This document shows positions 1 to 64,000 of a stretch of DNA of 64,000 nt, in pieces. Each line of letters starts with the position of its first letter. The first letter of the stretch is position 1. A program made the translations under genes and the position numbers. The notes under the pieces were generated by a model. The model saw nothing but the letters and a program-made list of their open reading frames with translations, was not told where the DNA came from and did not search any database. The DNA is from Polytrichum commune (lineage: Eukaryota > Streptophyta > Polytrichopsida > Polytrichales > Polytrichaceae): positions 4,340,001 through 4,404,000 of the forward strand of contig OX485809.1 in assembly GCA_950295325.1 (NCBI GenBank), in the 5' to 3' direction.

Positions 1-25
1 TATTTTCCCTGCTTTCTCCCTCAAC

Positions 26-790
26 ATGTTTGAATACTCAAATTGTACAACCACAGAGGTAAAGCTCCACACTAAACAAGACCTACCTACTGGCTACAAC
101 AGAAAAAACTCACATCTATCTGAACTTTGGAATGTTCAGAGGCCATACATGAGATATTTATGTATCCCAAACGCAAGTAATGGATGCAAGGGATCTATTA
201 TTTGGTTTGACCATGCAATCTGGATGATGGTGAATAAACTTGACATGTTTTTCTCCAACCAACCCACAAAGACAACAAGACTAGCAACTTTCATGCTATG
301 GTTGAGTGGTGTTGTACGGATAGCAGTCAAGGCAACAGTAGTCTTTCAAATGGGAAGAAAACAGATGATTCGTGCAACTGTTCAATTCACGGAGAATCCA
401 CACCAAAAACTCCTTGCAGATCTCAATGAGGCTCCGATTGCAGGTAAGATTGAGAGGTTGATGAAGGGACCCAAATTCTCTTTGAGTCATCCTGCCTCAC
501 CGAGCCAGGCTTCTTCACCCTACAAAAAACAACGCTTGAACTTGAACGCATCACCGATGTTCGGTGGCAGTTTGAACTCAGGACGAGGTAGAACATCTCC
601 TAGCCGCGGCAGAGAAAGCGAACGCGGCTTCAGAGGTCGTGGGAGCGGTCGCAGTTCCTTCCTACACCGTCCAACATTCACAGGGATCCAACAATCCCAG
701 TTTACTGAGGTGACAAGGCCTAATTTTAACAGTGCAGATAATACCGAGGCTAGCAGCCAATCTCCCTTAAAGCGCAAAGTGCTGTTATGA
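26..790 (+). CDS. Gly/Arg-rich open reading frame of unknown function
   Basis: This frame is open for 254 codons and its first half shows no domain I recognise. The C-terminal third (about residues 150-220) is rich in Ser, Pro, Arg and Gly, with RGR and RGS repeats like the nucleic-acid-binding tails of retroelement gag-type proteins. A purine run (AAAAGGGGAGG) follows the stop at once, and TGTGATA comes next. That is how the end of an LTR-retrotransposon coding region, its polypurine tract and the start of a 3' LTR would look, but no second LTR lies in the window to test this. It could equally be a first ORF of the Penelope-like element downstream, or a cellular fragment cut by the window edge. 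The role is unknown. Confidence 0.3.
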   Translation: MFEYSNCTTTEVKLHTKQDLPTGYNRKNSHLSELWNVQRPYMRYLCIPNASNGCKGSIIWFDHAIWMMVNKLDMFFSNQPTKTTRLATFMLWLSGVVRIAVKATVVFQMGRKQMIRATVQFTENPHQKLLADLNEAPIAGKIERLMKGPKFSLSHPASPSQASSPYKKQRLNLNASPMFGGSLNSGRGRTSPSRGRESERGFRGRGSGRSSFLHRPTFTGIQQSQFTEVTRPNFNSADNTEASSQSPLKRKVLL

Positions 791-860
791 AAAGGGGAGG
801 TGTGATATACTCTTTTTAGAGTCCAGCAGTAATGTTGTCTAAGGATTTTACCAACAACAT

Positions 861-976
861 TTTGAGATGATTAGCTAAGTCTATATAGTATTCGGCTTAG
901 ATATATGCCAGCTAACAACAGTTTGAGATGAACAATTAAGTTTATTTAGCATTTGGCTTAAACATATGCCAACTAC
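861..976. repeat. Two diverged tandem copies of a ~60-bp repeat
   Basis: TTTGAGATGA starts at 861 and TTTGAGATGAAC at 922. Both are followed by related sequence containing a TAGCTAAGT/TAATTAAGT stretch, TTCGGCTTA/TTTGGCTTA and ATATGCCA. The pair sits between the Gly/Arg-rich ORF and the reverse transcriptase remnant. It could be part of an LTR or of the leader of the downstream element. Confidence 0.6.
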
Positions 977-1291
977 CTTATCTAGTTTTGTAATTACATA
1001 GAACAATAGAATTTTGTCTCGTAATATACTTGGAAGGCAATACGTAGCAAGAATCAAGAAGTCAGAATGCTCCGGTATAATACATGTCAAATACTGCAGC
1101 AGAGCATTAGAATGGGTTAGCATAAAGAAATTATTTTCAGAAGTGTTCACACACTTCTCTATTCCACATCTTATTCTAATCTTACTTAAACTGATGTTTG
1201 CTTGGAGCTTATTCCCAAATGTATCTCGGTATTGTTATAAACCTGCTACAGTTTTCAAAAAAATACAATGTCTTAATGCTTATCAATAGGT

Positions 1292-3165
1292 ATTATACGT
1301 GCATATGTAAGAAGACCAAGAGGTTTCATGAATTTGTAGATCCTGAAACTATGGATGACAATGTGACTAATCCAATGGCACATATACGTACAATAGATAC
1401 ACACATTATCCATCATCGTGAACTTAGGGAGGCCATTGCTTTAGGACTTAACCATATTTCTTTACGAAATACTAACATACAAGAAACAATTCAAATGGTG
1501 GTGGATACTTTTGTGCAAGTATATCAGGTACTCGGACTTGGAGGATGCTTAGACATTAGCAGTGCGACCGGGATGATACGTACAAGATGCAAGGAAATCC
1601 TAATGTCAGCCGCCAAGGATAATATGTATGGGTTTAGATACTCTAAACCCTACCTATTCTCTGATAAGTCTGTGGAGTATAAATTGACATGGATACTTAA
1701 ACATGTATTCATTTCCGGCTGAGATAAAATAGCCAATAATGCATGCTTTATATGTATCTCACATATAAGATATCAAACCCTTGTTAGACTAAATGGACCT
1801 GATTTTGAACCATGTTGCAATGATGGTACTTCAGAATCTATTGAAAACATTTCTAACAAGATAATATCGGACTTATCAATACTCATACTTGAATTACCTC
1901 TATGTGAGGATGAATTACCATATATAATGGCAATTTATAAGTTCCACAAGAGAAAATATAGGTGGATATCTAACGTGTTTGGAACCATTTATGTTAACAT
2001 AATCACTATTTTAATTGTTTCTACTATGGTAATTCTAGAAGAGGTTAAGGAATGAGCCTACATAAGAGTTGAAGGCTACAAACGATTCCTTAAGACAAAT
2101 ACATTTTTGTATTGGATCATTGATTTCATCAATGATTTTACCCTAAATGAACCACCAATGATTCACAACATCTACGTGGCAGACATTACTAGATGTTTTG
2201 AGTCAATACCTGTAGTTGGGCGGGATACATTATTTGAGGCAATAAAATTTATTACCTCACTAGGAGTTTCTAACATGAAACATAAATTCCTTAACAATGA
2301 GCAATTCCTATGGATCAAAACAAATGATAAAGGAATTACTCTTAAAGCAGTATGGGCATTCTCTATACCAAAACATGGTAATTGGATACACTTACCAATT
2401 ACCAAATTCTTAATGCTTCACAAATGGCTTACAACTAACTGCTTTGTACGTCTTGGGGATAGAATTTGGAAACAAATTATAGGTATCCCTATGGGGTTCT
2501 CTTGTTCTCTTCTATGGTGTAACCTTTATATTTTATCCTATAAGATAAAATTTATTCAAAAACTTGCAAGACTCGGAAACATAGATTTGATGACTAAATT
2601 TCAATTTGTTTTTCGTTACATTGATGATCTTTGTTGGTTAAATGTTGGGGATGCTGGGTTATTCCTAGATCCCAAACAACCAAGAACCCCGGATAATCCT
2701 TTTTGGATTTATCCTTTGGACATCATTGAGATCAAAACCGAGGTCTCTCAATTCTCCTAGGTATCACCAACAGAGAATAATAGCACATTTTATGAATGTA
2801 CTAATACATGTGGATGAGGAAACTTCTGGAAAATATACTATACGGAAATTCGACAAAACAAAAGAATTACCATTTAAGTACACGCAGTTTATAAAGTTTA
2901 AGTCAAACAGACCAGTTTTAAAAGCAAGCTTATAACGTGGTAATTTCTCAAATTGTTCCTATTCTGTATTTATCCAACAATGCATCTGTGGCAGCCCAAA
3001 AGGTAGTGGCTTTATTTACAGCATTATCAAGTAATGGATTCCGAATCCAGAAGTTGCGACAGACAATGGTTATATTATTAGTAAATAATCATTTCCCAGC
3101 ACTCAAGTTCTGCAAGGATGAGCTTATTCTCCTACTCAAAGGTACGTGTGTGACTAATACTTCAA
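1292..3165 (+). pseudogene. Penelope-like (PLE) reverse transcriptase, decayed
   Basis: A reverse transcriptase reads through this stretch with in-frame TGA codons at 1720 and 2053 and frameshifts near 2760 and 2935. Motifs in order: an N-terminal stretch containing LNHISLRNTNIQETI (about 1455-1500), then PYIMAIYKFHKRKYRWIS (about 1918), ADITRCFESIP (about 2179, the first catalytic Asp), GIPMGFSCS (about 2482), the catalytic YIDD box (2617-2628), IIEIKTEV (about 2725) and a C-terminal QKLRQTM-type end near 3050. YIDD together with the IPMG motif and the long N-terminal extension fit Penelope-like elements, most likely the endonuclease-deficient Athena/Coprina group. No GIY-YIG domain is visible downstream, which agrees with that group but could also be decay. 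No telomeric array adjoins it. The group assignment is from memory of motif patterns, not an alignment. Confidence 0.75.
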
Positions 3166-3804
3166 AATACTGGGAGAATCTATTAATCATACGCTTTACA
3201 TGATTTACATGAGAGAACGAGGGTGAGAGAATTACGTACGTAGACGACTGGTATGCAAGCCCATAGTGGATGCATTACCAACATCCACTCTCACAATCAA
3301 ATTGCTTACCAGGAGATATATATGGTGGTGGCTCTCTCTCTCTTCCGCTTTGCTCTTGATTTTGCCTTTAAATTAAAAAGTAACATTATTGACAATCTAA
3401 TATAAGCATTCCAATAGGGCTAGGACACCTAAAGGGAATCCACACCACAGTTAAAAGGCTAAACTAAACTTAACCATGGATTAAAATACTATGCTAAAGA
3501 ATAGTTACCATACTCCGCGTTTTTAGGGTTTATGTGACCTAAAACAACCTCTTTGCTTGACCACACCAAAACTTAAGCTTCTCATTCTTCCATGTGAAAA
3601 CTCTTTTACATGCGTGAAGGAAAACGCTTAACTTTGAGTGTGAGAACAAGGTTGGAGGGGAGGTGAAAAAACTGACATTTGGTGTACTAAAGATTGTTAC
3701 TATCAAGTTACACAACATGGCAAAAGAGCAGGTAAGTATACTCATTGATTTGTAATGAGTATTGATGTTGTAAACTATCAATGGACTTGACATGTGAGGT
3801 TAAT
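3166..3804. other. Non-coding stretch without recognised features
   Basis: AT-rich sequence with no sustained coding frame that I trust and no RNA gene. It separates the Penelope-like remnant from the tandemly duplicated block. Confidence 0.5.
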
Positions 3805-4545
3805 GTGTGACATGGATAGCAACTGAGCTTAGCTGAAGACACGTGACACACGCATTTCTAACACACATTTGTATGTTTGGGTTGGCACGGGTGCAGGTGA
3901 GGCTAGCTCTTCACATTTTCTACACCAACAATAGTACATTGTTCAAGTTTGAATACTCTTTCACCTTATTATGTGATAAGTATGAAAGCTTATTTATTGC
4001 TTTGAAATAGTATTTTGATTAGCACACGAACACTACAAAGTAGTTGAGATAGTATGGATACATATATGTAAGCTTACATCTTACATACTCAACCTATTAC
4101 TTGAAGGCAACATTGGTAACATTAGTAACATTAGTTACATTGACTACCAAGCACAATGCATTGCATAGTTAGATTCTATTCCAGACTATGCTACTGTATA
4201 CAAAATCATGTGATGAGCATATCATTACATTTTGACCACTTATACCTCACAGCTAGGGTTTCAAAATGATTTGAATTGATTTGATTTGAAGGAAGCACGA
4301 TGGTGAGGATACATGTTCCTCGTTCCTCCTTAAGAATGCAAGTTATTGCAAGTTATTCCATGTTATACAAAACTTAGCAACACAAGCATAGTCACATTGA
4401 TAAGTACTATGACTTGATAAGAAAACATATTTGTGTTGAATGAAAATCCCACCCACCCACCCTTGCTTTATTTTGATGAAGAATAGAAAGGAAAGGGCCT
4501 CTGAAAAGAGGAAGATCAAGCTTTGAAAAAAGCTCTGAAAATTAC

Positions 4546-4547
<2 letters not shown>

Positions 4548-4626
<79 letters not shown>
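4548..4626. repeat. (CT)n microsatellite
   Basis: About 39 uninterrupted CT dinucleotides, closing copy 1 of the tandem duplication. Confidence 0.98.
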
Positions 4627-4629
<3 letters not shown>

Positions 4630-5749
4630 TTCTTGTTATTGTTCAATACCATGATTTTAAGTTTTATAAATATGAACCTTCAAAATATTCACTTAGCAAA
4701 AGCCATCTTTACAAAAAGACGACTATAAGCACATGATATTCTTAATATACATGTATGGAAAGTGATCATGCTTACCATATTAAAAAGGTAATAAGGTTAT
4801 GGAGGAATAGGGTAATGTAACCACAGTTACTGATGTAACTCACATCTTTAACTCATGGTTAAAATAGGGTTTAGAAGAACTTACCACATGTAAAAACTCC
4901 AATATAAACCCTTAACCCTAAAATGAGCCTCTCTTCTACCATTCATACAAACGCAAGGTGAGGTAACTCTCGGAGTACTCACCAAAGGGGTAGATACATG
5001 AGGAAGGTGAAGGAAACTTGGGCTAATCACCAAGAGGAGTATTCTACTTGGGGTGACTCAATCATGGCCAACGAACAGGTTTGAACACCCATTTGTCATT
5101 TTGCTATGAGTGTTACATTTTGAAAAACTACTATGCATTTGATGAAACACAAAAGGTGTGTGACATGGATAACAACTGGGTCATGTTGTTATTTACCTCG
5201 TGTACGTAACTAATCCTCAAATGTTTGTTGGTTGGTTGCATGGGCACAGGTGAGGCAGGCCCTTCACACTTACAATACGATGGTGTATTGGGATTATGGC
5301 ATTTTATGCATATCTTGTGGTTGATGTTACTAGGAATGTTTCCTTTGTAAGCACTCCATATATAGAGCAGATGAGGTATACATACCCTAGGGTAAAAGCA
5401 TGAGGATAGTAGGTTAAACTTGCAAGGTATGGGGTAGTCAAGAACAATGGTTTGGTATAGGATATAATTAGATGATAGAAACCCTAAGTATGGCATATAC
5501 TCTTGCAAAGCAAAATAAGTTGTGGTACAACAAGTCTATACTATACAACATATTGTGTTAGACTTGAGGACAAACAACTTCATCATGCAAAAATGATATT
5601 GTGTAAATCAGTAAGGAAATGCATTAGTGGTAGAAAGAGTTATGTCAAAGTTCCCACCCACCCACCCTTGTATGGCAATAAGGAAGATTTTGAAGGATTT
5701 GGCCTCTAAAAAGAGGAAGTTCAAGCTTTGCAAAAAGTTTTGAAAAGTC

Positions 5750-5750
<1 letters not shown>

Positions 5751-5782
<32 letters not shown>
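5751..5782. repeat. (CT)n microsatellite
   Basis: A shorter CT run at the equivalent position in copy 2. The length difference shows independent expansion after duplication. Confidence 0.97.
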
Positions 5783-5785
<3 letters not shown>

Positions 5786-5789
5786 CGTG

Positions 5790-8110
5790 AGTGCTAAATT
5801 TTAATGAGCCTTTCTTGGTATTGCGCTTCACTCGTAACTTTGCATTATAACTATTCTCACCTCATGTGAGTTCCACTTACACAATTGCATTTCATTATTC
5901 ACGCAATTACTCTCTATTATTACAATCCCCTGATCACATGTATAACTTCTCCTTACACAATTGCCTCTCAACTCTTATAATTGTCTCACTTCTTGGAAGT
6001 TCTATATAATTCAATCATACTCAATTTCCGATACATATATCTATCTCACTTCTTGCGAGTTTTTATGCATGATACTCATCAATTCTTTCAAACATAATCA
6101 ATTGATGAAGTCTAAGCTATCAATTACTTGTCTCTACTTTGAATAACTAAGACGAAGGATTGATTTTGAAGCTCATATATTCCAAAATGGTAAAGATACA
6201 AAGGACCTAGCTCTTGTGTAGCCTATCGACGTGAATAAGGTAAGGTCTTTGTGCTCTAATCCTAGCTCTATATATATGGGGAGGATGTGCCTAAAATGTG
6301 CCCTCCTCCTAAGTTGCTATATCTCCAATTCTTCTAAGAAGATGAAGATGGCTCTTTTGAATATCCTTGAAAAGAGTACATGTAATCTCCATCTTCTTTT
6401 ACATTCTAAATCGTAGTAGATTGTAGTCTAGAATCTACATATGCATTATCTAGGTTTGGGATGATTTTTAAGGCTAACGAAGAAGTCATTTCTTGGCCCT
6501 TATTTTCTTCCACCTCCGTTTGCCTCACCTATGTGGCCTAAGCGGAACTTGTCACCATGAAGTCCACTAATCCTAAGTGGCTTGTTATGTGGCTTGCTAA
6601 TCTCTTTAATACTTCCACTAATTTTTACTTGCCTCCTCTATAACCTACTAGTCTAAATTGGCTTACTAATTGGTAATTTAACTTCATGTAGTGGTCCGAT
6701 ACCCACCACAACCGATTGATATCCGAGCTTCATTTTCCATTTTTGATGGTTCTCCCTTCTCTGTCATTTAAGATTTGTTGTGAACATTTAACCCTTCCCA
6801 ATGAGTAGATCATGTCCTTGGGATCTTTTCTCTGTCTTCATGTGTTACGAATTTAGTGTTGGCCTTAATCGGCATTATTTGCTTGTTTTGAAGTTATCAG
6901 GATCAGCTGCAAGCCTCCTTGAGAATTTCTTGGAGATTTTGTTCCAATCATTGGAGGTGTAATTGCCACTTGGCGAACCCAACTCCACATTCTTTAGCAC
7001 GATTGCATGCCTTCTTACATTCAACCAAACGTTCCGTTTGCATCTCCGTCCAATTCAAAGTTTTACTTCGTGACTGTAATTAACCTTTTGTCTTTTAATG
7101 TTTATAATTTTTTTATAATTTTTTTTGAAAATCTGGTTGAGATCCTAGTGTTTGTAAGTCCAACTCGTAACTTGTTGACATCCTTCGGTTGTCCTTTATT
7201 AAATTGGCGTATATTCTATAATTTCTTCTAAAACGGTCAAATTGTTTTCTGCAGTCTTGTATTTCAACTGGTTATCTCTTAACTCAACATGTTCATCTGT
7301 AACTTGCTGCCGGTTCTCTCACTCAACCGGCTCTCAAATCAACCGGTACATATGTACTAGTTGCCGGTTATATTTGATCATTGGCGACGACCTCGTTTGT
7401 TTCGCCCTGCTTCGCTGGATGCTTTGGCCTGCAGTGTGCCGCGAGGCACTCGTTGGCCTTTTTGTCGTTACCTTGCTTTGCGCTCTCTCTCTTTGTCTTA
7501 GCTTGCTCGCACTAGAGCCGACTGCTAATATGAGTAACTCGTGGGATGCCATGTGAACGGCTCTTAACCAGAGAGAACCACAAACAACTGGTGAGGAAAT
7601 ACAAAGAAAAATAATGAACATAACGCCGAGTTGTGTTCTAGCGACCACGTCTTCTAGTGACCTTGTCCACTTCGCAGCTGCTCTTTCTCATTCGGTCTTC
7701 TCTGTGTGTTATTCGTTAGCCATCACCATACTTTCTTCCGTTGGCCGTTGCCGCGCCTACTTTCTTTTTGCTGGCCATTGCCACATCTTCTTTTGTTGGT
7801 CATTGCCTTTCTTTTTTTTGCTTGGTCGCTTTGTCTTCGCCCACTTTGCACTCTTTTCGTTGGCCATCGCCGCTTCGCACTCACCATGTCATTCCGCTTC
7901 CTGCTTCGCTTGGCACGACACTCGCTTCCTACTACGATGGGCTCCTTTGTTGCTCTTGTGGTCATCTTGCTCGCTAGCTTTGCTTTGCTTTGCTTTGTGC
8001 TTTGGCTCCGTTTCTCTGCTCCACTTGTCATTTCGTTGGCGCCATTGTTGTGCCTCTCTTCTTTTGTTGATATTGCTCTATCTTGCCGCGTTGTGATCCA
8101 TGTTGCTTTG
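5790..8110. other. Non-coding, partly pyrimidine-rich stretch
   Basis: No gene is recognised. From about 7650 to 8100 the plus strand is T/C-rich and built from degenerate repeats around TTGGCCATTGCCGC. Overlapping frames stay open on both strands and give low-complexity hydrophobic or Lys/Arg-rich peptides. I read these as composition artefacts. ACCGG-containing repeats lie near 7310-7365. Confidence 0.5.
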
Positions 8111-8499
8111 TGACTTCTTCAGCTCTTGAAGTTGGTGTCGTCGCCAACCATCGCCATTTATTTATTTATTTTTGTCATATTCTTTGTTGGTTATCTAATT
8201 CGTCTGGTCATTCTTTGCATTAATGCTAGTCTAGCCATGAGCCTTCACTCCATGCTGCATTGTATTTGGTCTTAGTAGTGCTTCTAGTTCGATATTGCTG
8301 GTATTGGATGTTGGTCCTCTAGCTCCTTATGTAGCTTCTCTCTTTCTTGCAGGAATCGCTTAATCTCTATGTGCGGTATTTGGATCGTTTCTTGGGCATG
8401 TCGGTCATCACAATCCCCTCTTTTGCTCGTCTATATTCTCTATTCATGTGTCATAGGCTACCTCACTGACGTCGCAACAGATCGTTCATATTTCCTCTG

Positions 8500-8670
8500 A
8501 TAAGCCTTGGTTAACTACCAACTTAACCCCAGATTAATTGCTAACCTAACATTAGTTAATTGTTAACCTAACCATGTATACTGCTAATCTAACCATGCTT
8601 TATTGCTAAGCTAACCTTGTTTTACTGCTAATCTAACTATGGTTACTGCCATCCTAACCTTGTGATGCTC
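8500..8670. repeat. Degenerate tandem repeat of ~30 bp (TGCTAATCTAACCATG-like)
   Basis: Five or so units with core sequences such as TTGCTAACCTAAC, CTGCTAATCTAACCATG and TTGCTAAGCTAACCTTG follow one another. The array is non-coding. Confidence 0.75.
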
Positions 8671-8819
8671 ATGTCCAATTTATTCTTGTGTTGAGTTAAA
8701 ATAATTTCTGATTTTCATTAGCAACTCTATTCTTCTTCAGTTATCACAACTTCACACCTCAACATAGATCATGCTCTCACAATCTTGTGTTTAAAGTTTG
8801 GTTGATGCAAGGGTTGTAA

Positions 8820-9315
8820 TTTGGAGGCGTCAGAATAATGTGTTTCTCATATGTAAAGAAATCTCGTCTTTCTATGGTGCTATCAAAGAGTTCTAACATG
8901 GTTGTCGCATACTCCTTGACCCTGGCTATATTGAACTAAGGTGGAAACGATGTTAGGTAATGTTATATCAACCAAAAATGGCTCTCGACCAAATCCTTGA
9001 GTACAATGGTGTATTCAGGGCTGAATTTCATCATCGTTGTATCAAATTTTTTCTTGTTGTGTTCCACTATTTCCTTAATTTTTTGAATTTTATTTCCAAG
9101 TATGGATTCATGTGAGGTAATGGTATCTTAAGATCATGGTTTGAATAAAACAATTTGTGATGATCTGTCATCCACCTTACTGCGCTTATACAAAATTTGG
9201 TAATAAAAAATAAAGGATTAACGGTAAGTATCTCTGCTACTCCTAAGGATAGCTTGAGATCTCTAAGGGCCCACATGAACATTAGTGTGTCTCGCGCAAT
9301 CGGCGACGCTTTCAT
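8820..9315 (-). pseudogene. Unidentified coding-like remnant
   Basis: The minus strand has an open frame from 9315 to 9067. A second frame then continues it to about 8820 with only a few stops, giving peptide stretches such as EIVEHNKKKFDTTMMKFSP. Two abutting open frames suggest a decayed coding sequence with a frameshift near 9100. I do not recognise the family, and a transposase or retroelement gag is possible. Confidence 0.25.
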
Positions 9316-9659
9316 CTATAACTCAGTTTTTTTGTTTTGGGTCAATCTGCTCTATGAGTAGATCCGGCCCCACTCTTAACTATCATACAATATTCGGATG
9401 TCGTAAAGAAGGCCTACGATATTTAACATGATTTTGTTCCTACGTGTAATATCCAACACCCTTACATATGAGAACTTCACGCCACTCAAAGGCTTCTTCT
9501 TCTTTAATGGATTGTTTGTTTTTCTGTTTGTTTGGCCACCCTCTTCGTTGCAGGCTCCTCGTGGTTCTCTTCGTCATCCAATTGAGGAGATCATGTTGAC
9601 ATGTTTTTGTTTTGACAACTTGTATGTACCCCCGATGAGTGACGGTTACACAACGCATT

Positions 9660-9880
9660 TATTCAACATTTTATGACAAATCCATGATATGTACATTTGA
9701 CATTTTATGACACGACTGTGTAATATACATTCGACATTTTTATGATACATCCCTCTGACATTCGTCATTTTATGACAAGTCCCTGTTACATTCGTCATTT
9801 TATAACAGGTCCCTATTACGTTCATCATTTTATGACAAATGCATGTTATGTACATTCAACATTTAATGACATGACTTTAT
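9660..9880. repeat. Tandem repeat of ~31 bp (ACATTCGTCATTTTATGACA-like)
   Basis: Seven or so units containing CATTTTATGACA or CATTTTATAACA recur at regular spacing. Variants such as TCCATGATATGTACATT and TCCCTGTTACATTCGTC alternate between them. The apparent Cys/His-Lys repeat peptide on the minus strand is a consequence of the array. Confidence 0.85.
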
Positions 9881-10566
9881 TATAGATTATTTTCGTATGG
9901 TAAATAAGAGAATAAAAATGAGACATGAACGGTTGGAGGGCAAACATCCTTCTCTCTCACTGATGCACGCCGAGTAGTACGATACATCTAGTTTGCTAAG
10001 AGCTTCTCGGCCTTGTCCATCCTCTTCTTGGCCACTTGTTTGTCATTTCTCATGTAAACGTGATTGCCTACATCTATTGGAACTGGCGGTTTCATTGGAA
10101 CATTTTTCCTAGTGTGAACAAATTCCCCGAACTTCCCGCTGGCCCTCTTATCCTCATAGTTCACAACATCGGGAAATTATTATTGCATGTTTCAATTGGA
10201 TTGACAAAACACATACAACTATGATGTTTTGAACATGAAGACGGTGCACATACCTGAAGTGATGCATTCGCTACATGAGTGTTGGTGCATTGATCACATT
10301 GGTGTTCGGAGTAGTGACTTTTGTTGCCCACACCGGGTCGTGGATGGCGACAACTTCTTCTACGTGCACCAATTCCTACGCACACGTGTCCTCCAACCCT
10401 GTGATAGCCCACTTCAGAAGAAGCTGGTGGTGTTCCTCCCCTGTTTCGCTTCCGGACCTCGTGAAGAAGTTGCTTCACCATAGCCTTCACGTCCTCCAAC
10501 TCCCCCCTTCACACTGTCTTCGAAGTTGTAAAACTCGCTCAGTACCTCTGCGAGGCCTTTATCTCT

Positions 10567-10698
10567 CCCCCCCCCCCCCCCCCCCCCTTGTATTTGAGAC
10601 TGCCCCTTTTAAAGATGACGAGCGAGTGCGCCCTGATTTCCCCGGTGTTGCAAGGTTGGTTTTAATTTCCAACTGCGGGGGGGGGGGGGGGGGGGGGG
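10567..10698. repeat. C21 tract facing a G22 tract
   Basis: A run of 21 C (10567-10587) is followed 89 bp later by a run of 22 G (10677-10698). The two can pair as a hairpin stem, and each strand can form G-quadruplex or i-motif structure. No gene is recognised from 9900 to 11100. Confidence 0.95.
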
Positions 10699-11170
10699 AT
10701 CCAAATATGTAGCCTGTAAAAGAAGCAAATTTCCACTGACATCCAACAGTCCATCCATGACATGACTACACTCAGTCATATTTTGTATAGACAAGACAAA
10801 ACAATATAGAAATATTTGTTGCAAAATTGGATGCTAAAATTAAAATCATGTATCAAAAATCCTAACCATGGCACACATGTGTAAGTGGAATGTGACCAAG
10901 TTTTCTAAGTCCGTTGTTTGTATATGTGTTTTGCATGGGAGTTTAGCCATGTGTCATGTCTACGGAGGAGAGGGCAACCTGTCCACATAATTTGTGTATT
11001 AGCGTTTGTGACAAAATAGTGATTTCCACAGTTTTGTCCCCTGTCAATTGCAGGATGAGTACAACCTGATTGACTTGCTCTCCCATGCACCAAGAAGTGG
11101 TTAAGCAAGCTAGGCACACCCTAAGCCCTTTTCGGATGATGAAGAAGATAGAGAAGTAGAGGTTCTATGT

Positions 11171-11925
11171 ATGATGGCAGAGTGCTTCAACAAGTATGAC
11201 AACGTCTATTTTGACAGATGTGAAACCAAAACTACTATACATGACGGAGTTGAAGATGCATTGCTTGAAGACCCTAACGAGGAGGATTGTTTCCCAATGA
11301 ATGACAATGAAGGTACCGATGAGGAAAATGAGGAAAATAACGACCCTATGAAAACAAGAGGGACTACCATCAACATCACGGACCCCATTGGCATAGACCT
11401 CGAGATCCTCTTACGCGAAGCACAAACTACAGTTTATCCAAGAAGCACTTCCAACCGTCTTACATCCACATTCATGCTACTTGTAGGTTATACCATCTTT
11501 GTTGTACCAAACAACTTTGTGGATGAGTTGTTGAAGTTGTTGAAGGAAACAATTTTACCTAAGGACAACACACTTCCCAAATCGTTTACGAAGCGAAATG
11601 TTAGTTGATGAAGTTGGGGTTGTCCTACAACTCCATACATGTGTGTAGAGATGGATATTGTTTGTTTTGGAAAGAATTGGAGGATGCAATAGAGTGCCCA
11701 AAATGCCATATATCGCGGTACGTAGATAACTCCAAAACAATACTTGTCAAAGTATTGAGACACTTTCCATTGATTCCTTGTTTGCGAAGAATGTACAACT
11801 GCACATGGCTAGCGGAGCTCATGAAGTGGCACGTAGGCGGGAAAAGTAAGGACATTGGAGTCATCTCTTCTTTTTACCAGCCTTCAAGGGATTTTGCACA
11901 GTTTTCAATCTATTGCACCGATTAG
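11171..11925 (+). pseudogene. CACTA (En/Spm) TNP2-type transposase, N-terminal remnant
   Basis: The reading begins with an acidic region (residues 30-65), followed by LEILLREAQTTVYP (about 11400) and LLKLLKETILPKDNTLPKSF. After a one-base frameshift near 11600 it continues LGLSYNSIHVCRDGYCLFW, then ECPKCHISRY and VLRHFPLIPCLRRMY. This order, with a degree-of-conservation peak at the Cys-x-x-Cys of the ECPKC motif, is that of TNP2-like transposases of CACTA elements just before the catalytic Transposase_21 domain. The catalytic part is absent and no CACTA terminal repeats were found nearby. It is therefore a truncated, frameshifted relic. Confidence 0.8.
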
Positions 11926-12212
11926 GTATCCTTGTGCCGCAAATCTTCACAATTTATGTAACATGGAAGCCTAGGCACCCATATTATGTCAGATGTGCAC
12001 AAGCTTGATGTCAGTCACTGGTCATTCCTTGATCAACCATCCTATTGCTCTCCATTTCTCCTGTTTCCAAAGATTCTACTACCTTGGACAGAAAAATTCT
12101 TTGCTTCATTCTTAATTACCAGCCTTTGACGCATTTCTCCACAATTTTCAAGCTTGAATTGCACAGATATATTAGGAATCCAAGTGCCACAAGCTTTTAC
12201 AAATCATGTACA
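11896..12212. repeat. Short internal direct repeat, ~70 bp, offset ~240 bp
   Basis: CAGTTTTCAATCTATTGCAC at 11898 is matched by CAATTTTCAAGCTTGAATTGCAC at about 12140. Both are followed by GATTAGGTATCCTTGTGCC-type and TATTAGGAATCCAAGTGCC-type sequence. The pair bridges the end of the CACTA relic and the nicotinamidase-like fragment. Confidence 0.55.
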
Positions 12213-12269
12213 GATATATTCACAGATGGTATCTCAGTTCTTTTGGCATGTTGCTTTGTTTTTTCTGCA

Positions 12270-12565
12270 ATGTGGAGTGATAAGCTTGTTGGGCCAAAGC
12301 ACACCTACAGTGCATTCCACGACACAGATCTGGAGAGCCATCTCAAGGAGCTTGGAAAGACTGAGGTGATCATCACTGGAGTGATGACAAACTGCTGCTG
12401 TGAAACAACAGCTCGCGAGGCTTTCATCCGAGGTTTCGTGTCTGCTTCTCAACAGATGCGACTGCCACTTGCAACGAGGATCTTCATCACAGCACCTTGA
12501 AGACTCTGGCTTATGGATTTGCATACCTGGTCGACAATGAGAAACTCACTGCCGCATTGAAGTAG
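12270..12565 (+). pseudogene. Nicotinamidase / isochorismatase-like gene, 3' fragment
   Basis: The fragment reads [19 protein letters not shown], then [20 protein letters not shown] (about 12365-12425). After a one-base deletion around 12435 a second frame continues with [17 protein letters not shown] and [17 protein letters not shown], ending at the TAG at 12563. This is the C-terminal half of the isochorismatase-hydrolase fold as in plant nicotinamidases NIC2/NIC3, which deaminate nicotinamide in NAD salvage. The CCET motif holds the catalytic Cys. The N-terminal half, with the catalytic Asp and Lys, is not seen upstream. The missing part and the frameshift make it a pseudogene, unless upstream exons are too diverged to spot. 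Confidence 0.75.
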
Positions 12566-13840
12566 TGTAGTTGTGTTAGGCTTCAGTTTCTTTTGGGCTT
12601 CTTCTATTGCCAAGTAAATTTAATCAAAGCTCAAATTGCAAACTGGAATCATATGGTACAAAACCAGCATCCAATCAAGACAAAGTGTATCGATGCATGT
12701 GAAAGTTTGAAGCTGTATTCAGGCATACAACATCGATGCCCAAGTGATGACTTGTGCTTCTTAAATGTACCGACTTTTGCTCAAAGTTATGTCTGTTTTG
12801 AGAGCAATGGCATGCAAAATTCAAATATTTACACCTGCTCTCTAGTTTTGCCTCACACATGAAGGTGTACTGCATAGGCCTTCCTGTCTTGCAAAGAATT
12901 GGTCAATTTGCTCACAATATCTTGTTTCTAAAAAATCTGCTAAGCTGGCCTAACACTCTGCTAAAGATTGTGCTCTGAAAGGGCATTCCTAGCAATTGTC
13001 AACAAAACTGGTATGACAATATTTTGGACTGCCACTTCACCATCCAAAGCTTCTAGAGTACTGCAAGTGAAGTCTGAGGAAGAATTTGCGAAGGGATTTC
13101 TCAAGATTTGGTGGCAATGACATTGTTCAGCTCTGTTTGACAAAGCAGTGGGCTTGTGTGTTCAACAGTTGAAAGATGCTCTCACAATGTCCACATTCCC
13201 AATGAGGTTCTCAGTTTCAACACTTGATCAAATTAGACAATCAGGATTCTATCCATCAAAATCTTTCCTCAAGATCAGCTACATGAGTTAACCTTTCAGA
13301 ACCCAATCTCCTTTGACTGAAAATACTTGACAAGTTGTGTTACCTCATCAAAACTGACTGAAGACCTGTTCAAGAAGTATGGTAGGTCCTTATAAACACA
13401 CTTCAAATTGATGATGGAATATTCAGCCAGCCTTGAGTCACAGGTTTCTACCTGTCAGGCCTTTCACTGAGCCACCATACTCTACTGATCACTTTAATTA
13501 AACTACTCCACTTAGTAAGCTTCTGGACAAAGGTCGCCAAGAAATAACACTGCAGAATAGAATGTATCTTTTAGAATCGTCCTACTCTTCATGTAGTCAG
13601 CTTGATACAATTCTCTTGATAGAGAGCGAGAGCACTGTGATTGGGTGTTCATAATACATATGTGCACTGGCTACAATCACAATATCTATCTACATCAAGA
13701 CCTATATATCAAAATATGTTTCTTGTAGAAGGTTAGTCTTACACAACAGATGGGATAAAAGCAGGCGGTGGCAATGGTTTATTGGATCACGCAAGACAGC
13801 AAAAACCCCCCAAAAGTATCACGTTGACAGGTTATTAATT
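12566..13840. other. Non-coding stretch without recognised features
   Basis: I see no convincing gene. The right part (about 13800-14129) is probably the 3' untranslated region of the neighbouring minus-strand gene. TTTATT at 13847, which is AATAAA on the minus strand, is a candidate polyadenylation signal for it. Confidence 0.4.
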
Positions 13841-14129
13841 ACACAGTTTATTAATCATCAGCTATGCATGCGATGTAGAGGCACTACAATATTCTAAAGA
13901 AGCCCAACGCACAAACCGAAGTACCTTACCCCAAGAACTCACTCCCCAATGGCAGGCTACTTCCAAGCACATTATACAAGACAAGACGGAAATTGCAAGC
14001 TGAACATACGGCATCCTCAGTCTTACAGAAACCCATGTCTGTGTGAATAGAAGCCAGTATTGTGACTATAATCTCCATTAAGGAGGAATACTTCTCAGTG
14101 AGAGGTGACCCCCTCTTCTCTTAAAATTC

Positions 14130-14369
14130 TTAAGCATCTGGCTTGAGGTGAGGGAAGCATGCAATTACGTCTGTCTTCGGGTGCTTGGCTTCAGCATGCT
14201 CTCTGCACTTTGCCTCGTTCGTAGTGCACATGAAGGTCTGCATGCACACTTTGCATTGAATGTTCATGGCTTTCTTGTTGGTGTCAAGCTGACTGCCTTT
14301 GTTGCCCTTTAATTTTTCGGCATTTCGTTCCCTGGCCATCTTGGCCTTCTGCCCGTTGCCTCCACCCAT
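14130..14369 (-). CDS. Small zinc-binding protein of the At2g23090 / SERF-like family
   Basis: The complete product is 79 residues. The N-terminus MGGGNGQKAKMARERN and the Lys/Glu/Asn-rich segment to about residue 35 resemble the 4F5/SERF motif. A C2H2-type finger follows (residues 36-75): CKVCMQTFMC, then the HAEAKHP histidines. The order, length and near-identical wording match the conserved plant family typified by Arabidopsis At2g23090, a small nuclear/cytosolic protein without an established biochemical role. An in-frame TAA lies upstream of the ATG (12 codons before it), so this start is secure. The frame is intact, which in a window dominated by decayed elements argues for an active gene. 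It is preceded by a probable leader intron (next entry). Confidence 0.9.
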   Translation of the reverse strand: MGGGNGQKAKMARERNAEKLKGNKGSQLDTNKKAMNIQCKVCMQTFMCTTNEAKCREHAEAKHPKTDVIACFPHLKPDA

Positions 14370-15420
14370 GACTAAAGATTTTCCTTTGTTTCTGGCCTCT
14401 GCTCCTTACTCTTTGAAAGGAACCTGCTCCTCTCTCACGTGCCTGGCCTCAAATTCCAAGTCCCAAAGATGTCACAATTCTTGCAAAGAACCACCCGCAC
14501 TTCCCTAAAAGTATCATCAAAACCACATGACACCATATCAGACTTTCACAATGCCTGCAGCAACACAACAAAGACAATCATAAAAAATCACCGTATGCAC
14601 CACAATATATATCCCACCGTCAATCTTTTAGAACTCCTTTACAAGCTAACTTACTCAACCTCTCGACATAATCCTTCCAAAAACTTCAGAAAATTTGACA
14701 TATGCATGTGCAAAGAGACCATCCGACATACATAAATCTCGCATCCAAATAGCACGTGCTCGTCCACCATCCACTAACTATCATAATACTAGCTCAAATG
14801 AAAAGCTATCGAATGTCGGTCATCTCAGGCCTGTGCACTTTTCTCCCCTATCCACCTTGGAACCGACGCGTGCACTTGCAAGATGGCACTTCAAAACTAT
14901 CTACTCTGTCAACGAAACCCTGGGAATAAGCACATCATACCTACAGACAAGATTCTAACAACATAAAAAATTCCTCTCCTCAAAACACCACCATACACCG
15001 ACACCTATCCCCCTCGCCGCATTCTCAAAAACCATCACAATTTCGAACGCAAACTAATAGCAACCGCGAGCATCTCTCTCTCTCTCTCTCTCTCTCGTCC
15101 CTTCCTCTGTCCCTCTCTGTCTCTTTCTTTCTCACTCACGACCTCCACCTCCATCTACCATGTGCGAAGAAAAGAAGAAAGGAAGCTGTGAAGCTTGGAA
15201 ACCCTGTGCGAGCAAGAGACTCACCTGCTGCTGATGCTGCTTCTACTTCTTCTTTGGTTCTTGTTTGTCTTAGCCGTAAAGTGAAGTTGCAAAGCTCCAA
15301 TTGCGGCCAGAGTTCGCAGACAGCAGCAGAAGAGAGGCGAGGGAAGAATCCACAAACGAAAACCGCGATTGCGTGCTAAAGGTGACGCGAAATTGGGAAC
15401 CCTAAATGCGGCTTCGAAGG
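14370..15420 (-). promoter_or_regulatory. Leader intron and 5' exon of the At2g23090-type gene
   Basis: On the minus strand CAG|GTGAGT ends a candidate non-coding first exon at 15225. TTCTTTGCAAG just before 14479 offers an acceptor, so the coding exon would be preceded by an intron of about 745 bp. The first exon (about 15225-15420) is GC-richer than its surroundings. A GA/CT microsatellite (15072-15096) lies within the intron. Both splice sites are read by eye, and a spliced cDNA would settle them. Confidence 0.45.
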
Positions 15421-15599
15421 GAGAGCGAGAGAAGGGGGAGGTGAGGTTCGGGTGCCGGGCAGCCCGTTGAAAAAGTTTCCTGGTGCTTGGACTTTGGAGG
15501 TAACTAATTAACGAAGGTGGACAATGAGAATTTTGTATATACATAGATAAGCATCTAATAAAGGGACAAGCATGGGGTTTCTTATAAAGAGCTTATAAG

Positions 15600-16600
15600 G
15601 GTGGCTTAGGGTTCAGGTCCAAGAACCACGGCCCCAAAACACTCCTTGAGCTTTAAAAGTGACCGAGATGACTTAAGATGAACGGTTATTACTTTTTAAA
15701 ATATTGTTTACACAAGAAACTACATAAAAATTTGGAATAAAGCACATAAAGTCAACATTCATGTGCTTGAAATCTAAATTAAATGTCTTCACATGGCATA
15801 TCTCTTTGTAAATTTTTATATATATTGTAAAACATAGTTCGAAAGGTGAAAGAGAAAGACAACAACACATATGAAAAAATGATTGTTGAAAGTATTAGAT
15901 AAAGCACAAAACTTGAACTTGACGATGCATTCCTTCATGTGGTTTATTATATTTTCATCCTAATTTTATCCTACTTTTATCATTGATTTTTTCCTTCATA
16001 CTTTTAGGTATATATATATATATATATATATATAACTTTAAATAAATACAACCAAGATATTATATAATGAAATTGTGTCCCAAGGCTCAACTATAACCCA
16101 AGTAAAACATAGGTTGAAGGATGAGAAATCAGCCCAATCGTGTACAAACAACCTTATAAACTCCTTGGGTTCATATTTGTGCTCTCGACTAATGTTATCA
16201 CTCGATTTTAGAGTTTCTTGGGTCTTGGAACCTAGTGTAAATCCATTCTAAAGACCGATTATGAGGATTGTGGACATAGGTGAGCATCCAAAGAGACAAT
16301 CATGTCGGGATATCTTATAAATATCTAAGCAACTTGTGACATGGAGGCATAACTTTACCTAATCCCAAGCACATACGGGGACGAATTTTCTAGAAAGATT
16401 CGGAAGATTCCAAAAGATCGTTGGGGTTGTTCTCTTTTCAAAAGCATGCGTAAGTACTCTCTACTACTATGCGGATGGCACACACCTTCCACTAGAGTTC
16501 TAGATCCAAGTTGAAACTACCGAATATTCTCTTGACATGGTCCCCGATACTAAAATCAAAGTGCATTTGATTCTCAGTCCCACTAAAAAAAGCATGGAGC
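15600..16600. other. Non-coding stretch with an AT microsatellite
   Basis: No gene is recognised. A (TA)n run of about 12 units lies at 16011-16034. The rest is ordinary AT-rich sequence. Confidence 0.5.
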
Positions 16601-16652
16601 TTGTTGCATGTTGCATTGAGAACCGAGTGGCTTAAACCCAAGACTTTCATTT

Positions 16653-16747
16653 GACCGGATCCCAGGGGAACTATGAGGTTAAGTGCCTAAGGCCGGAATG
16701 GTACTCAGATGGGTGACCTTCCTAGCATTTGATGTCTGGTGCACCCT
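16653..16747 (+). repeat. 5S rRNA-derived sequence (head of a dispersed repeat)
   Basis: ACCGGATCCCA, GAACT, GAGGTTAAGTGCCTAAGGCC and GGTACTCAGATGGGTGACC occur in the order and spacing of plant 5S rRNA. They include the internal control region used by TFIIIA and Pol III, with the C box best conserved. A final TGGTGCACCCT corresponds to the 3' end of 5S. It is too diverged to be a functional 5S gene and stands alone. Its tail recurs with a second 5S-like head near 51.9 kb, so it is part of a mobile repeat. Candidates are a Cassandra-type terminal-repeat element, which carries 5S domains in its LTRs, or a 5S-headed SINE. Confidence 0.8.
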
Positions 16748-17010
16748 ACCACCTATGATCCATCCAATCATAATGGGAAAATTTGGGTGAATTGAATGTT
16801 TCAACCAATCGTGTGGGGCTTGCCCTGGAGGGAGATAGGTGTCGGCCAGCTTGTCCATACCCATTCAAGGTGTTCACCATCTAAAAGAGAAAGTAGTTGT
16901 TGGGGGGGGGGGGGCTCTCATTCTCATGATGTTCATCTCAAGATAACATTTTCTTGTCTAAGCAGTGTGGATTACAATTTGGAATCACATGTTGCTATAA
17001 TTTTTTACCG
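16748..17010 (+). repeat. Body of the 5S-headed repeat, copy 1
   Basis: The segment runs GATCCATCCAATCATAATGG, GAATGTTTCAACCAATC, GGGCTTGCCCTGG, GTGTTCACCATCT, a G13 tract (16902-16914) and CTCATGATGTTCATCTCAAG. The same order occurs at 51947-52180, and part of it at 18885-19110. The G tract is specific to this copy. Confidence 0.65.
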
Positions 17011-17150
17011 ACATTATGATCCTTTACCAACTAAGTTACATTGTAGCCTCCGGTGTGCACAGTGATTACTTCTGTTATTTGGGTAAAAATTGTTCTCTTT
17101 AGAAAATGTTATAGCAATGCGTTGTCCCAAATGGTAACCCACACTGACTA
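16966..17150. repeat. Imperfect inverted repeat, ~45-bp arms
   Basis: GTGTGGATTACAATTTGGAA with ATGTTGCTATAATTTTTTAC (16967-17010) is matched on the other strand by GTGTGGGTTACCATTTGGGA with GCATTGCTATAACATTTTC (17100-17150). Confidence 0.6.
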
Positions 17151-17399
17151 GACAAAGCAATGCACATATAGACTTAGACCAACTCAAGAATGAAGCAACA
17201 CAATAATTCATGTTGGTGCCAACATCAAAGTCATCTTTCTCTCTTATGAGAGTTTGAAGGGACCTAGAGGAACATCTAATTTTATTTTTTAAGTGTGATT
17301 GACGCTCCATCTAAATCACCATTGGGATGGATCAACCAGACTTGTCCAAACAACCATACAATCCAACCCCCCATTCTCCTTCACATATATGTGAATGGG

Positions 17400-18680
17400 A
17401 GGGAAGCTAGGACATGAACGATGAGCGGTGAGCGATGAGTCCAATTTTAGGGTTTTCTCACACATGTTTAGGGGTCACATTATGTGTATGGGATGAAAAT
17501 TTATTATGTTTCAATTGTATGTAATAAAAAATTACAGTGATCACAAATGATGGGGGCGTATTACCATGTAAAACTGGGAAAACTTTCAACCAAATGTTGA
17601 TGCTTAATACAACAATCCAAAACATTTACGTGTGTAACCAAATATGTTTCCAAATTGCTTTTGTCATAAATTGTATGGTGAACACTTCACTAGCATCAAT
17701 ACTAGCACTCAACAATGTCAGCCAACTCCAGTAGTCACATGACCTCGTTGTGGGTGTACATCGGAGCATGAATGAACTTGTCGTTGTCGTAATCCACAGG
17801 TTGCATAAAACTTTGAACACATAATAAAGGTGTTTGCAGTACACCCATTTACCTTTCTTTCCCATAGCATGAGAGGACATCTTCGTGAAATCCAAGCAAG
17901 TGCATTGTGGGATGTTGCCAATTGTTACATGGTAGGCATTGTCCTCCTTTGAGACGATGTTGATTATAATTTCAAATCATGGGCAAGGAATGGTTGTCGC
18001 TCCAACAACATAGTTATCCATCTATGAGTCCAGCGCTCTTCCATTTGTTTTTGTGATCAACCATTGGTGTTGCTAGACTCCTTCGCATTGTCATAGAAAA
18101 CCTTGAAGTTGGGGGGAAGTTCGGGTTTGGGGCACACAAAATGTGACCAAGGAATGGAAAGTGTCGTAATTGTTGAAAGCCTACAACGAGGAGACAATGC
18201 TTGCATATGTTACAACTGGAATTTGGCGTCCTCTAGCGCCAACACCTCCTTCACCGACAAATTGGTGTCTATATTCATAGGCCACATGTTGGATGATATA
18301 GGCCAATCCAATACATAATTCCTATGTTGTCATTCACACAATGTTTGATGTCGTAAGGGAATAACCAAAACTCATACTCCACATTATTGGTGGAACAAAA
18401 TTCTTTTTTCAACCCTTTGTACGTTGGTGCAGGGGTGCCATGTTGGCATGTTTTGACTTTCACATTGCACAAAGTCCATGTATTGGCATGCATTAACCAA
18501 CATCTTTTGGCATAGTTGGGTGACAATCTTGCAATGTGCCATTGTGAAGGAGGGCAATCTGTCTCAAACATTGATGTGATATGCGCCACACCATGTTTTT
18601 CTACATTCAACAACTCCTCTATGCATTGAATTGTGCCTTGCATACAAACAAAGTATTCTAGCAAGTTGTGCAATGCACAC
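17400..18680 (-). pseudogene. SWIM-zinc-finger transposase remnant, copy 1
   Basis: The minus-strand reading includes HIARLSPNYAKRCWLMHANT (about 18540-18480), CSTNNVEYEFWLFPYDIKHC and, near 17870-17800, CTCLDFTKMSSHAMGKKGKW followed by VYCKHLYYVF. The last part has the CxC...CxH spacing of a SWIM zinc finger, the domain found after the catalytic core in Mutator-like and FAR1-type transposases. Several stops and frame changes interrupt it. A second copy in the opposite orientation lies at 27010-28550. The catalytic DDE core was not located. Confidence 0.6.
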
Positions 18681-18884
18681 TGTCACCTTTATTAGTCGGT
18701 TGTTTGCAATTAGTGTGGGGACTTAGAGTGGGGATTGTAGTTTAGCATGTCAAACTCTAATAACCATGTTCATTGTAGCTAGACATACAAGGAACTATGG
18801 GAGACTAATTACATGGTTTGCATTATGAATGAGGACATCTAGGTTAACTAAATAATCTCAACCATCCATGTGAGAACCTAAGGG

Positions 18885-19110
18885 CTTGTCCCTGGGTGAG
18901 ATAGGAGCATGTCAACTTGTCCGAATTCGCTCAAAGTGTTTGAATCTACAAAGACATAAATTTCTCGCATATCCTTTCAATTCTCATCATGTTCAAGAAC
19001 TTACTCAAATATGACACAATGTCACTTTTCCTACCATTGGCAACATCGTAGCCATCAAACTCTTTGCACAAGCCACTATTGTGTGCACACGCATGGCAAG
19101 AGAGAGAGAA
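18885..19110 (+). repeat. Partial copy of the 5S-headed repeat body
   Basis: GGGCTTGTCCCTGGGTGAGA, CAACTTGTCCGAATTCGCTC, AAAGTGTTTGAATCTAC and TTCAATTCTCATCATGTTC parallel the copies at 16.8 and 52.0 kb. No 5S-like head precedes it. Confidence 0.5.
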
Positions 19111-19254
19111 GATGTATTCTCATGGGGTTATGATTGAAGCATTGAGACCCTAATTGAAGAATTTATGAAATATGAAAGTTCAAGCATAGATGGCCCATTG
19201 ACCACACTTTGGTGTAGCTATCCATGTTTCTTAGAGCACCCAAGGTCAATGAGC

Positions 19255-19400
19255 CTTTTTCGGTATATTTTGATTAGGAAATCTACATTTGAGTGGTGTG
19301 TGCTTTGATGTTACTCTAAGAACAATCACCATAAAGAGGTGTGCTTAAAAGATATTGGAGTGCGTGTTCAAAATATTGGGAGAACCTATTTTATCATTTT
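19255..19400 (+). repeat. Partial copy of a dispersed repeat also at 53.8 and 62.2 kb
   Basis: GAGTGGTGTGTGCTTTGATG, AAGAACAATCACCATAAAGA and ATTGGGAGAACC match the order seen at 53830-54090 and 62160-62410. The rest of 19.1-20.2 kb holds no recognised gene. Confidence 0.45.
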
Positions 19401-20217
19401 ATGTGCACGAGAATCTTAAATTTTGTTCGAAATATGAAATTCGTATAAGCTTCAAACTTATAAGGAAAGCGGCTATGGCCTCGACTTGGATTTGCTAACC
19501 ATCTTGTATAAATCACTTGTTTCATATCCTAAAAGTGGGCTAATTTTTCAACTAACCATTTAAGGCCCACCTACCTTAAGTACTCGTAGGTGACTCTCAT
19601 GGTAAGGAAAACTATCTAGATTCAACACCAAAGAAGCATGTTCCAATCAATCGGATCTTCTCACTTGGTAAACGTGAATGCTTATGCATGTTGGAGTCAT
19701 CTCTTCAAAAAGTGTAGTGGGGCTCATATTAGGCATGACAACATGGTGTTCGTGAAAACGTCATATGGCACACAAAAATGTCACAAAGGCCGTTTTCTCG
19801 AATCCAAGGAAGGCCGGCTTGAATTGGTCTTTGGACGCAACTTTTGCCAACTACATCTAGATGTATTTACAAAATGCTAGTAGCATGTGTGAGTGATAAC
19901 GAGGGGAAAAGTCTTTTTGAATCATGAATGTTATCTTCTTCATTGTTACTTCAAACCCTCATTGTTAGCAATCAAAACATAACATTCATGATATAAAAAG
20001 ACGTCTTTTAAATCACTCTATGAACTTGTACCAAACATGTACATACAAAATAAATTTCACAATACAATTTTTTCCAAAGTTGAAGTGCACTCCACAAAGA
20101 CTAGAAATTGAGTTGGCCTTGAAAAAGAAACGTCAAATGCAAACGTGACGTTTTCACCAAGTTCTTGTGTCTCAAAAACACATGTTTATTGCATCAAAAT
20201 AAATAAAACATAACTTG

Positions 20218-20459
20218 CACTAAAAAGTCCTAATATTGTGGGCTAGGTACTTTTCTAGAGCGCATGTGGATTCTCTCACAGTGACAATTAATGTGGACCA
20301 CATCAAATTTCAACCCATCCAGAAATTTATGGTGGAAAATTAATGGGATCCACACCAATTGATTTTCAAAAAAATGATGTGGGTGATAATCCCACCTTGA
20401 CTAGACAGTTAGTGTGGCCCATGCTAATTTTCTACCCACACTAATAAGACTATTTAGTG
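20218..20459. mobile_element. MITE, 242 bp, CACTAAA-type inverted ends
   Basis: The left end CACTAAAAAGTCCTAATATT and the right end read on the other strand, CACTAAATAGTCTTATTAGT, form terminal inverted repeats of about 25 bp. Internal GTGTGGCCCATGCTAATTTTC is shared with the element at 61.2-61.5 kb. A clean target duplication was not found. Confidence 0.6.
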
Positions 20460-20930
20460 TACTTAGTAGCCCGACTCAATATCATTTCCTTTGTCTTAAA
20501 TGAAGTAGTTGTGAAGTATCAAATTTCAATCAAAAGTGATCCATGCACAATACTTAAGGTGGAGTTATTTAGGTGCTTAGTTAGAGGACCTCCATGTAGG
20601 TGATCCTTGTGATGCACAAGAGTACCTAGAATCAACACCAAAAGGGCATTCTCCAACAACTTTGAACCTATCACTTGGTGAATGTGATTGCTTATCGGCA
20701 ACGTTTACCGATGTCCCACTTAACCTAGTGTTGGCATTGGGGTGTGTTCATAGACGATGGTTATAAGGAAGGCCATTAGTTTTGACCTTGCTTGTCTTAC
20801 AAGTGCAAGAATATTTAGTATTTAGGAAGAATACTTGGAAACTATTCAATGTGCAATGAATCTTTATTGAAATCATGGAAGACAAGTTATCAAAAGAATT
20901 CACTACTTATGGGGTGTCACGAGGTCTTGC

Positions 20931-21310
20931 GACTACGCTAAACATGATGTTTAGTGTCATACGGTATTTTTTGTCACTATGGTAACTTTTCGGATGACAC
21001 TTCTTATGAATAAGTGAACGAATATTGCCATAGATGATGGATGAGTTCATCCATTGGCCAAAACCCTACTTTCTCTTGTCAACACCTTGTTATGAAATAT
21101 TGTCATGGATGATTATATTTTTGATGAAATAAATTTGGTAAGTGATAATAATTGCAACACTGTGAATCTACAATCCCCCAAAACATTTACAAGGAATGAC
21201 AAATAATGTTGGGTTAACATTAGTGTTGGTGACATTATACCGCAGTTTACAATTAGTATTGAGCAAGAGAATTAGAATTGGAGACACTAAATATCATATT
21301 CAGTGTAGTC
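20931..21310. mobile_element. MITE, 380 bp, 28-bp terminal inverted repeats (copy A)
   Basis: The left end GACTACGCTAAACATGATGT plus TTAGTGTC pairs with the right end, whose complement reads GACTACACTGAATATGATAT plus TTAGTGTC. That is 24 of 28 matching positions. Internal sequence is shared with copy B about 540 bp to the right. Confidence 0.7.
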
Positions 21311-21469
21311 TTTTTTTTCTTTTTTTCTTTCAAGCTTTTAATATGGCTCTATGAACTTGATAGATTCTATACCTAAAATTTATATACTTCATAAACATGT
21401 AATGGAATAGAAATAGTTTAAGACTATGTAATTCCCATAGTGATCCTAACTACAAGTATTGGAGGATAA

Positions 21470-21858
21470 TAACTGCAGTAATTACTGTATTTAGTGTCAT
21501 ATGGTATTTTAAGTTATTTTGGTAACTTTTCTAATGACACTTATTATGAATGACTTTATAATTAAATTGTAATCCTAACTTACTTTTAGTTCATTCACTA
21601 TTGGTATATTCTGCATCTTAACATTTTTGTAATGAAATATTGGCATGGATGATTGAACTTTGGATGAACAAACACTCAATAAGTGACAACAATTGTAACT
21701 TTGTTAATCTATAATGCCTATAATTTTTTTACACGAAATGACAAATAATGTTAGGTTTACATTTAGTGTTGGTGACACTACATGGACAGTTTACAATTAG
21801 TATTGAGCGAAACAAATAGAATTGGTGACACTAAATACAATATTTAGTGTAGTAGTTA
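21470..21858. mobile_element. MITE, copy B of the same family
   Basis: It shares ATTTAGTGTCATATGGTATTTT, GAAATATTGGCATGGATGAT, GAAATGACAAATAATGTTAGG and TTTACAATTAGTATTGAGCG with copy A in the same order. The ends are again inverted repeats: CTGTATTTAGTGTC at the left against the complement of GACACTAAATACAATATTTA at the right. Two copies in tandem orientation suggest local duplication or neighbouring insertion. Confidence 0.65.
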
Positions 21859-22204
21859 GAATCACTATTGGCGACGTACTCTAAGGTCACGAGAGGACAA
21901 TTGCTTCTCTTACATGCATGACTAGAAGAAATTGGACACAACACAAAAATCAATCATTTAACACAAAACATTGACAATGAGCAATCGAATATGAATGATT
22001 GGCAATGATTTTGAGTATTTCTCTCGACTACCTCTCCAAGGACTATTTATTCATGAGTTGAGTCCGAGAATTGATCATTGAAGAATGTGTCGGTGGCTCC
22101 CACATCCACCTCCGGCACAACCGCACACGTATGAAACACATCACGAGTCAATAATCTCGCCTTGTGAATGAAAACCAAAATGCAAAATTGGCAAATCTAC
22201 AAAA

Positions 22205-23130
22205 TTAAAAAACTGGTGAGAATGTATTAACATAAATTTGAACTAAACACTGAATGAACATGTGAATAAGGAGTATTGTACAAAAATATATATATATATA
22301 TAACGTACCATAAAGTTTTCTCAACTCCGAAGCATAATGACAACTCATTGCCCACCAATTCTTTGCAATAACAAAATCATAAGTTTCCGTATGAGTCATC
22401 ACACCATGCATAATTTCTTTCATTTTAGGAAGGAATACATACATGCCAAAGAATTCATGTTTCTCTCGTGCTTGAGTGACAATCACTTTGGAACCGCATT
22501 TGCATCTCTCACATTTCTCCAATGTCACTGGTAGCATATGCGGTAGAACTTGGTTGGCATCGACCATGTCCTGATCGTCATCCTCATCTAAGACAATTTC
22601 AACTTATGCTTCTCCTCCAGATGATGAAATGTTAGTGGGCACTCAAGAAACCATGGACAATTATGCAAAATGGCATTCTCCCATGTCCTCATATGTGCCC
22701 AAGTGAGAATGCACAATTCACCTTTTGCAGTCCACACTGGAACGTACGAAGAAAAACCATTCACTCTTATCGCATTATTAGCAAGGAGTTACCTCTTGAC
22801 GTACTTTGAAAAATTAGAACAATTATATTTAATTACATTCAAATTTATGAGGATTAAACCAAAATGATAGTAAAATGATTACAAGGATAAATACTTGTAT
22901 ACCGGTATGACACGCCTTATGACGATCTTTCCATCAATGTACTCCTCCGCTTTGATGACCTATTGAATGAGATTGTTATCCCTAAACATGGTTTGGAAAC
23001 TTTTGGTCCACAAAAGAGTTCACCACTTCTCAATGTAATCCCAAGCAAAGATGAGATTCTCATTCAAGGCAACTGGACGAATAAATTTTATGGCCATGTT
23101 GTGATATTGAGTGATTGTTGCATGCTCCAA
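22205..23130 (-). pseudogene. Unidentified coding-like minus-strand region
   Basis: A 120-codon frame (22567-22205) reads HMLPVTLEKCERCKCGSK and KNWWAMSCHYASELRKLY, then meets ATG|GTACGT, a good splice donor near 22308. Upstream in the same frame are acidic residues (VLDEDDDQD). Farther upstream, near 23110-22900, another stretch reads AIKFIRPVALNENLIFAWDY with stops. It may be a multi-exon gene relic or transposon. I do not recognise a family. Confidence 0.25.
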
Positions 23131-24221
23131 CTATGAGGTCAAGAGTGCAAAAGTCAAAACATGTGAATTAATATTTCAAAATACTTACACATGAGCAAGC
23201 ATGGTCAAGAATACAGAAAAATGCTCCACTATACGAAAACCATGATTTTTATGGTCAAACGCTTAAAAGTAGTAGCAAAGTGTTGTTTAAATTGATTTTT
23301 TTCTTCCCATGGAGCCCTTTTATTGTTGTGTTAGGTACTCAAATATAGAATATCAAGATAAGATCTTTGAAACTTATCATTAAAAATATTGCTCAAAAGG
23401 TAATGACTAAATCTGGTTTTTAGATGTACATTTCATGACCTTAGATATTACAAAGTTGAATTTTTGTATTCCTTGAATTCATTATAAACTTAAAGGCACC
23501 ATTACAAAAATTTGTAGGACAACATCAATTTAATGTAATTTTATCATAGTTAAAACAATTTCAAAACAATTATGTGTTCGTTATATCTACTTGAAGGCTA
23601 TTTGCATTGTCCTCAAAAACATGTAGATTTTTCATGTTTTTGTCAACATTAATTGATTGGCTTTGTAGATCAATGTGTGTTTGAAATTTTTATTATATTT
23701 CCTTCACAAAATTCAAAGTTAGTATATAGTTTTGAATAACTTTCACTTAAACCTATCCATGGTACTGGAGTTGTGTACATGCTTGCGCCCACACACTTGC
23801 AATGATTATGATCCAATGGACAATACTTGAGCCCAACAAGATGCCTTTGGAAGCCAATTGTCTAGCACGCTTTATTTCATGCTGCCAACTAGAACATAGA
23901 GAGAAACCCACAACATGCGACTAGCATTCCACTAATGCAGCCAACACGCTTTGAATTTGCCCTCAATTGGAGCAATTAATTGTAATTTCTAAACCATTGT
24001 ATCTAATTTTGCAAAAAGTCCAAAATGTTTATTAGTTGACATGAATAATGCAAATGCTAACGATGCATTCATAGTGGCATCTAGTAGATATTGAAACATA
24101 CAAAGATGTGGTGAATAATGATACTTCTTAAAAAATAAAAAATAAAAAACCTTCACCATCAACAAGATTTGCAATAGCAAGTAGTTTCTCAAACTGAAGA
24201 TGGATTTTTGTAAAGGTTTGT
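23131..24221. other. Non-coding stretch without recognised features
   Basis: AT-rich sequence with no supported gene or repeat structure. Confidence 0.45.
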
Positions 24222-25260
24222 TCATTTTATCCATATTCCCTTTGCAATTCTCAAAGCCAATAGTGTCTTATCATTATATTTCATTGACACCTCCTTCGTA
24301 CCACCCTTCATGTTTGTATCAAAAATAAGGGGAAGAGGGAGCACATATGAAGAGATGGATAAATATCCAACCATATTATAGTGATAGTGAATAAAATAAT
24401 CACCTTGTACAAGAATTGAATAAACATGGAGGGCATCATATATTCTTGTGTGGTTTATTGAGACAACCATTAAAATATGCAACAAGTAGAAGGTCCCAAA
24501 ATCCTTGAAAATGAAGAGTGTCAAAACTCGTTATCATGTGAAGCTTGCATATCAAATTTACTTTTAGTGGTCACTCTCTATGAATCTACACAAACAATTC
24601 GTTTAAGAATATCAAATGTAAATATTGACATAAACTAACTATAACATAATTAAATAATTGGATGTATTAGAACATGAATTTGTTGACATCATGCATAATA
24701 TCGAACAATATGCCAACGGAATCTCTAGGATCCAAGGATATGTAATCAACCATGTCATGCTAGCTGAGGTCATTGTGATGCAAATGATGAACGTAACACC
24801 TCCAAACACTCGCCCTATAATTACTTTCCCACACACAAAACACTTTGCCATTGAACACACTTAGCTTATCATCAATTTTCAGATACAACTCAAATGAATC
24901 ATTAGATATTTATTATTATTCATTACATGGATCATAAGTGTTTTTTGTGACTAGCTCCACTCTCCCTTGGTCATCAATGATAGAAACATAGAAACCATGT
25001 CGCCTTCATGGTATCCATTAACAAACTTGTTCTCCACTAATTGACCGTCCATCTCTAGGATGGGTCTAACCAATGGCAATGGCAATGGCAAGAGATGACA
25101 AAGAGGGATATTCAAATGTGACTTTGTCACAACTTTCATGCATAAATTTGATATCCAACGATTGAAGTTTGTGTTTTAATTGAATATTGCGCATGTGTGA
25201 AGCACTAGCATCTGCACTATCTAATCCTTTTGGAAACGCTTTTGTGGGGAAAATGTGCAC
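24222..25260 (-). pseudogene. Unidentified coding-like minus-strand fragments
   Basis: Open stretches at 25260-25066 (SLDIKFMHESCDKVTFEYPS), 25139-24951 (LVRPILEMDGQLVENKFVNG) and 24524-24222 (an aromatic/hydrophobic segment ending YNDKTLLALRIAKGIW) lie in series on one strand. They could be exons of one decayed gene, perhaps together with 22.2-23.1 kb. No family is recognised and no splice structure could be completed. Confidence 0.2.
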
Positions 25261-25359
25261 ATCATCCTCTCAAGAAGACAACTACAAAAGTCAAATCATA
25301 TGAAAATATAATGAGAGGGGCCTTGTTAAGATTGCTAGACTAACATTAAAATATGGATA

Positions 25360-26170
25360 GCTATCATCAAGGGTAGCAACTATTGTATTGGCCATTTCCT
25401 ATCATGTATAAAAGCCACTCCTTATAGGAACTCATGGTATCAACTTGGAAAGGAAAAGCTATATACTTACAACCCCATAAAATTATCAAGCAACCCACCA
25501 AAGGGTTTAGTTCAAGGCCAATGGGTATATACCTACAATACTCACAAAGTATCAAGTAGCCAACCCTTCAAGGGTTGTTGTAGGCTTCCCTTTATGGTAG
25601 CAACTGTGTACAAGCCATATCCCACATAATATGAAGGCCACCCCTTATAGGAGCATGAACTTGTCAATTCAAAGGGCATGAACCTAAAGCCCGTTTAGGG
25701 GATAGGCCCTAACACATCATGGTTTAAACTACGGCCATATGATATATACTAGCATCCCTTACATAGTATCAAACAACCCTCATTAAGGGTATGAACCAAG
25801 TCCAAAACGAGAACAACAACCAAGCACATGCAAGAAGGAGGGCCCAAAGAACAAATAAAAATTAGCCAAAGTTTGAAAATTGTCGTCCATTTTCCAAGAA
25901 GACAATTTTCAAATTTTGTTCATTTTTATTTTTATTTTTATTTTTGGGTCCTCCTCTTGCAACCAAGCCACATAGTCATATACGTAGCCAACACTTCAAT
26001 GTTGTTGTAGGTTTCCCTTCAAGGAAGCAACCATGTATAGCCCAACGCCCATAGGGTATCAAGGCCACCCCTTGTAGAGGCATGAACTTGGTAGTCCACA
26101 AGGTATGAAGCCAAAGCCTTCTCGGGGTATAGGCTTACAACCCTCACAAGGTAGGAGCCAAGCCAAATGA
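25360..26170. repeat. Three diverged copies of a ~200-bp repeat
   Basis: Each copy runs AGCCAACCCTTCAAGGGTTGTTGTAGGCTTCCCTT-like, then GTAGCAACTGTGTACAAGCC, GGCCACCCCTTATAGGAGC and ATGAACTTG, ending with a CTTACAACCCTCACAAGGTA-like segment. The best copies are near 25380-25550, 25556-25800 and 25980-26160. A small fold-back element separates the second and third. Confidence 0.65.
25830..25961. mobile_element. Fold-back element (~130 bp) inside the repeat array
   Basis: GCAAGAAGGAGGGCCCAAA at the left faces TTTGGGTCCTCCTCTTGC at the right. TTTGAAAATTGTC faces GACAATTTTCAAA closer to the centre. A related but decayed copy lies at 26170-26310. Confidence 0.6.
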
Positions 26171-26639
26171 GAACAATGGTTTAGAGATATGACCATGGCA
26201 AAAAAATTGAATAAAACAAGTAAAGTTTCAAGAATTGTCAACTAGGTTCCAAGATGAAACTTCTCAAAATTTAGTTCATTCTTAAATTAAAATTCTCAGT
26301 GGGTTTCTAGAATTTATGCAATGCTATAAATATTTTTGGTTTGGTTCGTGGGTCTCACCCACCAACATTTAAGCAAACCTCAATGGGTTTAAGTTTCTAG
26401 CCCAAAGCTTAGGTAAGCAAGGTTCAAGGGTTTAGACTCAAGCTTAAGCAAACAAGCTTTAGCATACATCAACTCGCATGTATGACATCACACACGTATG
26501 GCAACCAATAGGTACAACAACTAACATGCAAGACATCAAAAATGTATATACAAATGAGCGACTACAAAATGATATATACATATGGCCATCATTGAAGGTA
26601 CTGCAATCCAAGGGTTATGCGAGCATTGAGTAGAAAAGA

Positions 26640-26735
26640 AAAGAAAAGATAACGCCCGTATTATGTATACCGGCGTGAATGTGAGCCCGTTAACCCTATA
26701 TTGATCTCGGGAATCCGAGATGCAATATTGGGTGT
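26640..26735 (+). repeat. Possible remnant of the 3' module seen at 31.7 kb
   Basis: ACCGGCGTGAATGTGAGCCCGTTAA resembles GGCCGGCGTGAATAGAGTGTCCGTTCGTAA at 31709, and a short palindrome (ATCTCGGGAATCCGAGAT) follows. The similarity is short and could be chance. Confidence 0.25.
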
Positions 26736-27009
26736 TGAGCATTGAGTATACAGTTGTAGGGATTGAAATCACACATGTAGGATTCAATCTTCCACCACCA
26801 AGGTCGCCTTTGCCTCTTCTCTTTCTTCCTCCATTGCCACCCCTCCCTCGGTTGTCATCACCATAATTTTCGTTTCCTTTTCCTTCACTTCTCCAACTAC
26901 CTCCTCCACCTCTCCATCCTTAACCTCCAACGCCCTATCATTGGCCTTCACCCCTCCTAACATGACCCTAACTTCATCCCCTCCATCCTCTACCCTTACT
27001 CCATCCGCC

Positions 27010-28550
27010 ACCATGTGTACATCCCTCAAAGACTGCATAGAGGAGTCGTTGAATGTTGAAAAGCATGTTGTTGCGCATACCACATCAGTGCTTGAGATGG
27101 ACTACCCTCCTTCATAATGACACGTGGCAAGATTGCCACCCAACTTTGCCAAAAGATGTTGGCCAATGCATGCCAATACATGGACTTTGTGCAATGTGAA
27201 ATTTGGAACATGCCAACATGGCACCCCCACACCAACGTACAAAGGGTTGTAGAAGGAACTATGTTCCACCAACAATGTGGAGTATGAGTTTTGGTTATTA
27301 TTGTAGAACATCAAACGTTGTGTGAATAACAACATAGGGAGTACGTGTTGGATTGGCCTATATCATCCAACACGTGCTATGTGAATATATTTACCAATTT
27401 GTCGAGGGAGGAGGTGTTGGCACTAGAGGACGCCAAATTCCAATTGTAATGGATGGAAACATTGTCTCTTCGTCGTAGGCTTTCAACAATTACGACACTT
27501 CCTATCCCTCAGTCGCAATTTTGTGTGCCCCAACCCAAACTTCCACCCAACTTCAAGGTTTTTAAAGGCGGTACGAAGGAATCTAGTAGCACCAATGGTC
27601 GATCACAAAAACAAATGGAACAACGTTGTACTCATGGACAAGTGATTATGTTGTTGGACTGACAACAATTCCTTGACCATGATTTGAAATTGTCATCAAC
27701 ATCATCTCAAAGGGGGACGACGCCTATTGTGGATCAGAACAATTGGCAACATCCCATAATGCATTTGCCCGGATTTCACAAAGATGTCCTCTCATGCTAT
27801 GGGAAAGAAAGGTAAATGGGTGTACTGCAAACACCTTTACTATGTGTTCAAATTTTTATGCAACATGTGGATTACGACAACGACAAGTTCATTCATGCTC
27901 CAATGTACACCCACAACAAGGTCGTGCAACTACAGGAGTTGATTGGCATGATTGTTGAGCGCTAGTATTGATGCTAGTGAAGTGTTCACCATATAGTTCA
28001 TGACAAAAGATGTTTGTAAACATATATGGTTACACGTCTTAACTCACGTCGGTCTCCTCCGGAGACCGAAGTTGTTTCTCTTCTCTGTGGTTTCGTGTTA
28101 CTGGTTTCTTGTGTCTAAAGTGTCTACTCTCGAAAGGGGGGAGTAGATCTTTTCCTCCATACCCTTGTCCTGTGGGCATGGGATTGGAGGTGGATCGAAC
28201 AGACACTTAACTCACGTCGGTCTCCTCCGGAGACCGAAGTTGTTTCTCTCTTGGTTACACGTGTAAATGTTTTGGATTGTTGTAATAATAATCAACATTT
28301 GGTTGAAATATTTTTTAGTATTACATGTAATAGGCCCCCACCATTTGTGATTATTGCAAGTATTCATTACATACAACTAGAAAATAATGAATTATCATCC
28401 CAAATTCATAATGTGACCCCTAAACCCATGCAAGAAATCTTTGAAATTGGACTCATTGCTCATGTGTTAGTGCTCACCGGTGATCTATTACCGCTCACCA
28501 CTCACCGCTCATTGTCATCACTTATGCCCTAGTTTCCCTCTACTTAGGCC
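27010..28550 (+). pseudogene. SWIM-zinc-finger transposase remnant, copy 2
   Basis: This is the inverted partner of 17400-18680. Readable pieces are CIEESLNVEKHVVAH, HANTWTLCNVKF, CSTNNVEYEFW and a SWIM-like stretch (FTKMSSHAMGKKGKWVYCKH, about 27775-27835). The first SWIM Cys pair survives as CIC. A Ser/Thr/Pro-rich segment (26800-27000) precedes it here but not in copy 1. Stops and frame changes are frequent. A 214-bp mobile element has inserted at 28038, with the homology to copy 1 resuming after it. Confidence 0.6.
28038..28251 (+). mobile_element. 214-bp hairpin element with 11-bp target duplication
   Basis: TGGTTACACGT stands on both sides (28027-28037 and 28252-28262). The flanks together restore the SWIM transposon sequence of copy 1, so the insertion boundaries are exact to a base or two. 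A 44-bp segment is repeated at both ends (28038-28081 and 28206-28249; period 168). Each copy holds the perfect stem TCGGTCTCC-TCC-GGAGACCGA. The inner part can also pair (TCTACTC with GAGTAGA-type arms; CCATACCC with GGGCATGG). The whole is homologous to the 3' end of the 12.2-kb retroelement at 31680-31840, read on the opposite strand. It has no coding capacity. I interpret it as a SINE-like or 3'-end-derived parasite of that retroelement lineage. Confidence 0.8.
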
Positions 28551-28599
28551 ATTTTATAAATGTGACCAATGACTAGTAGAAAAAAATGATATACAATTT

Positions 28600-29075
28600 A
28601 TTGTGATCATGGTTTGTGGTCCAAAGACCATTACCAAGAGAAAACCATGCCACATTTTAAAAGCCTTGGTAATGCGCCATAATGTAAAAATTGAACTTAG
28701 ACCAAGATGCAATGATTTTTAATGAATATGAAAAGAAAAACAACTAAAACTAACCATTAAAAATATATACATAATACAAATTTAGAAGTTGATAAAACAT
28801 AATTTCTCTTTAGCATGGTCACCCTTATTTTTCGTTGAGACAACTTATTTGGGTTCTCTCACCGTAAAATCCAAGTGACCACCAAACATTGTTCATTTTT
28901 GGACATGTAAGGCTCCATGTCACTTTCTCATCCAATTTTTGACATGCCTAACCATGGCCACTTTTATTTTAGGTGACATCATGTAAAATGAAATGAGACT
29001 GCCACTTATTTCTCAATCGATGAGAGATGATCATAATCATTGGTCACTACATTAATTACCCCAATTAGTGTGTGT
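28600..29075 (+). repeat. Dispersed repeat 'R', uninterrupted copy
   Basis: Landmarks are GTCCAAAGACCATTACC, AAAGCCTTGGTAATG, GACCACCAAACATTGTTCAT, CATGTAAGGCTCCATG, GCCACTTTTATTTTAGGTGAC and GACTGCCACTTATTTCTCA, ending near ATTGGTCACTAC. The same order recurs at 59500-59830. At 31330 and 43889 it appears split by the 12.2-kb insertion. It is non-coding and of unknown class. Confidence 0.75.
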
Positions 29076-29079
29076 GTTT

Positions 29080-30915
29080 CTACTTGAAGTTAACGCAATG
29101 CTATGATCATTTAATGAGCATGTGATCATCAAGAAAAATCATTCATAACGTTATTCAACCATGTGGATCAGGTCCACGACCCTAGAATATGTCAATTGTA
29201 TTATGTGGGCCCCTCGAACAAATTGGGAATATCCAATTACTATTCATACATTCAGGTTGAACTTGAAAATTTGGGTGGAGTTAGGGTGAGTTTCTCTTTG
29301 GGCCGTTGCCCACCAGATTTTAGTGTGAATGACAAACCCGCCCAAAGGTAGAGGCGATAGGGTTCGTATGTGCCAACTAGCTACTGCCCATCATCTCAAA
29401 TATGGGCCCACCTACTAACCTCCTCATCCCGGGTACCAAGGATGGAGTTCTAGACCAAGGATTGGTTCTCTTGAGTCTTCAACCGATCTTAATCCTTCGG
29501 TGACCAACATGTAGAAAGTAGTGCATTAGATTGCTCGTAGTCAATAAAAATGTAATGGAAGAGGCATGAGAAAGAATAAGATTAGAATAAGGCTACAATG
29601 CTAGTACGAAGAGTGATAAGAGTTATCCCATATTGTTTGTATGAACCAATGAAAAGAAGAAAAGTAATAAAAGGCAAAGCAAGGAGAGCATGAGATCATC
29701 TCACTCCAAGCATATGCCTTTGTGTATGTGTACATGCTTGTGCAATCTTATCTCTAGTCCTATTGATATCCAATGCAACACTTGTAGGTTAATATATTCT
29801 TCATTGAGCGCATGGAAGTCTAGAGGCCCTCCACATTCTAGTGGACCGTCAAAATGTGGTTGGATGGTGGCTTATGCTTAACTACATGTGAACACCTCCG
29901 ATCCACTATTTTCTAGAATCTAGTGGGCAAACAACCTACATACAAACTCTCCCTTATGTTCCCAACACTATGCGCATGCATTACTGTTCATCCCATGAAT
30001 ATTTGCACCAAACATTGTTCATCCCTATTATTAGTCTTTGAAATTACTATTCATAGCATCACTTTCATTGAAAATACCGACATTATTCACAACGTTCTTA
30101 CAAATCAAACGGACACTATTCATGATGTGGGGTCAATTTCTTCTCATTTTCTAAAATTTCCTCATAACAATAAGATAGCGGAGGCCCACGTCACATGCTT
30201 GATACAGAATGAAACACAATGACGCAACTAAACGATGTTATGTTCAAGTTCTACTTATCATGTCCGAACAACCTACTGAACTTCCGTTAGTAAAAATTGA
30301 ACTCATGTTATTGCATCGCGTAACTCAAATAATATCACACACTAATCATGATATCAGTGCAAGTGTAAACATGCCCTTACGCTTAGAGATCTTAGAATTC
30401 ACAACATGAACTTCAACATTATTCACATCCATAACAAGGTTCCATGCGATTGACAACATTCCACAAAATATCCCTTGATATTTTTCACATTCATCAGTCT
30501 GAAATTGAGAAATACCATGAAATATTATGTGGAATACTGTCAATCCCACAGAACATTGTTATGACTCCGAATAGTATTATGAGAGTCTTTTAAAATTATA
30601 TATATATTTATATCTATATATATATTTAATTTTTTGGGTTGTTCTTACGCTAGCCCAATAATGACTGATGTCGAGGCGGGAGTTTCATAGAACATTCGTG
30701 CCTAAGCTTGCGTCCATAATAGACATGAAGAGTCAACCAAGGGGACAAGAATTGCAGACCTGTACTAGCTAGTAAGGTCGACCTATATAATGGTTGGGAA
30801 TTGAATGCACTTGTGAAGCTTTGTAAGGGGATTGGGCCATATTTTCCACATAGCAGCTGGATGCCACTCGTATGCATTCATGAGGGCCGTGCTTAATAGT
30901 AAAGGCCCGTTTTCT

Positions 30916-30916
<1 letters not shown>
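29080..30916. other. Non-coding stretch without recognised features
   Basis: No gene is supported. Short open frames here read as composition noise. A (TA)-rich patch lies near 30598-30630. Confidence 0.45.

Positions 30917-30950
<34 letters not shown>
30917..30950. repeat. G34 homopolymer
   Basis: Thirty-four consecutive G residues, preceded by CCCGTTTTCTC. It is the longest of several G/C tracts in the window. Confidence 0.97.
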
Positions 30951-30955
<5 letters not shown>

Positions 30956-31329
30956 TGTTAAAAAGTTAAGGATATAGGTACGAACAACCATTATTTTATA
31001 GGGGGGTATTACTTTCAATTCTCTTCTTTTTTTCACATGCTATCATTATAAAATTTTCTACTTTGGGTTAATAGAAAATGGCTTGCATTACTTATAATTC
31101 CAAATTACCTATTATTCCATACCCTATAGTACTTTAAAGATGTCCAGTGCCATTTTTGATACCCTATATTACTCTTAAGTTCATTTATAATTTTTTGTCC
31201 CCATGTTTTTAAAATACCCTATCATTTGTTCGCACATATATTGCTACTCCAACCAATGACTACCCCCCCGAGCCCGTTTTAGCCACGTTGATATATTATA
31301 GTATGACCAAGTGTTGCATGCGGTGAAAT

Positions 31330-31667
31330 GATTTAGGATCTAAAGTGGTCACGGTTGGAAGTCCAAAGACCATGTCACTTTTTCAAAGCTTTGGTAACCC
31401 AACGGAGAGTGAAGGAAACTTAAACCGGGGTATAGTGTTTAAGAAAGAAAGAAAAAAATCAAATTGAGATCTTTCTAAAACTTAAGTAGTGTTTCAATGA
31501 AATCATGCTATATATATAGTATATTTATCTTTAAAATATGTTTTATTCTTCTGATGTGGTATCTTGTTTGGGATTTCTTGTTGCGAAATTTGAATAACTA
31601 CCAAACATTATTCATTTATGAACATGTATGATTCCATGTTAATTTCTCATCCGTTTTCTTAACATGT
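31330..31667 (+). repeat. Left part of repeat 'R', interrupted by the retroelement
   Basis: GTCCAAAGACCATGTCAC, CAAAGCTTTGGTAACCC, AACTACCAAACATTATTCAT and CATGTATGATTCCATG correspond to the first two thirds of the R copies at 28.6 and 59.5 kb. The homology stops at the target duplication 31668-31679 and resumes at 43889. Confidence 0.8.
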
Positions 31668-31679
31668 TGCCCATGATCA

Positions 31680-31840
31680 GATAGATAGAAACTCCGGTCC
31701 CTTTTAGGGGCCGGCGTGAATAGAGTGTCCGTTCGTAATGCCAACAACCCGATGCCCACAGGACATGGGGAAGCTGGGACAAAACTACTCTCCTCTTTCG
31801 AGGATGGACACTATAGTAACCAAGAAACAAATAACGTGGG
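31680..31840 (-). repeat. Structured 3' end of the retroelement
   Basis: The stem CCGGTCCC-TTTTA-GGGGCCGG lies at 31692-31712, 12 bases from the insertion edge. Upstream in sense direction a second palindrome, GTGGGCC-GATCAT-GGCCCAC, lies near 31837-31857. The sequence between (ATGCCCACAGGACA, CTCTTTCGAGGATGGACACT, CAAGAAAC) matches the 28.0-kb element read in reverse. Stem sequences differ between the two elements while pairing is kept (CCGGTCCC/GGGGCCGG against TCGGTCTCC/GGAGACCGA). This suggests the fold is selected, most simply as the site recognised by the reverse transcriptase. Confidence 0.65.
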
Positions 31841-32121
31841 CCGATCATGGCCCACGGCGGTGCATGCCTTTTAGGTATAATTAATGTTTTTGTTATGAGA
31901 GTGAATGCCAAGTCATGATTCGTCGGTTGGTTGTGGGAGGATGTTTGAGTTAAGACGTTCCAGGTTCGATTTCAGTCGAGTCCGTATGATCGTCTAAAAT
32001 GTAACGCGTGACTTGGCGCTGCAAGTGAGTAAAAGGCAGGAAATTTGTACCAACCAACCGGCACCAATCCCTCATTCTGAGCTGTAAATAGATACTAAAT
32101 ATTATATAAGTTTTTTGGGTT
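31841..32121 (-). other. 3' untranslated region of the retroelement
   Basis: This lies between the last readable ORF2 stop and the structured end. GTCGGTTGGT (31922) and ACCAACCAACCGG (32050) form an inverted pair. GGTTCGATTTC near 31971 resembles a Pol III B box, but no matching A box was convincing. Confidence 0.5.
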
Positions 32122-32860
32122 TTATGGAGGGTCTAAGTTTTGGGGGAGCGGTTGGTGGTTTTCAATTCTCCTCTTATGGAGGAGGATGGACATGGCATAT
32201 TGTATTGCAATGGTATTAATGTTTTTAAAGGTATTTTTGATGGTAACCAGGGGTATTTTGAGATTTTCTTCTAGTATTTTCATAGATGGGATGTGGGCCG
32301 TAGCTCAGGCCCCAGCTGTGATGACAATAAGTGGTTCGATTTTCCATCCTCTGGAAGCGATACTATCAATCAAAGGTTTGTATTTGTTGTTTTTTGCTTC
32401 TATTGTTTTTGGGGAAAATCTGTCGTTACAATACGTGAATTCAATAAATTGTATGGTGAGGTTAGGGTCAATGTCAATGGGAGGGTCATTTTGATATGGT
32501 AATCCTTTAACACAGAGTATATCAGGTCGAAATCTTGCGTTGCAATGACATCTTTGTGTGTTACATGTGCAGGGGAGTAGCCAATTGGGGACTGTATTTT
32601 CTTGGGGGTTATTATTGAAGGTACCGGCATTCATGAGAGTAAAACATCGGGATTTTTCGGACGAGATTAGAAGCTTCCTAATTTCTCCGACTGCTTTGTT
32701 ATGTCTTTTAATTCGTAGTGAGTGTATGTGTTGTTGGTTGCATTTCAGTAGAACATGTAGCCAAGTGTTTGGATCGTTTGAATTGCATATAGGGCATGTG
32801 ATAGAGGGGTACCTCTGGTGACCGAAGAACATTTGTTTTCTAGCATTACCCATGTATGTT
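32122..32860 (-). pseudogene. ORF2 C-terminus: zinc knuckle and restriction-like endonuclease
   Basis: From about 32800 the sense strand reads CPICNSNDPNTWLHVLLKC, a CCHC-type knuckle as found before the restriction-like endonuclease of R2-group elements. About 80 residues on come RPDILCVKGLP, then IQFIEFTYCNDRFSPKTIEA and KNNKYKPLIDSI. The RPD, E and K..KY positions fit the PD-(D/E)xK nuclease core. A TGA at 32305-32307 interrupts a GA-x-AT stretch that continues with HIPSMKILEENLKIP and INTIAIQYAMSILLHKRRIE, as expected for the end of this domain. The domain would nick the target DNA. A stop also separates it from the RNase H part (near 32862). Confidence 0.75.
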
Positions 32861-33640
32861 CATGTGCGGAATTTAATAAGGCAGGATTTTTGTTTGTCTG
32901 TGATTAAGGGATTTGTCCAGAATTCGTTGGACAGTTCTTTGTCAATGTCTATATTTTCTGTCCATTTACACGTGTTGGGGGTTTGTGTGGCCATGATTGC
33001 TATATTGGTTTCCCTATCATATTTTTTAATTTGTTTTTCTAAGAATCTTACTGGGCCTTTGTCTGGGACGTCTGCCATCGAGGCCCAGACGTCCTTTTGG
33101 TAATAGTACGGGATGGCGTGGGCATGTTCGTATGGGTGGATGGCAATTCTGTGTTCTAATTCTAACCCGTCTTTTGCTAGTTTATCCGCTTTTTCATTAC
33201 CGTCAATGTTGACGTGTGCTCTGACTTTGTATAGTGTGATTGGCTGTGTACGGTCTTGGAGGATTTTTACCATGGAGTTGAGTGTGGTTTGGTCGGGGTG
33301 ACTATTATGGAGAGTGGGGTGTTTAATTTGTGTGTTGAGTAGGTATAATACGTTTAGACTGTCTGTGAATATGAATGCGGGTTCATTAGGGAATTTTGTA
33401 TTGATGATTCTTAGTGTTTTGTGTATAGCCATCATTTCTGCACGTAGTATGTTTTGATGCCCATGGAGTCTTTTGGCGATATTTAAGCCTTTGGGGCTAT
33501 AGATACCGTATCCAGCTCTTTCTCTTCTTCATACCCCAGGGGCAATTTCTTTGGGTTTTATAAAGGAACCATCCGTGTAGTAGCTGAACTGGGGGTGGAA
33601 TTTTAGCGGTAGATTAGTGTGGTAGTTTGGAAGTTGTGGG
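32861..33640 (-). pseudogene. ORF2: RNase H domain
   Basis: The sense strand reads YYTDGSF (about 33570), GYGIYSPKG, NILRAEMMAI (about 33450), FIFTDSLNVLYLLN (about 33370), ITLYKVRAHVNIDGNEKADK (about 33200). The acidic set D, E, D and the D of NEKAD, with HVN in the substrate loop, are the RNase H catalytic residues. All are present. An in-frame stop lies between GSF and GYG (about 33528). RNase H would remove the RNA template after first-strand synthesis. About 190 further residues to 32861 form a linker of unknown function. Confidence 0.85.
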
Positions 33641-33766
33641 GTAGGGGTATTATTGTGTGGGATTGTATTTGGGTAGTTTGATTTGGCCCATTTTTTACTA
33701 GGGTTAACGGTGATGTTTGGAGGGGTGGGTGGTGCAGTTTGTGTGTGACTTTGTAGTATTTGGAGG

Positions 33767-34888
33767 TTATTTGCTGTGTCGTAATTTCATTTGTTCGTAG
33801 GTGCCTATGTTATTGTTTTGGTGATGGATACAAAATATTTGCATGGTAGATGGTTCTTTTTTTGTGATATTAAGCTCGGGGGGTATTGTGGATTCCTCAT
33901 ACGTGATTGTATCAGCGGCGAAATGGGCAATGACGTGTGTATCTGGGAATGGGCCTGTGTATGGGTTGGAGTTTTGGTACCAATTAGTATCCGGAGATAT
34001 AAGTATAGTGATTGTATATGGATCATTTTGGGCCGCTATGCGCACCCAGTGAATAACTTGTTGTAGGTCTGTTGTATTATGAGGGTGTGCGTAACCAATT
34101 CCTTGCCATTTATGGTCAAACGCTTTACCTAGGGATCCAAATATTATGTCTCGCGAGAATGGTGAGTAGAATTGGATGAATTGTGTGGGGCATGTAACTG
34201 GGGATGAAAAATATGAGTGGTTAATATTGAATGTTGTAATCAGGAGATCTAATATTTGGGTTGGTATTGTATATTGGGCTCGTTTGAGTGGGTCATTTTT
34301 TGGGATACGGTATTTGTACCTTTGGTATAACCAAATAATTTCAGTTTTGAACGATTGGGTAGATGGTTCTAGACCGTGTGTGTTGTTTTTTGCCAATTGG
34401 TATTGTTTCCATAGCCATGTTAGTCTAGCTTTCGGGATGGTAATGAGGTGTCGGCCATTATCTTCGTATATGTGAGCGACATCGAATTGTGTTTGGATGG
34501 TATCAGAGTTTGTTTCGATGTCGTTTTCTGGGTTGCATTTATTAATAGAGATATGTGCTAGTGGAATTATTGTGGTTGGTGTGACGTATCTTGTGTCTCT
34601 ATGTTGTTCTGTGGAGAAGAAGACATTAATTATGTTTGAAAAATGTTTGTGTTGTCTTTCTTTGTAGTAATGGATAAGTAGGTCTGTGTTGTGATTACAT
34701 GTGTTGGCTTCACAGTAGGGGTATAGGTCCCTTTGAGTTCGCCATTTGTTATATGTGTTGTTATTTATTGTAGTCCATTGACATAAGTACGACGTGACTG
34801 TTCTTTTTATTCCGTTATGGTCATTGGATTGTTTTTGTTTATGATCGATTATTTTGTGTATGGAGAATTGTCGGGGGTCTTTAAGCAT
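33767..34888 (-). pseudogene. ORF2: segment resembling a PCIF1-type methyltransferase domain
   Basis: This 373-codon uninterrupted stretch lies between reverse transcriptase and RNase H. Its C-terminal part reads TQFIQFYSPFSRDIIFGSLG, then GIGYAHPHNTTDLQQVIHWV, TITILISPDTNWYQN, FPDTHVIAHFAADTITYEES and TMQIFCIHHQNN. The order of an F-YSPF.RD..FGS-like block, a short x-N/H-P-P/H turn, a hydrophobic strand ending in P-W and a terminal hydrophobic strand parallels the methyltransferase fold of PCIF1, the cap-adjacent adenosine N6-methyltransferase. Here AHPH stands where PCIF1 has its catalytic NPPF, so activity is doubtful. The assignment is from pattern memory and is the weakest domain call in the element. 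Confidence 0.4.
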
Positions 34889-35260
34889 GTTCTTGGGAGG
34901 AGGGGGTAGAGGGGGGTGGGGATGTTAGGGGGGTGTACGGGGGCGGTTGGTGGGTGTGGTAGGATATTGTGGTGTCTTATTATATATTTATTTTTTAGGG
35001 ATCTTGGTGGATGGTGTTGTTGGCATGGTAGGGGGCATTGATTACAAAGGGGGGTGGCAAAATAATTGATTAGCTATGTTAAGTGCACTTTTGATAAGTT
35101 TAGAAAGAGTGGAGTGGTAGATTTTGAATTCGTCCGGGTTTATTATAGTGGTACCATTAGGCATGGTAATTTGGTCTAGTGTGATTATATTATGTACAAG
35201 TAGTTTGTGGAGTAATTTAAGTGAGGTGTTGGGATTTAGTCCATGAAGCATTTGTGCTTC
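34889..35260 (-). pseudogene. ORF2 linker, with clustered stops
   Basis: The same frame as the flanking parts continues through this stretch, but stops fall near 35042, 34985 and 34925. The low-complexity run rich in Pro and Thr (about 35000-34900) was probably a flexible linker. Confidence 0.5.
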
Positions 35261-37200
35261 CTACATCCATGCAGTTTCAAGTGGGGATGGGGTTAGTAGG
35301 AAATTGTTTATTGTACTTTTTAGGTGGACTCCGGCTTTATGTTTGAGCAAGAATAATGTTCTAGTCATGGGTGATCTAATGCAGTGGTGATATTTAATGC
35401 GGGTGATTTCCTTAGAGCCCCCGTATTTGGCGAGTATGAATTGTAGTAGACCAACATATATTTTTCCAATTCTACCTTTATCATTGAGGGCGTTTTGTAG
35501 TTGTTCTCCAATGCATCTTAAATAGGCATTTTGTAGTGAGAATGCTTCGATTCCGAATAGGTTGTGTGGGAGTTGTGTAGCGATGTTAGATGTGCATTTG
35601 GATATTCCGCATATCATTTTGTGAAGTGCTATGATTTTTTTATCGAGTTTTTTGATAGCTGGTATTGAGTATGGCACTGCGTAAAAGCTGTATGCTATTC
35701 CAGCACGTATGACTGTATCTGCCATGTTTATTTTTTGTTTCATAGTAGCTGGGCATGTTACAAGGGTTTGACACTGTTTTATTACTTTAGCTGTAGTGGT
35801 ATTTATTTGCGTTTTTCATTTGAATGATGGTGCAAGATTTATTCCTAGATACGTGTATGGTTCATGTTGGTTTAAGACTAGTATAGGTTGGTTTCTGTAG
35901 TTGATATTGGTAGATTGAATTAGGGCTTTAAAGGTTGTGGGGTGAAGTTTGGATTTGTTTGGGCATCCAGTTATTGTGCACTTGGGTATTCTAAGATCCA
36001 TTTCTGCCCATTCGCAGAATTTATCTAGTTTGTTGAGTTGTGTTTGTAGTGTCTCTAGTTTATTGGCGATTGCTGCTAGGTCATCTGCATATGTTGCTGA
36101 TGAGATTTTAATTTTAGATGTACCAAAAATATATCCATTATTCCCTTGTTGTAGCCATCTGAGGAGGGGTTATAGGAATATGATAAATAGATATGGGCTA
36201 AGGGTATCACCTTGTATTGTACCTCTTTGAATGGGGATTGGTAGGGTTTTACCGAAGTGTTCACCAGTGAATATTGTTGAGGATTGTGAATATATGTTTC
36301 CTATGAAATTTATAGAGTCAGTGGGATATCCCAGATCTTTTATTATGGCTAAAAGTCTGGCGTGATCAATGGAGCCGAAGGCGTTTTTGAAGTCAATGTA
36401 AAGGATATATATATCTTGGTTCGTGAGTCTTGCGTTTTCAAGCGCTGCGATTAATAGTTGGATTTGTCTAGAAGTATTTCTCTCTGCTCTAAACCCTTCT
36501 TGACTATCGTGTAATATTTGGTATTTTTTTCCATACGTTGATAGGATAGAAGTTAATGTACTCGTGTAAAATTTATATATGATGTTAGCTAGTGTAATAG
36601 GTCTATGGTTTGTTAGTTGTGATGGGTTACGTTTTTTGTATAGTAAAACTGTTAGACTGGTTTTCCATGATGCAGGGATTTGTTTTTGTTTATAACAATG
36701 TTTAAAAAATAAGAAGAGTAATTTATGGAAGCGTGGAGGCATGTTTTTTAGAATTGAATTGGGTATTTTGTCTGGGCCTGGGGCTTTGTTATTACTTAGG
36801 TTTTTAAGACAAAAGTCGTATATTTCTTGGTCAAAATACGTGTGTAGGGGGGTTTGGGGTTCTCCTCGTTTGTCAATGATGTATCCGTTTAAGTTATGCC
36901 ATGGATATTGCCGGACTCCACATGTGGAGTGTAGTGGGTGTGTATTTTGATATTGGCATGTGGGAATTGTAGGACGGTTACTGATGAATTGTTGCGTGTA
37001 TATTGCTGCTGTGATGTCTTCTGGGTTAGTTAATATGTTGTTTTGTCTATCAATGATGGAGTCCAGGGGTGAGGTTTCAGTGTTCTTGAAGACTTTTCGA
37101 TTTATTTTTTTGGGGTTTTTTTCATACATTTGACGGTATTTTGATACGGCCTTTAGAATGCAGTCTTTGGTGTATTTTGTGGTGATTTTCCTGGCTTCTT
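35261..37200 (-). pseudogene. ORF2: reverse transcriptase
   Basis: Motifs in sense order are NNKAPGPDKIPNSILK (about 36770), NHRPITLANIIYKFYTSTL (about 36590), QEGFRAERNTSRQI, LYIDFKNAFGSIDH (about 36400; first catalytic Asp), GTIQGDTLSPYLF (about 36215), ATYADDLAAI (36100-36071; catalytic YADD) and YTYLGINLAP (about 35840). These are motifs 1-7 of non-LTR reverse transcriptases. A thumb region with LFGIEAFSLQNAYLRCIGEQ follows. In-frame stops lie at 36170, 35816 and 35261. A frameshift near 37190 joins it to the upstream linker (EARKITTKYTKDCILKAVSK). All catalytic Asp residues survive. This enzyme would copy the element's RNA at the nicked target. Confidence 0.93.
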
Positions 37201-38813
37201 TATTTGCATTTTTGCGATGGTTGCTATGGCATCAACCCATTCAGTAGGAGGTGCCGTTGTAACATGTGGGTGTGGGATGTTTGTGTGTTGATGGTTTCGT
37301 ATATCATTTAGAATGGGGTGTGCTTGCCAGAGTGGATCGTGTTGTGCAATATATATGGTTTTCCTAATGAGGTGATATGTGTTGAGGTGTCTTTTCCATT
37401 TTCTCGGAAGTTTGCGTGGCAAAAACCCATCTTGTTGTGATGTTCTGTTCGTAAGGTTGGGTACTGGGTCTGCTTTACAGGTTTCTTCAATTGTTTCTGA
37501 AATTTTGTATACAATGTGGTCGAATGTTGTACAGGCTTCCGCCCATTGATCCGGGCTTAAGTGTTGGTGGTTTTCGAGTAGGGTGGTAAGGGCTTTTATT
37601 TGTGCAGAGTTTTCTTCGAAGAATGTTATGTTGAATTTTTCAATGTTTTCTGGTGATATTGGGTTTAGTATTCTAATTGGTGACGTGTTTGTGGGGGGTG
37701 GGGATCTGGCTATAAGGGTGTTGTGGGGGATATGTAGTACAACTGGATAATGGTCTGAGTTTAGATTCATGTTTGTGTTTGTGGTAGAAATGAATTTGTT
37801 GTTGTCTGGTGAGTGAATGTAGATCCATCTATTAGACTTGTTGATGTGTAATTATAGCCTCCTTGTCTGGAGATGCTAGTATTAGTTGGGATATATTCTA
37901 GGTTGAGTGATGCGGTGAAAATTTTCCATTGGTAATCTTCTTCTTGTGGAGGGGTGTTAATGTTGTTATTTTGTCTGCCTCTAAGTGCGATATCTCGGTT
38001 AAAGTCCCCACATAATGTATACATGTGATTGGGGTGTATAGTGATTTCGTTAGTGATTTCGTTCTTAAGGTGTGGAATGAGGCATGTGTCTTCTAAGTGT
38101 TTAGGCATGTACATGTTTATGATTAGCCAAGGTATTAGTGGATGGTTGTTTATTTTAATTATTTGTAGGTATGGAGATATATTTACTGGCGTGGGAATTT
38201 TGGTGATATTCCCAGATAATGCATATTTCTTGTGGATAAGCATGAGTAAGCCTTCTCTTCCGGGGGTATAAGGCATTATTTGTTGTATGCATATTGTGAG
38301 TGCATGTGTGTTGTTGAAAATGAGTTTAAATTCCGGAAATAGGTTTTGTATGCATTTTGTAGATTTATTTGCAATTAGTTTGGTTTCTTGAATATGTATG
38401 ATTGTTGTGTTGTTTAGCGAGTTGTTTATTAGGCTTTGTAGGTTTGGTAATGATGTATTGAGTGATGACACATTCCATGTTATTATGTTTGTTTCGTACT
38501 CGGTGTCGGTGTTAATTCTTGGGGTTGGTGTGGGAGTAGTTGGGGGTGGGGGTGGGTGTGAATATTCGTTGATGCTTTCTAGGCATCGGAGTGCTTCGGT
38601 GATGAATTGATTTGGGAGGAATAGAAATTTATTTTGAAGGGTGATTGGTGTTGGTGTAGTATCTTGGTTGTGGATAAATTCATATATGTCTGTGTATATT
38701 GAATTTTTTGGGTATATTATAGCTTGATTATTTTCTACAAACGTTGTGTAGGGGTGAGGTGTTGATATATGCCTTTCGGGGGGGTTGGTGAGGTTGGCCA
38801 GTCTGATAATCAA
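37201..38813 (-). pseudogene. ORF2: APE-type endonuclease and linker
   Basis: The sense strand reads NIITWNVSSLN (Asn, about 38490), IHIQETKL (Glu, about 38400), IINMYMPKH (Tyr, about 38120), LCGDFNRDIA (Asp/Asn, about 38005) and LNSDHYPVVL (Asp/His, about 37760). This is the full catalytic series of the exonuclease-endonuclease-phosphatase (APE) family in non-LTR elements. A one-base frameshift around 37830 lies between GGYNYTSTSLID and the SPDNNKFISTTNT segment. A stop near 38823 separates the domain from the N-terminal part. About 190 residues of linker lead to the reverse transcriptase. Confidence 0.93.
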
Positions 38814-38822
38814 TGTGTTCGT

Positions 38823-39815
38823 TCATATATTATTAAAGTGGTAATTTTGGGGTTGGGCTAGTATGTTATTGCATGTGTCTATTGAGGGGTGGATGGTGAT
38901 GATTAGAGCGTATAGCATATGGGTTAGTGGTGATTGCCTTTGTGTTTGGATATATTGATGTAGATGCGGGTAGGTGGTTATTGCTTGAGGGTGTAGTGGG
39001 TGTTTGTTTTTTAGTATGGGGGCAAATGTATTTGCTATGTGTTGGTATTCAGGTTGTAGTTTTATAGTGTTTGGAATGAAGTAGATGTGGGCTTTTTTTT
39101 TTGGTGTAGCAGGGTGTGTATGTAGGATGTTAGGCATTGGTCCGGGGTTGGATTCTATGTCCCCGCATTTTAGCAATTCTAGTTTGTTAATAAAGTAGTA
39201 TCCGTGGGAATGGAGTGTTTTTGGATTTTTCATGTTTGTTTTTAGATATATTATGATTGTGAACTTGGTTGTAGTAAAGATGTTAGGTATAGTGGGTATG
39301 ATGTTTTCTATTTGTTTGGGTGAGAAGTGTGAGTTTGTATTTTTTATAGATTTTTGGCTTGTTATTGAGTTAGGTCTCCAGTTATTTATGAAGTGGTATG
39401 TGTTATTATTTGTGTGGCGAGGCCGGTAGGCTGAGGCCATTGTATTTTTTGGGTGAGGTTGGTATTTTGAATGAGGGTTTAATAGGTGTTTGATGTTGAG
39501 GTGAGGTTTATTTAAGGTGAGTAGTTTATATTTAGTTTTTGTAAATAGATTAGGTAAGGCAATTATTGTTTTTTGTGTATTTTTTGGGAGGTAGTGTATA
39601 GGTTTAGTATGTTGGTGGGTAGGCTTTGTGATTGTGTTAATGATGGGGTTGAGGGAGTGGTAGTGTATATATCTTGTTAGTTTTATTTTGAGGCGAGGCC
39701 GGTAGGCCGAGGCCGTATTGTGTACTTTGTTGTATTGGATAGGATATTGTTGTATTGTGAGTAAATAGATTTGTTTTTGTGAGGTGTTGGGGGGGTTTTC
39801 TTTGTGAATTTTATG
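38823..39815 (-). pseudogene. ORF2 N-terminus with a 2A-like ribosome-skipping motif
   Basis: The frame appears open from about 39815, the first ATG being at 39440. LLKCGDIESNPGP lies at about 39176-39138, matching the 2A consensus D-x-E-x-N-P-G-P, at which the ribosome skips the last peptide bond. Such motifs are known near the N-terminus of ORF2 in trypanosome L1Tc and several animal non-LTR elements. Here it would release roughly 100-220 residues from the enzymatic polyprotein. The segment MASAYRPRH at 39440 repeats TASAYRPRL 92 codons upstream. The rest is basic and rich in Asn, Thr, His and Pro, with no recognised domain. The TGA near 38823 interrupts this copy. Confidence 0.7.
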
Positions 39816-39950
39816 TCATAGTATTCATGAATACTATAGGTAGGGTTTTATTTTTAGTATATATTAATAATTTAATTGTGTTTTTATTTTTAGTATATAA
39901 ATATACTATAAGTAATTTATAATTATACGCCGCCGGGATGTTTGTCGAAA
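39816..39950 (-). other. ORF1-ORF2 spacer with a 20-bp palindrome
   Basis: AT-rich stretch with several stops in the ORF2 frame. ATAGTATTCATGAATACTAT at 39818-39837 is a perfect palindrome just upstream of the ORF2 opening. TTTTTAGTATATA-like words are repeated around 39853 and 39888. Confidence 0.6.
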
Positions 39951-41570
39951 TTAGTTTGTCAAGTCCATATTGTTTTCAATTTCCGATATGTCTAGATGAG
40001 CCGCTTCGATAGCATTCAAGGTAATCTTCATTTGCCTTTGAAGGAGTTGTATTTGGAGCTTGGAATTTTTGTTTGACTCCGCTTGCACATGGTCGGCATA
40101 AACCTTAGTCTCTTGCACAATCTCACCTTTAAGGTTTAGGGTTTCCTTTCGTATTTCATCCGTCCCCTTTTTTACCGCTGCTTCTACCATCTTGTTGAGA
40201 TCTTTGTTGGTGATGTTTTGATGCGGTCCATTCTCCAGAGCTTGGATGATATTTGCAAGTGCGGTGTTCACGTCTGAAAATCCAAGTCTAACTAGCTCTT
40301 CTTTACTAGGTGCATTTATCCCGTCTAGACTTTTTGGATGGGGGGTAAATTCAACATATTTACCAAATATTTTTTCATTTTTCTTAACAAATTTCTTGTA
40401 GACAAACGAGTTGAGGCATTGGACATTGCATGAGCCCGTATGCTTCCCGTTCTCAAGTCTAAAGTAAAAACCGAGAACATTTAGTTTTCCCATGCATTTT
40501 CGGTTTCCTTCTTCAATTTGCATGGTTGTTTTTACCTTATTGAGGTTACGGGCAATTAGAATGAGTGCATTCTTTCGGGCTTTATCATCTTCTGAGAGTT
40601 TTTCGTTACTTGTAAAGTTTACATCTACTATTTCATTGAAAAACGAAAGTTTGAGTGCTTTAATTCTTTTGGCTTCCTCTGGAGAGGGTGCTTTAATCCA
40701 AACAAACTCTGCATCCGCCGATTTTTGCACATTTGTTATTTCAAAGTCAAGGCCTCGTCGAAATCCATCCCCAACTATTTCTACAAACAAATCATACCAT
40801 TCTTTACCCTTGATTGATGGGGTTGTGACTTTGACGGAGAGCATGGATGCAATTGCAATGGTATCAAAGGATTTACACACTTTGCCTATAACATGTGTAA
40901 ATCGGCCTAGCTTGAGGATGAAAGGTCTTAATCCGCAGAGAAGGCCATATCCATCTATTTCAGGGTTTTTAAGGTGGAGTTTAATAATTCCACTCCATCT
41001 TTTGGTCCCATGAAAACAAAGGACAGCTAAGGGCTCTCCTAGGACTTCCCCGACCTCTATCCTCATTGTTTTTAGTCTATCCTTTGTTAAGTTGAGTATC
41101 ACATCTCTATCCAATTCTATTCTTTCAATTTCAAAATGGATAGATATGTGATAGTCCAAAGCAAATCCATTGTCACCCACTTCCACATCTGAAGGAATCT
41201 GGGTGAGATTATAGTGCATTCCCTCCTTACCATCCGTTCGTATAGAAGGCCACTCTTCTTGGGCAACGAACGGAAAGGAGGGAGATGACTCCACCATTTC
41301 ATGTGCTTCAGACTCATACATACCTTTTTTGACTAACTCAGTGAAAGAAGGTGTTTGAATGAGAGGCATGTTGGCAAATTTTGCAATTGTGTTCATAGCT
41401 TGAAAACCAAGCCAATAGGGGGGGCGTGTTCTCTCAGTGGGTGCTATTCCTTTAACCTTTTTTTGACTTGACAATATCACATCAAACACTGGACGTTTTC
41501 CACTTGTAGAATCTATATTTTAATTTTCAAACAACTTACGGGATGATGAGGTTGGAGTGATGGTTGCCAT
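39951..41570 (-). pseudogene. ORF1 of the retroelement, RNA-binding-like with C-terminal coiled coil
   Basis: The natural start is probably ATG at 41570 (MATITPTSSSRKLFEN). One TAA at 41520 interrupts, after which 512 codons (41489-39951) are free of stops. The middle part alternates strands and basic residues. Residues about 310-395 (ALILIARNLNKVKT, LGFYFRLENGKHTGSCNV, YKKFVKKNEKIFGKYVEF, PHPKSLDG) look like an RRM-type fold as in many non-LTR ORF1 proteins. The last 70 residues are Glu/Lys/Gln-rich with heptad-like spacing, a probable coiled coil for multimerisation. Its position directly upstream of ORF2, in the same reading frame and inside the same target duplication, assigns it to the element. 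It would bind element RNA. It is far less decayed than ORF2. Confidence 0.65.
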
Positions 41571-43876
41571 TCTGATATAAGCAAAACAAACAAACGTTTT
41601 GTACTTTAGTTTTGAATGAGGTATACTTCTTATTTTCTTTCCTCTAATTCCTTTCCACAAATTAAGTTGTGGGCCTCCTAGGAATTGAGAGTGAAAGAAG
41701 AAGTGATTTGCATGTTCTAACATCATATGAGTACTAGTATGAGTACTACTTGCATTCATCCTATGATAACACCTTTTCCTATTCATATGAGTCTTCATAT
41801 TAGTATTTACAAATTGGTTGTAAGTGCTCTTATGTAGATTATGATTTGTCCCAACTCTAACATTCCATACATCTCCTAAGCATTTGAGGCAAGTATAACT
41901 AAAACCACAAGCATTTACCGTTACTACCACGGATCCATTATTTCTAATGGAACATTCATTTATGATATGAACATTAAGGTTGTTATACCATACCTTTGGA
42001 TTTATGACGTACTTATATGTGTTTTTGAAGCAAGAGTTTGTAAGGCATTCCCATGTGGTGTGAGAGTTGACACTATGAGAGTATATCCAGTATGGTGTGG
42101 CTAGTACTAGCCACATAATGATAACAAGGTAGGTTGCATATGCAACCTTCATTTTACTTACTATCCTAACAAACCTATCAATGCTATGATGTGTCTAAGA
42201 CTATGTGTGTGCCTATGTGCAAATAATGAGAAAACAAATTAACGTGTAAACTTACCAAGCGGATGAAGGGCAGCAAAACGACAGTCAGCAACAGCTCCAG
42301 CAGCAACACTTCGCCTTCAATCTCCTTGATGTCCCAACAACTTCTTTTCTTCCCTAGGATAGGATGGCCCTCCAGCAAGTTGAGTTGCTCGTAACGCCTA
42401 GTAGCTCCAGCAGCTCCAAATTTGGTTGGCTCTCCAATTCCGACCAGCTCCAAAACTTTGAGTTGTCATAAGCTCCAGAGGCTCACGGCTCCTGGTAGCT
42501 CTCAGCACGCGGCTCCCGCTTGTAAGTAACTTCAATTTCCTCCTTGGTAGTACGTGGTAGCTCTTCTTGGCAGTAAAGCAGCAGACACAACACTTCTTGG
42601 GTAGCAGGTCAGAATTCTCCGCAGCAGTAGGTCAGAATTCTTCGCAGCAGCGGCAGCAGGTCCGAGGTCTTCTTCCGCAACAGCAGCAGCAGGTCCGAGG
42701 TCTTCTTCCGCAACAGCAGCAGCAGGTCAAATCCTTTCTCCGCAGCAGGTCAAAATTCTCCTTTGTAGCGATAGTGGGTATTAATAAGCAACACCAAATT
42801 TGTGTCTCTGGGTGTCTTTGTAGATCACACCAGCAGACGTCTTCGGATACTAACAACAAGGTACCAAACTACATCAGATCGCAGCGTTAAGTAGGAGCTA
42901 GCACAGATTTACAGCAGGGACTTTGTTCAGCCTAAAATCCCTGGTCTCAAAGGTTTCGCAATGTCTTCAGATCAACAGAGAAAAGGGGGGAGACGTTGGT
43001 GTACAACATAAAACAGTCTCTGTGCAATAGACTGGAGAGATTCGATTTCGGCGAGCAACTTCGGTGTGGTGGGAGGAATTTCAGTGTGGCAGAGCAGATC
43101 TCATCAGCGATCACAGAGTGCCTAGGTTGTGGAGTGCCCAGATCTTAAAGCGAGATCAGGGTGTTTACTTCGTACGCGCAGATTGATAATGCCAGATCGC
43201 AAGATGGTTGTAGAGTGCCCAGATCTCTGAGTACTTCGGTGTTCGGCTTCGGTAGTCTGCTTCGGTGCAGTAGTTGAGTACTTCGGTGATCTGCTTCGGT
43301 GGTCTGCTTCAGTCTGCAGGGGTAGGCGTTTGGTGGTGTAGATTCACAAGAGAAGATCTTCTGCAGGGTACTCGTGGAGTGAGTGCGGAGTGATCTCAGA
43401 GTGTAGCGGCAGAGGCTTCGGTGAAGAATGCTTCGGTGTAGTGGCAGTAGATTGCTGCGGTGTAGAGTGCTTCGGTGTAGCGGCAGAGGCAGGTGTTGGT
43501 GCTGAAGTTTTCTCAGGTGTAGATCTTCAGCAGCGGCGTGGAAGTGAGGACTGAATGATCGACGAAGAGATGGACTGCTGCTTTGGCCCGCTTGTTTTAT
43601 AGAAGGTTTGCAGATGTGTGGGGCCGTGGCTCTTCCATTGCTGAAGGGGCACGTTCGTATCGGGGGTCCGGAGAAGTCGGTGACTCGAGGTCGGAGGAGC
43701 AGCATGCCCACGGCGTGCCGCTTCAAGTCCGTCCAGGTGTCTCCAAGAGCTTCTTTATCCCAGCGATCGCCGCTCACCTCTGGCTCAGGAGCTCCGCATG
43801 GCCTCTCTCAGCGCTCCAGTCATATGCACATTGTTATAGATAATATTCTCTTGTTGCTTGCTACATCATGCTTTAA
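41571..43876 (-). promoter_or_regulatory. Leader region of the retroelement, possible promoter and intron
   Basis: The minus strand has TATAAAAC near 43600. A GC-richer leader follows with degenerate CTTCGGTG/CTGCAG repeats (43200-43510) and 33-bp CAG-rich repeats near 42660-42740. A donor-like GGTAAGT occurs at about 42257. A very good acceptor (TTTGTTTTGCTTATATCAG) ends one base before the ORF1 ATG at 41570. Together they allow a leader intron of about 690 bp. A 210-codon frame (42152-41520) runs through that interval. It starts with a signal-peptide-like stretch and reads into the ORF1 frame, and whether it is translated is unknown. Confidence 0.45.
42600..42760. repeat. Tandem 33-bp CAG-rich repeats
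   Basis: AGGTCCGAGGTCTTCTTCCG recurs at 42658 and 42691, separated by CAACAGCAGCAGC. Shorter GCAGCAG-GTCAGAATTC relatives flank it. It lies within the leader of the retroelement. Confidence 0.8.
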
Positions 43877-43888
43877 TGCCCATGATCA

Positions 43889-44005
43889 CTCTTATTATTG
43901 ATGACCTTGTGTAAAATGAAGTGGGACTGCCACTTATTTCTCAGCTCATCAGAGATTTTAGAAAGCGGTGGTCATGGTCAATGGTCACTAGTGTAAATCA
44001 ACCCT
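43889..44005 (+). repeat. Right part of repeat 'R', beyond the retroelement
   Basis: CTCTTATTATTGATGACC, GTGTAAAATGAAGTGGGACTGCCACTTATTTCTCA and GGTCATGGTCAATGGTCACTA match the last third of the R copies at 28.6 and 59.5 kb. It completes the copy that begins at 31330. Confidence 0.8.
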
Positions 44006-45043
44006 ACGTAGTGTGCTTGTAGCTTGTATAGCCAAGGCGGTTGCATAAACTTTGGTACTTAGGCCCTAAAGGTTGAGGGAGTTTTTTTTGCGGGTCAAGG
44101 CAACCACTTATGCTTGTCCATGTGAGTGAGGATGATTATAATAAAATATTTTGAGTCGGGGCATGCGGAAAACTGAAATATCGTGCAAACAACATCAACT
44201 GTACAAATATGCCATACGTACGGTCAAATCCACCACTAGAGGTAAAATTCAAACTATTAAGTAAAATGAAGACGGTGTTTTTCAGGGGATTTTGGAGGAT
44301 TTTGGGGCTTGAGCTTTTAATGGTTAGTATGGGCATACAAATGAAATGGAATTGGTTGTTAATTCTAGTGAGCCAAAACTATTTATGGGACTAGTAGAAG
44401 TACACCAAGGTGGAGTCAAAATGCCTAATTCTAGAGTAGTGTAGTACAGTGGTATTCTTTCAAATAATGGCAAATATGACTTGATGATTAAGTTGGTAGA
44501 AAGACTGGAAACTACCTAGCATTACATTCTTGAAATATGAAACAAAACCTTTGTCTAATAGAGTTTTAGAGGGGACAATCCAACACAAAGTGTGCATGGT
44601 TTCTAACTACATTGTCCGAGCAAAAATGACATACTATATTATCTCTAGGGATTGGGCTAGAGGCAAACGATTAGTGGCATCCATGGAGGTTGAAGATAGA
44701 AACGTAGGGAATCCTTTATAGCATTATGTACAATCTCTCAAATGCTCGGCCTTCAACCTCCCAAGTACAACAACAAAGACAAAATCCTAGACTACTCCTT
44801 TCTTTGTTTTCTACCAACAATATTTGAGCATACCAACTAAACCCTAAGGTATATTTTACATACCAACTATCATGTTTATTCAAATAATATCATAAAATAC
44901 TTATGCTCGATGCTATAAAATTTATTGTATCAACACGCACCAAAATGATTTAAAATTGCAGATTTTGATTTGCTAGACTATTAATACTCAATTGAGCATT
45001 GACAAGATAGAGAAAAAAAGATATGCCATATTTTTATTATGCC
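44006..45043. other. Non-coding stretch without recognised features
   Basis: AT-rich sequence with only short open frames. No repeat family or gene was recognised. Confidence 0.45.
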
Positions 45044-45185
45044 AATACGAAGGAATATCCCGGCTGTGAAATCTCCTCTTTACTTGACGGAAATCTTGCC
45101 AGGTGGTCAACTGCCTCATGTGCTTTGGCGTTGGCCTGTCAACCTTTTGTCTCAAAAAAAAATACAAAAAAATACGAAGGAATAT
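45044..45185 (+). mobile_element. Short A-tailed retrocopy with 15-bp target duplication
   Basis: AATACGAAGGAATAT stands at 45044-45058 and again at 45171-45185. Between them lie about 95 bp of GC-richer sequence beginning CCCGGCTGTGAAATC and an A-rich tail (AAAAAAAAATACAAAAA). A-tail plus target duplication is the signature of LINE-mediated retroposition. The template could be a SINE or a small structured RNA. It does not match the snRNAs, 5S, 7SL or tRNA patterns I know. Confidence 0.75.
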
Positions 45186-47680
45186 ATTTTTGCCCCTAAG
45201 ATATTCATGGGCTTCTTTGTGAAGCATGGATAGGTGTAATGCATGACCTTTAATGGATAGCTTCACATTTCATCGGTGATGGGTAAGCCCGAGGTGGCAA
45301 CGCGCCTTTTATAATAAGAAAATTAATTTTGTGTACTATGTTTTTTATTTTTGTTTTAAAATATCATCAATATTATTATATCAATGAACTTAGTCTTGTT
45401 GCAAAGAGCTCGAAAAGATGAATCCAATGATACCTTGTTTGATATATTTGGTCTCCGTATTTACTGCGGGCATATGATAATAAGAGAAGAATATGAAGAT
45501 TTATTATGCACGGGGCACATGATATAATAAGCTTTATCACATTCTTATCATGCCTTATCATACCTTTGATTCTACATTCAATACACTTATTATAACACTT
45601 TCATGTTGTATTATGAAATCATTATACATTGTCATAGACTTATTTTGCCGATGATCCATACTCATCATACAAGTGTTGATGCCCAAGGTAGGTAAGCGTG
45701 GGATTTACATTAGGATTCAACAAACTTGGGGTCCAAAACACCCCTCAATGGACCCCCAATAGACTTTGGTTTTGGACTCATATGATGGGACCCAAGCTTG
45801 AAGATTGATTCCTCGACACTAAGGTAAACGTGCCCTAAATGTTTAGTCTTTATTTATTCTCATGATTCTCCAATCGGATTTCAACATTAGGATTATTTTT
45901 TTTCAATTTGCTAATGTGATAAGAGCTTCTAGTAAAGCTATATGGAATAATATGATCTCTCATGTTGCTTTTATGATTCTTTCAAAGTCAAAGTGTTACA
46001 ACTATAAAACATTAAGGTACCACCCCACCATGCCCACAAATATGTTGACTATTAAACCTACAGTGGTTAACTAATTTTGACCATGTGGCTCAACCTCTTT
46101 CAAACATATGTTTTTCTTGGTGTCCATTCTTAGACCAACACTTGACTAGACACTGCTCAAATATAGATACTTGATATAAGATATGCAACCAAATTAGACA
46201 TGTTTTACTTTAGGATAAGCGTCTTGTGGAGCGAGGATTGTTGAGAATTCGCAAGAAGGTGATGCCACATACCATTCTTCACCTATGGTGTTGGGTTGGG
46301 TGGGGCCAACACCTAGTCTGCCATATGCTTGTACAATCCAAAGAATATTAGCCAAGAATCATATTGAATGTGAAAACAGTGAAGGCTTATATATTTTAAT
46401 AAGCGATAAAGACAACCCTGAACAATGTCGGAGTACTAAGAATAACATCATGAATAGTAACTGGCGAATAATACTTATTGCGTTAGTATTGGCTAGGTTT
46501 AGTATATGAATAGACAAAGGCCACTAATTAATGCTATGCACATTAGCATCACTTCATTTTTTTTTCATACTCTGGACCCACACATTAGTGAAAACTCCTT
46601 GGGTTCAAAAATATGCTCTCTACCAATATGAATGCTTGATTGTGGAGGTTTCTTTGGTCTTGGATCCAATTGTAAACCCACCATATAGTCCACACCAAGA
46701 GCCCACCTTGAAGGTGTTTTTAATAGGGAGAGATTGTGGCTCAAATTACAATGATAGTATCTCCACACACTAGAAAGCATCTAAATCTTCAAGAGTTGAC
46801 ATTCGTCACTGGATATTTGTCCTATGTCATTGGAACATTTGTGAAATCTAGCAAATCTAGTGGTAGATATGCATTTGACTTTCATCAACATACACTACTA
46901 GCATATGAGTCCTATGTAATCATCCCAGGTTGATGGAAAAACTAAATACAAACCTACCCTTGTGTTAGATTTGCAGTTTTTTCAATGACATAGAACAAGT
47001 TTCCAGTAACGCAAGTCAATTGCCTAGGACTCATATGCTTGTAATGAGAATAGGTTCTTTCCCAAGGAACATGTGGGGGAATGTTGAGTGCTTTGTGAGT
47101 GAACTGAAAGAAGTTGCTTTTGTTACGGCACGTCTCTTTGCTTATTTACCTTCTCCAACATGTACTTGATTGTGATTGCGTTCTGACTTAGCTTAATTTG
47201 GGGGTCTGAGTATAAATAGTCTCTTGCATACAATATCTAGCATGATGACATCAAGCTTCATAAAGTTACTCAACCTCCTCCAAACTTGGAATATAACAAC
47301 TTAGTTTATGGATCATAAGTTGGAAAGCTTTGTGAGATAGTTTTTTCGATTTGTTTTCATCATAACAAGATTTGTATCAAATCATAACATTATTAAGCAA
47401 TGTGCGTTCATTCATGAATGTAACCATGGAATGTCCCAATGTTTAAGTAGAATATGATGATCGACGGTTTATTGGATAGATCTTGAGAAGGTAAGCGATA
47501 TAAGCATTTGTCTGTTTCATTCAAGTGCAATATGAATGCTGAAATATTTTTTCAGTTCGAGAGGGATTGTTATGTGTGAATGGGTGTTTAGAAGCGGGTG
47601 AATAATAACCTGTTGGATAGACCTCAAGGAAGTCTACAAGAACACACTTCTTCATTTGCTTCATTTGAGCACTCTCACTA
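45186..47680. other. Non-coding stretch, decayed repeats
   Basis: No gene is recognised. A TTATTAAGCAATGTGCGTTCATTCATG segment (about 47390-47435) is a fragment of the fold-back family described at 52.9 kb. TTGGATAGATCTTGAGAAGG-type words recur near 47470, 47615 and 48000. Confidence 0.4.
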
Positions 47681-47682
47681 GC

Positions 47683-47907
47683 AAAAAACCTGTCCATTAT
47701 AGCAGTCCGTTATGATTTGGCCACTGCAACTTGTGGCGAGAAAATGCATAATCAAATCAACTTGGTTGTTAATTATCCAGTTGTTCAAAAACCGCAACCA
47801 AAAACCTTCAGTTGAAAACCAAAATAATTCATTTATGCATTTTCTTGCCATGAGTTGCAATGGCCAAGTTGCAATGGATGATTATAATGGACAAGTTTTC
47901 TTCTAGT
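47683..47907. mobile_element. Fold-back element, ~225 bp, ~85-bp arms
   Basis: CTAGCAAAAAACCTGTCCATTATAG at the left is mirrored by the complement of the right end, CTAGAAGAAAACTTGTCCATTATAA. The arms continue with TTGGCCACTGCAACTTGTGG against TTGGCCATTGCAACTCATGG and GAAAATGCATAA on both sides. The loop is about 30-40 bp. Confidence 0.75.
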
Positions 47908-48179
47908 ATCTTTGAGCAAAATATGAACATCAAGATAATCTTAAAATTTAAGGGCTTACTACATTCAAATTAGTGGACAAACGTGACGAGTGATAATCAC
48001 TAGAGAGACCTCAAGGAGCTTTGCAAAAGAAAACCTCACTTGTTTTTCTCAAGTTAAAGAGAGTATGGCTGTTGCTTTTAGAGATTGGTTTTGTGTAAGG
48101 AGTGTGTGTTGGGTGTTCCTTAAAACAATGTTAGTGGGTGTAGCAAACATTTTTTTTTCTCATACTCGTTTCCTTGATT

Positions 48180-48760
48180 TATTTGTCAATTTGTGGCATA
48201 TTCACGTCACTGAGGTGCTATGAACGTCTCCCGTGTGGTCAGGGGCTAGGAAGATCTCGGTCGTTGATTGCGATCTGATAGATTTAAATGCTCTTATGTT
48301 ACCCCAATTTTTGGTTTCTCTCTCCCTTGGGTAGAGCTTGGAAAACTTCAAGTTGGATGAGATCTCCACCTCCATCCACTCACAAATCTTGGATGAAAAA
48401 TTTCAAACTAAATCCTTCATTAAAAGGACTTGTGGGGGAGACGATGCCAACAAGGGGGGGGGGGGGGGGTTTGAACTCCTACCCTTAGGGGAACTCCATT
48501 GGAAGCTTAGGGAACCCTCCAAGAACCTTCAAAATTCCACGCAAATGCTCTCATACGATGGGATGAACAATCAACCCCTTCATCTTGCAAATATCGATTT
48601 TTCATATGTTGAGATTTCATCCATTGGAAGTCTTTTTTTGGGTTGCCTGAGCAGTTTTGTAGACCGTAGGATGGGGCTCTGTGAATGAATGGCTTGGATG
48701 GATGGCCAACAACCACACACCCTCCATTCACAACACCTCATTGACATGGGTGGCATATGT
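48180..48760 (+). repeat. Direct repeat, copy 1 (partner at 50.1 kb)
   Basis: GGGCTAGGAAGATCTCGGT, GTTGGATGAGATCTCCACCTC, TCCTTCATTAAAAGGA, AACAATCAACCCCTTCATCTTGCAAAT and ACCACACACCCTCCATTCAC occur in the same order 1.9 kb downstream. Copy 1 carries a G16 tract (48454-48469) where copy 2 has six G. Confidence 0.8.
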
Positions 48761-50079
48761 TGGTATGTAGTATCGATGTTACAATGTATTTCAAGTAAGT
48801 TTATTCCAAAGAAAATGTATTTCACGAGATCACTTTGATGGTAGATTACTTTTCACACTTCTTATGTGTGAATGTACCAAGGATTGCATGTTCAAATACA
48901 ACTTTGGGTATTCATCACATTCATTTTGGTGGTTGGTGGGGAAGCCAATAAGCACATCCATGGTGATGCAAGATGAGTTTAGTGCATTCTTCTTGGAAGA
49001 TGGGCTCTATAGGTGTAGTGTGGTGATGTAGCAACCGTAGTAGTGTAGGGCATGTTATTAAATCCACATTGGTGTTTTGTTCTTATCCATTAAGTGAGTT
49101 CCATTACATAGTGAAAGTCTTACTAGATGTTTTTTTTCATAATGTTATTCATCGTCATGTTCCATTCTATATTTAGCATCTGACGTGGACCTTCATTATC
49201 TTATCTTCATGAGAAGATACTTAGAAAATAAGAAGAAATTGACGCTAGTATGAATAATGAATAGTGCCAGGTCTAAATAATAAGAATACTGTGAATAATG
49301 TTGGTATTCTCAATGTTAGTGCTACTATTAATGATAATTTAAAGGAATAATAATGGGATGAATAGTAATTCATATGAATATTCCTAAAATGAATTGTTTT
49401 TCATGTTCATAGTGCCTAAACCCTAACTCCACCCAAATTTCCAAATTTAGCATGAATATATGAATAGTAAATAAATATTCCTAGTCTGTTTGAAAACTCA
49501 TGAAATATAAATGATATATTCTAGGATCATGGAATTGACCCACATGGCTGAATAATGTCATGTTCATTGAGTCATAATGCCTTAAGTTAAACCAATTTGA
49601 TGGCTTGGCCTTTGTGTGTTAGCATGCCTTTATTTAGAATTTTACCTCGTTGTACTAGTGTTCCAAGAGGGAATATTAACCTCTTTCATGACTCTCAATT
49701 TTTGGTTGAAAACTTTAAGATTCCTAGCATGTCATATCTATAGGGTCCAAGAATCAATCTCACATTGCCTTGGGCCCACATAACATCTTTTCACAATCAA
49801 TTCATGTAATGAAATACCTCTTATAAGTTTATAAATTAAAAATATTATGTCCTTAGGTCCTCCGACAATTGAGATCCAAAAATAATGTTGAGATAAGGAT
49901 GAACATGCCCTCTTTCACAAGTTATGGACATTTTTTTTGGGTATCTTTTCCTGCCGTTAAATCTCCTCAGAGTGAAGAGTTGAGAAATAAATGATTGATG
50001 AAGGGGGTATCCATATCCCCGAGGTTACAAGCCGAGATTAAGGAAGTCAAACATGGCTCCGGCATTGCCACGTCACCAA
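48761..50079. other. Non-coding stretch between the two direct repeats
   Basis: AT-rich, with several GAATAATGAATAGTG-like words around 49240-49500. No gene is recognised. Confidence 0.45.
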
Positions 50080-50700
50080 GGCATTGTGAATGCCTCTGGT
50101 GTGGTTATGGGCTAGGAAGATCTCGGTTGTCACTTGATAGATCTAAAGGTTCCTATGCTGCCCTAACTTCTGGCTTCTCTTCTCCTCGGGTAGAGTTTGA
50201 AAAACTTCATGTTGGATGAAATCTCCATCTTCATCCACTCACAAATTTAAGATGAATTTTTTCAAATTAAGTCCTTCATTAAAAGGAGTTGCGGAGGAGA
50301 TGATGCCAACGGGGGGAATCGAAGTCCTACCTCTTCCTTCTGAAAGGTAGAATCAAGGGTACTAGCCATCAACTCCAAGCTCTTTTTGATGACCAACCTT
50401 GAAATGAAATGAAATTTAACCGGTTATATGAGAGCATTTGTGTGGGATTTTGAAGGTTCCCAAAGGGTTCCCTCAAAATCCCACACAAATGCTCTCATAC
50501 GATGAGATGAACAATCAACCCCTTCATCTTGCAAACATTGATATTTCATCCGCTAAAATGTCATCCGTTGGAAGATTTTTTTGGGCTACCCGAGTAATTT
50601 CGTAAATCGTAGGATGGGACGTTGTGAATGAAGGGCTTGGATGTGGTCTGCCCACGACCACACACCCTTCATTCACATCGCCTCAGTGGCATGGCCGACA
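50080..50700 (+). repeat. Direct repeat, copy 2
   Basis: This is the partner of 48180-48760, with an extra internal palindrome at 50427-50499. The region from 50700 to 51840 holds no recognised gene. Confidence 0.8.
50427..50499. repeat. Perfect 27-bp inverted repeat with a 19-bp loop
   Basis: TATGAGAGCATTTGTGTGGG plus ATTTTGA (50427-50453) is exactly complementary to the segment 50473-50499. The loop contains GGTTCCCAAAGGGTTCCC. Copy 1 at 48.5 kb has only the right arm, so the palindrome arose after duplication or was lost there. Confidence 0.9.
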
Positions 50701-51849
50701 CTGTGTCGAGCTTCGGCCTCGATGTCCAACGTTAACAAACATCTACTTGACTTGGAGCGTCTCATAGCCCACATAGCCGCCATAGCTAGAACTTCCAATG
50801 AAGGGTTACTAATCTACGTCATCGCACATTACCTCAAATTTTTGGGGCGAAAATGGTCTAATTTCACCAAATCAAAATTGGTTGCCACGAGAATAAGGGT
50901 GAGGTGAAGCTCAATCAATGTCCATCTAGTGCCACCTTACACTTACATATTCATTGCATATTGTTGAAGTTTTATCATTGGATAAATGGGAGTAGTAGGG
51001 TTTCACCCAATTTTGAAACTCAACTCTCGGTTTTGCCGACTCTAAACCATGGATGGTGGAGCGGCTACATCTAATGGTTGGTAGTCATCAAGTGGTTACG
51101 CTTGACCCTAACTCCTTTGATTGCCCGCCTTGTTGCATAACTCTCAAATAGCCATGTCAACTGCATTTTTGGAATATATATTTTTTCTTCTTCTTCTAGT
51201 TATCGGTGGATTGCCTCCCCCAATTGGTTCATGTTGTTGTATGAAGGGTTTGGGACGAAATTGGAGCTCTTTAGACTCTGTTTCGCATCTTCAAAGAAGC
51301 CGAGTCTTTGTCGAATCGTACGAATGTGTTGGAACTGAAGTTAGATTAGATGCTTGAGTTTACTACTAGCATACGAGTCCTAGACAATCGAGGTGCATTT
51401 ATGAAGAATTATGGAATTTTATCGCTCAAATTATACTTAGTAGATATGAAGATTTTCCAATTGTGCAGTTCAATCGCCCAAGACTCATACTCTTTTAGTG
51501 GTTCCTCATCTCAAATGGGGGACAAGCTAATCCTACATGGCAATTGAATGGCTTCACGTTTGCCGAATAGCAAAAAAAACGCTCACTGAAGTGTCATCTC
51601 TGCGCACACTTCTTCCTTTGTTGAGACGTGTTTGTCATGTCATCAATCTGAAACTGAAAAAAATATAGTGATAGAATGAGTTTGGTTATCGTATGCAAGA
51701 TACCAGCTTGTGGAACTTTTGTAAGCTCATCAGTTTGGGAATGGGCTCTTGTGATATTCTTGTCATACGATTCCATCATTGAAGCCGGGAAAGACAGCAT
51801 AGACGAGGAAGGGTGGTTTAAACGCTAAAAACCCAAGGCTTACCTATAT

Positions 51850-51946
51850 CCTTTGGGAGTTCTGAGGTTACGTTGCCTAAGGAGAGATCAGTGGTTGTTT
51901 GGATGGGTGACCTTCAAAGCTAGCACTTGATTTTCGTTGCACTCTA
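51850..51946 (+). repeat. 5S rRNA-derived sequence, second copy
   Basis: GGGAGTTCTGAGGTTACGTT, GCCTAAGGAGAGATC, TGGATGGGTGACCTTC and CGTTGCACTCT follow the order of 5S rRNA from about position 30 to its end. The body of the repeat continues to about 52180 as at 16.75 kb (CCACCCAATCGTAGTGGG, GTTTGTCTTGGGAG, CTCGTGATGTTCAT). Confidence 0.75.
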
Positions 51947-52180
51947 TCACTATGGTCCACCCAATCGTAGTGGGGGTATCTGGGTTAACCGAATGTTTTG
52001 TTACAATCATATGAGAATCTATAGGTTTGTCTTGGGAGCAATCATGTGCTGATTAGCTGTTTTGGACTTGTTCAAGATGTTCATCTTTGAAAAGAAGCAA
52101 TATTCTTCAAGGTCTCTTTAATTCTCGTGATGTTCATTTTATAATTGCATTTAAACTTAGACTGACTTGAAGATGTAGCA

Positions 52181-52937
52181 ACGTCACAACTGAACATCGT
52201 AATCAACTCTCTGTCTCGTTCTCACACACGCTATGCAACCTTGACCGATACATGTGAAGATGGCCTGATTGTAACCGGAAGGTCACGTCTAATGCACATG
52301 GCTGAACTTTGCACACTTGAAATTGTTCTTAGCACGTTTTCATTTTCCTCAATTTGTAGTAGTTAGGATATGCAACTATGAGAATCAATTACATAGCTTC
52401 TGGCAAACACTTGACGAGAATCAAATCTTCGTGTGATTCCTTGCGTAATCTGGTGTGAAACAGGAGAGAGAGGATGGCGACCATGGGTTTGACGTGAATG
52501 AGAAATGCTGCAACCTTGATCCTAGACCTAGCTTGTTTGTAAACCTGTGGCGTTAGGCTTACGTGTATGGAGTTACGCTTAAGGACAAGTGCTACACTGC
52601 GAAACACAATAAATTGGTTCAAGTGTATTTGGCCTCAACTTGGATCCCGCACTCTCAAAACAGTTTACGAGCATTAATTTGACCCAATGTGTATGAGTCA
52701 ACGTCATGATTTTGTAGTCAATATGGTGGGTGTCAACTTCTGGTTGTGATGTGTGTGAGCATGTTTCTCTGCCAAATCCTGATGTCAACTTATTGGTTAT
52801 AAATGCTGTTTACAAGATCACATCTCCATGGCAAAAAGGTTTAGTTACTTCAACTTCACTGCACTTGAGATCTTGGTGGCCAACGTCTAGAAAGCACAGT
52901 ACTCACCACAATGAGGCTTTTTCACTCACAACACAAC
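52181..52937. other. Non-coding stretch without recognised features
   Basis: No gene or repeat structure could be supported. Confidence 0.45.
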
Positions 52938-53107
52938 ACATTACTAAGCAGTATGCGTTCGTTCATGTGGGCTCTGAGAATTTAACTATGGGATGCTCCA
53001 ATCTAGTGTAGATTCAGATTTGATCTGGGTCTCCTTGCAGTAGGTTGGGACATCCCATGGTTATATTCTCAGCACCCACATGAACGAACGCACATTACTT
53101 AATAATG
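52938..53107. mobile_element. Fold-back element, ~64-bp arms
   Basis: ACATTACTAAGCAGTATGCGTTCGTTCATGTGGG-type sequence at the left is matched on the other strand at 53044-53107. Both arms continue through CTGAGAAT and ATGGGATG. A third arm-like copy lies at 47390-47435, and the GGGATGC core recurs in the hairpin at 60.4 kb. Confidence 0.75.
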
Positions 53108-55700
53108 TTTTGCAAGCATCTGGACATCCAAGAAAGTTAAGCAAAGGATATATGAGAAGTTACTTGATTTGATGTCACATAAACATTGATCCCAATTGTG
53201 GGTCCAATAATCTCACCATCGTAGCTACGTGTTACGAAGTGATCAGTCTTCTACAAATCCTCTTTCATGCTTTGACCTTGAAGTGCTTTTCAAGAATCAC
53301 AAAATAACTACAAACAAAAGAGAGCCCCCCCCCCCACCCTCCAAAAAAGTAACGTACAACAATCAGTATCACTCCACCCAACTATAATCTTGGAGCTTGG
53401 ACGCAAAAGTTATAAGAGGTCGAAGTGAGAATTCTCTATCTTTTCAAGTGATCACATAAACCCTCTCAATTATGTTAACAATTGAACCTAGAATGGGCTT
53501 CATATTTTGAAGAACTAATTCAATCTTACCATAACAGTTTGGCTAACGTATCTATTCAGGATTGGATACAAGGAGGCACATCGTCATCCACACTGGATGA
53601 CTTGCCAAAGCATGTTCACTATGTCCAATATTGCACACAAATTGCCCTACCATTGTTTGTTATAGACACCATGTATCCACCTCGCTCCTTCTCGTCTCGA
53701 TAGGTCGGGTGCCCACTACAACCTGTGGCATGGCTTGTTGCATACTTTACCTAGTTCCTATCAATGTCTCCTTGGTGCCCACTCTAAAACTACAAGCCTT
53801 GCCATAAGGCATGCGCGTGTTACTCGGTTGCTTTTTTGAATCGGACACCTATATTTGATTGGTGTGTGGTTTGATTCAGGTTTAAGAACAAACACCATAA
53901 AAACACATGTCTAAGAGAGATTAAACTACATCTTCAAGATTTATTAACTATTCCACACTCAATAATGAATAGAATTGGGAAGACCCATGTATTCAATGAA
54001 GAAATCAACAAACATGCATTTCTGATAACCATGACTAGATGAAGGGAGGTCCGATTTTCAATCCCATTTTTGCTGATGAGTCATCGTGTTGTGTAAATCT
54101 AATCAATAGAAGTTGGAGGAAACGAAAATCGCACCAAACAACACCCACATACTTTTATACCACTCATATAAGTATTCCACATCATGCAAATCATTCTTAC
54201 TGAGATTAATTACAAATTTCTTTAGGTGGGACCTTCCTCCGGGCCATGTGTTTTCTTGTGAGCGATGCATGGCTTCGCAGAAGTGAAGCAATCTGTGGCT
54301 TGGAGGCACAGCGACATCGATGGAAGCTTCTCTTGGGATGGTCTGCGGGAGCTCTACTCTTTCCTCTTCTAATCTTCCTTCATAAAGAACACCGTCCAAT
54401 CCGTGCTCAAGTAAATCATTCAGTCGTCGGCAGGTTTCTTATCAGCTCAGGGCTAAGAATCAGAGAGCGGGAGCATCGGTTGTGCGTTTTCTGGGGGCGA
54501 CTTGATTGGATTACGGTTTTCAGATTTAGGTAAGCCCAATTCAAGTCCACCTTCTGTCTCCGGTATATTTGTGCATGGATGTCAAGAACTGATGAATTGA
54601 TCTCTTGCAAATTGCTTCTCCACAGTTTGCCTATAGCTGTTGCCTAGTTTTGACAAGTCGGGGATGGGAAGGTCTTCTTTGTGCCGGGTTAGGGTTAGGA
54701 CATCAAAACCAGGAGACCTTGCGAATTTCTTGAAGGCCGTTCAAGAGTTCAGAAGATGTAGAATCTGGTTGAACTCTCAAGTTTGGTAGAGCATGTCAAA
54801 GATTCATGCCGATCCGTTTGCCATGAGAGAAGGACATGGTCTACTTAAGACATGTCATCAGGAATCACAGGAAGGGGCGGCGTGAATAATTCAGAAAGTG
54901 ACTTGAAAGTTGTTGTGCTAGACTTTTGGACATGTATATTCTGGTCGAGAGAAATTTTTATCTTGCAGTCAGTACTCTCAGAAGTTAAATGGACCAGGAG
55001 AATGTTGTAGATTCTTATTGGCAGGCACTCACGGCAGCTCAACAGCCATGATTCCTTCAATTGGTTTCCTTCGCAACTTGTTTTGGTGAGAGGATCAGCT
55101 TTGAAATTGGTAAGAAATATTCTGTTGTTAGAAACATGATGAATCGCAATGTGTCGAGTCGTCCTCTCATGGAAAATCCACCATGGTGCCACTTGGCCGT
55201 CATGGCCAGGAGAACTTCAAATTTCCTGAAGGCCATTCAAGAGTTGAGAAGATGTAAAGTTTTTTGTCTCTCAAAATTCCGTGGAGTATGAAGGAACTTA
55301 GATTAGCAGACACCCGTGAAGATTACCGTAGACGTATGTAACGGAGGTGGCTGCACATCAGGTCTTTGATGCAGAATTCAGAGGCCAGCAAGTTTACAAG
55401 CAACATCAGTTGTTTAAGTTCGGTTTTAGACAACATGATTCTTCTCTGAGCGTTCCACCTTGTGCATGTCCGAGCTTCACGTCGTTCCGTTTCGATCAAA
55501 AAACTTTGAAATGCGGAGCTTTTTGTAAAAGAATGCTGACGTTCTTAGAATTGTGACGATAAATTGCAATTTGTCTCATCCTGGTATGGCAAAATTACCA
55601 TGATATCCATGGTCGGTGCGATTCAGCCTGCCTCACAGGTACTGATGAGTTGCCTTCCATTTCCTTAATGTCATGCATTGTTTAATGATGATAATGATGA
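53108..55700. other. Region upstream of the GH53 gene
   Basis: A C11 tract lies at 53325-53335. A dispersed repeat (53830-54090) is shared with 62160-62410. A ~100-bp direct duplication (CCGTTCAAGAGTTCAGAAGATG at about 54735; CCATTCAAGAGTTGAGAAGATG at about 55230) also lies here. TTTAG|GTAAGC at 54530 and TTTGAAGCAG at 55711 could bound a leader intron of the GH53 gene. No other gene is recognised. Confidence 0.4.
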
Positions 55701-55847
55701 TTTTGAAGCAGGCCGACAAATTTCAGACTATCATAGAGCGAGCTGGCGAGTTCTAGAAAGCGAATGCTCAAATCATTTCCTCACTCCGTGCGTGAAACGC
55801 TGGAGTGTTGTATTGGAAAGAAGACTGACCCTAACCTTCCACCCTCC

Positions 55848-56879
55848 ATGGCGACGAGCATGCTACTTGGGCATGACCTCTCTACGGTAATCCAATGCGA
55901 GAAGAAGGGCACGAAATACTACGATTTCGACTCATCCGATCCGCAGCCACCGGAGAAGATTGTTGCAACAAATGGGGCCAACCTCGTCCGCCTCCGCCTC
56001 TGGGTTAACCCTCCCACAGGGTTTAGCGACCTGCCAAGCGTCTTGCAATTTGCAAAGAGAGCAAAGGCTGCAAATCTCAAATTGCTCCTATGTCTGCACC
56101 TCTCAGACTACTGGGCCGATCCTGGGAAACAAACCATCCCAGTGGCATGGCAGGGTATGGATTTCCAAACCCTAAGTACAACGCTTGCAAGCTACATCAG
56201 CCATGTGATCCATAACCTGGAGAATCAAGGCACTCCACCATTCATCGTTGCAGTTGGAAACGAAATCTCTAATGGATTCTTATGGCCCATGGGGTCACTC
56301 AGCAACACATCTCAGTTCACATCGTTGCTGAAATCAGGGTTAAGTGCTGTGAAGAAGAAGGGGATTGCCACCATGGTGCACATCAACAATGGCCAGGACC
56401 AGAGCTTGGTCACATGGTTCATGGATCTCATGCTTGCAAATCAGGTGAGCTTTGATTACCTTGGGCTTTCCTTTTACCCTGACCTTGGGGCTTCCCTCAC
56501 TGGGCTACAAACCTCCATGGCTACCGTTGCAGCTCGATACAACAAGTCCATGGTGGTGGCTGAAACTGCTGATTACTACACACCGGCACCGAATAGCCTT
56601 GATACACAAGAATCTTCCTTGTCTGCTTTGGTGAAAGCTGTGAGCGCTGTTCCTAAAGGTTTGGGAGCCGGTGTTTGTTACTGGGAGTCTGGATGGTTGC
56701 CTTTGGGTGAAGCTTACCCTGGTGAAGGAAATCATTACTGGGGCCGTGCCCTTTGGGATGAGAGTGGAAATCCTCTCCCTGCCTTGCAATGCTACAAGGC
56801 TTACCAGAAGTGTTCTGTGCAGCCTGTGATGCGGAGTAGGCATCACCACTTCTGGGGAGACAGGCATGAAGAGTTGTAA
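55848..56879 (+). CDS. Arabinogalactan endo-beta-1,4-galactanase (GH53 family)
   Basis: The product has 343 residues from the ATG at 55848. The frame opens 28 codons earlier (ATG 55764), after an in-frame TAG at 55734. Family landmarks are LGHDLSTVIQCEKKG and KYYDF at the N-terminus, ANLVRLRLWVNP, LLLCLHLSDYWADPGKQ, FIVAVGNEISNGFLWPMG (the Glu of NE is the acid/base), MVHINNG, FDYLGLSFYPD and MVVAETADYYTP (the nucleophile Glu). These cover the whole (beta/alpha)8 barrel, so the gene looks complete and intact. GH53 enzymes cut beta-1,4-galactan side chains of pectin. No signal peptide is visible at either ATG, though a spliced 5' exon could supply one. No introns interrupt the barrel. The family is known mainly from bacteria and fungi, so transfer is possible. 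Confidence 0.88.
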   Translation: MATSMLLGHDLSTVIQCEKKGTKYYDFDSSDPQPPEKIVATNGANLVRLRLWVNPPTGFSDLPSVLQFAKRAKAANLKLLLCLHLSDYWADPGKQTIPVAWQGMDFQTLSTTLASYISHVIHNLENQGTPPFIVAVGNEISNGFLWPMGSLSNTSQFTSLLKSGLSAVKKKGIATMVHINNGQDQSLVTWFMDLMLANQVSFDYLGLSFYPDLGASLTGLQTSMATVAARYNKSMVVAETADYYTPAPNSLDTQESSLSALVKAVSAVPKGLGAGVCYWESGWLPLGEAYPGEGNHYWGRALWDESGNPLPALQCYKAYQKCSVQPVMRSRHHHFWGDRHEEL

Positions 56880-57021
56880 GATTTATTCTTCCGCACTGTG
56901 ATTCAACAAGGTTCAGGGATGAAAATAAGCAGCTTTTTGTGTGGAATCATGTTTTTCTTCCCAGTAATCAGACCAGTGCTGGCCGTCTTGGAATGTGTGA
57001 CGCAGCAGCTTATGTAAGGGC

Positions 57022-57262
57022 TATGCACATCTGCTCGGATATGGCGATGGCAACCCTGACTCCGCCAGGTTTGTGTCACCATTCCATGCGGAGCGTATGA
57101 TAATGTGTGAATTGTAGAATGGACACAAGGTTCAGGATGTATTTGAAGCACCTTCGCATGTGTTGTGAAACAGTTTGCATCTGCTCGGCTATGGCGATGG
57201 TAACCCAGCTCCGACAGTTTTGTGTCAATGCGGAGCTTATGATGGTGAAATGTAGAATAGAC
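57022..57262. repeat. Tandem duplication downstream of the GH53 gene, offset ~150 bp
   Basis: CATCTGCTCGGATATGGCGATGGCAACCC (57027) and CATCTGCTCGGCTATGGCGATGGTAACCC (57178) each precede GTTTTGTGTCA-like and TGCGGAGC-TATGAT sequence. It is probably in the 3' untranslated region. Confidence 0.75.
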
Positions 57263-57419
57263 TGGAGTTATGACCACTCGATTCTTCCCATGACATGAGG
57301 GTTGATCATTCCACATTTTTTTTTCTTTTCTTTAGGGTAATCTGTGTAAATCTGTATTGTATTCAGCAACCACAAAGAAGTAGAGTTGTCATTCTTTGTG
57401 TGAAGAAGATTTCTTTGTG

Positions 57420-57775
57420 CACAGAAAGGTATTCCCATTCAAAGCAACTCTGAAATAAAAGATTCCAGAAGAAAATACATCTGAAGGGGTCTCTCTGCCA
57501 GAACCACATTTGTGCATATTGAAATGATTTTGTATACACTAGAGTTACAAAATTTAACCGTCTCAAGCCCTAAACCCCGAACCTCTTCATTCTTCGTGCG
57601 GCAAAAGTTTCCTAAAAACCGTACACAGGAATGGTGTTCCCAACCAAAGCAACTCTGAAATAAGAAGAGCCCAGAAGAATACATCTGAAGAGGTCTCTCT
57701 GCCTGAACCACATTGTGCACATTGAAACGATGTTGTATACTCTAGAGTTACAAAATTCAACCGTCTCAGGCCCCA
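57420..57775. repeat. Tandem duplication, unit ~205 bp
   Basis: AAAGCAACTCTGAAATAA, CCAGAAGAA, ATACATCTGAAG, GGTCTCTCTGCC, GAACCACATT, CTAGAGTTACAAAATT and AACCGTCTCA occur twice in the same order (starting about 57440 and 57645). Confidence 0.85.
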
Positions 57776-58352
57776 AACATTTAAGGTCCTAACTTAAACC
57801 TCTGCACTTCAGAGAAACGGGTGTTGGAAACAGAATCTTATGAAAAGGACCCAATTACGGAACCCATGAGTCTTGTGCCGAACATATTCACAGAAGTTTA
57901 AAAGGATCAACAGGCCTCAAATTGAGGCAACCTCTCAAGATCAGTGTCAAAGGAACAAATACTTGTGCGGGTAACAAAAATTGAGGTCCCCACCGTTGAC
58001 ACAAGGAGCAAAGAGTATGATGCAAAACCTTCATATCTGCATCAATATACCTGGTCTTAGGATCTCTGAGCATATGTGATCAATGAATTGCAGTCCGCTC
58101 CCAAAGTATCAAAAAGCAAGCAGCACACTCACTGCGGGACATTGTCACCATGGGCAGTACTGTGACTTGAATGCAATTTATGATCAATACACGTAAAACA
58201 TCAGACAAAGATAAAGCAATCAAGATTGACTTTGGCACTATTTGAAATCACTTTGATAAGACACAGTTATCTCTAAAGTCTAGACATCTCTACGAGTATG
58301 AATGGAAGGATGTAATTGGCGCTCTTACATTTAGCCGATGCGTGTTATCCCG
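57776..58352. other. Intergenic region between the GH53 and RIN4-like genes
   Basis: No gene is recognised. The genes converge here, GH53 reading rightwards and the RIN4-like gene leftwards, so this holds their 3' untranslated regions. Confidence 0.45.
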
Positions 58353-61300
58353 TCACAAAATGGTGCAGTGGGAACACTTGTCCTGTAAAATTAAACACAA
58401 TACGACAATTGAATGACATCAGTAATAATCTCCAGTTTGTGTTGTGATGATTCCCTATATTTCTTAGTTTCTTTTTATCATTATGTACTTACCACATTAC
58501 ACTACCGTCTATGAAGCAAGCTGTTACATACTACTCACACAAATATTATAAGATGATTGTATTATACACCCTCAAACACTGACCTTTGTAAAGTTATGAT
58601 CACCGGATTCTCCATCAAGACTCGCAGACTAAATATAGCTCACGAAACGCTTGCTACTCACCTTTTCGAATGAAGTTCCCAATTTATGGCTCTTGTCACC
58701 ATTGTGAGCTGGAGAGGCATAACTGGTCCTATTTCGCACAGCTTCCCTCAATTTATTCTTCTTTCTATGTTGATTGAAGAATTCGGTGTCCTCTTCTACA
58801 GCAGTAGGATCTGTGTTCAGTTTTCCATACCCAGGCAAGGGACTCCCTCGCCTCTGCCATTGTATTAAACGTCAAAATTAACATACCACCACACTCAGTA
58901 AACTTGCTGAGAGGGAGTTCGTTGCACACAAGCATAACTCTCATCCATCCATTTTGAGAAACTGACCCCCCATACAAATGTGCCTGACTGAACTTATTCG
59001 GGGTTATTTTTAGAGTTGATTCCGCTGTCAAACTAAATAAGCAAAATAAACCTCTAGGACTATAGAAACATATAAATGCCGGCTTCTAACGGAGGAGGCA
59101 TGAATGAAGAGCCTCATTTGTGCACATGCTATTGCCGTCTTTCAAAGAATAGAACATATATTAGCAAAAGGCAAGAAACCAAAGATTAAAGGTAGCATGA
59201 CAATTTATGCGTGTGGACGTGTTGGGTAAAGCAATACTGTACAACAGACATTACGCAAGTCATAATGCATTGTTTATCTCAAATGAGTGGATTTTGCTAA
59301 ATAATGGACAAATGCTCAAGAACAGATTAAAAGTAATAGGTCTTCATGTTGGATCTCTTAATGAGAGATATGCTCGTATGCTATAATTCCCTCTCGCACA
59401 CAAAACTGGCTTAGCTAGGTTTCACGAATGAGAGTTGCAGACAAAATGGAAGTTGACATGCAATTAAATTCCCTCTTACCGCAGATTCCACATAGTCACG
59501 GCCTTTGGTCTGGGGAGAAGTTCACATCACAATTTAAAAGCCTTGGTCATGGGATATAGTGTAAAGTGAATGGTCATCCACGCTTTTCTGTCGAGACAAT
59601 ATGGTATGGTTGGGTGGTCTAGTGTTAAAATCTAAGTGACCTCCTCACATTATCCATTTCAAGGCATGTAGGATTCCATGCCACTTTTGATCTACTCTTT
59701 GCCATGATTGGTTTTATTTTTGGTGACCTAGTGTGAAGTGAAATGGGGCCGCCACTCACTTTTCAAATAATGAGATAATGTGAAAAATGGTGGTCATGGC
59801 CCTTGGTCACTACTATAGAGAGACCCTCAGTGTGTAAAAGAAATATAAAAAAGTGACAACTTTGTAGAGGGCACCCCCATCCATCTTTGCCTAGAGTTGC
59901 AATTGGTTATCGCCTCCTACAACCTTCTAAGCTCACTACAATGTTATGATGAATTATACTATGGGCATAATTATAGCGCAACTTACCCTTCAATGCACTA
60001 TAGAGTGGCCCACAATATACACCGTCATGCATTAAAATAGCGTGGAACCAAATACTTGAGGGCATTGTTTTTGCATCAATCTCTCTACATCTATGTTATT
60101 TTTTGAATATTCTTGAATTTACAAAAACAACACTAAAACCATCAGGGATATTATTATAGGTGCACACTACATTCCAATCTACACTATGTAGAATCATAGG
60201 TCAACGTTGTAGATTACTACATTGTATAGAAAGTAATGTACATTTGAGAGACTTTCAACAAAGTGAGATCCAAGTATACGGGCAATTTCAAATCTAATTT
60301 TTTTGGATATTTGAATTATATCTAAAACTTAACTTCAACAAGATCAAAACATGTCCATAACATCACTTAACGACATGGGCCCTCAAAATATAACAGTGGG
60401 ATGCTGGGAGGGAGCTTGGTTTGAATATGAGTCTCCCTACACAACTTTTTGAGCATCCCACTGTTATATTATGAGGGCTCACACAATGAGAGCTGAATGT
60501 TGAGTCAACTTGTAAGGTGCCCCTGTAAGAATCGTTCTCGACCTTAGCAAATTCTACTTGCTCTGCTACATAATGTGCGCATGTTAGGTCACCGAGAAAG
60601 TAATGATAAAGAGATGGGTGCTCTGCCGTTTGCAGCACTTCACCCTAAACTTAGAAAAATGGAGGCTCGGAATGGATTTCTAGCCAAGGAAACAATGAAC
60701 GGGGAGAAGCAGCTGCTAGTTGCAGATGAACCGGTTGAGTTTGAGAGATAACTGGTGGAAGTTCAAGTCTTCAGGAGAACTATCAATCATTTTAGAAGAA
60801 TCTAGAGAATATACCTCAAATTAACAAAGAAACACCGAAAGATGTCAACACGTAACTGCTTGCGCTTGGAAACACTAGGATTTTGACTGATTACGCCCAC
60901 AAATCTTCCCGGACACTGATCTGTATGACTTTAAAATTAAACACTCACCACCAACACCAGGTGTTGCCACAACTTGTGCATCTGAACTTGATCTGCGCAC
61001 CTTCAGGTTCTCGCGACTAGCGCGTCTCGCATGTCGAGGACGAGTGACATGAAGAGCTCCAGCAGCTTCATCTGCTTGCCAGAAAGATGTGCCCAGTTAG
61101 AGTAACTCAGCATGAATCTACTTGCAGAATTGAGACCGCCCTTTTCTGTGAACCTAACTTAAACCTATGTTTTCTAACACTACACTAAAGAGTTCTATCA
61201 GTGTGGGTGGAAATACTTAGCATGGGCCACACTAATTTTCTAGTCAAGGTGGTATTATCGTGGGTCCAAGACCCAGGTCTTCATGAAGATCATGTGCATA

Positions 61301-62824
61301 AAATAAAATAATCATCTTGCATCAATAGTAGTACAAAAGCAAATAATTACTCACATTAATTCTTTATTAAAAAAAAAACATGTGGCCCATGCTAATTTTC
61401 TACTAGAAAATTAGTGTGGGTTGAAAGTTAATGTGGTCCATATTTATTCTCATTTTGAGAATTAGTAGCGGCTTTTCAAAATTATTGTGGCCCACAGTAA
61501 TAGGACTATTTAATGTAGCATAATGAATATTGAATCTCTTTGCTTGCACACTAATGCCTCAATTAAGCAGTGGACTCTTTCTAACACCCAGGACCATGAC
61601 AACTTGATCGTTCATTGTTCCTCCCTTACTAGGCTTGACAAACCCTTTGGTACCCACAACTTTTAAGATATTGGATGACCTAGTGACCTCCATGATGATT
61701 GGGTGGACTATACTAGCATGTAAACACTACCGTGGCTAAGTGGAGTCTCTTTGCCTACATAGTACTATTGCCTCAAATAAGCAGCGGACCCTTTCCAACA
61801 ACTGAAACTGGGACAACTTGATCACTAGTTGTTCCTCCCCTAGTAGGCTTGTTGAGCCCCTTGGTACCCATAACTTTTAAGACACTAGGTGATCCGGTGA
61901 CCCCCATGATGATCGGGTGGACCATAGAATGTATACACTACCATGGTCTAGTTGACCATTTCATGTACAAATAATGCAAATTCAACAATCACAAGAACAT
62001 CCAAAACACTTTATTTTGTTAGTCATTTTTTTTAGTAATTGCCCAAAGTAAGAGGTTGCCTTTTTCTAATGGCTTGGTGGACCATTCCGACTACAGTCAA
62101 AGCAAATTCACCATTGACAAGAATGTCTAGGGTATGCAAGTGTAATTCAATTATTTTTCTTTATTTGGACGGTCCATAATTTGATTAGTGTGTGGTTTGG
62201 TGAGGATCAAAGAACAAACACCATAGAGACACAAGTTGAAAAGAGTTTGCACTATGTCTTCAAATCGATTGACTACTCCTCACTTAATAGTGAAAACACT
62301 TGGGAGGACCTATATACTCAATTCAAGATTGCCACATTCATGTACTTCCAATAACCATAAGTAAATTAGACAAGGTCCGATTTTCAATCTGGTTTTTGTC
62401 GATGTTTCATCATAGATTTGCTAATGCAACCCAACTTTGAAAACATAATTCTGATCAATAGAAGAAAGAGAACAAGATAAAACGAACCGAACAACACCTC
62501 AGAGCTTAGAAGATTGCATATGAATTGATTGTTTGTCATATTCACATACATGTGACACACAATACCTTGCTCATGATCCTTGAGGTTTGCCATATTCCTC
62601 CCATGAGGTTCATCGCTCCCTTGAGGAGGAGGAGGAGGAGCACTAGTTGGTTTCCCATACAATATTGCAGCTAAGTCCGGATTCTCAGCTGGATCGTTGG
62701 GGTTGATTATTTTCCCTGCTTTGGCTGCACGAGCTTCATCAAACACCGCAGTGTATGTCAGGCCATCATCCCAAGCTCCAAATTCTGGAACATGAAGCCG
62801 CTGCATCATCATCATCAAATCCAT
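58353..62824 (-). CDS. RIN4-like protein with NOI domains, multi-exon
   Basis: The exon at 62800-62566 reads RLHVPEFGAWDDG, TYTAVFDEARAAKAGK and NPNDPAENPDL, a canonical N-terminal NOI domain with the PxFGxW motif. It ends at CAAG|GTATTG in phase 1. The exon 61070-60949 joins in frame (EQ-DEAAGALHVTRPRHARRA) and ends G|GTGAGT. A candidate small exon starts at 59024. The exon 58853-58662 (LPGYGKLNTDPTAVEEDTEF, FNQHRKKNK) resembles the second NOI domain and ends AAG|GTGAGT. A last exon at 58382-58353 follows TTTAATTTTACAG and ends KCSHCTIL, a possible prenylation box. RIN4 family members are plasma-membrane immune regulators targeted by pathogen effectors. The start is uncertain (ATG 62824, or an upstream exon spliced to CGGCTTC at 62800), and the joint into the 58853 exon is unresolved. 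Confidence 0.7.
59500..59830 (+). repeat. Dispersed repeat 'R', uninterrupted copy in a RIN4-like intron
   Basis: AAAAGCCTTGGTCATGG, CTAAGTGACCTCCTCACATTATCCATTTC, GGCATGTAGGATTCCATGCCAC, GTGACCTAGTGTGAAGTGAAATGGGGCCGCCACTCAC and CCTTGGTCACTAC follow the order seen at 28.6 kb. Confidence 0.75.
60379..60478. mobile_element. Fold-back element, 27-bp arms
   Basis: GCCCTCAAAATATAACAGTGGGATGCT (60379-60405) faces AGCATCCCACTGTTATATTATGAGGGC (60452-60478), with one or two mismatches. It lies in a RIN4-like intron. Confidence 0.85.
61186..61519. mobile_element. MITE of the 20.2-kb family, in a RIN4-like intron
   Basis: The left end TACACTAAAGAGTTCTATCA plus GTGTGGG is matched by the complement of the right end, TACATTAAATAGTCCTATTA plus CTGTGGG. 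CATGGGCCACACTAATTTTC and CTAGTCAAGGTGG are shared with 20218-20459. Confidence 0.7.
61530..61955. repeat. Tandem duplication, unit ~210 bp, in a RIN4-like intron
   Basis: CTCTTTGC, CCTCAAATAAGCAGCGGAC-type, GACAACTTGATC, TTGTTCCTCCC, TAGGCTTG, CCTTTGGTACCCA, AACTTTTAAGA and ATGATGATTGGGTGGAC occur twice in the same order. Confidence 0.85.
62160..62410 (+). repeat. Dispersed repeat shared with 53.8 and 19.3 kb
   Basis: TTTGATTAGTGTGTGGTTTGG, AAGAACAAACACCATAGAGACAC, AATAACCATAAGTAAATTAG and GGTCCGATTTTCAATC match 53830-54090 in order. Confidence 0.65.
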
Positions 62825-62829
62825 CAACT

Positions 62830-64000
62830 GCGCGTCGTGTGAATACAGTGATCCGATTCAGAGCCCATATCATATTATGTGAATCAGGCGATGATACAAA
62901 TGATTCCTCTCAGGAATCAAAGCCAAATGCTGCAGCGGAAACATAATTGGCAAGCGATTTAGAGAGACAACCTCACTTAGCCTCATGCACAGACACATTA
63001 CAAGATCCGCTTCAGACCTCTGCATTTTCTTTCACCAATGTCGAAATGCGACGCACAATTTGTAACTGACTCAACGCACTGGGCGAGATTTTGTTGCGTT
63101 AATGAGAGGGCCTCCGTTTTTGGGTGGTTCAATTGGAATGCACACCGTGTCACATTAATCATCCTCGTGTTTTCAGCTGGGGAAGGCCCTTCGTGTTGGG
63201 CTTTCCGAAAATTTTGGGCCATGTTCCTAGAGCAGGTCCCTTCATTTTTGAGAAGCCCTTTCTCTCTGGGCCTACTCCAGGTTGCAACATCCAAGTTTGA
63301 ATGTAAATTTGTATGTACAAAATCTTGGTGATTTCAAAATATAAAACTTAGGGATTCAATACAATGGATGATGTGGGTGGACGTCGTGGTGGTGGTGGTG
63401 GTGAGGTTGTCATTCCATCGTTTTGAGAACGGTAGATGAAAATGATGATGCATGGGGGTTGGTTTGGGCCTCGAGGAGGACCACGTCAATGTAAATTAGG
63501 TCAAAGCAATGAATGCTATTAGTTTCAAAATTCATGTTTTAGCAACTGCTTAGTGATTACCGATGTAATTACCATCTAGAAGAGATCCTGACTATGAGAG
63601 AGATTATAAGGAATAGGGTAAGTGTCATGGAATTATCATCAAGTTGAGGAGATTATGATTCCACCCAAAGATTTTAAAGATGAAAGACTAATGCGAGCAC
63701 TATATCCACCTCATATTGAAAATATCATATTTTCCTGAGAGATTGTTTACAGAGTTCTTGGTTGGTGTGCATGATTCTAAGATCTCTTCTGAGTGGAATG
63801 TACATTAGATAATGGAGATTCGGTGGACCCGACGTGCGGCCGCCCCATGCCCACTGAGCTACTAAAACTTTTGCGACCCACACAACAGTCAGCATGACCT
63901 CCACATGAGATCATTTGTACTATAAAGGACTTCAGCAAATTCAAAGGGCATATTTGCGCTTACTTCAAATGAAACGAAAACCAAGAAGCATGAATCTCAC
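62830..64000. other. Region upstream of the RIN4-like gene
   Basis: It should contain the promoter and possibly a short first exon. I could not place either. A GTG/GGT-rich patch at 63388-63405 gives a 20-codon Gly-rich ORF of no clear meaning. No gene is recognised to the window end. Confidence 0.35.

Follow-up and report, generated by a model that had tools for sequence, protein, structure and literature searches.

A stop-broken insertion in Polytrichum commune is very probably a Dualen-like non-LTR retrotransposon of a large, still young family

The insertion and its empty site

What kind of element is the large insertion in the window (the whole 64,000-nucleotide stretch of Polytrichum commune contig OX485809.1 analysed here), did it move as one unit, and where exactly does it end? 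The original prediction had described a complete non-LTR element flanked by a 12-bp duplication and cutting a host repeat, R. The sequence TGCCCATGATCA occurs without mismatch at exactly two places in the window, 31668-31679 and 43877-43888, and these perfect target duplications flank 12,197 bp of inserted sequence (31680-43876, minus strand); when the 5' region was shuffled 60 times, exact matches reached 8 bp at most.

31326..31679, plus strand: left part of host repeat R, interrupted (alignment to uncut R copies)
31668..31679, no strand: target-site duplication, 3' side of the element
31680..43876, minus strand: retrotransposon body, 12,197 bp, the sequence between the duplications
43877..43888, no strand: target-site duplication, 5' side of the element
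43889..44020, plus strand: right part of host repeat R, interrupted (alignment to uncut R copies)

Copies of R were looked for within the window only, and those near 28.6 and 59.5 kb are uncut, as had been proposed: the flanks, rejoined with one copy of the duplication, align through the junction as a single BLAST piece both to 28584-29077 (E 6.6e-39, 63% identity) and to 59599-59835 (E 1.4e-25, 67% identity), the remaining two rows of this search within the window being the flanks themselves. The claim that a complete non-LTR element moved as one unit is upheld by the duplication, by the empty site and by C1 (below), a co-linear copy at another place that has a duplication of its own. The earlier reading missed the type of element and the broken state of this copy; the land-plant host that it named is plausible from LEAFY genes and the chromosome number.

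Organisation of ORF2 and the 3' end

ORF2 carries, in order, a 2A (StopGo) motif, an APE endonuclease, a reverse transcriptase (RT), a PCIF1/CAPAM-like domain, an RNase H and a restriction-like endonuclease (RLE).

39138..39164, minus strand: 2A core GDIESNPGP (coordinates hand-counted)
38823..39815, minus strand: N-terminal part of ORF2 with the 2A/StopGo motif
37767..38822, continuing in another frame at 37153-37851, minus strand: APE-type endonuclease (Pfam score below cut-off)
36170..37231, minus strand: RT, first part (RVT_1, E 4.4e-17)
35261..36169, minus strand: RT, YADD block and the region after it, interrupted by stops
34722..34864, minus strand: chromodomain-like region (Pfam Chromo E 0.11, under the cut-off)
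33770..34579, minus strand: PCIF1/CAPAM-like domain (Pfam match at about 34094-34387, 42.8 bits, cut-off 31.1)
32860..33786, minus strand: RNase H (Pfam E 1e-12 in 33528-32860)
32305..32859, minus strand: RLE (motifs CPIC..H..C, RHN and RPD..E, and model matches)
31694..31714, minus strand: 3' hairpin CCGGCCCCTAAAAGGGACCGG
31680..31688, minus strand: 3' tail CTATCTATC

The 2A core fits the consensus D(V/I)ExNPGP given for 2A/StopGo peptides in an excerpt of PMC12846837. The motif is present in 24 of 121 relatives, 887-1180 aa before the RT, and appeared zero times in 200 rounds of shuffled proteins; among the other copies in the genome it is degenerate in C5 and was not found in C7b. Against a Pfam cut-off of 27.4 the APE passes only in L018 (28.6), with 14.7 for the window piece and 26.7 for the read-through P0001, and it is on the L018 score that an APE-type endonuclease is placed N-terminal to the RT, as in the Dualen/RandI group, which also has the RNase H found here. 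The chromodomain remains a weak call, since a profile search with this region gave no convincing relatives. The 3' hairpin is maintained in divergent copies by pair changes on both sides, and the tail is a short tandem repeat, (CTAT)n, not poly-A.

The C-terminal part gave neither Pfam model nor PDB sequence matches. Its predicted structure, compared with the PDB, placed R2 retrotransposon proteins at ranks 1 and 2 (probabilities 0.96 and 0.92, E 0.012 and 0.045), with no E below 0.001 and a TM of about 0.4; two further R2 proteins stood among the 50 matches listed, and many others of those listed were nucleases that we take to be of PD-(D/E)XK type, such as BstEII and viral cap-snatching endonucleases. 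In an alignment of 29 rows the PD is present in all 29 and the E in 28, a conservation that is partly by construction because 25 of the 28 aligned relatives were chosen by motif pattern. The region thus combines RLE motifs with a predicted R2-like fold, as expected of the Dualen/RandI group.

For the PCIF1-like domain, the best six PDB matches of the predicted model were all CAPAM/PCIF1 (E 4.7e-8 to 1.3e-6, the next at 0.072), and the domain is predicted to have the CAPAM methyltransferase fold; when the PDB was searched with a profile of the chromo-PCIF1 alignment, a single match fell beyond the PCIF1 part and was judged to be chance, and the fold comparison decided. Pfam scans of the window pieces and P0001 detected no WW domain, and the PCIF1 profile matches 54 of the 121 relatives. 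The NPPF motif, to which an excerpt of PMC10544176 ascribes a role in PCIF1/CAPAM catalysis, is replaced by AHPH in four of five copies and by AHPN in the other, the AHPH aligning to the NPPF of zebrafish CAPAM. Between copies C1 and C6, dN/dS is 0.09 for the APE endonuclease, 0.05 for the RT, 0.07 for the PCIF1-like domain and 0.07 for the RLE; to judge by this ratio, purifying selection acts on the PCIF1-like domain despite the replaced NPPF. Cap methylation has probably been lost and the domain kept for another purpose, for example the binding of capped RNA 5' ends.

Other copies and the constant target duplication

We scored 115 RT copies, of which eight lie in open frames 2,000 aa or longer; ten RT loci were compared, and seven pairs of them are >99% identical over 4 kb. 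C1, a copy on another contig, measures 12,702 bp, has both ORF1 and ORF2 open and matches the window copy at 96.5% identity across 10.7 kb, from a point upstream of ORF1 through the 3' tail; the two share their 3' end, and a separate, perfect 12-bp duplication flanks C1. The window copy itself is dead; we dropped an altered code as the reason for its in-frame stops, since the standard code leaves sister copies open.

Duplications of 12 bp flank all seven copies tested, which belong to related families (C4 and C7b stood outside the test). They are exact in the window copy, C1, C2, C5b and C2b, and have one mismatch in C5 and C6; that of C6 can be read as 12 or 13 bp, and that of C5 has a weak control in which at least one shuffle reached an exact 11. 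The shuffle controls apply to duplications other than that of C2b.

We propose that capped RNA would be translated into an ORF1 protein and an ORF2 chain, the latter split in two by the putative 2A, and that ORF2 would nick the target and prime reverse transcription at the hairpin/tail end, with the RNase H degrading the template. Cleavage of the second strand may follow at a distance of 12 bp, perhaps made by the second endonuclease, and the constant duplication length would then be accounted for. That this length is set by a single complex of the two endonucleases, holding their cuts a set distance apart, is a tentative reading, somewhat less likely than not: it accords with 12 bp in seven of seven copies and with purifying selection on both endonuclease regions, but only seven copies of related families are involved and a single endonuclease could also yield a fixed stagger. 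More speculative, and on balance doubtful, is a wider scheme in which this lineage captured PCIF1 early in green-plant history and conserves it here as a non-catalytic cap- or RNA-end-binding module that would mark the element's own capped RNA, the two endonucleases acting as a fixed-spacing pair to give the constant 12-bp duplication at sites that share no sequence.

Variable 5' ends and ORF1

43818..43876, minus strand: 5' filler, 59 nt, made of 55 nt (43818-43872) from another dispersed repeat plus TTAA
42195..43817, minus strand: 5' leader (comparison with other copies)
39951..42194, minus strand: ORF1, open at 41519-39951 (522 aa) with an upstream frame at 42194-41520

The 5' ends vary among the copies tested. 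The first 59 nt of the insertion are not family sequence, their 55 nt matching stretches of the other repeat at 98% and 86% identity (L009 and L010). The leader common to the window copy, C6, C5 and C2 begins at about 43799-43817, and C1 and C2b have unrelated sequence in its place upstream of about 42343-42362. The exact termini that had been claimed therefore hold for the window insertion and, among the close family members read, for the 3' end, and fail for the 5' end, where foreign filler and unrelated leaders were found. On reaching the 5' end the RT may switch to another RNA, which would produce both filler and leader exchange.

A stop splits ORF1 in the window, whereas in C1 it is one open frame of 747 aa with a hydrophobic N-terminus; it gave no Pfam match. 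A TATA-like stretch is visible by eye inside the leader, and a base-composition skew ends near ORF1. Searches of the window with Rfam at the gathering threshold and for tRNAs returned nothing.

That two or more nested or fused elements lie here, ORF1 and ORF2 having moved separately, is unlikely. The differing leaders of close copies, the place where the skew stops, and C6, whose ORF1 is only 38% identical to that of the window copy as against 88% over the 3' 7.2 kb, would all fit such a composite, but C1 is co-linear with its own duplication, on which we reject it, and ORF1 lies upstream of ORF2 in all seven copies compared (window, C1, C6, C5, C2, C4 and C7b). 5' parts have indeed been exchanged, but within the family.

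Classification

Relatives of the RT are proteins of Haematococcus, Pleodorina and Parachlorella and of metagenomes, green algae being the closest named; one of them, P0002, has the order APE, RT, PCIF1-like domain, RNase H, RLE. The RT tree, built without an outgroup or reference Dualen, groups the family with chlorophyte and metagenomic proteins of the same plan, the branch to the nearest relative having a support of 0.59. It holds 92 sequences, with 12 of 48 Haematococcus proteins, 9 of the 30 RT loci from the same genome and C4, RT stretches outside 380-750 aa being left out; the Haematococcus, Josephin and PF12237 sets of relatives were hand-copied.

Plant L1 elements have an APE, an RT and a poly-A tail and are not known to have an RLE. 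An unusually long but ordinary plant LINE of the L1 or RTE clade is highly improbable: an RT with APE and RNase H is compatible with L1 too, and the accessible part of PMC3747384 tabulates land-plant LINEs as L1 and RTE and has most listed flowering-plant L1 ending in poly-A, but RLE motifs with an R2-like model, a PCIF1-like domain, a 2A, a (CTAT)n tail and algal and metagenomic RT relatives, P0002 included, stand against it, and on domains, tail and relatives we reject it. Algal contamination or an assembly error, which the green-algal relatives might suggest, has a near-negligible probability and is rejected, as matches at many identity levels are spread across all seven large contigs, and the host repeat that the window copy interrupts has uncut copies nearby. 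The window element very probably belongs, as a dead copy, to a family of Dualen-like non-LTR retrotransposons that is large and still young.

Significance and comparison with known systems

A dual-endonuclease family that is young and high in copy number, lives in a land plant and carries both a natural 2A motif and a domain derived from PCIF1 touches three points in the literature: in the excerpts available, Dualen/RandI is listed from green algae only (PMC4438587), land plants such as tracheophytes are stated to lack transposon-encoded DNA methylases (PMC6338049), and no evidence was found for natural StopGo use by plant viruses (PMC12846837). The purpose of the second endonuclease in Dualen becomes testable, and a constant duplication length at unrelated sites gives a direct handle on second-strand cleavage.

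As in Dualen/RandI of Chlamydomonas and its relatives, APE, RLE, RT and RNase H lie in one protein and the tail is a short tandem repeat, (CTAT)n here and (ATT)n or (CTATTT)n in algae (PMC3747384, in part). The family differs in its land-plant host, in an ORF1 separate from the endonuclease-RT frame and in its PCIF1-like domain, Chlamydomonas Dualen being compared by description only. The original description of Dualen reportedly included a cysteine protease; Pfam scans of the window pieces and P0001 detected no Josephin or other protease, and we therefore name the family Dualen-like and not Dualen in the strict sense. Dualen-like proteins of Haematococcus lacustris, Pleodorina, Parachlorella and metagenomes share 30-40% identity in the RT. 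Josephin was precomputed on 32 of the 121 relatives, some having PHD and Josephin; unlike the family here, Haematococcus forms often carry Josephin (29 of 48) and match the PCIF1 profile in 0 of 48, and some metagenomic relatives retain N-P-E-Y at the position of AHPH.

R2, which is not known to have an APE and inserts site-specifically, is alike in its C-terminal endonuclease, through the weak best fold matches. The 2A-bearing APE-type non-LTR elements of animals and trypanosomes, said to be described by Odon 2013, likewise place a 2A upstream of the endonuclease-RT part, but belong to different clades and hosts and, to our knowledge, have no RLE. With PCIF1/CAPAM the domain shares fold and sequence core, whereas its catalytic NPPF is replaced and it is embedded in a retrotransposon protein.

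The insertion and its target site

The insertion in the window is real and complete. The 12-mer TGCCCATGATCA has two perfect matches in the window, exactly at the element ends, confirming the target duplication proposed in the original prediction:

31668-31679: target duplication, first copy
31680-43876, minus strand: element body, between the duplications
43877-43888: target duplication, second copy

Once the insertion is taken out, its flanks join into an unbroken copy of the host repeat R, and single BLAST pieces span the rejoined junction against the repeat R copies at 28584-29077 (E 6.6e-39) and 59599-59835 (E 1.4e-25). The empty-site comparison therefore holds for the continuity of the site in both copies but not for its exact pre-insertion letters, as the repeat R copies are 63-67% identical. 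Elsewhere the window holds a long inverted repeat (17429-18625 and 27034-28462; pieces 80-91% complementary, ca. 1.2 kb per arm, arms 8.4 kb apart), an intact 371-aa glycosyl hydrolase family 53 open-reading frame (55764-56879, E 6.6e-77) and a separate open-reading frame at 2107-2760, perhaps a further retroelement remnant, whose RVT_1 match is weak (E 0.007, under the cut-off).

Other copies, duplications of constant length and variable 5' ends

We compared the window copy with copies elsewhere in the same assembly (408 Mb, of which 406 Mb lies in seven large contigs of 42-78 Mb each). The host is a land plant, probably a moss: the assembly has four LEAFY-domain matches above cut-off, where 14 control genomes have none, which points to a streptophyte, and seven chromosomes in this size range suggest the Polytrichaceae. 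The C1 copy, 12,702 bp long, shares 96.5% identity with the window copy across 10.7 kb and is flanked by its own perfect 12-bp duplication, TGGCCCCATAGG. Of nine copies with flanks read, seven were tested for duplications; C4, whose 3' end is unplaced, and the interrupted C7b were set aside. The 12-bp duplication is exact in five (window, C1, C2, C5b and C2b), whilst C5 matches at 11 of 12 positions and C6 at 11 of 12 or, alternatively, 12 of 13. In element orientation T comes first in all seven, provided that C6 is read as 13. Wherever letters of the tail also occur in the target, the duplication edge is ambiguous by a few bases: the best match begins 2 bases before the assigned tail end in C2b and 3 bases after it in C2, whilst C5b also allows a 15-bp reading with one mismatch. 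A control on the true duplication stretch (60 shuffles of the 5' side) covered six copies, and the longest exact match was 8-9 bp in the window, C1, C6, C2 and C5b and 11 in C5, so the C5 duplication alone is weak. The constant 12-bp duplication is one of two points that merit specialist attention.

The original prediction had looked to other copies with the same ends; the 3' end, a hairpin followed by (CTAT)n, is indeed constant in the window, C1, C6, C5b and C2b, but the 5' end is variable. More distant copies end in (CT)n (C5) or (CTT)n (C2), and, by reading the sequences, three pairs of the C2 hairpin are changed on both sides relative to the window with pairing kept. At the 5' end, 59 nt of the window copy stand upstream of the leader common to C6, C5 and C2, and 55 of these match sites on contigs C3 (98%) and C5 (86%), which are alike around the stretch and otherwise without match to the element. 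The sequences that match this 55-nt filler (L009:6211-6265 and L010:6280-6335) belong to another dispersed repeat family. The leaders of the window, C1 and C2b are unrelated upstream of about one shared point. These variable 5' ends may reflect template jumping or leader exchange among family members.

By sequence comparison the copies read as mosaics (loci L011/L012 against the window and C1). Identity between the C6 and window copies is 38% in ORF1 and 88% over the 3' 7.2 kb, and dS between C6 and C1, ~0.7 across EN-RT, is down to 0.15-0.22 across RNase H-RLE. An RT search of the assembly scored 115 of 1847 candidates, of which eight have stop-free frames of at least 2,000 aa; seven pairs among ten RT loci compared are >99% identical across 4 kb, so this family has been mobile in recent times.

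Coding capacity

The kind of element is more interesting than the insertion itself. The window copy is decayed: ORF2 is broken by in-frame stops and frame changes, ORF1 by one stop, and the C1-versus-window dN/dS ratios (0.11 to 1.5, on few changes) agree with this decay. ORF1, which has no Pfam match, lies in C1 within a single 747-aa frame with a hydrophobic start (MKVAYAT..LV..WLVLATPYW); such starts recur in several, not all, metagenomic relatives. In the window (41520-42194) and some of the proteins P0123-P0153 the stretch is signal-like, which is odd for a LINE ORF1. Strand composition is very strongly biased: plus-strand GC skew reaches 0.65 over 32000-40000, the ORF2 sense strand being A- and C-rich, and the bias ends near the ORF1 boundary.

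In the window ORF2 pieces Pfam matches RVT_1 at E 4.4e-17, RNase H at E 1e-12 and PCIF1_WW at 42.8 bits against a cut-off of 31.1. PCIF1_WW also exceeds its cut-off at loci L018, L015 and L013, whilst a broken piece of L012 falls short of it with 29.8 bits. APE exceeds its cut-off solely in L018, and the chromodomain-like region reaches E 0.11 only. Among seven copies of this genome examined for 2A, the motif is present in the window, C1 and C4; C6 and C2 were flagged for NPGP, C5 has a degenerate form, and the search of C7b found none.

The C-terminal region (CPIC..HVLLKC, KRHN, RPD..IEFTY in the window) is likely a restriction-like endonuclease (RLE). Its predicted model (mean pLDDT 74.6) has R2 retrotransposon proteins as its first two fold matches, one at E 0.012 with probability 0.96, the other at E 0.045 with probability 0.92; two further R2 proteins occur among the 50 best-listed matches, alongside nucleases including BstEII and viral cap-snatching endonucleases; none of the 50 has E < 0.001. 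In a 29-row alignment, whose zinc-finger portion is unreliable, PD is present in 29 rows, RHN or KHN in 28 and E in 28, though 25 of the 28 aligned relatives were selected by motif pattern and only P0105, P0112 and P0115 are independent; P0105 deviates at two of the three sites.

The PCIF1-like domain

An AlphaFold2 model from 30 sequences (mean pLDDT 70.6; mostly 74-94 over residues ~31-200 but dropping to 58 in one place, and poor at both termini) has human and zebrafish CAPAM/PCIF1 as its first six PDB fold matches (E 4.7e-8 to 1.3e-6), the next best lying at E 0.072. The catalytic NPPF of zebrafish CAPAM aligns with AHPH, although the sequence match is weak (E 0.075). AHPH occurs in four of five copies and AHPN in the fifth, whilst relatives show N-P-E-Y in some cases and other residues in many. 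According to PMC10544176, PCIF1 is usually inactivated by mutating N and F of the NPPF motif. Between C1 and C6 the domain has dN/dS 0.07 at dS 0.53, similar to RT (0.05) and the RLE part (0.07) and lower than the looser region before 2A (0.51); the comparison with C2 gives 0.07 at dS 1.2, and those with C5 and C4, being saturated, count for little. This PCIF1-derived domain is the other point that merits specialist attention.

Relatives and comparison with Dualen

We used 121 relatives (120 listed of the 164 proteins from an RT-centred search, plus P0003 from another search), 48 of them named as Haematococcus lacustris. A PCIF1-like profile matched 54 of the 121 and none of the 48 H. lacustris proteins; precomputed PF12237 is on 28 and Josephin, a cysteine protease, on 32 of those listed. 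The RLE-type motif pattern is present in 46 of 121, many incomplete. A strict 2A motif is present in 24 of 121, every one of them belonging to the 78 proteins in which 700 aa or more precede RT; the motif lies 887-1180 aa upstream of the RT match, and shuffling the proteins (200 rounds) gave none. A precomputed PHD finger is seen on the Dualen-like proteins P0019, P0025, P0030, P0036, P0095 and P0122, P0036 combining it with Josephin and a PCIF1-like profile match.

Titles and abstract openings listed for PCIF1-retrotransposon, 2A-non-LTR, Dualen and Dualen-moss/bryophyte did not describe this combination, most subscription papers and preprints being outside their coverage. Dualen was reportedly described by Kojima and Fujiwara in 2005. 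Published sources give Dualen/RandI as green-algal (PMC4438587; PMC3747384, tables; PMC8226300). Because Pfam scans of the window pieces and the read-through P0001 found no cysteine protease, we name the element a Dualen-like variant. It is most likely allied to Dualen, and is predicted to work alike.

Follow-up and report, generated by a model that had tools for sequence, protein, structure and literature searches.

The analysed window, a 64,000-nucleotide stretch of the Polytrichum commune genome, harbours a large non-LTR retrotransposon on its minus strand, in the form of a broken copy. All coordinates given below refer to the window, and all features lie on this strand. Comparison by blastn with 11 sibling copies delimits a common block of approximately 10.7 kb at 31679-42362. 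With the two closest siblings the shared block extends from 42362 to 31679 or slightly beyond, and only in these two is the 5′ part (about 39500-42362) alike at the DNA level over its length. Comparison of the 3′ ends shows that the element terminates in a short CTAT repeat, which closes a 3′ UTR at 31679-32121. The 5′ end is blurred, without a sharp boundary. The region 42380-43900, a possible 5′ extension, gave, apart from its own hit in the window, three matches 234-246 bases long (76-81%) and six shorter ones of 55-77 bases. The element contains two open reading frames. ORF1 (39951-42194) is interrupted by one in-frame stop in the window copy and measures 747 amino acids from stop to stop in two siblings. 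Its pieces in the window matched no Pfam family at E-values up to 10, and outside the window copy only zf-C3HC4_5 (0.035) and Spectrin_SESTD1 (0.14) were obtained. ORF2 starts with a fast-evolving leader (39204-39812, located by tblastn) upstream of a 2A-like motif. An earlier note on this DNA had placed the element at 32122-38813. This span is too short, as it covers roughly the 3′ two thirds and leaves out ORF1, the 2A-like leader and the 3′ UTR. All motifs named in that note (APE, YADD, RNase H, CCHC and RPD/E/KX2KY) were located on the minus strand. The described organization as one ORF applies to ORF2 of the intact siblings but not to the window copy, which changes frame at least three times and is broken by several in-frame stops.

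In the siblings, ORF2 is a single frame of 2,372-2,924 amino acids with an APE domain, a reverse transcriptase (RT), an RNase H, a CCHC knuckle and the residues of an R2-type restriction-like endonuclease (RLE). It is uninterrupted in L001-L005, five copies that belong to three sequence groups, and in L027, which represents a second lineage with about 43% identity over ORF2. The Pfam domains occur in the same order in the four intact ORF2s scanned (L001, L004, L005 and L027), with E-values of 3.9e-27 to 1.4e-32 for RVT_1, 3.6e-12 to 1.3e-14 (L027) for RNase_H and reaching 2.9e-12 for PCIF1_WW. Ten pieces of the window copy matched RVT_1 (4.4e-17 and 2.3e-6, the second below the cut-off), RNase_H (1e-12) and PCIF1_WW (5.3e-11). 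The profile check of the domains thus bears out the RT and the RNase H in the window, leaves the APE domain sub-threshold there and yields no Pfam family for the C terminus. The dN/dS values for a1/b2 are 0.070 for APE, 0.060 for RT, 0.069 for the PCIF1-like domain, 0.062 for RNase H and 0.095 for CCHC plus RLE. Between groups a and b the ORF2 leader reaches 0.523, compared with 0.06-0.11 in the other ORF2 segments. These ratios show both nuclease regions to be conserved and under purifying selection. Since the domains share one frame in four intact siblings and dN/dS is low downstream of the 2A motif, the set is beyond chance. The splitting of the window copy over several frames might suggest an APE element lying beside an RLE element through nesting or misassembly, yet such a chimera is refuted by the single ORF2 frames in L001-L005 (three groups) and L027 and deserves practically no credence.

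The APE-type endonuclease domain occupies 37684-38447 and contains a frame change in the window copy. Its catalytic series includes the E of QETKL (38376-38390), GDFN (37992-38009) and SDH (37750-37761). The domain scores sub-threshold in the window (Exo_endo_phos_2, 0.029). It exceeds the curated cut-off in two siblings, as Exo_endo_phos in L005 (1.3e-5) and as Exo_endo_phos_2 in L027 (9.7e-8), and no APE family was found in the intact ORF2s of L001 and L004 at E-values up to 0.1. ETKL, GDFN and SDH are kept in 13 of 13 aligned rows, and the Y before MP is present in 12 of the 13, row d10 having a stop at this place. The APE catalytic series claimed earlier is thus confirmed by the alignment and by the Pfam matches of L005 and L027.

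The RT domain is located at 35795-36814, with YADD at 36080-36091. It is recognized by RVT_1, and its best matches in the PDB are R2 chains. The RT profile matched the R2 chain 9nl2 with 9.7e-33, the L1 chain 8c8j with 1.6e-19 and R2Bm with 5.2e-19, the last being no better than L1. In an unrooted tree whose references were three R2 RTs and ten further non-LTR RTs from the host, without Dualen, RTE or I sequences, the element forms its own clade (100/99). This clade stands apart from the ten host RTs, which we take to be L1-type, with 100/100. For a member of Dualen/RandI, an RT position with Dualen, between the early (RLE) and the late (APE) groups, would be expected. Scans of viral contigs with profiles A1, A3 and A7 and of genome contigs with A7 returned no relatives. 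The RNase H domain (33130-33609; PF00075 and alignment) is of the D-E-D-H-D type, with YTDGSF at 33562-33579, RAE at 33430-33444, FTDS at 33352-33369 and AH..GNE.AD at 33184-33225, and its H is kept in the 10 rows shown. The RT with YADD and the RNase H with its acidic residues, as first read from the window, are both upheld by the profile matches given above. Together with the APE domain and the plant host, these features resemble plant L1 elements, of which RNase H-bearing members are known (PMC4640811). That the element is an ordinary plant L1 with an acquired RNase H and over-read motifs is nevertheless very improbable, and this reading was rejected: the RT clade is separate from the other host LINE RTs, the C-terminal RLE residues are present, and the RNase H carries H where the archaeal-like RNase H of plant L1 elements is described as having R in D-E-D-H-D (PMC4640811).

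The C-terminal region of ORF2 comprises a CCHC zinc knuckle, CX2CX9HX4C (32740-32796, by alignment and motif recount), and the putative RLE (32125-32706). The latter shows an RHNK helix start, an extra CxC/CxC cluster, RPD (32512-32529), E (32422-32445), KX2KY (32377-32394) and GW. In alignment A5, with ten rows from two lineages, every row has the knuckle, R-H-x-K, the D of PD, E, KX2KY and GW, and nine rows have the P of PD; the RLE is 42-49% identical between the two lineages. The ten rows were taken from 17 C termini, from which L002, L003, L009 and L011 were omitted as close to kept rows, L008 and L010 because of a broken frame and L037 because it has G in place of the D of PD. These 17 C termini were found in 18 sources, L039 giving no match. 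The knuckle, RHxK and KX2KY are present in all 17 and the D of PD in 16. In this recount E was sought with too narrow a pattern to cover the second lineage, where the alignment shows the residue; in L008 the pattern did not find E in the open frame, and the residue is visible in the pieced-together translation.

According to PMC5678591, R2-type RLEs are characterized by CX2-3CX7-8HX4C, the H and K of helix 1, PD, D/E, the K of KX2KY in helix 2 and GXW. Most of these residues are matched here, and the order of knuckle, RH helix, PD, E and KX2KY is the same. The differences from that description are X9 in the knuckle instead of X7-8, and GW before the last strand instead of GXW after it (PMC5678591). 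The spacing from PD to E is 27 residues, compared with 13 in R2Bm (D996 to D1009). Profile A5 matched R2Bm as the sole entry in the PDB (chain residues 940-978), at a value that is not significant (E 0.75). The narrower RLE profile A1 matched no nuclease, the second-domain score of profile A4 to R2Bm was -1.3 bits, and no Pfam family was found for the RLE beyond a chance-level DUF4177. A single-sequence AlphaFold2 model of the window RLE was poor (pLDDT 37.9). The claim of a restriction-like nuclease therefore stands by its residues, whose conservation across two lineages supports the R2-type call, and remains weak by profile.

Alternatively, the C-terminal region may be a zinc-binding, nucleic acid-binding module and not a nuclease, so that the element would be an APE-type LINE with an R2-like RT. 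The lack of a significant profile match to any RLE, the extra CxC..CxC cluster directly before RPD and the loss of the D of PD in one copy point in this direction. We nevertheless regard this reading as quite unlikely, as the RLE residues are invariant in ten rows despite the divergence of the two lineages, dN/dS of the region is low, and the motif order is the one described for R2-type RLEs (PMC5678591). The element resembles the R2 group (R2Bm, R2Tg) in the best matches of its RT and in a CCHC knuckle followed by a putative RLE with RH helix and KX2KY. In contrast to that group it also has an APE domain, an RNase H and a separate ORF1, and no common sequence was seen at the seven insertion sites compared.

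Three further parts of ORF2 had no place in the earlier reading: a 2A-like motif, a PCIF1-like domain and a chromodomain-like segment. The 2A/StopGo-like motif GDIESNPGP (39138-39164), was found by motif search near the N terminus of ORF2. No other NPGP occurs in the window in any of the six frames, and GDIxxNPGP is present in 13 of 13 copies read. In L1Tc, 2A is likewise positioned at the N terminus, before the APE domain. 2A-like motifs occur in non-LTR elements of trypanosomes and other species (PMC4981915); these elements share the motif with the present one and differ in LINE lineage and host. The 2A core is given as (D/G/C/N)(V/I)ExNPGP (PMC12846837), which fits nine of the 13 copies, including the window, the E being replaced by K in two and by H in two. 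The motif would represent a natural StopGo element in a plant genome. The passages of PMC12846837 yielded no evidence for natural 2A use by plant viruses, and no case of 2A in a land-plant LINE was found among the literature matches listed.

The PCIF1-methyltransferase-like domain (34091-34387) matches PF12237 with 5.3e-11 and 42.8 bits at a cut-off of 31.1. All seven members of A2 matched this family at E-values up to 1 (best 1.5e-13); L027 remained below the cut-off with 27.4 bits. PCIF1 in the PDB reaches only 0.019-0.95, and a single-sequence AlphaFold2 model of the region was poor (pLDDT 33.8). The catalytic motif of PCIF1 is NPPF. It is absent here: just past the Pfam stretch the alignment shows HPHN in the window (34076-34096), HPHN, HPHT or HPPN in the ten rows shown, and other sequence in L027. 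No PCIF1 domain in a LINE came up in the literature covered, which comprised titles, the beginnings of abstracts and passages, with supplements, preprints and most subscription papers lying outside. The chromodomain-like segment (34724-34864, with SYLCQW at 34775-34792) is tentative. Profile A6 matched weakly in the PDB, where all four matches, four related sequences, are CDY-family chromodomains (E 0.35-0.68). Pfam Chromo was also weak, with 0.11 in the window, 0.12 in L027 and two of seven members matched (best 0.13).

The family is widespread in the host genome, with at least 150 scored C-terminal matches at 85-100% and at least 115 RT matches. The segment 31679-32300 has 40 scored copies at 96-100%, and two pairs of copies show 99.3% and 99.7% identity across stretches longer than 10 kb. 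Family matches are present on every contig C1-C7, which makes contamination unlikely, and this reading was rejected. The host is marked as a land plant by 41 Dirigent matches exceeding the cut-off and by a plastome contig bearing rbcL, accD and chlL. Judged by these copies, many of them young and with CTAT-repeat ends, the family is one that has recently been multiplying in a non-flowering land plant.

The presence of two unrelated endonucleases plus an RNase H in one plant ORF, as asserted in the earlier note, is borne out by the single-frame siblings, the APE matches in Pfam, the RLE residues and the RNase H. This combination supports the designation of the element as Dualen-like by design, judged against descriptions of Dualen and not against a Dualen sequence. 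The founding Dualen element reportedly also encodes a cysteine protease, which may not be a defining part. None was seen here; Pfam gave no protease family in four intact ORF2s, and a simple pattern found no OTU-type motif in four ORF2s. Dualen/RandI is described as carrying both APE and RLE (PMC4640811, PMC3636483) and an RNase H (PMC4640811), and algal RandI 3′ ends consist of (ATT)n and (CTATTT)n (PMC3747384). The present element shares with it the two nucleases in one element, the RNase H and a short tandem repeat at the 3′ end. By description, it would differ from Dualen/RandI in its land-plant host, the 2A-like motif, and the PCIF1-like and tentative chromodomain-like segments. No land-plant Dualen appeared among the titles, beginnings of abstracts and passages that were covered (including PMC10499050, PMC7824862 and PMC5753468; supplements, preprints and most subscription papers were outside). 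Dualen/RandI has been reported from green algae (PMC4438587, PMC8226300), and LINE/Dualen is expanded, by repeat annotation, in cryptophytes except Guillardia theta (PMC12747079). These algal reports would fit a horizontal transfer from an alga into the plant, in which case the family would not be an old land-plant lineage. This origin is unlikely, as at least two lineages with about 43% identity over ORF2 coexist in the genome, and their coexistence suggests long residence or repeated entry.

In our view, the window very probably contains a broken copy of a Dualen-like, dual-endonuclease non-LTR retrotransposon, a member of a family with recent expansion in this non-flowering land plant. We propose that the full-length transcript of the element is translated and that ribosomes would release the leader at the 2A-like motif and resume at the proline, so that the enzyme part would begin cleanly. 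The ribonucleoprotein would then nick a target strand, and reverse transcription would be primed at the nick (TPRT). The RNase H may remove the template, and the second nuclease may cut the opposite strand or a different kind of site. By analogy with R2, we would guess at a first nick by the RLE and a second by the APE. It may also be guessed that the PCIF1-like domain, having no NPPF, binds the capped RNA of the element rather than methylating it. The wider picture is tentative: a land-plant LINE lineage that uses both nucleases in one insertion cycle (each on its own strand or at different sites), a chromodomain guiding integration to marked chromatin, a catalytically dead PCIF1-type domain on capped element RNA and a natural plant 2A releasing the enzyme, and that represents a living RLE-APE intermediate with acquired targeting and RNA-handling parts, is possible at best.

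APE-bearing LINEs are thought to have arisen when an APE took the place of the older RLE; this argument is based on Dualen (PMC4640811). This kind of element is known mainly from algae. A young and abundant land-plant family in which both nuclease regions are kept by selection suggests that the dual-nuclease design is stable and extends beyond the algae where it has been reported. The family provides material for asking which nuclease makes which cut. That selection keeps a PCIF1-like domain lacking the catalytic motif suggests a different function for this fold.

The retrotransposon block lies on the minus strand and extends from 42362 to about 31679 of the window, about 10.7 kb, as delimited by comparison with 11 sibling copies fetched from the same genome. 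Its 5′ part is matched along the entire length only by the two closest siblings (a1 from 42362, a2 from 42343), which share 96.3–96.4% identity with the window copy. The 3′ end (31664–31681) was placed by comparison with six other siblings; no flanking sequence is shared among the seven 3′ junctions compared. The block contains ORF1 (39951–42194, minus strand), ORF2 and a 3′ UTR with a terminal CTAT repeat. ORF1 carries one in-frame stop in the window and encodes 747 aa from stop to stop in two siblings. Several in-frame stops disrupt the window copy, which also changes frame at least three times. The span 32122–38813, reported in the earlier note, starts shortly before the APE domain and takes in the rest of ORF2, but the block begins at 42362 and includes ORF1. 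Upstream of the shared block, the region 42606–43480 contains short tandem repeats with periods of 13–33, and the neighbouring DNA shows partial similarity to a few other sites in the genome; this region may be the variable 5′ UTR of the element.

Outside the element, the window contains a 380-aa open frame (55737–56879) matching glycosyl hydrolase family 53 (7.2e-77) and an open frame with an isochorismatase domain match (12033–12500, 7.4e-16), which is probably one exon. A weak RVT_1 match at 2056–2760 (0.009, below the cut-off) is perhaps the relic of another retroelement.

The genome searched comprises 407.8 Mb in 64 contigs, and only the best candidates of each search were scored. Matches to the C terminus showed 85–100% identity (best 150 of 4,750 candidates scored) and those to the 3′ end 96–100% (best 40 of 2,046); for the RT, the best 115 of 1,847 candidates were scored. 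Matches are found on each of the contigs C1–C7. Two pairs of copies are near-identical, with 99.3% and 99.7% identity across 10 and 12 kb. ORF2 is a single frame of 2,625 aa in the siblings L001 and L002 and in a third copy (open-frame length in the C-terminal search), and of 2,663, 2,924 and 2,919 aa in L003, L004 and L005, respectively. In L027, which belongs to a second lineage, ORF2 is one frame of 2,372 aa with 43% identity. The genome yields 41 matches above the cut-off to Dirigent, a land-plant family. A 146,561-base contig carries rbcL, an adjoining gene that we take to be accD, and a nearly full-length NifH/chlL-family match (1.3e-112); to our knowledge, plastid chlL is missing in flowering plants. 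The Dirigent matches and this plastid contig thus identify the host as a non-flowering land plant.

Four intact ORF2s (L001, L004, L005 and L027) were scanned with Pfam. RVT_1 was found in all of them (1.1e-29, 1.5e-29, 3.9e-27 and 1.4e-32, respectively), as was RNase_H (7.3e-13, 3.6e-12, 1.5e-14 and 1.3e-14). An APE family exceeded the Pfam cut-off in L005 (Exo_endo_phos, 1.3e-5) and L027 (Exo_endo_phos_2, 9.7e-8), and none was detected by Pfam in L001 and L004 at E up to 0.1. ETKL, GDFN and SDH are present in all 13 rows of the APE alignment; row d10 is missing its beginning and is interrupted by a stop where the tyrosine would be. The RNase H follows the D-E-D-H-D pattern in each of the 10 rows displayed. 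It keeps the histidine, whereas the archaeal-like RNase H of plant L1 elements, as described in the passage available, has arginine there (PMC4640811).

When the RT profile was compared with the PDB, the best matches were R2 chains (9nl2, 9.7e-33; 9nl3 and 9dou, about 6e-31). After the top R2 chains came 8c8j, which we take to be human L1 (1.6e-19), and R2Bm (5.2e-19). An unrooted RT tree of 23 rows separated the 10 Dualen-like rows (support 100/99) from 10 other host non-LTR RTs (100/100), presumably L1-type. The three R2 rows fall on the Dualen-like side of this unrooted tree, on long branches.

No Pfam family covers the C terminus, the only hit being DUF4177 at 0.11 or worse in two of eight members, and a single-lineage profile retrieved no nuclease from the PDB, only one terpene synthase (E 1.1). 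Alignment A5 combines 10 sequences of both lineages, which are 42–49% identical between lineages. Invariant in it are CX2CX9HX4C, R-H-x-K, a CxC/CxC cluster, the D of PD, E, KX2KY and GW, and the P of PD occurs in 9 of 10 rows. The 18 sources yielded 17 C termini. All of these carry the knuckle, RHxK and KX2KY, and 16 carry the D of PD; in the second-lineage copy L037, G replaces this D. The CxC..CxC cluster, located directly before the RPD in the window (32512–32580) and in the siblings, is a possible additional zinc site. According to the passages available, the R2-type RLE has a CX2-3CX7-8HX4C knuckle, a helix 1 beginning with H and K (RH in R2Bm), a PD-(D/E)XK core whose catalytic lysine has shifted into the KX2KY of helix 2, and GXW (PMC5678591). 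The element differs from R2Bm in its X9 knuckle, in GW instead of GXW and in the PD-to-E distance (27 residues versus 13).

A search of the PDB with A5 at E up to 10 gave two matches, 8gh6 and 8ibw, annotated as "Reverse transcriptase-like protein" (E 0.75) and presumably R2Bm. At chain residues 940–978, TAHILQQC of R2Bm is aligned with the end of the knuckle and RHNK with RHNK. This match is suggestive but below significance. The same stretch scored −1.3 bits with profile A4, and a single-sequence structure model of the RLE was poor. Support for the RLE proposed in the earlier note comes from conserved R2-type residues; its profile match is weak.

Selection was assessed between sibling groups a and b (dS 0.43–0.64). 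The dN/dS values were 0.070 for APE, 0.060 for RT, 0.069 for the PCIF1-like domain, 0.062 for RNase H, 0.095 for CCHC+RLE and 0.523 for the leader. The low values for APE and CCHC+RLE indicate that both nuclease regions are kept by selection. In more distant pairs dS is near saturation; the leader is again the least constrained segment in the a–c and b–c pairs with finite values, and in the a–e27 pair dN/dS ranges between 0.27 and 0.55.

The earlier note had overlooked a 2A-like motif, a PCIF1-like domain, a tentative chromodomain-like segment and a conflict between ORF1 and ORF2. The 2A/StopGo-like GDIxxNPGP is present in all 13 copies, with the canonical E in nine, and no other NPGP occurs in any of the window's six frames. 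L027 has an extra 2A-like GDIQPNPGP from about 2112, in a different frame and upstream of the motif near the ORF2 start. Natural 2A sequences are described, in the passage available, for non-LTR elements of trypanosomes and other species (PMC4981915). PCIF1_WW was matched in L001 (3.6e-10), L004 (1.3e-10), L005 (2.9e-12) and, below the cut-off, L027 (3e-6). PF12237 matches all seven members of the PCIF1-like alignment A2 at E up to 1, and its top score genome-wide, among 150 scored matches, is 55.6 bits. Aligned to solved PCIF1, the domain has HPHN-type residues opposite NPPF. It is preceded by the chromodomain-like segment, whose profile A6 gave four mutually non-independent PDB matches, all CDY-family chromodomains (E 0.35–0.68).

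Groups a and b are 87–94% identical in the ORF2 segments downstream of 2A. In the alignable part of ORF1, a shares only 30% identity with b and 39% with c. The ORF1 and ORF2 relationships of families a, b and c (L001–L005) conflict, and DNA similarity between the window and b starts abruptly at 39493, just upstream of 2A. Together these sequence comparisons suggest that the 5′ module was likely swapped between families.

In R2, the passage available states, the target is nicked by the RLE, and the resulting end serves the RT as primer (PMC10499050). By analogy, the element would perform TPRT. We speculate that the first nick comes from the RLE and the second from the APE. RNase H would clear the template, and the leader would be released through the 2A-like motif. 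A role in RNA binding, perhaps at the cap, would fit the PCIF1-like domain, which is without the catalytic motif yet under selection.

In the passages available, Dualen/RandI is listed from green algae only (PMC4438587, 2015) and occurs in all species of a Chlamydomonas comparison (PMC8226300), and repeat annotation reports an expansion of LINE/Dualen in cryptophytes other than Guillardia theta (PMC12747079). The titles, abstract openings and passages searched contained no Dualen from a land plant. We therefore rate the element as Dualen-like by design and as a candidate member of the Dualen/RandI clade. Relative to Dualen as described in the passages available, what would be new are the additional parts of the element, none of which is mentioned there.
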